From a virus, in IMG/VR virus record IMGVR_UViG_3300046011_011399, positions 1-22,440 of that record: a stretch of DNA of 22,440 bases; one strand, given 5' to 3'. The position numbers were made by a program, and so were the translations under genes. How positions within the stretch are numbered: the stretch's first letter is position 1; each line of letters opens with the position of its first letter. A model generated the notes under the pieces. That model did no database searches. It was given only the letters and a program-made list of their open reading frames with translations, and had not been told where the DNA came from. This document shows positions 1 to 22,440 of the stretch, piece by piece.

Positions 1-1511
1 GATCCATCATTACCCATTCCTTTATGTGACATATGATATAAAGGAACATCATAAATAGGAACTAAATCAAAACCATACAATACTGCTTTTTTCTGAGCGT
101 TTGTATCTACAAAGCAAGCATATAACATTGGTTCTTCATATCCCCTCATTTTATACCATATATTTTTAGTTGTAAGTTGAAAATCACCACAACAATTAAA
201 TATACTATATTTGTCATTTGGTGTTACTTGAGCTGGGAAATAGCGTGCTTCTGTAGTTTGGTCTAAATTCTTTCTATATTCATCTAAATTATCTTTATTA
301 GTTATTACATCATCATATTCAATATCTCTTCTACTAAATGTATAAAATGAATGTTTATTAGCTTTAGAAATAAAATTATAAAGTGTTTCTTTAGTTGGAG
401 GAATAATATCTGTAGTTGCTAATACAATCCATTCAGCATCAGTTCTACGTAATCCTAAATTAAATGATAATACACTATTACATATTTGTGCCTTATCATC
501 GTTATTAGACATCATCAAAGCATACTCAGGTGGAATAACAATGTGTTTTAATCTACCTGTTTTCGGAATCATATCTAATACATCATAAAGAAAACTATGA
601 GTAGGTGAATTCCAATCAACATAAATTACTTCATCAAATGTTTCTAACATTGTAGTTAGATGAATAGCAAAGCGTTCCTTTTCTTTATAACCATCATTTC
701 TACCAAATACGACAACAGCTGTTTTACCAGGTACTGTGGTTGGTAAGTTATATTTTGGTACTTCATCTTTATGAAAACAGAAAAAATTACCATTATCTAC
801 TACTTTGTAAATATAATATTCAAATTCTTCTAATGTTAAAGGACCAGTACAATCAGTTTTATTATCTAGAGGAGATACATCGTATACCTCATAATCAAAT
901 GATTTAAGTACATTCCAAAAATCTAATATTTCTTCTTGAGTTAAATCTCTAAATGCCTCAACCATCAACACCGGTTTATTTTTCTTGATTAATGGTGATA
1001 GTGTTTTTAATACTTCTTTATCAAATCCTTCAGTATCAGTTTTAATAAATTTTATTTTATCAAGTTCGTTACTGTGGTTTTCATTTAAAAATTCTAATAC
1101 GTTAATTCCCTCTACTTCAAGTTGATAACCATGAAATTGTTTGATTTGGTCTCCTAAATCTAATGAATCAAAAAATCCTCCATTCATTCCTGTTCCGAAT
1201 CTAGGATCTGAATAGTTAAAGGTGAATTTGCCTTTTTCTTTAGTACAAGCGTAATTATAAGGGATAATATTAAATAAAGGATTATTATCTGCTTTATATT
1301 TTAAGCTTTCAAATGTTTTTGGGTTAGGTTCAAAAGCAAGTACTTTACCTTTTTCACCAACACAGCTTCCAAATATTAGACTAAACCCACCAACGTGGGC
1401 TCCTATGTCTAGAACAATAGAGTCTTTTGGAATAACTTCAGATAATTTATTGTGTCTAAATTCAAAGACATCCATGTCTATTTTGTCGTCGGATATTATT
1501 TTTCTACTCAT
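1..1511 (-). CDS. FkbM-family methyltransferase fused to a glycosyltransferase-like domain (C-terminus beyond window)
   Basis: I translated this frame from the ATG at 1511; it stays open for 503 codons to the left edge, so the C-terminus is missing. The N-terminal half is an FkbM-type SAM-dependent methyltransferase: the SAM loop DIGAHVGGF (about 35-43), FEPN (60-63) and TDTEGFDKEVL (158-168) are all present. FkbM enzymes usually O-methylate sugars or related hydroxyls. From about residue 264 a second domain begins (VVVFGRNDGY). Its features resemble GT2-like proteins: an NLGLRRTDAEWIVLATTD stretch (351-368), CCGDFQLTT with RGYEE (440-460), and a C-terminal YHMSHK (492-497). Its start overlaps the upstream kinase stop in an ATGA, suggesting coupled translation. 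The methyltransferase call is firm. The GT call is an inference from motif layout, and its donor and acceptor are unknown. Confidence 0.8.
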   Translation of the reverse strand, partial: MSRKIISDDKIDMDVFEFRHNKLSEVIPKDSIVLDIGAHVGGFSLIFGSCVGEKGKVLAFEPNPKTFESLKYKADNNPLFNIIPYNYACTKEKGKFTFNYSDPRFGTGMNGGFFDSLDLGDQIKQFHGYQLEVEGINVLEFLNENHSNELDKIKFIKTDTEGFDKEVLKTLSPLIKKNKPVLMVEAFRDLTQEEILDFWNVLKSFDYEVYDVSPLDNKTDCTGPLTLEEFEYYIYKVVDNGNFFCFHKDEVPKYNLPTTVPGKTAVVVFGRNDGYKEKERFAIHLTTMLETFDEVIYVDWNSPTHSFLYDVLDMIPKTGRLKHIVIPPEYALMMSNNDDKAQICNSVLSFNLGLRRTDAEWIVLATTDIIPPTKETLYNFISKANKHSFYTFSRRDIEYDDVITNKDNLDEYRKNLDQTTEARYFPAQVTPNDKYSIFNCCGDFQLTTKNIWYKMRGYEEPMLYACFVDTNAQKKAVLYGFDLVPIYDVPLYHMSHKGMGNDG

Positions 1512-2293
1512 ATTGTTGATACTCCTGGTTTTTGTACTACGATGGTTGCACATTCTTGAGCAAATCTAATTGCTTTTTCTATATCTTTAGTTAATATAAA
1601 TTCAGATACTAGCCCAGACAAAAAAGTATCTCCGGCACCCGATACGTCTCTAATTTGTACCTTTTCAACAGGGTAAAATTTACCTTTATGTTGGCATCCT
1701 TTACTTGATAAAGTAATAATCATTTTATCTTCAATACCTAATTCTTGAATTGTATATTCTGTACGTTGATATTCAACATGATTAATTTTTATATAGGAGG
1801 CTTGTTTACACCAACTCCCTAATATTTTTTTAGTATCGATGAATACATTAGAATTATTTTTACAAATAAAATCTATATCTTCCTCTTCTAAAAATCCTTT
1901 ATCATAGTCACTAATTATAATAGCATCTATTTTAGTTTCTTTATAAATGTTATTAATAAGTTGATTTAAGATATTTCTATCTATTCTCTCTACCTTATCA
2001 TTATCATCGACACGTAATAATATTTGTCCTGATCTGTCATCAACATAACGTGTTTTAATAGGAGTAGGTTCCGGATTACATACAAAGTATGTTTGGATAC
2101 CTAATGCTTGTAAATTTTCTACTACATTACCTGCCATTCCCTTATTAAGGGTCCTATTAGTAGGATTAAACACAGGGACTGGGGCTTCAGGGGCTAATCT
2201 AACAGCGGTACCATACACAAATTCATCATAGCAGGTATCTCCAATAACCAGTATATTAAATTGTTCAAATTCTTTCTTTTTCAAATTGCTCAT
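1508..2293 (-). CDS. PfkB-family sugar kinase, HldE N-terminal (heptose-7-phosphate kinase) type
   Basis: This 261-residue protein has the RfaE/HldE kinase opening: ILVIGDTCYDEFVYG (14-28), RLAPEAPVPVF (32-42) and GMAGNVVENLQALG (52-65). The C-terminal PfkB signature DVSGAGDTF spans 216-224, with D222 as the expected catalytic base. In HldE this domain phosphorylates D-glycero-D-manno-heptose 7-phosphate at C1, on the way to nucleotide-activated heptose. It is shorter than a typical HldE kinase domain (about 320 residues). The Gly/Asp-rich segment normally found between the ALG motif and the TxxKxR stretch appears to be missing, so ALGIQTYF runs almost directly into PIKTRYVDD (78-86). The start overlaps the preceding nucleosidase gene by 29 nt. 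A HldE-C-like nucleotidylyltransferase lies far upstream at 16086-16490. No heptose isomerase (GmhA) or phosphatase (GmhB) is visible, so heptose is likely but unproven as the substrate. Confidence 0.8.
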   Translation of the reverse strand: MSNLKKKEFEQFNILVIGDTCYDEFVYGTAVRLAPEAPVPVFNPTNRTLNKGMAGNVVENLQALGIQTYFVCNPEPTPIKTRYVDDRSGQILLRVDDNDKVERIDRNILNQLINNIYKETKIDAIIISDYDKGFLEEEDIDFICKNNSNVFIDTKKILGSWCKQASYIKINHVEYQRTEYTIQELGIEDKMIITLSSKGCQHKGKFYPVEKVQIRDVSGAGDTFLSGLVSEFILTKDIEKAIRFAQECATIVVQKPGVSTI

Positions 2294-2843
2294 TAAGTAT
2301 AACTTTTACTTTTTCAAATCCAATTTTACAATTTTCTTTCCAATGTAAGTGATCACCACCATCAGATATCCATTTATATGAACTAAATTTAACATTATAA
2401 CGTTTACATACCTTTGCAATTGCAAAGCACTCCATATCAAATATACTACATTTTTCTATCATTTCCAAATAATATGGTGAATATTTTGATAATTGACTAT
2501 TATCATAAAAATAATCTGTAGTAAAGCAACTAATAGTAGAATTACTATCTAATACTATTTGTTTGCTATTAGCATCAAAAGGTGTTGCTCCATATTCATC
2601 TAAAGGGGTAGCATCTATATCTTGAAATACTTGTCCTACTTTAGCTATTTCTCCAACTGGTAATCTTAATGAGCCACAAGATCCAATATTAATTATTTCG
2701 TTATATCCTAAGTGAAGGGCAGACATAGCAGCCATAGTAGCATTTATTTTTCCAACACCACTGAATATTACTGGGTATTCTAGGATTTTACCTTGAATAT
2801 CTACTTCATCTGGGACAGCAACTATAAAGACTTTTTTATTCAT
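2265..2843 (-). CDS. 5'-methylthioadenosine/S-adenosylhomocysteine nucleosidase-like protein (nucleoside phosphorylase superfamily)
   Basis: This 192-residue protein has the MTA/SAH nucleosidase and PNP fold signatures: SGVGKINATMAA (28-39), the phosphate/ribose loop INIGSCGSL (51-59) with VGEI after it, FDMECFAIAKVCKRY (135-149) with the ribose-binding Met-Glu, and SDGGD (160-164), whose Asp matches the catalytic Asp acting on the purine. An acidic residue near the N-terminus (PDEVD, 11-15) could match the Glu12 region of E. coli MTAN. The family cleaves MTA, SAH and 5'-deoxyadenosine to adenine. It is about 40 residues shorter than bacterial MTAN. It follows apt with an 8-nt overlap, so adenine release and recapture are encoded side by side. 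A nearby FkbM methyltransferase and radical SAM enzyme are plausible sources of SAH and 5'-deoxyadenosine. Another nucleoside phosphorylase activity cannot be excluded. Confidence 0.75.
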   Translation of the reverse strand: MNKKVFIVAVPDEVDIQGKILEYPVIFSGVGKINATMAAMSALHLGYNEIINIGSCGSLRLPVGEIAKVGQVFQDIDATPLDEYGATPFDANSKQIVLDSNSTISCFTTDYFYDNSQLSKYSPYYLEMIEKCSIFDMECFAIAKVCKRYNVKFSSYKWISDGGDHLHWKENCKIGFEKVKVILNEQFEKERI

Positions 2844-3312
2844 ATTTAATTAAACTTTTTACATTTGTTGGACTATGAAGAAAAGTTAAGTCAATTAATA
2901 CTAATTTGCCAACTACAGTATATCCTGCCTTTTCACATAATTTTTCAGCTGCATTCATAGTACCACCAGTAGCATAAACATCATCTACAATTACAACTTT
3001 ACCTTTTCCTGGTTGTATTTCTAAAGTATCTTCTCCATATTCTAGAGAATATGTTTCTGAAATTATAGGAGGTGGTAATTTTCCTTTTTTACGGCACATT
3101 ACTAAACCACCATTTGCACTTGCTAGTGCAGAAGCAAATATGAACCCTCTTGAATCAATTCCAACCCAGTAATCAGGATATTTAACTAAATTTTTCATTT
3201 CTTCAATTGCATGAGGAAATAAAGGTGATTTTAAAAGTGGGGATACATCTTTAAATGAGATTCCTGGTTGAGGAAAATCAGGTATTTCGTTGATAAATTT
3301 TTTCCAATTCAT
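2836..3312 (-). CDS. apt: Adenine phosphoribosyltransferase
   Basis: This 158-residue protein carries the full set of Apt landmarks. DFPQPGISFKDVSPLL is at the N-terminus (12-27) and GIDSRGFIFA at 51-60. The flexible-loop RKKGKLP follows (74-80), then ETYSLEYGEDTLEI (86-99). The PRPP-binding motif VVIVDDVYATGGT spans 106-118. It converts adenine and PRPP to AMP in the cytoplasm. Bacterial Apt is usually 170-180 residues, so this is a slightly trimmed but apparently intact version. Its start ATG shares one base with the stop of the preceding RmlC-like gene (TAATG), and its end overlaps the nucleosidase by 8 nt. The Apt-nucleosidase pairing suggests salvage of adenine released from SAM by-products during infection. 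The family call is very secure; that role is inference from the neighbours. Confidence 0.93.
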   Translation of the reverse strand: MNWKKFINEIPDFPQPGISFKDVSPLLKSPLFPHAIEEMKNLVKYPDYWVGIDSRGFIFASALASANGGLVMCRKKGKLPPPIISETYSLEYGEDTLEIQPGKGKVVIVDDVYATGGTMNAAEKLCEKAGYTVVGKLVLIDLTFLHSPTNVKSLIKYE

Positions 3313-3797
3313 TAATGTGAATTTTTATCTCTCTTTGATAATATAGGGTTGTCTATTGGCCAATATATGTTAATTTTTGGATCTTTCCAATTTAAACTAA
3401 ATTGATCTTTAACATCAGGATAATCCCCAGGGTATGACCATTTATAGAAAAATGTAGCTTCAGAGCTAAGTACTAAGTGACCATTAGCAAACATAGGAGG
3501 TACTAATACTTGTTTCCTGTTTTTACCTGTTAATATAATTGAATCCCATGTTAGATAAGTATCAGAAGACGGTCTATTATCAACAACCACCAAGTATATC
3601 TCACCTGCTAAGCAAGTAATTAGTTTCCATGCTTTAGAATCACCATGTAATCCTCTTAAAACATTTTGTTTAGAAACAGATACTTTATCATGATTGAAAA
3701 CTAATTCGTGTTCTTCTTGTTTGAATAAGGTGTATAACTCACCTCTATAATCTTCAAACGAATCAGGTTGAAATATTTTTACTTCAGAAAATATCAT
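3312..3797 (-). CDS. RmlC-like NDP-4-keto-sugar 3- and/or 5-epimerase
   Basis: This 161-residue cupin has the dTDP-4-dehydrorhamnose 3,5-epimerase outline. DYRGELYTLF opens it (16-25), followed by NVLRGLHGDSKAWKLI (45-60). H51 is the expected catalytic base and K58 a substrate-contact Lys. VPPMFANGHLVLS spans 99-111, NWKDPKINIYWPI 136-148 and LSKRD 153-157, where D157 could be the Asp partner of H51. The family's usual FAHGF is FANGH here, so binding near the base-stacking region may differ. The family epimerises C3 and/or C5 of 4-keto-6-deoxy nucleotide sugars. It follows the ColD-type dehydratase with a 14-nt overlap, so its substrate may be a 3-deoxy-4-keto sugar, on which only C5 could be epimerised. 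The exact position acted on cannot be read from sequence. Confidence 0.8.
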   Translation of the reverse strand: MIFSEVKIFQPDSFEDYRGELYTLFKQEEHELVFNHDKVSVSKQNVLRGLHGDSKAWKLITCLAGEIYLVVVDNRPSSDTYLTWDSIILTGKNRKQVLVPPMFANGHLVLSSEATFFYKWSYPGDYPDVKDQFSLNWKDPKINIYWPIDNPILSKRDKNSH

Positions 3798-4965
3798 TGT
3801 TAAGAATATTAATTAATGTATCGATTTTTTCTTGTTCTAATGTTGGATAATTACCTACATACCAACCAAAATGGTGTACATGGTCTACATTTTTAAAATC
3901 ATCATAATTAATATTATAGTTCTTTTTAAAATAAGGTTGTCTTAATTGATTTCCACCTCCAGATAGACCTCTTCTAAACTCAATTCCTTTTTCTTTTAAT
4001 ATAGTTTCTAATTTATCTCTTAATTCAAATGAACCTTCTTTTAATATTACAATAAAAGCATAATTACATTGACCCTCCATCTCAAAATCAGTAATATACT
4101 TATTTGAATCAAGACGCTCTATAAAGTAATTAAAATTATATATCCTATTTTTATTATTATTATCTAATTTTTTAATTTGAGATAAACCAATAACAGCATT
4201 TAATTCAGTACTTCTAAAGTTATGTGCTGGGTGGAGGAATATAAAGTCTTTATTTAAGTCAGGGTTTTCATCAATGATTTGTTGCTTAAAATTATCATTT
4301 GTCATTTCTCTAGTCATACCATGAGAACGAAGTGCTCTACATACTTGATAAAAATGTTCATCATTAGTACAAATCATACCACCTTCAATTGTTGACATAT
4401 GATGAGCAAAGAAAAAACTAAAGTTAGAAGCAAATCCAATTGAACCTACTTTTTGTCCTTTAAATGTTACTCCATGTGATTCACAAACATCTTCAATTAA
4501 TAATATATTTTTTTCTTTACATAATTCAATTAATTCATCAGTTAAAGCATTAATACCAAGTACATGAGTAAGAAATATTGCTTTAGTTTGTGGGGTGATT
4601 GCTGCTTTTAATTTATCAATATCAAATGATAAATTCTTTAAATTAATATCTACAAATACCGGTTTAAAACTAGCAAATAATACTGATGATATATCTGAAA
4701 TCCATGTCAATGGTGGAACTATAATTTCACCTTCACCATGGATGTAGTTTAAAGCTAACATTGTTAATTCGTTAGCTGATGCTCCGGAATTGAGCATTAG
4801 GTTATATTTTGTACCTAGCCATTCTCCCCATTCATTTTCAAATTCAACTACTTTAGGTCCATTAGTTAATTTTGGAATTGGATGTTGCGCTAGGAAATCA
4901 ATAAGAGCTTTAATATCTTGTTTATCAATATTATCACTCATTAAAGGTAAATAAAAGTTATTCAT
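3784..4965 (-). CDS. ColD-type PLP-dependent NDP-4-keto-6-deoxy-sugar 3-dehydratase (DegT/DnrJ/EryC1/StrS family)
   Basis: I place the start at the ATG at 4965, just after the preceding gene's TAA and an AAATAAA run. A longer in-frame version from 5004 would add 13 poorly conserved residues. The resulting 393-residue protein is close to ColD in length. Fold type I motifs of sugar aminotransferases are present: NSGASANELTMLAL (59-72), PPLTWISDI (84-92) and LIEDVCESHG (156-165). The usual PLP-binding Lys is replaced by His in FSFFFAHHMSTIEGGM (182-197; H188/H189). This His-for-Lys swap marks the dehydratases (ColD, E1/RfbH) that remove the C3 hydroxyl rather than transaminate. No Fe-S cysteine cluster is visible, which favours ColD over E1. 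The preceding genes are an E1-like TPP pair and the following gene an RmlC-like epimerase, suggesting one pathway. Confidence 0.85.
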   Translation of the reverse strand: MNNFYLPLMSDNIDKQDIKALIDFLAQHPIPKLTNGPKVVEFENEWGEWLGTKYNLMLNSGASANELTMLALNYIHGEGEIIVPPLTWISDISSVLFASFKPVFVDINLKNLSFDIDKLKAAITPQTKAIFLTHVLGINALTDELIELCKEKNILLIEDVCESHGVTFKGQKVGSIGFASNFSFFFAHHMSTIEGGMICTNDEHFYQVCRALRSHGMTREMTNDNFKQQIIDENPDLNKDFIFLHPAHNFRSTELNAVIGLSQIKKLDNNNKNRIYNFNYFIERLDSNKYITDFEMEGQCNYAFIVILKEGSFELRDKLETILKEKGIEFRRGLSGGGNQLRQPYFKKNYNINYDDFKNVDHVHHFGWYVGNYPTLEQEKIDTLINILNNDIF

Positions 4966-4972
4966 TTTATTT

Positions 4973-5509
4973 TTATTTTTCTCCATAATAATCACCCCAT
5001 TCAACTAAAATAGTAGGGCGGTTGTCTGTTCTTTCATAAGCATATTGAAATGCTTCAAATATTTGATGTGGTTCATCTAATTTAATAATATCAACCCAAT
5101 CACACATAGCTTTAAACCCACCAGTAAAATCAGCAATATGTTGATGTTGTGGGTGAAGTGGACGTTGTGCTCCAATTGATGTTCTAATAATTACTTTAGG
5201 TGTATATCCACCACCTGACATTATTTTCATTTTATCTAAGTGATTAACTACCTGATTTGCAGCTAATAGAAGGAAATTCCAGCGTGGGTAAATCGAAATA
5301 GGAACAGTACCATTTAATGCCATTCCAATTGTCATTCCCATTTGCATATCCTCATTTACAGGCATTTCTAACATTTTAGATGGATTAACATCTTTAACTG
5401 TGTTAGTCATTGCTGTACCAGCATATGTTACTGCTTGTCCTAGAAAGAATGTATCTGGCTTTTCATTAAGCCAATCCATTGATCGTTTTAATTCGTCAAA
5501 GTATTTCAT
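4973..5509 (-). CDS. Half-size pyruvate dehydrogenase E1 beta/transketolase Pyr-domain protein (copy A)
   Basis: This 178-residue protein matches only the N-terminal pyrimidine-binding domain of E1 beta subunits; the C-terminal transketolase domain of the usual roughly 325 residues is absent. FFLGQAV (21-27) is the beta-strand start. EMPVNEDMQMGMTIGMAL (48-65) holds E53, the expected glutamate that activates thiamine diphosphate. PRWNFLLLAANQVVNHLDK (75-93) corresponds to the E1 beta stretch 'F..A.DQi.N..aK'. It starts 2 nt after the E1 alpha-like gene and almost certainly forms a heterodimer or heterotetramer with it. A close relative lies at 12262-12798 in the same alpha-beta order. No E2 or lipoyl protein is nearby, so a PDH complex is unlikely. 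Transfer of a two-carbon unit to a sugar is the inferred role. Confidence 0.85.
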   Translation of the reverse strand: MKYFDELKRSMDWLNEKPDTFFLGQAVTYAGTAMTNTVKDVNPSKMLEMPVNEDMQMGMTIGMALNGTVPISIYPRWNFLLLAANQVVNHLDKMKIMSGGGYTPKVIIRTSIGAQRPLHPQHQHIADFTGGFKAMCDWVDIIKLDEPHQIFEAFQYAYERTDNRPTILVEWGDYYGEK

Positions 5510-5511
5510 AA

Positions 5512-6117
5512 TTAGAATTGAATTCGCTTACCTGCCCCAGCATGAGGGTACTTGGTTTCGTATTGGTAATAAATTATTTTTCTTGTTTCGTTTTTAAAGT
5601 ATAAATCGTTGTTCCATACTTCTTTAGTAACAGTACAAACCGATTTACTATTATCTTCAATTACATAAGTAATAGGTAAATCATGATTAATAGCATATTT
5701 CCAATTTTCAAAAAATGCACCTGTTTCAGATGTCATATCACCTACAAAGCACCAAACATGATTTGTTTGACCTTTACGTTTAATATCTAACGCCATACCA
5801 GTTGCAATAGGAATATTACCTGTTACAATAGCTGAAGAATATACATTATATTCAGGATAACAAAGTGTAATTGATTTACCAGCTAATATATCTGCTTTTA
5901 CTTGTTCTTGAGGTACACCTTTAAGTAAACACTGATAATGTGAACGCCAAGTACAGAATACCCAATCTTCAGGTTGTACTTTTTTAAATATATCAATCAT
6001 TTGCTCTTCATTTCCATAGTATAAATGGATGGGAGCTTTAATCATAGCGTTATTAAAACACTCCGCTATATCATCTTCAAAGGCGATTAATTGTTCTTTA
6101 GTTAGAAGATTATTCAT
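5512..6117 (-). CDS. Half-size pyruvate dehydrogenase E1 alpha-like TPP-binding protein (copy A)
   Basis: This 201-residue protein is the thiamine-diphosphate diphosphate-binding partner of the beta protein that follows. WVFCTWRSHYQCLLKG (52-67) matches the E1 alpha 'YR.Hg..L.rG' region. The TPP/Mg motif is read as GDMTSETGAFFE (126-137) running to EDN (154-156), in place of the canonical GDG...NN. Typical E1 alpha is 330-370 residues, so much of the C-terminal part, including the usual phosphorylation-loop region, is missing. It ends YPHAGAGKRIQF, almost identical to the end of the second copy at 12802-13431, so that tail is probably functional. It overlaps the radical SAM gene by 8 nt. TPP binding is well supported; the donor (pyruvate or other) is unknown. 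Confidence 0.85.
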   Translation of the reverse strand: MNNLLTKEQLIAFEDDIAECFNNAMIKAPIHLYYGNEEQMIDIFKKVQPEDWVFCTWRSHYQCLLKGVPQEQVKADILAGKSITLCYPEYNVYSSAIVTGNIPIATGMALDIKRKGQTNHVWCFVGDMTSETGAFFENWKYAINHDLPITYVIEDNSKSVCTVTKEVWNNDLYFKNETRKIIYYQYETKYPHAGAGKRIQF

Positions 6118-7645
6118 TTTCTATTATTTTTCTTCTTAATTTAACTTTAAGCATTTTATTAATATTATCAACTGCTATTTGTCCAAACTTAGCTTTTACC
6201 TTTTCTAAGAAAGGAGTATATGAGTGATATTCATCAAATGCTTTATCTCTAAATGCTAATACTTTAGCTCCAGTTAATGTTTCTGTCGGCAATGGTAAAG
6301 TATCATACCCATGAAACGAGTAACCTTCATAAGTATCAGGTAATAAAACACCATTTAAAACAGCATTTTTATACAACTGACTTCCAGGTAGGGCCATTGC
6401 TGCATATGCATTCCATCCAAAGGTACATAATTCTTTTGATAGCTCCAAAGTTTTTTGCATTGATTCTTCTGTATCTCCAGGTAATCCAAAAATATAATTT
6501 GCCATTACTTCAATATCAGCCTTATGTACTTGCTGGATTACTTGGGAGATATCAACATCTTCAAATTTACCTTTAGATACTTCTAGTCTTACATCTTTAT
6601 CTCCACTCTCAATACCTAAAGCTAACCATTTAATACCAGCAGAACGTACTAATTTTAATAATTCAGGACGTTTAACTGTATCCACTCTTGAGTAAGCCCA
6701 CATCCTTAATTTTTCACCATACCCTCTATCTCTTAACATTTCACATAAAGGTACATAATATTTTCTATTTAATAAAAATAATTCATCTGTAATTTTAATA
6801 GTGTAAACTCCTAATTCAACTAACTTATCAAATTCTTTAATAATAAACTCAGGAGACCAATAACGCATAGCACTATAATTTCCTGCTACTCCAATTTCAT
6901 CTTCATCATTTCTATTTATGATATTAATCATACAGAAATCACAACCAAATTGACATCCTAAAGATGTTTGAATAGCAGCATAAGGTGAACGTTTATTCTG
7001 GTCATATTCAGCATGCCACATTGGAGCTCTATATAAGTCAAGTGGTTTTTCTTTCATTGGAAGTAAATCCCAAGCATAACCAGGGAGATCAATATCCATT
7101 CTATCGTTTGGTACTACCTTTTCAGCTCCATTCATTTTAGGAACTCCATTTTTTCTCCAAGCAATACCTTTAATATGATCTAAATTATTAATATCAATTA
7201 CGTCTTGTGCTAATACATTTCTAAGAGCATAAACACCTTCATTAGTAAAAGCAAAATCAATTGATGACTCTTCTTTAAGAGCTTTAACCGGAACCGCTTG
7301 CACGTATGATCCTACATAAGCAATAGGAATAGTTATACCTGCTTCTTTAATATAATTAGAAACATAAGTAGCACCACTCATATTTACAGTACCAGAATTC
7401 ACATTTTGTCCGTATACTACAAAACATATTAATCGTGGGTTTAATGATTTAATTCTATTTACAATTTCATCATTTTTTAATTGTTCTGCATTGACATCAA
7501 TAAGATTAACAGTGTAATTTACTGACCTACAAGATTGGGCAAGTAATAAAGCCCAAGTAGGGGGTTCAATAGCAGCATAATTATTAGCTAAATCTTGATA
7601 AATACCGGTAGCATTACCGGGTGCTATAAATAAAATATCTATCAT
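6110..7645 (-). CDS. Cobalamin-binding radical SAM enzyme (B12-dependent class B methylase type)
   Basis: This 511-residue protein has two domains. The N-terminal 150 residues resemble a B12-binding Rossmann domain: ILFIAPGNATGI opens it, AIEPPTWALLLAQ (25-37) follows, then VNLIDVNAEQ (46-55) and IAYVGSYVQAVP (108-119). No DxHxxG base-off motif is visible, as is common in this class. The radical SAM core starts with CQFGCDFC (231-238), whose C231, C235 and C238 bind the [4Fe-4S] cluster. LALGIESGD (about 340-348) and ANYIFGLPGDTEESM (about 382-396) are typical later elements. Many members methylate unreactive carbon or phosphorus centres, and others do rearrangements or ring closures. Here it precedes the E1-like pair of module A, so a sugar intermediate is a reasonable substrate guess. 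It would depend on host cobalamin and release 5'-deoxyadenosine. Confidence 0.85.
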   Translation of the reverse strand: MIDILFIAPGNATGIYQDLANNYAAIEPPTWALLLAQSCRSVNYTVNLIDVNAEQLKNDEIVNRIKSLNPRLICFVVYGQNVNSGTVNMSGATYVSNYIKEAGITIPIAYVGSYVQAVPVKALKEESSIDFAFTNEGVYALRNVLAQDVIDINNLDHIKGIAWRKNGVPKMNGAEKVVPNDRMDIDLPGYAWDLLPMKEKPLDLYRAPMWHAEYDQNKRSPYAAIQTSLGCQFGCDFCMINIINRNDEDEIGVAGNYSAMRYWSPEFIIKEFDKLVELGVYTIKITDELFLLNRKYYVPLCEMLRDRGYGEKLRMWAYSRVDTVKRPELLKLVRSAGIKWLALGIESGDKDVRLEVSKGKFEDVDISQVIQQVHKADIEVMANYIFGLPGDTEESMQKTLELSKELCTFGWNAYAAMALPGSQLYKNAVLNGVLLPDTYEGYSFHGYDTLPLPTETLTGAKVLAFRDKAFDEYHSYTPFLEKVKAKFGQIAVDNINKMLKVKLRRKIIENE

Positions 7646-8607
7646 TTTATTAATTTATAATTAACTGTTTTATAATTAAATTCATCATTAGAGAGATAAA
7701 TAGCTTTCTTTAGGAAATTAAGTAATTTTTTTGGCTCAATATGATTTTCATTTTCATCATATATTGATTCATCTCTAGGCATTAATTTAGTTGGTAGCCA
7801 CTCTCCATATCCAAATCCACTTTCTTTAGCTTCTTGACTTAATAATCTTTCTTCTGCTGTTATTTTGGATTTAAATAAATGTTTCCAACTAATACTATCA
7901 TTATATTGAATTTCCCCTATAAATCCTATACTGTGGCCATCAGCAAATCCAATATGTTTTAACATAATATCTTTACTATGTACTACATATTTTTTGCCTA
8001 ATGACGCTGCTAAATAACTGTAAACCGTTTCTGTACAGTGAGTAGCAAATATATCTGGGACTATTTTATGGTTAAAGTTTTGATATATAAGTTTATCAAA
8101 TAGTAAAACATGCATATTTGCTGTTTTCCCTATATTAATAGCAAAATGATCTTTACTTAATAATTCATCTAATTCACTCCAAACATCAGCATACCAACCA
8201 TCTAAACCATGATCATTATCTACTAAAGCATAGGTTAAAGCACTATTACTATTTTGATGTAAATAAGTTAATTTATCTAATACCCTAGTGTCAGTACCGA
8301 ATTTAACATCTGAAGCAATGTATAGATAACCGTCAAATTCTCCTAATTGTTCAGTACATATTTGTGCTGTATGGTTACAAGTTACGTTAACAGGTAATAT
8401 ATCTTCAATCCAATTAAAAACGATATTATTGTATTTATCTTTGAATTTTTCTAACTCAATCTTACTACTTTCAGAAACAATACATCCTGAAACAGCAACT
8501 GTAAAGGTAGAATATTCTTGAATTAAAATATCTTGGAGATGATTTTTCCACATCTCCAAGTTATTGTATTTAATTCCACAAATATTGTATATTACTAATA
8601 TATTCAT
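7642..8607 (-). CDS. Probable GT-A-type glycosyltransferase
   Basis: This 321-residue protein was not recognised as a named family. It opens with MNILVIYNICG, resembling a GT-A Rossmann-like strand, and has LGEFDGYLYIASDVKFG (88-104), where the SDV triad (D100 central) sits where GT-A enzymes place a metal-binding DxD. HCTETVYSYLAASLGKK follows later, and a C-terminal stretch is rich in Asp/Glu and Lys. No signal peptide or membrane segment is visible. It begins where the preceding SDR gene stops (TAATG) and overlaps the radical SAM start by 4 nt (ATGA), so it is cotranscribed with sugar-modifying genes. The glycosyltransferase assignment rests on the single DxD-like site and the context. Donor, acceptor and linkage are unknown, and a structural rather than catalytic role is possible. 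Confidence 0.5.
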   Translation of the reverse strand: MNILVIYNICGIKYNNLEMWKNHLQDILIQEYSTFTVAVSGCIVSESSKIELEKFKDKYNNIVFNWIEDILPVNVTCNHTAQICTEQLGEFDGYLYIASDVKFGTDTRVLDKLTYLHQNSNSALTYALVDNDHGLDGWYADVWSELDELLSKDHFAINIGKTANMHVLLFDKLIYQNFNHKIVPDIFATHCTETVYSYLAASLGKKYVVHSKDIMLKHIGFADGHSIGFIGEIQYNDSISWKHLFKSKITAEERLLSQEAKESGFGYGEWLPTKLMPRDESIYDENENHIEPKKLLNFLKKAIYLSNDEFNYKTVNYKLIK

Positions 8608-9545
8608 TATAAATTTGTAAAGTCTTTATTTTTAAACTTAGTAATCAATTGATATCCTTTAATCAATTCTTGAATACCACCTTCAAGTGTAAATTGTGGT
8701 TGCCATCCAAATGATTCTAATTTAGCATTTGAAACAATATAATTTCTTTGATCAAAATCCTGTTTAAAGTCGTTTTGAACAATAACTAACTCAGGAATAT
8801 ATTTTTTAATAGTTTCAGCTAATACTAATTTAGAGCAATTTGCTGATGATAGACCAACATTAAAGGCATTATTATTGCATTTGTCATAATTCTCAATCAT
8901 AAATAGGAATGTATTGGCAATATCTCTAACATGAATATAATTGCGAACAAAATGAGACTCAAATAATACTAAATAACCATTTTCTAATGACTTATAAACA
9001 AAATCATTAACTAATAAATCCATCCTCATTCTATAAGACATACCAAATACAGTTGCTAACCTTAAAGTAATTCCATTACCTGAGTCTAATACTGCTTTTT
9101 CAGCATCACATTTTGTTTCAGCATATAATGAAAGCGGCTTAAATGGAGACTCTTCAGTAATAATCTCAGTTGATGAACCATACTGAGAGTTAGTGTTTGG
9201 AACCATTACCATTTGATTTTTAGTAATCCATTTAGTAATGTTTTTTACTTGTTCGTAATTAACTTTAACTGTTAATTCAGGTTGTGCTTTACAAGCAGGC
9301 ATACCTACGATAGCAGCTAGAGGAATAATAACATCATGAGACTCAACTAACGGTTTTAAAGTTGATTCATTAGTCACATCACCTAATACAAAATTAAAAT
9401 TTGGATGATAAGTAAAAGGAGCAACTGATGTTTGTTTGTAGATTAGATTATCAATAACTGTTACGCGATAATCTTTATTTAATAATACTTCTGTTAAAAC
9501 GGAGCCTAAATAACCGGCTCCACCGGTAATCAAAACACTTGTCAT
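8607..9545 (-). CDS. Extended SDR NDP-sugar epimerase/dehydratase/reductase
   Basis: This 312-residue extended short-chain dehydrogenase has the NAD(P)-binding GGAGYLG (8-14), with D32 at the end of beta-2 suggesting NAD preference. It also has the LAAIVGMPACK loop (76-86), NTNSQYG (117-123) and the YAETK catalytic motif (Y141, K145). FNVGLSSANCSK lies near the C-terminus. The closest general class is UDP-glucose 4-epimerase/NDP-sugar dehydratase-like enzymes. The exact reaction (4-ketoreduction, epimerisation or dehydration) is not determinable. It is the first gene after a 35-nt gap holding the AT-rich motif at 9560-9572, so it may lead a second transcription unit running to the left edge. 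In this locus it could supply or finish one of the deoxysugars. Confidence 0.8.
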   Translation of the reverse strand: MTSVLITGGAGYLGSVLTEVLLNKDYRVTVIDNLIYKQTSVAPFTYHPNFNFVLGDVTNESTLKPLVESHDVIIPLAAIVGMPACKAQPELTVKVNYEQVKNITKWITKNQMVMVPNTNSQYGSSTEIITEESPFKPLSLYAETKCDAEKAVLDSGNGITLRLATVFGMSYRMRMDLLVNDFVYKSLENGYLVLFESHFVRNYIHVRDIANTFLFMIENYDKCNNNAFNVGLSSANCSKLVLAETIKKYIPELVIVQNDFKQDFDQRNYIVSNAKLESFGWQPQFTLEGGIQELIKGYQLITKFKNKDFTNL

Positions 9546-9559
9546 AATCTATTTGTTTT

Positions 9560-9572
9560 ATATAAATATATA
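9560..9572 (-). promoter_or_regulatory. Promoter-like AT motif TATATATTTATAT, 14 nt before the SDR start
   Basis: The minus strand reads TATATATTTATAT from 9572 to 9560, then 14 nt, then the ATG at 9545. The same 13-mer occurs at the same distance before the start at 20840. These are the only two gaps over 12 nt in the window. The plus strand of the motif contains TATAAATA (9561-9568), the T4 late promoter core, but pointing antisense. Its exact role is unknown. Confidence 0.45.
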
Positions 9573-9580
9573 AGTATCTA

Positions 9581-10450
9581 TCAGAAATTATTAATATTAA
9601 TAAATTCTTTAAAAAATGCTTCTAAATTATTTAAAGTTTTATTTTTAAATACCTCATTATAATTATGTTCTATATACGGTAATTTTTCATAATATACTTC
9701 AGGTGTTAATAAATTAACTATAGATATTAATTCTTCAGTAGAATTAAATCTAATTATACCTCTTTCATTATAACCTAGTTCTTCTAAATTAGAACAACCC
9801 CAGTATATAGGAAGCGTTTTAGTAGCGAAAGCATCACCTATTTTTTCTGTATACCAATTTTTATGATATACATTTTCTACAGCAATGTGGAACATAGATT
9901 CATTAAAGCATTTTTGTTTTGCTCCCCATATTCTGTCTGGCCTTCCAACTCCTCCTTTAGCAAAGTTATCTTTATTAAAATCTTCTAGTGTGTGAAACCA
10001 TTTTTTAGGAATAGTAATTTGATCTCCTATTTTATAAATCTCCTGTCTAAACTTATGACCTTCAGATATTGTTTTAGCTCCACTTAAAAAACTAACTTCA
10101 AATTTTAATTCTTTTTTCTTAGTAAATTCTTCAAATTGCTTATCTGTTACCTCAGCCATTCCTCCTTGATCTACATTAAATGGAAATAAAATAGCATTAG
10201 GACAATTTTGTAATAATATATCACTCCAAGTTAATATACCTGTAAATAATTGGTGATTATTAAGTACCCAAGAATGAATTCCAAAAAATTCATTTGGTTC
10301 AGATAACCAAATAAAATTGTAAGGATTTATTTGAAGTTGTTCTATACTTTGAGGAACATAATCAAAGAATAATGTTATTGGTTTATTTAGTGCTTTTAAT
10401 CCATTATAAAATGGATCATCTGCTGGTCTAAAGTTAGAAAATATGGTCAT
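9581..10450 (-). CDS. GT10-type glycosyltransferase (alpha-1,3-fucosyltransferase-like)
   Basis: This 289-residue protein carries the signature C-terminal block of GT10 fucosyltransferases. FHIAVENVYHKNWYTEK (187-203) matches the family's FENs...dYvTEK donor-binding motif. It is followed by DAFATKTLPIYWG (206-218), matching 'a....PIvyG', and NLEELG. The N-terminal half (WLSEPNEFFGIHSW, 48-61) would form the acceptor domain of a GT-B fold. GT10 enzymes transfer L-fucose from GDP-fucose, and related members may use other 6-deoxy sugars. No GDP-fucose synthesis genes (Gmd/Fcl) are obvious in the window, so the donor may come from the host or be one of the deoxysugars made by this locus. There is no membrane tail, so it is probably cytoplasmic. 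It overlaps the preceding gene by 4 nt (ATGA). Confidence 0.78.
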   Translation of the reverse strand: MTIFSNFRPADDPFYNGLKALNKPITLFFDYVPQSIEQLQINPYNFIWLSEPNEFFGIHSWVLNNHQLFTGILTWSDILLQNCPNAILFPFNVDQGGMAEVTDKQFEEFTKKKELKFEVSFLSGAKTISEGHKFRQEIYKIGDQITIPKKWFHTLEDFNKDNFAKGGVGRPDRIWGAKQKCFNESMFHIAVENVYHKNWYTEKIGDAFATKTLPIYWGCSNLEELGYNERGIIRFNSTEELISIVNLLTPEVYYEKLPYIEHNYNEVFKNKTLNNLEAFFKEFININNF

Positions 10451-11361
10451 ATTATTTTTTTATCGATTAAATGTTGAACTCCTTTATTTAAATATTCCTG
10501 CATTTTAGATTCAAATACTTGTCTTTGATTAGGTATATCATTTAAAACAACCATATCTCTATAATACTTAGAAAATCCTTTATCTTTAAGTGGTCCTATT
10601 TGATACTCACAAGTTAATTGATTTTCTAAAATGTATTGTTGAAAATCAACCCCTTTACTTTTAGCATGCTGTAATAGTATCATTGTATACCAATCACTAG
10701 GACCATATCCATTCCAATCATCATGTATGTTCCAAAAATCAATCCAAGTATTTTTATTATATAAATCCATCCATCCTGCCCACTTATGAATATTAATAGG
10801 AGTTAATTTAATTTCTTTATCAGATGTTTTCATAAAATGCCTTACGTCAAATGTATCTAATTTATTCCAATCATTATAAGCAACAGTATTAAAATCAGGA
10901 TGAGAAATAACATCCCAGGTTTGATCCCAAAGTTTTGGAACCTGAGGTGTAATAGTAAAATATTTATTTTGTATTTGTTTAGCGCCTGCGATTAAATAAG
11001 CTATTAAGTTTTCACTAAAGTACATATCAACATTTACATAGGAATAATAATCAATATTATCTTCAATACCTTCTCTTTGAGTATCTAAATGACCATATAA
11101 TTTATCTTCATTATATATTTTAAAGCGACACACATAATCTTTTAATAGTGGTTGAAGTGCTTCAAATTTAGATATAAAGAATTCCTTAGGTATTTTAGTT
11201 TTTTCCCAATTAATAATATGACTTGATAAATTTAAAGTTACATCTATATACACTTTATCTTCATCACTCAAATAATATTTTGATTTTTTTAATTGAGTAA
11301 AGGATAATAAAGCATAATCTAAGTCCCAAGGCATTAAATGAGAAATAATTTTATAATTCAT
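10447..11361 (-). CDS. Uncharacterised protein, possible GT-A glycosyltransferase
   Basis: I chose the ATG at 11361, which gives MNYKIISHLMPW and 304 residues and overlaps the preceding SDR gene by 11 nt. A longer frame begins with TTG at 11376 and looks less likely. No named family was recognised. It starts like a GT-A enzyme listing sites (MPWDLDYALLSFTQL, 10-24), and YYSYVNVDMYFSENLIAYL (105-123) could place a VNVD metal-binding site. Aromatic-rich KWAGWMDLYNKNTW (193-206) and NGYGPSDWYTMILL (217-230) resemble the acceptor end of glycosyltransferases. It contains many Trp and Tyr residues and no membrane segment. It lies between a GT10 enzyme and an SDR. The function is inferred from position and faint motif layout only. 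Confidence 0.45.
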   Translation of the reverse strand: MNYKIISHLMPWDLDYALLSFTQLKKSKYYLSDEDKVYIDVTLNLSSHIINWEKTKIPKEFFISKFEALQPLLKDYVCRFKIYNEDKLYGHLDTQREGIEDNIDYYSYVNVDMYFSENLIAYLIAGAKQIQNKYFTITPQVPKLWDQTWDVISHPDFNTVAYNDWNKLDTFDVRHFMKTSDKEIKLTPINIHKWAGWMDLYNKNTWIDFWNIHDDWNGYGPSDWYTMILLQHAKSKGVDFQQYILENQLTCEYQIGPLKDKGFSKYYRDMVVLNDIPNQRQVFESKMQEYLNKGVQHLIDKKII

Positions 11362-12262
11362 TTTTACAATAATCAATAGTTTTTAAAATACCCATTTCTA
11401 TATTAAATTTAGGTTTTATTTTAGTTACCTTTATTATCTTTGAATTATCACAACACATATAAGGAGAGCTATTTTTTCTATTTAAAGAAGGATCAAATGT
11501 AATTATACTTTTACTATTTGTTAACTTATGAATAGTATTAACAATATCCTTTAATTTATATCTATACCCAGAAGATATGTTATAAACACCTGTATATTCA
11601 CTTAATATTAAATTATAAACTAATTCAATAAAATCATCTACATACAGATAATCAATAATTTTATTACATTCGTCTAATGTAATATCTTCGTCTTTTAAAC
11701 ATTTTCTTATAATTGAAGGTATTAATCTTGTTTTGACATCCCCAGGACCATAATTGTAACCTGGTCTTAACCACACCCATTCAATGTTATATGAGTTGCA
11801 AAGTAATTTACTATAGTTTTTAAGAGTTAATTTTGATATTCCGTATAAATCATCTGGTGATGGAGTTGAGAATTCTTCTACTGGATAGAGATGGTTTCCA
11901 TATTCTAGGATTGTTCCGAAGCCTACATATTTAGGTTTTTTAGGCAGGTCCTTAATCATTTCTATAAAGGCAATTCCCGGTTCTATATTATCATAGAATT
12001 GCTTTGCATCATTTATATCTTTATAACTATTACCTCCACTCCACCCGTTATATAATATTATGTCTGGGGTAAATGAGAATATTTTATCTTTAAATTTAGT
12101 TAGATCGTTTGCATACCCATAATCAAATTGGATTTGATCTAATATATCAGTAATGTTATTTGTTGAACCAGAGAATACATACAGAGAGTGACCTTCAGAT
12201 AATAGTCTTCTAATTAGATGAGAACCTAAGAATCCATTTCCCCCTGTTATTAATATATTCAT
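11351..12262 (-). CDS. Extended SDR NDP-sugar 4-ketoreductase/epimerase-like protein
   Basis: This 303-residue SDR has the NAD(P)-binding GGNGFLG (7-13), a substrate loop with NGWSGGNSY (72-80), and GFGTILEYG (114-122), which carries the Ser/Thr position as T117. The catalytic YGISK (Y140, K144) follows, then RPGYNYGPGDVKTRLIP (about 166-182). The replacement of the usual 'nlaa' loop by YNGWSGG is distinctive. Enzymes of this outline include CDP-abequose and paratose synthases, which reduce a 4-keto group after 3-dehydration, and general NDP-sugar epimerases. It starts where the module B beta gene's TAA shares a base with its neighbour's ATG, so it directly follows the dehydratase and TPP pair in transcription order. 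Reduction of a branched or 3-deoxy 4-keto sugar is the favoured inference, though not the only one. Confidence 0.72.
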   Translation of the reverse strand: MNILITGGNGFLGSHLIRRLLSEGHSLYVFSGSTNNITDILDQIQFDYGYANDLTKFKDKIFSFTPDIILYNGWSGGNSYKDINDAKQFYDNIEPGIAFIEMIKDLPKKPKYVGFGTILEYGNHLYPVEEFSTPSPDDLYGISKLTLKNYSKLLCNSYNIEWVWLRPGYNYGPGDVKTRLIPSIIRKCLKDEDITLDECNKIIDYLYVDDFIELVYNLILSEYTGVYNISSGYRYKLKDIVNTIHKLTNSKSIITFDPSLNRKNSSPYMCCDNSKIIKVTKIKPKFNIEMGILKTIDYCKNEL

Positions 12263-12798
12263 TATTTTGTTTTAGCATAATCAGCAAATTCAACTAAAAT
12301 TGTACTAACACCATCTTCACGTCCCAATGCTTTCTCATAAGCAGGTATTATTTGTTCTGGTTCGTGTAATTCAATTACTTCTGTATTTTTAAGCATAGAA
12401 CGAAAAGCATCTGAGAAATTACCTTTGTGTTGGCATTGAGGATCTACTGGATATTCACTTCCAACTGCTACTCTGATTATTACTTTAGGTTTGCATTTAC
12501 CATCAGACATAGTAATAAACTTATCTAAGTGGTTTACTATCTGGTCGGTTCCCATTAATAAGAAATTCCACCTAGGATATGTTGATACGGGAATTAATCC
12601 TTCAATAGCCATACCATTTGCTAATCCTGATTGTAGATATTCTGCCACTGGTAATTCTATTCTTTTATTAGATGGAAGATGAGACAATGAATCATATAAT
12701 CCAGTTCCTTCATATTCTACAGCCTGTCCTATAAACACTGTTTTAGGGTGCTCAGCCAAGAAACTCATTGCTCGTTTTAATTCATCAAAATATCTCAT
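12262..12798 (-). CDS. Half-size pyruvate dehydrogenase E1 beta/transketolase Pyr-domain protein (copy B)
   Basis: This 178-residue protein is the same length as copy A and clearly homologous. It shares the RYFDELKR start, FIGQAV (22-27), ELPVAEYLQSGLANGMAI (48-65) with the catalytic-type E53, and YPRWNFLLMGTDQIVNHLDK (74-93). As in copy A, the C-terminal transketolase domain is missing. Residues lining the centre differ (PVAEYLQSG versus PVNEDMQMG), so the two copies have probably diverged in substrate. It starts 3 nt after its alpha partner and is the last gene of the run dehydratase, RmlB, alpha, beta. It probably combines with the alpha protein to bind TPP between subunits. A role in adding a two-carbon unit to the sugar made by the two preceding enzymes is inferred. 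Confidence 0.85.
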   Translation of the reverse strand: MRYFDELKRAMSFLAEHPKTVFIGQAVEYEGTGLYDSLSHLPSNKRIELPVAEYLQSGLANGMAIEGLIPVSTYPRWNFLLMGTDQIVNHLDKFITMSDGKCKPKVIIRVAVGSEYPVDPQCQHKGNFSDAFRSMLKNTEVIELHEPEQIIPAYEKALGREDGVSTILVEFADYAKTK

Positions 12799-12801
12799 AT
12801 A

Positions 12802-13431
12802 TTAAAATTGAACCCTCATTCCAGCACCAGCATGGGGATATTTTTCATTTGTATATTGGTAATAATATAAATTCTTTTGTTTCAATATACCACCATTATA
12901 TTCAGATTCCAAATAATATGGTTTTATTCTATTCCAAATATCTGGAGTAGGAGTACAAACTGATTTTTTGTTATCTTCAACTATAAAGGTAATAGGTAAA
13001 TCATGATTTAGACTATATTTGTATGCTTCATGGAATGCTCCTGTTTCAGCACTCATATCTCCAACCCAACACCATACTCTGTTTAATTTATTTTGTAGTT
13101 TAAGAGCAAATGCTATTCCTGTAGCGATTGAAGGGATACCACCTACTATTGAGCTACATATAAATTTATACTCAGGTAAATTCATAACCATAGATTTACC
13201 TTTCATAATATTTTCTCTTATTACTTTTTTAGGAATGCCTTTAAGTAATCCTTGGTAATGGTTTCTCCAGGTGCAACATACCCAATCATTTTCAATATCA
13301 ATATCGTTAAATACTTCTATTATTAATTCTTCATTTCCAGAATATAAATGTATAGGAGCCTTAATTTCACCAGCGTTAAATGTTTCTCCAATTTCTGTTT
13401 CAAATGTTATTAATTCATCTTTAGTTACCAT
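12802..13431 (-). CDS. Half-size pyruvate dehydrogenase E1 alpha-like TPP-binding protein (copy B)
   Basis: This 209-residue protein is a diverged copy of 5512-6117. Shared blocks are IKAPIHLYSGNEE (23-35), WVCCTWRNHYQGLLKG (50-65), the TPP motif from GDMSAETGAFHE (124-135) to EDN (152-154), KSVCT (156-160) and the tail YPHAGAGMRVQF. An eight- to nine-residue insertion lies near 176-185 (SEYNGGILK) relative to copy A. Length is far below normal E1 alpha. It begins within the stop of the RmlB-type gene (7-nt overlap), tying it to module B. The two alpha copies look around half identical by eye, so the duplication is old or the copies were acquired separately. TPP binding is well supported; the reaction is inferred. 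Confidence 0.85.
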   Translation of the reverse strand: MVTKDELITFETEIGETFNAGEIKAPIHLYSGNEELIIEVFNDIDIENDWVCCTWRNHYQGLLKGIPKKVIRENIMKGKSMVMNLPEYKFICSSIVGGIPSIATGIAFALKLQNKLNRVWCWVGDMSAETGAFHEAYKYSLNHDLPITFIVEDNKKSVCTPTPDIWNRIKPYYLESEYNGGILKQKNLYYYQYTNEKYPHAGAGMRVQF

Positions 13432-14372
13432 ATAAATTTATTTTTATAGTATTTTACAATACCAGGTAATTCAGCATCAAATATTGCTGTTGGTTTCCAA
13501 CCTAATGCTCTTAATTTAGAATCATCTAAAGCATAACGAGCATCTTGTCCTATTCTAGAGAAAGACAAATCAACATATTTTTCTATATTATCATCTCCAT
13601 TATATTCTTTAACTATTTTTTTAACAGTATCATAGTTAGATTGTTCAAATCCACCTGCAATATTGTATATTTCATTTTTTATTCCTGATTCAATAATAGT
13701 AATGATAGCAGCAGCTGTATCAGCAGCATGTAACCAATTTCTAATTGGTGTACCATTATTATGAATTGGAATTTTTCTTCCTAAATTAAAATATTTACAT
13801 GATTTAGGAATTAGTTTTTCAACATATTGTCCTATACCATAATTGTTAGTTGGTCTAACAATAATATAAGGTACATTATAAGTTCTGCCCCAAGCCAAAA
13901 CTAGCATATCAGCAGCTGCTTTAGTTGCTGAATATGGATTAGATGGTTTAAGTAGGTCTGTTTCAATATGGGCGCCATTATCTATATCTCCATAAACTTC
14001 ATCTGTTGAGAAATGAAGTAAAGTGGGTGTTTTAGATGATTCATATCTAAAATTTCTAAGTAGTTCAAGTAGGTGATGAACCCCATTAATATTAGAATGA
14101 ACAAAATCGTCACTATTAGCAATTGAATTACCTACGTGTGTTTCAGCTGCTGTGTTAATGATATAATCACAATCATGAATAAATGGAATATTATTTATAT
14201 CACATTGAACAAATGAAAAATTCTTGTATTTATTAAATTCATCTAATAATTCAGTATTAGCAGCATATGTTATTTTATCTATACCTTTAACATACCATCC
14301 CTTTTCAAGACAAGCCCTAGTAACGTATGAACCTATAAATCCTAAACAACCAGTTACGTATACTACTTTCAT
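13425..14372 (-). CDS. NDP-glucose 4,6-dehydratase, RmlB type
   Basis: This 315-residue extended SDR shows the RmlB-like NAD-binding GCLGFIG (8-14), TAAETHVGNSI (74-84) and the catalytic triad region STDEVYG (122-128), where T123, D124 and E125 match the residues that act in dTDP-glucose 4,6-dehydratase. NPYSATKAAADM (145-156) supplies Y147 and K151, and VRPTNNYG (172-179) follows. It oxidises C4, removes water across C5-C6 and re-reduces, giving an NDP-4-keto-6-deoxyhexose. CDP-glucose dehydratases usually lack the DE pair, so a dTDP or UDP substrate is more likely. It sits between the E1/RfbH-type dehydratase (ATGA overlap) and the TPP pair. No RmlA-type nucleotidylyltransferase is in the window, so the activated glucose must come from elsewhere. 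Confidence 0.88.
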   Translation of the reverse strand: MKVVYVTGCLGFIGSYVTRACLEKGWYVKGIDKITYAANTELLDEFNKYKNFSFVQCDINNIPFIHDCDYIINTAAETHVGNSIANSDDFVHSNINGVHHLLELLRNFRYESSKTPTLLHFSTDEVYGDIDNGAHIETDLLKPSNPYSATKAAADMLVLAWGRTYNVPYIIVRPTNNYGIGQYVEKLIPKSCKYFNLGRKIPIHNNGTPIRNWLHAADTAAAIITIIESGIKNEIYNIAGGFEQSNYDTVKKIVKEYNGDDNIEKYVDLSFSRIGQDARYALDDSKLRALGWKPTAIFDAELPGIVKYYKNKFIW

Positions 14373-15733
14373 AGTTGAGATATAAATTTATTTAATACTG
14401 TTTCTATATAATCTGTTTTTTCTTTTGTTATTACAGGTGATGTACCTAAAAAGAAGGTATCTGTTGTAACTTTTCTTGCAACTGGGTATTTTGTAATTAC
14501 TTCTTGTGGATCCATAAGTCCTTCATAAGCGGGTTGAAGCATAATATTGCCTGCGAAGTAAGGTCTAGTTTGGATTTTATTTGCTTCGAAGAACTGGCAT
14601 ATATCAGAACGTTTAAATGGAGCTCCATCTTTAACTGTTATTGGGAAAGCAAACCAATCAACATCGGCTCCGGGTTGTGCTTCGTGTAGATGAAAATATT
14701 GTTTATGTTTACTAAAAGCAGCAAATAAATTTTTATAATTTTCTCTACGTTTAATTCCTATTTCTTCTAGTTTTTCTATTTGAACAAGACCAATTGATGC
14801 TTGTAACTCAATTGGTTTTAAATTATATCCAATTTCCTCATAAACGTATTTGTGATCAAATATTTCGTTTGGAAGTGAAGGTAACCAATTACTAAATCTA
14901 CAACCACATGATCCTTTTTCTAATAAGTTTTGTTTACCAATGCAATAACATCCTCTACCCCATTCTCTAAAACTACGAATAATACGTTCTGTGTTTAAAT
15001 CTTTCACAGCTACAAATCCACCTTCACCCATTGTAATATGATGTGCTGGGTAGAATGAGCAACTAGCCATTTCACCAAATGACCCTAGTGGTTTGCCTTC
15101 AAATGAAGATCCTAAAGCATCACAGCAGTCTTCTAATAGAATTAGTTTATATTTTTCAATTATTTCCATTAGTCGATTCATATTAGGTGGATTGCCTAAT
15201 ACGTGAGCGAATGTAATAATTTTAGCATCAGGATTACCAATACAGGCTTGTTCTACTTGATCTAAATCTAGATTAAGTGTATCTAACTCAATATCAACAA
15301 ATATAGGAGTAAATCCTAATTGAATAATAGGATTAATTGTAGTTGGAAATCCTGCTATTGGAGTAATTACTTTAGTTCCTTTAGGTAGATTTAAACCACG
15401 TTTAGAGGTTAAAGCCAACATCATTAATAAATTAGCACTTGAACCACTATTAGTTAATAAACCATATTCTTTATTAAATAACTTAGGAAACTTAGTTTCA
15501 AATTTATTTGCTTCGGCTCCTAATACTAACCATTCACTTAGTAATGTTTTAACAGCAGCTATGTATTCATTAGAATCAAAATAAGGACCAGCATATTGAA
15601 CCCAATCTTTACCTGCTTCCCAAGTTTTTTTAGAATGTTTTTGAGAAATATATCTATCTACTAAAGATAATATTTCTCTTTCTGTAATAGGGTTACTACT
15701 GTAGTTTTCTAAATCTTGATATAGTTCTTGCAT
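14369..15733 (-). CDS. E1/RfbH-type [2Fe-2S], PMP-dependent NDP-4-keto-6-deoxy-sugar 3-dehydratase
   Basis: This 454-residue DegT-family protein is close in length to E1/RfbH (about 437). NSGSSANLLMMLAL (95-108), LLEDCCDALGSSFEGKPLGS (199-218) and especially CSFYPAHHITMGEGGF (225-240), with H231/H232 in place of the PLP Lys, identify a 3-dehydratase. FREWGRGCYCIG (255-266) matches the 'DWGRDCWC' cysteine region that binds the [2Fe-2S] cluster in E1. C262 and C264 are there, but the next cysteines, C276 and C278, lie 11 or more residues on rather than 7, so an insertion alters the loop. HKYVYEEIGYNLKPIELQAS follows as in E1. E1 needs a reductase (E3) to deliver electrons, and none is encoded here. 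SpnQ is reported to work with ferredoxin/flavodoxin reductases, so host or phage ferredoxin may serve. Confidence 0.88.
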   Translation of the reverse strand: MQELYQDLENYSSNPITEREILSLVDRYISQKHSKKTWEAGKDWVQYAGPYFDSNEYIAAVKTLLSEWLVLGAEANKFETKFPKLFNKEYGLLTNSGSSANLLMMLALTSKRGLNLPKGTKVITPIAGFPTTINPIIQLGFTPIFVDIELDTLNLDLDQVEQACIGNPDAKIITFAHVLGNPPNMNRLMEIIEKYKLILLEDCCDALGSSFEGKPLGSFGEMASCSFYPAHHITMGEGGFVAVKDLNTERIIRSFREWGRGCYCIGKQNLLEKGSCGCRFSNWLPSLPNEIFDHKYVYEEIGYNLKPIELQASIGLVQIEKLEEIGIKRRENYKNLFAAFSKHKQYFHLHEAQPGADVDWFAFPITVKDGAPFKRSDICQFFEANKIQTRPYFAGNIMLQPAYEGLMDPQEVITKYPVARKVTTDTFFLGTSPVITKEKTDYIETVLNKFISQL

Positions 15734-15736
15734 AAA

Positions 15737-16108
15737 TTATTTTTGTGAATCACCTTTCCAAACACGATATGAGTCAGAATCAAAGTGAGTAGTTGATACT
15801 TCAAATACAATACCATCAGTTAAAGCAATTAATTGATGTGGTTGTCCTGGTCTTTGTCTTACTATATCACCTGGTTTGAGATGTTGTTCTATTGTGTCTG
15901 CAGTTTCAGTATCAATCCATCTGTATGTAAATTCACCTTTATCAACGTACCATGTTTCATCTTTAATCATATGGTAATGCATACTAAATTTACATCCTGC
16001 TTTGAATATGAGGAGTTTACCACAGTATTTATCATTATTTTCAATGATTAATTCTTCACCCCAACCTTTAGGTACTTTACAGCCCTCACAAACTATTGGT
16101 TTTTCCAT
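15737..16108 (-). CDS. Single-domain cupin, mannose-6-phosphate isomerase type II-like
   Basis: This 123-residue protein is one cupin barrel. KGWGEELIIEN (14-24), KLLIFKAGCKFSMHYH (31-46), DETWYV (50-55), LKPGDIVRQRPGQPHQL (77-93) and VFEVST match the C-terminal isomerase domain of mannose-1-phosphate guanylyltransferase/isomerases. The predicted metal ligands are H44, H46, E51 (the Glu of DETW) and H91. It might isomerise a sugar phosphate or bind an NDP sugar. It overlaps the nucleotidylyltransferase gene by 23 nt, an unusually long overlap that points to coupled expression, and precedes the 3-dehydratase by 3 nt. A role in making or trimming the sugar 1-phosphate activated by its neighbour is plausible. 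Small lone cupins are functionally diverse, so substrate and reaction stay open. Confidence 0.65.
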   Translation of the reverse strand: MEKPIVCEGCKVPKGWGEELIIENNDKYCGKLLIFKAGCKFSMHYHMIKDETWYVDKGEFTYRWIDTETADTIEQHLKPGDIVRQRPGQPHQLIALTDGIVFEVSTTHFDSDSYRVWKGDSQK

Positions 16109-16490
16109 AACTTAAGATTTTAGTTGTTGATTTACCAGGTATTTTTTCAAAGAATTTAACTTCAGGAATATGTTCAATTCCAATTATAGAATGATAACTG
16201 TAATCATCTCCTATAACCATTAAATCGGGACCATATTCTCTAATACTATTAACTAATTCTTCATTACTACTGAAAGTAACAACAGAATTAATATACTTGA
16301 TTGAATATAAGAACTCTACTCTGTCTTTCAAAGTATTATATGGTCTATCTTTTCCTTTTTTTTCTTTAATTCTTTCATCTGTGTCTATTCCTACTCGAAC
16401 ACTACCAAATAAAGCAGCATATTCAAGTAGTCGGATGTGACCTAAATGAAGGATATCAAATGAACCATTTACCCATACTTTCTTTACCAT
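16086..16490 (-). CDS. Sugar-phosphate nucleotidylyltransferase, HldE C-terminal/TagD type
   Basis: I start this at the ATG at 16490 (MVKKVWVNGSFD, 134 residues); an upstream TTG at 16502 is less likely. NGSFDILHLGHIRLLEYA (8-25) contains the HxGH nucleotide-binding motif (15-18). VRVGIDTDERIKEKKGKDRP (31-50) resembles the HldE 'SD.Sv..lKG..RP' stretch. VIGDDY (92-97) and the C-terminal KSTTKI (120-125) match the family's ISTTxI-type motif. HldE-C adenylylates heptose 1-phosphate to ADP-heptose, and TagD makes CDP-glycerol. The kinase at 1508-2293 is of HldE-N type, so the two may be separated halves of a HldE-like activity lying 14 kb apart. The overlap with the cupin suggests that the sugar phosphate is further processed. 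The nucleotide and substrate are uncertain. Confidence 0.8.
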   Translation of the reverse strand: MVKKVWVNGSFDILHLGHIRLLEYAALFGSVRVGIDTDERIKEKKGKDRPYNTLKDRVEFLYSIKYINSVVTFSSNEELVNSIREYGPDLMVIGDDYSYHSIIGIEHIPEVKFFEKIPGKSTTKILSYGKTNSL

Positions 16491-16888
16491 GATATTTCCC
16501 AATCTTTAAAGTCAGCTGCTAAGCAGTCAATTTTATAGTCTTTACGCCCACCCATTATCTCTTGAATTTGGTTTTTAGCCGTATTGCGAATACCATTTAA
16601 TCCATGAGTTAATGCCAATGCATTTGGACCTGCTTTACCTGATCTAACATTTGATTCGTTATGCCAGATGTGTAAGTTCATTTGAGATAATATTACAATT
16701 GCCCTAATTGTTTCAGCAGTAATAGGTTCCTTACTCTCATTTAGATGTAGCTGAATATCATGTACTATATCAGCTATTTCAGCTGCATATTCTGCTTTGT
16801 GTTCTGTAATAAACACTTCTTTTAATTGTGTAATACTCAATCTATCGATTAATTCACTTAATGTTGGGAGATATTTTCTATTACTCAT
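16484..16888 (-). CDS. Uncharacterised helical protein in the glycan locus
   Basis: This 134-residue protein is predicted to be mostly helical and was not recognised as an enzyme. LPTLSELIDRLSITQLKEVFI (7-27) resembles, faintly, the 'GELIDKLSI' opening of small DUF4254-like proteins of LPS and phage loci. The following EYAAEIADIVHDIQLHL (33-49) and LSQMNLHIWHNESNVR (67-82) continue the helical pattern. No catalytic motif, metal site, signal peptide or membrane segment is visible. It starts in an ATGA overlap with the GT2 gene and ends overlapping the nucleotidylyltransferase by 7 nt, so it travels with the sugar genes. It could act as an accessory or regulatory partner of a neighbouring glycosyltransferase or kinase. 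The DUF resemblance is tentative. Confidence 0.6.
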   Translation of the reverse strand: MSNRKYLPTLSELIDRLSITQLKEVFITEHKAEYAAEIADIVHDIQLHLNESKEPITAETIRAIVILSQMNLHIWHNESNVRSGKAGPNALALTHGLNGIRNTAKNQIQEIMGGRKDYKIDCLAADFKDWEISW

Positions 16889-17484
16889 AATGTATTATAA
16901 AATTGATTTTGTTTTTCTTGCCTTTTAATATCTTTAGGATGATATAAGCAATATTCTTCCATTTGTGGTAATGGAGAATATGTTTGAAATCCATCTAAAC
17001 GTTCATGTACTTTATTTATCCATTTAATTTTCTTATTATTTTTCCAAATACGCCATTGGTAATCAGGAAAATTAACCCATCCTTTATCATTAACATTCCA
17101 ACCCCACTGACCAATATGTTGTGCGGTTAGTCCTTCAACTGTGTTAATTCTAGGAACTAAAATTACATCTATAGGGTTATATTCTAGTATTTCTGGGAGT
17201 GAATTGATTAAATGGAGATGAGGGTATTCATCAGCATCAATTTGGAAGATATAATCTTTGGTGCAGAATTTGGTTAGATGATTTTTGAATGTTGCAAAGT
17301 CTCCATTTAAAGGATGAGCAGTATACTTATTTGCTACTGTTCTTACTTCTTTAGTTGCATTATCTATATCTAATTGGATTACAATTTCATCCTCATCACG
17401 AATATTATTTTTAAGTAATTCAAGTAAACGAGTAAGTTCTACATGCTCATTGCAAGCAGTAATAGCATAACTAATTGAAGGCAT
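16885..17484 (-). CDS. GT2-family glycosyltransferase
   Basis: I place the start at the ATG at 17484 (MPSISYAITACNEH), 4 nt after the preceding stop; a TTG frame from 17505 would add seven poorly conserved residues. The 199-residue protein opens with ISYAITACNE (4-13), the usual GT2 start strand, and has QIDADEYP (81-88) containing the metal-binding DAD (83-85). KWINKVHERL (154-163) matches the C-terminal 'VHE' feature of GT2 enzymes that act on LPS-like acceptors. It is soluble and has no membrane helices, unlike the undecaprenyl-linked transferases, so a cytoplasmic acceptor is likely. It follows the zinc-ribbon gene and precedes the helical protein in an ATGA overlap. The family call is firm; donor and acceptor are unknown. 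Confidence 0.82.
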   Translation of the reverse strand: MPSISYAITACNEHVELTRLLELLKNNIRDEDEIVIQLDIDNATKEVRTVANKYTAHPLNGDFATFKNHLTKFCTKDYIFQIDADEYPHLHLINSLPEILEYNPIDVILVPRINTVEGLTAQHIGQWGWNVNDKGWVNFPDYQWRIWKNNKKIKWINKVHERLDGFQTYSPLPQMEEYCLYHPKDIKRQEKQNQFYNTL

Positions 17485-17488
17485 AACG

Positions 17489-17884
17489 TTATTTTTGTTT
17501 TTCAAAGAAGCCTACATAATCTAGTGCTTCTATAAATTCTTTTTCTTCAAAGTGTTTTACTGTTGACATATCCGCTTTTCCCTCTTTAGATTGTACACCT
17601 GCCCATTTCCATTCTTCTTTTGAACGTCCATCAGCAAATACCATTGCTTTATCATCTAAAATTACTGTTGATGGATACCAATTATATCCTTTATCATCTT
17701 TAAATTTTAAATCAATATAAAGTTGAGGCATTACTCCTTCAATATTCTCTAAATTTTCATCTACTGTAGTAGTGTTAGCTGTAAATCCACACCCAAAGCA
17801 ACTCCATACAGTGAATTTTTCATTTGATGCTTCGTGACATGCATTACCATTGCATCTAGGACAGGTTCCAAGTGATTCTTTCAT
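17489..17884 (-). CDS. Zinc-ribbon protein of unknown function
   Basis: This 131-residue protein has an N-terminal zinc-ribbon-like site: CPRC (C8, C11) and SCFGCGF (C29, C32), a CX2C-X17-CX2C arrangement, with an extra cysteine at 16. The rest, with YIDLKFKDDKGYNWYPST (56-73), KAMVFADGRSKEEWKWAG (79-96) and a charged C-terminus, is beta-rich and acidic, and contains no known catalytic motif. It lies between two glycosyltransferases, with a 1-nt TAATG overlap to the GT4 gene. It may bind DNA, RNA or a protein partner. Small zinc-ribbon proteins are common in large phages, but I could not match this one to a named family. Metal binding is inferred from the spacing only. Confidence 0.7.
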   Translation of the reverse strand: MKESLGTCPRCNGNACHEASNEKFTVWSCFGCGFTANTTTVDENLENIEGVMPQLYIDLKFKDDKGYNWYPSTVILDDKAMVFADGRSKEEWKWAGVQSKEGKADMSTVKHFEEKEFIEALDYVGFFEKQK

Positions 17885-19173
17885 TAGTCTACCTTTTTAA
17901 GTTTAGGTAATTCGATTTTCTTTAATTGAGGAAGTTTAAGTTGTACTGGTTTTGGTACTTTATCTTCTAATATAGTAAGTAATAAATTAGACATTTCTTC
18001 TAAAGAAAATATAGTACGTGAACGGTAAGCTTGTTTCTTTGCTCCATCAATATATTTCTTATAATTCTTATAAACATCTTCAAGTGTCTCAGCTGCTTTT
18101 TTATAATCAACTGTAAACCAACCTGATTCAGGAATAAGCATATCTTGTACTGCTGCTGATGGGTGGATTTGTTTGATTTCTCCTGGGAGTAAAATTGACA
18201 TTTCTGAATCAAGAAAATCAACATGACCACTATAATTAGGAGCAACTACTGGCTTCCCAGCAATAGATGCTTCAAGTAGTGGACGACCATATCCTTCACC
18301 TTTAGTAAATGATACTGATGCTTTTACTTTGGGGTGATTATATAATTCGTTCATTTCTTCATCATCTAAACCACCATGAAGTAGATATACACTTGGTAAA
18401 TCACCACCAATTGATTCTTGGACATGTCTAATTCTTTCTAGTATTTCATCTCTATCCATTATAGAATAATTTCCACGAGATGTTTTAAGGATAAGACCCG
18501 GACGTTGTTTTTTATTTTTAAAAGTTTCAAGAAATGTTTTAATTAACATACCTACATCTTTTCTATCTTCTCCTACATCTCCTTGTAACCAATGTCCTAC
18601 AAATAAAAAGTTAAAATCTTCTTTAATTAATTCCAATTCTTCTAATCCACTAAATGATTCTAATTTTTTATAGATATTAGTATCCGCTCCTTCAAATAAT
18701 ACTTCAATTGGTTTTTCTGCTTTAATACTACGAGTTACTTGACCTGTTTGGTTATTTTTTTCTTCAAATTTACTATTTTCAAATACATTTTTAGCATGTT
18801 CTGAAGATACTAGGGTCAAATTCATTCTATTAATCCCATCAATCCATTGTGGAGCACATATTGTAGTTTCAATACCGGCAGTAATACCAATATTGAATTT
18901 ACCTACTGGTTGAAATTCATTTGGGACAGTAATTTGAATCCAAATATCAGGTTGACGAGGAAGTTGAGGTTGACCCCAAATACAATCTATCATTGGTTTA
19001 TGATCAGGATTATCTATTTGAAGAAATCCAAAAGGAGTTGAACCCCATCTTTGAGGAAGAATTTTTACTTCATATTTTCCTGATTTAATAAGAGCTTTTA
19101 CTATGTCTCTACTTCTAGCTCCATAACCAGAATGGGTATCAATTGGGCAACTTATAACTACTAATTGTTTCAT
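17884..19173 (-). CDS. GT4-family (GT-B) glycosyltransferase
   Basis: This 429-residue protein has the GT-B fold's N-terminal glycine-rich opening, SCPIDTHSGYGARSRDIVKAL (8-28), and a clear donor-site motif KGEGYGRPLLEASIAGKPVVAP (291-312), in which E293 and E301 form the EX7E pair of GT4 enzymes. EVLFEGADTN (157-166) and FLFVGHWLQGD (189-199) are typical hinge and C-domain elements. The C-terminal tail is an unusual low-complexity repeat of LKLPQL, IELPKL and LKK units, possibly a partner- or membrane-binding tail. It starts 1 nt after the stop of the second GT4 gene, so the two are tightly linked. The substrates are unknown, and acting on a cytoplasmic glycan or nucleotide is possible. Confidence 0.85.
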   Translation of the reverse strand: MKQLVVISCPIDTHSGYGARSRDIVKALIKSGKYEVKILPQRWGSTPFGFLQIDNPDHKPMIDCIWGQPQLPRQPDIWIQITVPNEFQPVGKFNIGITAGIETTICAPQWIDGINRMNLTLVSSEHAKNVFENSKFEEKNNQTGQVTRSIKAEKPIEVLFEGADTNIYKKLESFSGLEELELIKEDFNFLFVGHWLQGDVGEDRKDVGMLIKTFLETFKNKKQRPGLILKTSRGNYSIMDRDEILERIRHVQESIGGDLPSVYLLHGGLDDEEMNELYNHPKVKASVSFTKGEGYGRPLLEASIAGKPVVAPNYSGHVDFLDSEMSILLPGEIKQIHPSAAVQDMLIPESGWFTVDYKKAAETLEDVYKNYKKYIDGAKKQAYRSRTIFSLEEMSNLLLTILEDKVPKPVQLKLPQLKKIELPKLKKVD

Positions 19174-19174
19174 A

Positions 19175-20635
19175 TTATTGTGCGATAACGTGTTTTACAA
19201 AATGTTTTGGTTGTTCAAGTGGTTCTACTTGAATTAATTCAAATTTATATCTTGGTTCCCATTTTTCAAATGTTTCATCAATTCCTTCAATTGCATTCCT
19301 ACACATATTAGCTGCTGTCATCATTGATTCATTTGAATGAACCCAATCATGAGCTGCCTGACTTATTTCTTTATAATATTCAGGTTGCTCTGTTTTGATT
19401 TTATAAATATTCATAATTTGCTCAGCAATATGATGAGGTTCAGCTCTGTCATCAAAAATATAAGGAGTAGGAACAGATCCAACTAAACTATGATTTGAAG
19501 GAAATACGGGAAATGCCCATTTACCATGTTTTTTATATTTTCCAAAATGGTTAGATCCAAATTCTTCTGTAAATTTAACCCAGTCTCCATTTTCATCCTC
19601 AAATCTCATCTGATCTTGCATACCCCCTGTTACTGTAGCAATAATTGGTTTTCCACAAATCATTCCTTCAGTTAGTGATAATCCCCATCCTTCATTACTA
19701 CTAATCAAAGCAACAGCATCTGCTGAGTTGTAAAGTAGATTCATTATGTTAGATGGATTCTTTGCTTGAGAAAATACAATGTTGTATTTTGAATGTTTTC
19801 CAAATAACATTTGTTGTACAGCATAAAGATCAGTTCCATTTTCATCTATAGGTTGAGTGTGCATTGTAAATACACATTTTTTAGCTTTATCTTCAGGTAA
19901 TTGATCAATGAATATCTTCCAAGCTAACATTAAATCGGGAAGACATTTACGACGAATATTTCTAGCATTGTAAAGTAAATTAAAATCATATTCCTTTCCG
20001 CTATAAAGATTTTTCTTATAATCTTGAAGAGCTAAATATTCAGGATGTTCAGTAGTAATAGGGAAGAAGAATGTCTCATTAATACCGTGTGGAACATATT
20101 TGATTACTTTTTCTGATGCCACTTCTGGTCCTAAAACACAACGATTGATATTTTCGGTTTGTTTTGAAATAGCAAGCAATGTATCACATGATTCATAAAA
20201 TGATTTATTATACATTGGATACGGTAAGTCATCCCAAATGTTAAGATAAATAAGAGGTATTTTTTTCCTTAATTCATGTTCAATCTGAAATAACCAAACC
20301 CAATATCTAGGATCAGTAAAGATCATAATGGCATCTGGTTTTTCAATATCTATTATTTGTCGAACTAATTCTGGGGAGCCATATCCATCTGTAGGGTATA
20401 AAAACACATATGAGTCATTAATACTAACATTTTGATTTGTATCCGCACTAAGATCAAAACGTTTACCCTTATCAGGGTGTTGAATTGCCCCTCCTACGTT
20501 TACCCAGTTATAATGATGGGCAGTACCAAGAACAATTTCTCTAGCTACGGTAGAGATACCACTTGTCATTCTAATGTCATCACAAAGTAACAATATTTTT
20601 TTACGTTGCTCTTGAGGAATATAACCTTCTTTCAT
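19175..20635 (-). CDS. GT4-family (GT-B) glycosyltransferase, second copy in tandem
   Basis: This 486-residue protein has LLLCDDIRMTSGISTVAREI (15-34) as the N-terminal glycine-containing loop, LYNARNIRRKCLPDLMLAW (221-239) at the C-domain start and SSNEGWGLSLTEGMICGKPIIA (312-333) as the donor-site block. E315 and E323 form the EX7E pair. It differs enough from its neighbour that the two probably add different sugars or act on different acceptors. The long C-terminal portion after residue 350 (FGSNHFGKYKKHGKWAF and on) is not a standard GT4 feature. It follows the small RHH-like gene by 10 nt and is the first large gene after the motif at 20855-20867. The family call is firm; the substrate is unknown. 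Confidence 0.82.
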   Translation of the reverse strand: MKEGYIPQEQRKKILLLCDDIRMTSGISTVAREIVLGTAHHYNWVNVGGAIQHPDKGKRFDLSADTNQNVSINDSYVFLYPTDGYGSPELVRQIIDIEKPDAIMIFTDPRYWVWLFQIEHELRKKIPLIYLNIWDDLPYPMYNKSFYESCDTLLAISKQTENINRCVLGPEVASEKVIKYVPHGINETFFFPITTEHPEYLALQDYKKNLYSGKEYDFNLLYNARNIRRKCLPDLMLAWKIFIDQLPEDKAKKCVFTMHTQPIDENGTDLYAVQQMLFGKHSKYNIVFSQAKNPSNIMNLLYNSADAVALISSNEGWGLSLTEGMICGKPIIATVTGGMQDQMRFEDENGDWVKFTEEFGSNHFGKYKKHGKWAFPVFPSNHSLVGSVPTPYIFDDRAEPHHIAEQIMNIYKIKTEQPEYYKEISQAAHDWVHSNESMMTAANMCRNAIEGIDETFEKWEPRYKFELIQVEPLEQPKHFVKHVIAQ

Positions 20636-20645
20636 GTAACTAATT

Positions 20646-20840
20646 TTAAATACTTCCTGAAAATTGTGTGTCTAATTGATTGTGGATTTGTTTTCTGAAT
20701 TCTTCATCTGTTAAGTATAAGAACATAGAGCGCTCTGTTAATTTTTGTACGCTAAATTTGTATCTTACGCATGCAATTTTAAATTGCTCAAATAAATCTT
20801 CAGGAACTTTTACGCTTGTTAATTGCATTTTGTTTCCCAT
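20646..20840 (-). CDS. Small ribbon-helix-helix-like protein (possible regulator)
   Basis: This 64-residue protein has LTSVKVPEDLFEQFKIACVRYKF (7-29) followed by QKLTERSMFLYLTDEEF (32-48), a strand, helix, turn, helix layout resembling ribbon-helix-helix DNA-binding proteins. Such proteins often bind palindromic operators near their own promoters. An 8-bp inverted repeat sits directly upstream (20845-20866). It is the first gene after the only AT-rich gap in this half and precedes the glycosyltransferase cluster by 10 nt, so it could regulate that operon. Being so short, it could also be a structural or accessory small protein of a T4-like phage. Function is inferred from shape and position. 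Confidence 0.55.
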   Translation of the reverse strand: MGNKMQLTSVKVPEDLFEQFKIACVRYKFSVQKLTERSMFLYLTDEEFRKQIHNQLDTQFSGSI

Positions 20841-20844
20841 AATA

Positions 20845-20866
20845 ATATATTTGAATATAAATATAT
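20845..20866. repeat. 8-bp inverted repeat before the RHH-like gene
   Basis: On the minus strand, ATATATTT (20866-20859) and AAATATAT (20852-20845) are perfect reverse complements separated by the six bases ATATTC. The repeat ends 4 nt before the ATG at 20840. Because the DNA is very AT-rich, this could be chance. It might be an operator for the adjacent RHH-like protein. Confidence 0.35.
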
Positions 20867-20867
20867 A
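20855..20867 (-). promoter_or_regulatory. Promoter-like AT motif TATATATTTATAT, 14 nt before the RHH gene start
   Basis: Read on the minus strand from 20867 to 20855, this 13-mer is identical to the one at 9560-9572 and lies the same 14 nt upstream of a start codon. It lies in the 33-nt gap between the nuclease and RHH-like genes. The plus strand has TATAAATA at 20856-20863, again antisense. It is a candidate promoter for the glycan operon. Confidence 0.45.
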
Positions 20868-20873
20868 CGCTTA

Positions 20874-21818
20874 TTAGGAAGAATGCACTTTATTGCAAAG
20901 ATCTTGTTTATCGTTGTAGGGACACCATTTACATGATTTTTCACCTGCATTTTTAAGATACGACTTTATTTGTGGTTTACCAACTTCATCAAAACAATCC
21001 TTAACAAAGGCTTCAAAGTTATCTATTGCTTGTTTTCGTTTATTTTTTCCACTAGCGGGTCTGAATGACTGAAGCCTGGGAATAGGGTATTCAGCTTGTT
21101 CATAGATTTTGCGCTTAACGATGAAGAATTCAACTTCGATTTGTTCAACATCCCATCCGAATTGTCTTGCGAAATACTCTTTGTATAGTAGGACTTGAGC
21201 AGTTTTTTGATCGTCTCTTTTTTCGTTGTCACTCCATCCACGAGTCGACGTTTTGATGTCATATATATAAACTTTATTTAAACTTTCATCATATAAAGCA
21301 AAATCAATAAATGCCTTATAGTAGATATTATTATCTATCTTTAGTAATAGAGGTAACTCTATACCTAATAATTTAGTTCTGCGAATAGTGAATATTTGAT
21401 TTCTTTTTGGTTTAAGCCATCTTAATATTGCTATACCATCATCAAAGAATTCACTCATCTGCTCAGCATCAGTAAAATGAGCACCTGCGGCTTTATACTC
21501 TTTAGCATATACTTCTCTAAATCGCTCTTGAAATAATGATTCAAGATCCATTTTATCAGCAGCCGCTCCACTTTCCTCATACATTGTTGTAATATATGCT
21601 TGTAGTGTTTCATGAAATGCCGTACCAAATACAGTATGAATACTAGCTTGGTATGGTTGCTTATTCTCTACATAAGTAAGATACCACTTATGAGGGCAAG
21701 AAGCCCAAAGTGAATATTGAGAATAAGAAACGCTTTTTTGAAAAGCGTGATTTATTTCTGGTGGCTGATAATTCTTTATTTTAAGTTCAATTTCAGATAA
21801 CTTTTTCTTGGCTGCCAC
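20874..21818 (-). CDS. PD-(D/E)XK nuclease with Fe-S-type cysteines (AddB/Cas4-like)
   Basis: This 314-residue protein starts with GTG at 21818, since no upstream or nearby ATG fits. SYSQYSLWASCPHKWYLTYV (31-50) supplies the first cysteine (C41). GTAFHE (65-70) carries the H69 typical of RecB-family nucleases. YKAFIDFAL (167-175) gives D172, and YIYDIKTS (184-191) the D187-I-K189 active site. QKTAQVLLYKEYF (204-216) matches the QxxxY motif. C296, C299 and C308 at the C-terminus complete a four-Cys Fe-S site like those in AddB and Cas4. It probably processes DNA ends during phage recombination, replication or host DNA breakdown. It overlaps the MazG-like gene by 26 nt and lies next to the clamp-loader gene, which supports a replication role. 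There is no evidence for a CRISPR link. Confidence 0.83.
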   Translation of the reverse strand: MAAKKKLSEIELKIKNYQPPEINHAFQKSVSYSQYSLWASCPHKWYLTYVENKQPYQASIHTVFGTAFHETLQAYITTMYEESGAAADKMDLESLFQERFREVYAKEYKAAGAHFTDAEQMSEFFDDGIAILRWLKPKRNQIFTIRRTKLLGIELPLLLKIDNNIYYKAFIDFALYDESLNKVYIYDIKTSTRGWSDNEKRDDQKTAQVLLYKEYFARQFGWDVEQIEVEFFIVKRKIYEQAEYPIPRLQSFRPASGKNKRKQAIDNFEAFVKDCFDEVGKPQIKSYLKNAGEKSCKWCPYNDKQDLCNKVHSS

Positions 21819-22092
21819 TTATTATGTATTCTTGTTTAATTTTTTCTAAATATAAAATAGCATCCATGTGTTCTTGCTTTGCATGCTCAATCCAGTCTAA
21901 TAAATCTAAATCAGTACGATCTAGATCAACACCGTATTTTGCTTTACCTTTTTTAGAACGTTCAATAAATTGGTCAATAATTGAACTTACTATCGAATCT
22001 GGTTTAAATGGTTGTGGAGTATCTTCTTGTTGTTTTTCCATTTCAATTAAATACTCTCTATATGCTTTTGAGCTGTCTATATACTTACCCAT
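21793..22092 (-). CDS. Small MazG-like (nucleotide pyrophosphohydrolase-like) phage protein
   Basis: This 99-residue protein has SIVSSIIDQFIERSKKGKAKYGVDLDRTD (33-61), with the 'R...G..KYG' pattern, and LLDWIEHAKQEHMDAILYLEKI (64-85). There HAKQEHMDA recalls the helix pair of small all-alpha nucleotide pyrophosphohydrolases, which place acidic residues in an ExxE...ExxD arrangement. The match is partial: only E75 and D78 fit clearly. Such proteins may remove unwanted nucleotides during phage replication. It lies between the clamp-loader and nuclease genes, overlapping the former by 8 nt. It could alternatively be a non-enzymatic relative. The T4-like phage association is clear from its neighbours; the activity is not. 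Confidence 0.55.
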   Translation of the reverse strand: MGKYIDSSKAYREYLIEMEKQQEDTPQPFKPDSIVSSIIDQFIERSKKGKAKYGVDLDRTDLDLLDWIEHAKQEHMDAILYLEKIKQEYIISGSQEKVI

Positions 22093-22432
22093 TAATCTGA
22101 TTTATTATGTTTTCTAGTTCTTCTTTAGGAAGCATATTAATATATTCTTTAGCTTCATGTTTGCTAACTTCATAATAAGTAGCAACTGCTTCTACTTGAT
22201 CAGCTTTATATTCTTTTTTATTCTTAGCTTTAATGTATTTAAGGTACTTATATTGTTTAGGAATAAGGTCCTTATATAAATTATAAAGGTATTCACCCTT
22301 CATTTGCCAAGTATTCTTTTGAATATAATTAACTACTTCACAGTAATCAGGATCCATACTTAAATAACGGTTGATCATCCAGTTATTCCAACCTTCATCA
22401 CCTAAGTAGGGTCCTTTATTTGTAGTATCCAT
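22085..22432 (-). CDS. 62: T4 gp62-like sliding-clamp-loader small subunit (start near window edge)
   Basis: This 115-residue helical protein follows the gp62 pattern of T4-like phages. NRYLSMDPDYCEVVNYIQ (21-38) parallels the T4 'NALSQFPECMPAVYAMN' segment. YLYNLYKDLIPKQYKYLKYIKA (48-69) parallels the 'FNYLMAAVPRGKRYGKWAK' region, and VATYYEVSKHEAKEYINMLP (83-102) the 'LAKRYQVNTNDAINYKSIL' region. In T4, gp62 and the ATPase gp44 load the sliding clamp gp45 at primer ends. It is shorter than T4 gp62 (187), nearer the size I would expect in marine relatives. The ATG at 22432 is taken as the start, but only 8 bases remain upstream, so an earlier start cannot be excluded. This is the best evidence for a T4-like phage; gp44 would be expected just beyond the edge. 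Confidence 0.65.
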   Translation of the reverse strand: MDTTNKGPYLGDEGWNNWMINRYLSMDPDYCEVVNYIQKNTWQMKGEYLYNLYKDLIPKQYKYLKYIKAKNKKEYKADQVEAVATYYEVSKHEAKEYINMLPKEELENIINQING

Positions 22433-22440
22433 CTCTCTTC

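Follow-up and report, generated by a model that had tools for sequence, protein, structure and literature searches.

Two overlapping genes of a T4-like phage encode an adenine phosphoribosyltransferase (APT) and an adenine nucleosidase with the MTA/SAH-nucleosidase fold (NUC). In our main reading, to which we give a probability of about 0.6, the pair clears the SAM by-products 5'-deoxyadenosine and SAH and recycles their adenine, and it represents a bacterial bicistron recruited by phages. NUC would release adenine from two SAM derivatives, 5'-deoxyadenosine and S-adenosylhomocysteine (MTA is possible as a further substrate, though it has no local source), and APT, coupled to NUC by an 8-nt overlap, would join this adenine to PRPP to give AMP. 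Together the two enzymes would relieve product inhibition of the B12 radical-SAM enzyme and the FkbM methyltransferase of the same operon while saving adenine. Inhibition of radical SAM enzymes by 5'-deoxyadenosine has been described (PMC8102628). The computed evidence comprises the fold, the catalytic residues, the gene overlap, its recurrence and the proximity to SAM enzymes; from adenine nucleoside to adenine to AMP, the predicted route appears well supported by the protein sequences and a structure model, and what we infer is the substrate of NUC, the reaction direction and the purpose of the pair. The same chemistry had been put forward in a sequence-only reading of this DNA. It is the best-supported reading in view of the fold, the catalytic residues and the pairing, but neither FkbM nor the glycan locus is supported as the reason for the pair.

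Gene layout of the window

The window, i.e. the whole stretch of DNA that was analysed, comprises 22,440 bases of an IMG/VR virus record, and every relevant gene lies on the minus strand. Its source is a T4-like phage: a clamp-loader profile matches at 22085-22432, and both Gp23 capsid and terminase genes are present in the long relatives G002 and G003. The features used below are as follows.

3..1553, partial at the window edge, minus: FkbM-family methyltransferase domain plus C-terminal half (PF05050 1.2e-14; TIGR01444 87 bits)
1508..2293, minus: PfkB-family kinase, heptose-7-phosphate-kinase (RfaE domain I)-like (PF00294; TIGR02198 139 bits, below cutoff 345)
2265..2843, minus: NUC, MTA/SAH-nucleosidase-fold adenine nucleosidase, 192 aa (PF01048 2e-12, structure model, invariant residues)
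2836..2843, minus: APT/NUC 8-nt overlap ATGAATAA (sequence; recurrence in 46 loci, several contigs counted twice)
2836..3312, minus: APT, adenine phosphoribosyltransferase, 158 aa (NF002636, PDB profile search, invariant residues)
3312..3797, minus: RmlC-like dTDP-sugar 3,5-epimerase (PF00908 2.9e-40)
3784..5004, minus: DegT/RfbH-like PLP enzyme, sugar dehydrase type (PF01041; PRK15407 209 bits, below cutoff 423; AHH motif)
4973..5509, minus: E1-beta-like TPP-enzyme subunit (PF02779 1e-9)
5512..6117, minus: E1-alpha-like TPP-enzyme subunit (PF00676 3.3e-14)
6110..7645, minus: B12-binding radical SAM enzyme, 511 aa (PF04055, PF02310, CxxxCxxC)
16086..16502, minus: RfaE-domain-II-like nucleotidyltransferase (phrog_7878 1.2e-33; PF01467 3.5e-15)

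The overlap of APT and NUC noticed in the sequence-only reading is confirmed, with both ORFs open at the coordinates listed and sharing 8 nt, so that the stop of APT falls within the start of NUC; this overlap probably couples their translation. Downstream of APT, the order is NUC, the PfkB kinase gene and the FkbM-domain gene. NUC had been described as sitting beside the FkbM gene, and the two do share a locus, but they do not adjoin: the PfkB gene (1508-2293), which that description left out, lies between them and overlaps NUC by 29 nt. The FkbM domain is N-terminal in its gene and scores 55.3 bits with Methyltransf_21 (PF05050, cutoff 22.7). The B12 radical SAM gene is indeed found upstream of the pair, with both domains over cutoff (PF04055, 67.3 bits, cutoff 29.5; PF02310, 38.2 bits, cutoff 32.1) and the CxxxCxxC motif present as CQFGCDFC at residue 231; four genes (RmlC, DegT/RfbH-like, E1-beta and E1-alpha) intervene before APT. 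We presume that this enzyme is the source of 5'-deoxyadenosine. The AHH motif of the DegT/RfbH-like enzyme has His in place of Lys, and the RfaE-domain-II-like nucleotidyltransferase is likely the partner of the PfkB kinase.

Identity of the two proteins

APT passes the curated APRT model NF002636 (171.2 bits, cutoff 125) and scores 142.7 bits with TIGR01090, below that model's cutoff of 185.85. When the PDB was searched with a profile of 11 APT relatives, the top 20 matches were all APRT (best 1e-41). Residues R55, K75, K78, E91 and Y92 are invariant among the 11 relatives, and we take them to be the equivalents of human APRT R67, K88, K91, E104 and Y105; APT also carries the PRPP motif VVIVDDVYATGGT, and a profile alignment to human APRT was made. 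Compared with the known Apt (NF002636), the window APT keeps the catalytic Glu-Tyr, the PRPP motif and the base-loop residues, but it is a short form whose flexible loop contains a PPP run, and its gene overlaps that of the nucleosidase. With a score over the curated NF002636 cutoff and its catalytic residues kept, the earlier assignment as an adenine phosphoribosyltransferase stands.

NUC matches PF01048 with 47.4 bits (cutoff 25.1) but falls below every curated MTAN cutoff (TIGR01704, 32.6 bits against 73.8; NF004168, 52.1 against 129), and it is therefore filed as an MTAN-fold nucleosidase rather than as an MtnN equivalog. The AF2 model of NUC has a pLDDT of 87.7. In the VIA structure comparison its best match is 5cce, with Z 19.4 and an rmsd of 2.9 over 181 residues, and all 50 of the structural neighbours listed are MTAN-type; a Foldseek search supports the fold as well. 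A PDB search with the NUC family profile likewise returned MTAN-type proteins in 39 of 39 matches. Futalosine or aminodeoxyfutalosine nucleosidase is a further name given to some of them, and thus the fold by itself does not fix the substrate.

The catalytic set E13, F112, M137, E138 and D161 is invariant across 17 aligned rows; E13 was placed by hand, and the other four residues were aligned to solved MTANs by profile. These residues presumably correspond to E. coli MTAN Glu12, Phe152, Met173, Glu174 and Asp197. NUC shares the fold and catalytic residues of MTAN (MtnN/Pfs, PF01048), and its nearest PDB sequence by phmmer is Brucella melitensis 4pr3. It differs from solved MTANs in being shorter (192 aa), only ~17-25% identical, phage-borne and coupled to APT. 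From sequence and model we infer that NUC is an adenine-releasing MTAN-type hydrolase; its earlier description as MTA/SAH-nucleosidase-like agrees with the MTAN fold, the conserved catalytic residues and the PF01048 match.

Recurrence, contexts and origin of the pair

Profile scanning of viral contigs gave 107 relatives for APT and at least 509 for NUC; 80 of each set were kept. The 8-nt APT-to-NUC overlap is seen again in 46 fetched loci, a count in which several contigs figure twice. In 34 of 93 NUC sequence groups, the immediate neighbour of NUC is APT; the pairing is thus not due to chance. The locus types include window-type glycan loci, a second glycan type, and loci with nrdA-nrdB, clamp-loader, DNA polymerase or thyX-like genes; in another type, the sugar module around APT has PfkB, cupin and nucleotidyltransferase genes and lacks NUC. 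The locus labels PhoH, ThyX, uvsX and BMP were read from the sequences by the author and are not Pfam-based. Nucleotide-metabolism neighbours are frequent, and plain purine salvage fits as well. The emphasis that had been placed on the glycan locus is weakened, as the pair, or NUC by itself, is often found in nrdAB, clamp-loader, DNA polymerase and thyX-like contexts, and the pair also sits beside DNA-methylase genes.

The link between APT and NUC survives rearrangement, as seen from the constant overlap, from five loci with the reversed order NUC-APT (L111, L116, L117, L121 and L142) and from bacterial genomes. In a genome scan, APT was also present in 21 of 80 NUC loci, nearly always adjoining NUC and in some cases divergent. 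Among cellular sequences, the pair has its nearest relatives on two Verrucomicrobiota contigs, L247 and L248, where a stand-alone APT-NUC bicistron (71% identity to the window for APT, 55-57% for NUC) lies among chromosome-like genes. Phage and bacterial sequences are interleaved in a NUC tree made by a quick method and having many weak branches. Given the bacterial bicistrons and this interleaving, sequence comparison makes it most likely that the pair is a bacterial adenine-salvage bicistron, not specific to glycan loci, that phages acquired on more than one occasion. A match in Acinetobacter phage MD-2021a was rejected as phage evidence; the contig has ileS, lspA, ribF and argA. The two steps are also separable: NUC occurs without APT in G009, G010 and G016, and APT without NUC in G017-G021 and G031, all of these records having radical SAM.

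Association with SAM enzymes

Radical SAM (PF04055) is found in all 16 window-type records. FkbM (PF05050) is found in 10 of the 16 and lies in the locus in nine, and FkbM was accordingly rejected as the reason for the pair; the whole FkbM gene is a fusion and, as a search query, over-counts FkbM. As a control, 23 relatives were chosen by an unrelated nuclease gene. These gave no NUC and no full-length APT match, only three weak partial APT-profile matches, and their radical-SAM ORFs are all of 263-299 aa, none exceeding 300 aa. Because the pair and the radical SAM gene are in one operon, this control shows linkage and not function.

A second NUC branch provides a further view of the association. 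There, a radical-SAM gene (recognized by profile or CxxxCxxC motif) is the immediate neighbour of NUC in 22 viral contigs, overlaps of 4-14 nt between the two are common, radical SAM sometimes lies on both sides, and 14 of 15 records searched have 4-21 PF04055 genes. By Pfam, radical SAM flanks NUC on both sides in L157 and adjoins it, just under cutoff, in L126. The bacterial contig L253 has the order NUC-radical SAM-APT. DNA methylases also occur beside or near NUC (D12 in L132; N6/N4 in L143 and L105).

Proximity was evaluated by within-locus permutation over groups defined at 85% identity, counting any radical-SAM or methyltransferase gene as a SAM enzyme. Such an enzyme is at most one gene from NUC in 20 of 93 groups (10.8 expected, p=0.001) and at most two genes away in 29 (18.8 expected, p=0.0005), p values that are optimistic since the groups are related to one another. 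Radical SAM alone is not enriched within two genes of NUC (14 of the 93 groups, 13.3 expected); a radical-SAM gene adjoins NUC in 13 groups. A smaller, earlier permutation gave 17 of 65 groups within two genes (9.4 expected, p=0.005), and for 31 of those 65, none of the six SAM-enzyme families modelled turned up in the flank that was fetched. Among 17 records that are not window-type and have both APT and NUC, 12 have a radical-SAM match; the other five (G022, G023, G032, G037 and G042), one of which (G032) has FkbM, are all 25-56 kb fragments. These counts do not show the pair in a phage free of SAM enzymes, though such phages may exist. The proposed tie between the pair and SAM enzymes is partly supported, by radical SAM in the 16 window-type records and the 22 adjoining contigs, by DNA methylases near NUC and by the enrichment of SAM enzymes taken together, but weakened for FkbM, which is in the locus of only nine of 16.

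Alternative roles of the pair

The pair could instead serve general purine salvage, with NUC freeing adenine from any adenine nucleoside of host breakdown, APT making AMP from it for phage DNA synthesis, and the SAM neighbours incidental. Its position beside nrdA-nrdB (annotated in C48C1) and, in many phages, beside clamp-loader, DNA polymerase and thyX-like genes would fit this role, as would the stand-alone bicistron in bacteria. We nevertheless consider it unlikely: the neighbours of NUC are MTAN-type rather than broad nucleoside-phosphorylase, the order rSAM-NUC-rSAM occurs with overlapping genes, 13 NUC groups have an adjoining radical-SAM gene, and SAM enzymes are enriched next to NUC.

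A sugar-forming role, in which PfkB would phosphorylate NUC-released 5-deoxyribose or S-ribosylhomocysteine for a glycan pathway or a salvage shunt, is very improbable. PfkB overlaps NUC and comes after it in most window-type loci, but the domain it resembles most is the heptose-7-phosphate kinase domain of RfaE, and an RfaE-domain-II-like nucleotidyltransferase is encoded in the same locus; furthermore, no PfkB follows NUC in L004 and L005, and PfkB occurs without NUC in L035-L041. Even less probable is counter-defence, with NUC destroying a host-made adenine nucleoside that serves as an immune or stress signal: a 2'-5' RNA-ligase/Acb1-like gene two genes from NUC in L143 weakly favours it, against the biosynthetic context of the window operon and the pairing of bacterial NUC homologues with APT.

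Relation to known systems and wider meaning

Clearance of SAM by-products by NUC and APT has precedents. In bacteria, MtnN serves radical SAM enzymes by disposing of 5'-deoxyadenosine (PMC8102628, PMC10986504), so that an inhibitory by-product is removed, as proposed here. That disposal is known in cells, whereas the window version is phage-encoded and linked to APT rather than to a deoxyribose salvage shunt. In the Lake Baikal phage population VP_139, radical SAM proteins and methyltransferases are encoded along with an MTA/SAH nucleosidase and a SAM synthetase, and phage support of the SAM cycle was already proposed in that study; in the parts of the report consulted, no APT, glycan operon or gene overlap is described (PMC7678222). 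We found no paper on a phage APT-nucleosidase pair in the open-access library searched; PMC7785012 was rejected as a source on APT, its sole mention of the term glossing Pta in an acetate context. As far as that library shows, two features are new, the coupling to APT within a glycan operon and the recurring overlap with radical-SAM genes.

If the main reading is correct, phage nucleosidases would have a testable reason, namely clean-up of by-products that slow the phage's own radical-SAM and methyl-transfer enzymes. The radical-SAM/nucleosidase overlap in the second branch would turn a guess about one operon into a general, falsifiable rule on phage SAM chemistry, and with NUC relatives in hundreds of phage contigs, the SAM-clearing job would not be special to sugar synthesis. 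More tentatively, at slightly below even odds, many aquatic phages may run a private SAM economy, in which a coupled nucleosidase keeps the phage radical-SAM enzymes turning over.

In such an economy, the nucleosidase would act with or without APT and sometimes with a flavin reductase, and some phages would supplement radical-SAM arrays, which reach 21 genes in G075, with SAM synthetase, cysteine-desulfurase-like and PRPP-synthetase genes of their own. In the records with radical-SAM arrays, Gp23 and Terminase_6N were not found, and viral status is taken from IMG/VR; for G075, it is also indicated by a polymerase of family B together with a clamp-loader-like ATPase.

Sugar chemistry of the window

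In both DegT-family proteins of the window (3784-5004 and 14369-15733), the PLP lysine of the aminotransferases is replaced by AHH, and both therefore look, by sequence, like RfbH/ColD-type sugar dehydrases. Two E1-alpha/beta TPP pairs are also encoded:

4973-6117, first pair
12262-13431, second pair

Together with the two dehydrase-like proteins, these pairs suggest a branched deoxysugar as the product.

Gene neighbourhoods of NUC and APT

The neighbours of NUC, the predicted adenine nucleosidase, and its relatives in the fetched loci (L-numbers) include:

L016:9023-9757, FAD/NAD-binding reductase (Pfam), directly after NUC
L105:8549-9274, FAD/NAD-binding reductase (Pfam), directly after NUC
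L143:9046-9576, in a DNA-polymerase locus, 2'-5' RNA ligase/Acb1-like protein lying two genes away from NUC
L253:3935-6008, NUC, radical-SAM/SPASM-like gene and APT (adenine phosphoribosyltransferase) as consecutive genes of a bacterial contig

In L105, the reductase is followed by an N6/N4 DNA methylase. L007, L010 and L019 have a gene of comparable size at the corresponding position, a candidate for such a reductase.

In the viral-classed contigs G073-G087, NUC is ringed by up to 21 radical-SAM (PF04055) genes. Gp23 and Terminase_6N were looked for in these contigs and not found. One of them, G075 (L330, L401-L404), also has genes for SAM synthetase, PRPP synthetase and a cysteine-desulfurase-like aminotransferase of class V; a clamp-loader-like ATPase is encoded there too, as is a family-B DNA polymerase.

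One locus, L029 (CAKLQH020000009.1), is filed as Acinetobacter phage MD-2021a; because ileS, lspA, ribF and argA are present, it looks like bacterial chromosome despite that filing.

The marine phage loci L076-L097 have APT and lack NUC; in many of them, APT adjoins a putative BMP-type lipoprotein, 2OG oxygenase and DNA polymerase (names assigned by eye).

Follow-up and report, generated by a model that had tools for sequence, protein, structure and literature searches.

Two-carbon (C2) branches are added to sugars by several described systems. In antibiotic producers, E1-like alpha/beta pairs of the alphaKADH2 type, including AviB1/AviB2, Pau11/Pau12, EvdU5/EvdS3 and the aldgamycin and kibdelomycin pairs, act in keto-sugar pathways and yield a C2 branch, and KbDH, likewise an E1-type pair, attaches a C2 unit taken from pyruvate to ketones (PMC12247030). 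In the yersiniose pathway, a 4,6-dehydratase, the E1/E3 enzymes, YerE and a reductase act in this order, and YerE is a single-chain flavoprotein of the decarboxylase superfamily. A third relevant system is the GDP-heptose modification of Campylobacter jejuni, which comprises Cj1427, the HS:5 C3-dehydratase and C3/C5-epimerases and in which Cj1427 and a C3-dehydratase yield GDP-3-deoxy-4-keto-heptose in vitro (PMC10680097); in the accessible part of its description, C2 transfer is not among the steps.

Here, we analysed a window of 22,440 nt (positions 1 to 22,440 of the IMG/VR virus record IMGVR_UViG_3300046011_011399) that carries two modules resembling parts of all three systems. Both modules lie in a single tightly packed run of genes on the minus strand, some of which overlap; all genes described below are on this strand. 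The locus most likely builds two branched sugars that start from a six-carbon and a seven-carbon sugar, respectively. The original prediction of two different branched deoxysugars stands as the best reading, and the pairs occur with His-type 3-dehydratases and no sign of a PDH complex; the amendment is that module A probably uses a heptose as its acceptor. No match to gp23 was found in the window, whereas some relatives are T4-like, because gp23 was matched in 9 of the 29 records.

The two pairs had been described as half-size and PDH E1-like, and both profile searches and, for module A, structure predictions agree. The E1-alpha-like ThDP (PP) subunits, alphaA (201 aa, 5512-6117) and alphaB (209 aa, 12802-13431), score 53.0 and 53.4 bits against Pfam E1_dh (cut-off 22). 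The E1-beta-like (PYR) subunits, betaA (4973-5509) and betaB (12262-12798), both of 178 aa, score 38.8 and 25.5 bits against Pfam Transket_pyr (cut-off 27), the latter match being weak and just below the cut-off. BetaB also matches the PDH E1 beta model PRK09212 (45.7 bits), but both beta subunits are far below its cut-off of 321, and the NCBIfam equivalog cut-offs of PDH E1 likewise lie far above the scores of these pairs. The AF2 model of alphaA (pLDDT 94.1) has human PDH E1 alpha (3exe_A) as its top PDB match (TM 0.83 by query), and that of betaA (pLDDT 94.2) has E1 beta chains as its top five (TM 0.82-0.88 by query). Alpha residues H31, R58, N156 and PH192 are invariant in an alignment of 50 rows, as are beta E53 and H124 in an alignment of 46 rows. 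Alpha H31 and R58 and beta E53 and H124 align with human E1 H63, R90, E59 and H128, respectively, which we take to be the catalytic residues under these numbers. As a point against such a function, most sequences carry Met where the ThDP motif GDG has its final Gly. Judged from their sequences, the pairs are E1 catalytic cores (PP/PYR) without the Transketolase_C domain; beta ends at 178 aa, and PF02780 was not matched in any of 10 records including the window. The reported sizes of Pau11/Pau12 (325/345 aa; PMC4425429) show that these are full-size proteins, which suggests that the half-size pairs are not plain members of the AviB1/B2 type, as far as the visible sizes of Pau11/Pau12 indicate.

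E2 (PF00198) was not matched in any of 29 records, nor were lipoyl (PF00364) and Pyr_redox_dim (PF02852) domains in any of 10, the window being included in each case and the records being possible fragments. In the positive controls, PF00198 was matched in 10 of 14 genomes and PF00364, PF02852 and PF02780 in all 14. The claimed absence of E2, lipoyl and E3 components is therefore upheld, and a PDH or acetoin dehydrogenase complex is rejected on the lack of E2, lipoyl, Pyr_redox_dim and Transketolase_C matches in these records. A YerE-like single-chain architecture is not found either, because E1_dh and Transket_pyr sit on two genes; where the yersiniose pathway has YerE, module B has an E1-type pair.

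Another question is which unit the pairs transfer. They could transfer a hydroxyacetyl (ketol) group, like split transketolases, or the unit of a longer 2-oxo acid, instead of acetyl from pyruvate. Split transketolases are the proposed keto-sugar branching enzymes of miharamycin and amipurimycin (PMC12247030), the YerE group includes longer donors (ErwE), fused relatives of the pairs are annotated as 'transketolase central region', and alphaA passes Pfam DXP_synthase_N, albeit barely (21.8 bits, cut-off 21.2). We nevertheless regard such donors as distinctly unlikely, given that alphaA scores 94.8 bits against PDH_E1_alph_y but 20.7 bits against transketolase, that all 50 matches listed in its fold search are E1 entries and that the reviewed E1-type sugar branchers all yield C2 branches (PMC12247030).

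The two pairs of the window share 54% (alpha) and 48% (beta) identity. In the tree, they fall into separate clades with supports of 95/89 and 100/100 (the L017 row being the B pair of that locus), which rules out a recent duplication of one module.

NDP-sugar 3-dehydratases of the DegT family have His in place of the catalytic Lys (PMC8987622). Each pair adjoins its own enzyme of this kind, as had been proposed: the ColD-like PLP/PMP protein of module A (3784-4965) and the RfbH/E1-type protein of module B (14369-15733) score 244.6 and 251.8 bits against the DegT family, and the Lys is replaced by His in both (SFFFAHHMSTIEGG and SFYPAHHITMGEGG, respectively). The types assigned to them also hold, as the closest PDB match of the former is ColD (2gms, 188 bits) and the latter exceeds the cut-off of the RfbH family (NF011936, 458.8 bits, cut-off 423; PDB 3bcx, 334 bits). 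The ColD-like ORF (3784-5004) opens at TTG 5004, and ATG 4965, which matches the start of its relatives, is likely the true start. The RfbH cysteines (EDCC plus CxC...C) are present in 55 of 59 relatives with at least 50% identity and were located by eye in the window protein, which has a longer stretch preceding the last Cys than 3bcx. Four of these cysteines presumably bind the [2Fe-2S] cluster.

The context of the pairs was surveyed in 104 viral loci with alpha, namely 24 A and 80 B loci. These are counts of loci and not of independent viruses, as they include near-copies (e.g. L017/L018, L080/L081 and L101/L102); some locus sets, one of which represents the best 80 of 100 relatives, share contigs. 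Figures from the genome scan refer to the matches listed, before confirmation. Beta is present in 103 of the 104 loci, and a DegT gene lies within the fetched flanks in 88. The nearest DegT protein is of the His-type in all 86 readable cases (two more are cut off), a figure that stands without an unbiased viral base rate for the His- and Lys-types. All 97 readable DegT proteins of these loci are also His-type, and three kinds occur near the pairs: ColD, RfbH and a group that resembles RfbH but lacks its cysteines. The DegT search profile, although derived from proteins of the His-type, also recovered seven Lys-type proteins, six in ColD-seeded loci and one in an RfbH-seeded locus, but not a single one in the 104 loci with a pair. 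Sixteen loci lack DegT in the fetched sequence. Ten of them have <6 kb on a side, and six extend >6 kb on both sides; in two of the latter (L070 and L073), RfbH lies beyond this stretch on the same contigs (those of L161 and L144), and in the other four (L024, L032, L056 and L074), it was not found in the sequence examined. The converse is not seen: alpha is present in 16 of 80 RfbH-seeded loci (the best 80 of 99 relatives) and in none of 80 ColD-like-seeded loci (the best 80 of 191). Dehydratases without the pair are expected if the pair acts downstream of the dehydratase. The ACG-2014f 'aminotransferase', which served as a seed for this converse control, is itself His-type.

The gene context in the 104 viral loci, together with the tree, shows that the coupling of pair and 3-dehydratase is real, and it places the E1-type pairs in NDP-4-keto-sugar pathways. 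The alphaKADH2 group, in contrast, has been described from antibiotic producers, whereas the half-size pairs occur beside 3-dehydratases in viruses, uncultured bacteria and archaea, although some of the bacterial contigs may be mis-binned virus. In clade A, no DegT match was found in L115 and L124. Beyond the two clades, members of the family lack an adjoining 3-dehydratase and occur with SDRs (L117 and L118) or radical SAM-like genes (L126 and L127), and fused forms adjoin a Zn-alcohol dehydrogenase.

These occurrences outside sugar-dehydratase contexts could also mean that the pairs work in general metabolism, as decarboxylases or reduced PDH/acetoin-type enzymes, and lie in a glycan cluster by chance. 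A precedent is AzcB/AzcC (PDB 9u8q), another half-size ThDP pair, which shares 12-14% identity with the present pairs, contains a PYR-type subunit of comparable size (165-170 aa) and is, by its PDB title, an alpha-imino acid decarboxylase and not a sugar enzyme. However, the steady pairing with His-type dehydratases, the overlapping genes and the lack of E2, lipoyl, Pyr_redox_dim and Transketolase_C matches make a role in general metabolism very improbable.

In module B, the predicted RmlB-type NDP-hexose 4,6-dehydratase (13425-14372) is confirmed by TIGR01181 (291.9 bits, below the cut-off of 365.1), PDB 2hun (230 bits) and the TDEVYG and YSATK motifs. The gene directly before alphaB is RmlB (45) or RfbH (26) in 71 of 82 loci. 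SDR2 (11351-12262), which directly follows betaB, matches SDR profiles under their cut-offs and lacks the catalytic DE pair typical of 4,6-dehydratases; its position is that expected for a reductase of an acetyl branch. In 64 of 81 B cases, betaB is followed by an SDR gene (53 by pattern and 11 by eye); the protein at this position in L040 was dropped because it is an acetolactate-synthase-type protein. Module B is proposed to run through the same sequence of reactions as the yersiniose pathway, except that an E3-type reductase for RfbH (PF00970) was not found in any of 29 records, which may be fragments. No match to glucose-1-P cytidylyltransferase exceeded the cut-off.

Module A had been delimited at 3784-6117, but its gene set extends further and also includes a B12-binding radical SAM enzyme, SDR1, an RmlC-like protein and a PfkB kinase. 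SDR1 (8607-9545) shares 52% identity over 302 columns with PDB 6vo6 (338 bits), which we take to be Cj1427, a GDP-heptose C4-dehydrogenase. By sequence family, SDR1 is of the Cj1427 type, and C4 oxidation is its predicted activity. SDR1 at 40% identity or more is found in 20 of 24 A loci but in none of 80 B loci. The RmlC-like protein (3312-3797), probably an epimerase acting on a 4-keto-heptose, scores 147-153 bits with its best eight PDB chains, five of which are named GDP-heptose(-4-keto) epimerases, and at most 92 bits with other RmlC chains. The PfkB kinase (1508-2293), which resembles the heptose kinase HldA/RfaE-I (TIGR02198, 139.4 bits, cut-off 345), is present in 15 of 24 A loci versus 1 of 80 B loci, and heptose-kinase types as a whole in 18 of 24 versus 3 of 80. 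Among the 24 A loci, 18 carry the radical SAM gene (6110-7645; Pfam Radical_SAM, 67.3 bits; B12-binding, 38.2 bits). Judging from the proteins most similar to SDR1 and to the RmlC-like protein, module A probably uses a heptose acceptor, likely a 3-deoxy-4-keto-heptose that gives a branched nine-carbon sugar.

The steps of the C. jejuni GDP-heptose modification are mirrored by SDR1, the ColD-like protein and the RmlC-like protein. According to the accessible part of its description, GDP-heptose is made there by HddA/HddC-type steps, whereas HddA/HddC were not found in the window, which contains the PfkB kinase and an RfaE-II-like nucleotidyltransferase (16086-16502; TIGR02199, 85.6 bits, cut-off 181.5); these two genes, whose scores are below the cut-offs, suggest ADP-type activation. 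Of the 8 bacterial A loci, 4 have both HddA-like and HddC-like genes, and in L112 and L115 the HddA/HddC NCBIfam families rank first or second, below their cut-offs.

C2 transfer could also take place on hexoses in both modules, with RmlB feeding both and SDR1 and the RmlC-like protein acting on hexoses. RmlB is indeed the only one of the three window SDRs examined that has the 4,6-dehydratase DE motif, and ColD, the closest PDB match of the module A dehydratase, itself uses GDP-4-keto-6-deoxymannose (PMC10440746). An RmlB-like gene is, however, present in only 5 of 24 A loci, compared with the frequencies of SDR1 and the heptose-kinase types given above, and the RmlC-like protein scores far better with the chains that include the 4-keto-heptose epimerases than with other RmlC chains; a hexose acceptor for module A therefore appears rather unlikely.

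Under the preferred two-pathway reading, the virus would encode two E1-type ThDP carboligases reduced to the PP/PYR core. The activated C2 unit would come from a 2-oxo acid, most likely pyruvate; each pair would join such a unit to the C4 ketone of the 3-deoxy-4-keto nucleotide sugar supplied by the adjoining dehydratase, so that the product has an acetyl branch at C4 together with a tertiary alcohol. In module B, an NDP-hexose would undergo 4,6-dehydration by RmlB, C3 deoxygenation by RfbH with electrons from a host reductase and C2 transfer by alphaB/betaB, and the SDR would then turn the acetyl into a hydroxyethyl branch to give a yersiniose-like octose. In module A, NDP-D-glycero-D-manno-heptose would be oxidized at C4 by SDR1, deoxygenated at C3 by the ColD-like protein and converted into a branched nonose by alphaA/betaA, with epimerisation by the RmlC-like protein as an optional step; the B12 radical SAM enzyme may modify the nonose further. 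Glycosyltransferases of the same gene run, which includes a weak GT10-like candidate (9581-10450; Pfam Glyco_transf_10, 23.8 bits, cut-off 23.9), would attach the sugars to a glycan on either the host surface or the virion. The run also encodes an MTA/SAH-type nucleosidase (2265-2843; Pfam PNP_UDP_1, 47.4 bits; nucleosidase models, 30-52 bits, all below cut-offs) and an adenine phosphoribosyltransferase (2836-3312; NF002636, 171.2 bits, cut-off 125). We consider this explanation as a whole, with C2 transfer to C4 ketones by both pairs, to have a slightly better than even chance of being correct.

More broadly, the pairs may represent an unrecognised family of ketone-accepting ThDP carboligases from glycan pathways, in which clade B is hexose-specific and clade A heptose-specific, each being represented once here, and with clade A making C4-branched nonoses with the help of the B12 radical SAM enzyme. 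This proposal is tentative, and we give it somewhat less than an even chance; to our knowledge, C4-branched nonoses have no precedent. PHROG 34187 (cyanophages S-SM2 and P-TIM68) matches all four subunits, with ~40% identity in alpha, but there alpha and beta form a single fused chain that is encoded next to a Zn-alcohol dehydrogenase and to heptose genes, and an annotated 3-dehydratase is absent from the stretch seen. The view that such a pair had not been described for a phage is correct with respect to function, as none has been assigned, but homologues, in fused form and with the 'transketolase central region' label, are already in cyanophage GenBank records.

The family is spread over many virus contigs, uncultured bacteria and archaea, and PHROG 34187 is without function in the family library searched. 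If our reading is true, sugars acquire tertiary alcohols through a minimal E1 core of two chains with ~380 residues in total, which would provide small carboligases for ketone acceptors and reveal new surface sugars. The two clades with different presumed acceptors would allow direct comparison of the determinants of C6 and C7 specificity. Viruses would then carry most of the route to rare branched sugars, perhaps altering host or virion glycans.

The minus strand bears nearly all long ORFs of the window, which spans one entire virus record of 22,440 bases, and 19 genes running from 16502 to 1508 overlap or are separated from their neighbours by at most 35 bases. ORF calls and profile matches confirmed the two modules of the original prediction, each with a half-size alpha/beta pair beside a 3-dehydratase. 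AlphaA (5512-6117, 201 aa) and alphaB (12802-13431, 209 aa) are both E1_dh proteins sharing 54% identity, and betaA (4973-5509) and betaB (12262-12798), of 178 aa each, are equivalent to E1 beta's PYR domain; betaB falls just below the Pfam cut-off, yet is 48% identical to betaA.

By sequence and predicted structure, these pairs are an E1 core. As had been proposed, the comparison with PDH E1 aligned the folds and catalytic positions of alphaA and betaA with those of E1 (AlphaFold mean pLDDT, 94.1 and 94.2, respectively). Every one of the 50 PDB matches listed for the alphaA fold belongs to an E1 entry for PDH or a branched-chain 2-oxo acid dehydrogenase (one of them an integrative model), with human PDH E1 alpha on top. 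For betaA, E1 beta chains top the list, and DXS, the half-size AzcB/AzcC pair, split transketolase and others rank below them. In the profile alignment, alpha H31 and R58 fall on His63 and Arg90 of human E1 alpha and beta E53 and H124 on Glu59 and His128 of human E1 beta. Across 50 alpha sequences, H31, R58, N156 and H192, the last within a PH motif at the C-terminus, do not vary, and neither do E53 and H124 across 46 beta sequences. However, alphaA also scores narrowly above the DXP_synthase_N cut-off (21.8 versus 21.2 bits), which runs counter to a pure E1 reading. The claimed absence of E2, lipoyl and E3 components was borne out, as searches of the window and of larger records, which are possibly fragments, gave no Transketolase_C, E2, lipoyl or Pyr_redox_dim domain.

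The pair is genuinely coupled to a 3-dehydratase. Two scans, one represented by its best 80 of 100 hits, yielded 104 listed alpha-bearing viral loci (loci, not independent lineages), 103 of which contain beta. A protein of the DegT family, which includes ColD and RfbH, lies inside the fetched flanks of 88, within 1 kb in 55 of these. The nearest DegT is His-type, with His at the catalytic position, in all 86 readable cases (two are cut off), as is every readable DegT of the 104 loci (97/97), both counts describing pair-bearing loci and not viruses in general. Three kinds occupy the dehydratase slot, namely ColD-like proteins, RfbH with cysteines and, in 12 listed loci, divergent RfbH-like proteins without those cysteines. 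In the reverse direction, 16 of the top 80 RfbH-seeded loci (from 99) had alpha, against none of the top 80 ColD-like-seeded loci (from 191). Thus, the pair accompanies the dehydratase and not vice versa, as expected if the pair uses the dehydratase product. Among the 16 loci without DegT, 10 have <6 kb on one side, L070 and L073 carry RfbH elsewhere on their contigs, and the remaining exceptions (L024, L032, L056 and L074) had no DegT in the fetched stretch. A Synechococcus phage ACG-2014f protein annotated as 'aminotransferase' (L212, 6022-7215; active site FYFGHHMT) is, from its sequence, probably a His-type sugar 3-dehydratase.

In a 52-row tree of joined alpha and beta sequences, in which L017 is represented by its B pair, the two window pairs fall into separate clades (support 95/89 for A and 100/100 for B). 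Clade A is mostly ColD-associated, with no DegT match in rows L115 and L124, and includes contigs labelled Bacteroidales, Verrucomicrobia, SAR116, Pelagibacteraceae, Acidimicrobiales and Parcubacteria; some bacterial contigs may be mis-binned virus. Clade B is RfbH-associated and entirely viral among these rows. Besides the window, one of 28 records searched contains both pairs (L017/L018, record G005).

Module B would proceed through 4,6-dehydration by RmlB (13425-14372), C3 deoxygenation by RfbH (14369-15733), C2 transfer by alphaB/betaB and reduction by an SDR (11351-12262). This is the step order described for yersiniose (PMC12247030 and PMC4753412), in which YerE takes activated acetaldehyde from pyruvate and passes it to CDP-3,6-dideoxy-4-keto-D-glucose; the E1-type pair would stand in for YerE. 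RmlB (45) or RfbH (26) lies directly upstream of alphaB in 71 of 82 listed loci, these RmlBs being 62-83% identical to that of the window, with the same overlap in 44 of 45. An SDR follows betaB in 64 of 81 listed cases (53 recognised with a simple pattern, the other 11 by eye), and five lack a next ORF in reach. Since a search of 29 records gave no FAD_binding_6 reductase, RfbH would have to draw its electrons from the host; SpnQ, a relative, reportedly works with ferredoxin or flavodoxin systems (PMC8987622).

Some loci depart from this order after betaB. A DJ-1/PfpI-type protein replaces the usual SDR in L027 (9180-9722) and L031 (9184-9726), and an acetolactate-synthase-type ThDP enzyme follows immediately in L040 (9180-10964) and L097 (9153-10175), the latter ORF spanning only the first part of that family; ORFs in L094 (6372-7394) and L096 (1630-2652) begin, by eye, with the same residues as that of L097. 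Such an enzyme also lies ~8 kb past the pair in L124 (18789-20471), a contig labelled Pelagibacteraceae, placing two kinds of ThDP enzyme in proximity in L040, L097 and L124.

In module A, the predicted association of the pair with a ColD-type dehydratase (3784-4965) stood, and the main revision concerns the acceptor, which is probably a heptose, given SDR1, the RmlC-like relatives and the kinase context. SDR1 (8607-9545, minus strand), a candidate NDP-heptose C4-dehydrogenase, shares 52% identity across 302 columns with PDB 6vo6, which we take to be Cj1427. At ≥40% identity, it occurs in 20 of 24 listed viral loci with a clade A-type pair and none of 80 with a clade B-type pair, and in one of 79 RfbH-seeded and one of 80 ColD-seeded loci (from the best 80 of 99 and best 80 of 191 relatives). 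For the RmlC-like protein, the top eight PDB chains reach 147-153 bits (other RmlC chains, ≤92 bits); five of the eight are named GDP-heptose or GDP-4-keto-heptose epimerases, one bearing both names, and three, including the top two, are named thymidine diphospho-4-keto-rhamnose epimerases, presumably C. jejuni DdahB/MlghB. Heptose-kinase types (PfkB/HldA-like or HddA-like) occur in 18 of the 24 A loci versus three of the 80 B loci, and HddA-like and HddC-like genes in five and four of eight bacterial A-type loci, all these names resting on NCBIfam scores below family cut-offs. The window has HldA-like and RfaE-II-like genes, both below cut-offs, and neither HddA nor HddC was found in it. Of three SDRs examined in the window, RmlB of module B alone has the 4,6-dehydratase DE motif. 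These features make a pathway starting from an NDP-heptose the probable role of module A. According to PMC10680097 and PMC10440746, Cj1427 and a C3-dehydratase, the latter described in the second paper, convert GDP-heptose into GDP-3-deoxy-4-keto-heptose in vitro. AlphaA/betaA would add a branch to such a 3-deoxy-4-keto-heptose, giving a nine-carbon sugar. The donor, acceptors and products proposed for both modules derive from family knowledge.

A B12 radical SAM enzyme (6110-7645), an MTA/SAH-type nucleosidase (2265-2843) and an adenine phosphoribosyltransferase (APRT, 2836-3312) co-occur. The latter two are present in nine and seven, respectively, of 18 listed A loci that carry the radical SAM gene, in none of the six that lack it and in none of the 80 listed B loci, some loci being incomplete; they may recycle 5'-deoxyadenosine or SAH from the radical SAM enzyme. 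Two further conserved neighbours (7642-8607 and 10447-11376), found in 8 and 11 of the 24 A loci, matched no Pfam or NCBIfam family within the limits applied.

Relatives in which alpha and beta are fused group in a single clade (the cyanophages S-SM2 and P-TIM68, a contig of Prochlorococcus and two others labelled Kaiserbacteria and Parcubacteria), with a PfkB heptose-kinase-like gene in four of five members. Further relatives, on contigs labelled archaea, Omnitrophota and Desulfobacterales, adjoin SDR or radical SAM-like genes; therefore, not all family members work with a 3-dehydratase. In L126 (1525-4696) and L127 (6626-10935), labelled Deltaproteobacteria and Desulfobacterales, a half-size pair lies by radical SAM-like and glycosyltransferase-like genes, and no sugar dehydratase was seen by eye near it.

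Sugar-branching pairs of the E1 type (alphaKADH2) have been described before. For one of them, KbDH-alpha/beta, assays used pyruvate and ketones (PMC12247030), and EvdU5/EvdS3 is a proposed case (PMC10338323). Pau11/Pau12 have 325/345 aa (PMC4425429), whereas the window proteins have 201/209 (alpha) and 178 aa (beta). The available part of the S-SM2 paper (PMC3037559) describes LPS clusters of unknown use and lacks the word transketolase. No report of a virus with this branching chemistry was found in the literature searched, most subscription papers lying outside its reach. E1-type sugar branching is thus already known, and its occurrence in a virus, as read from sequence, would be a new variation on it, of which a branched heptose may be the boldest reading for this window.
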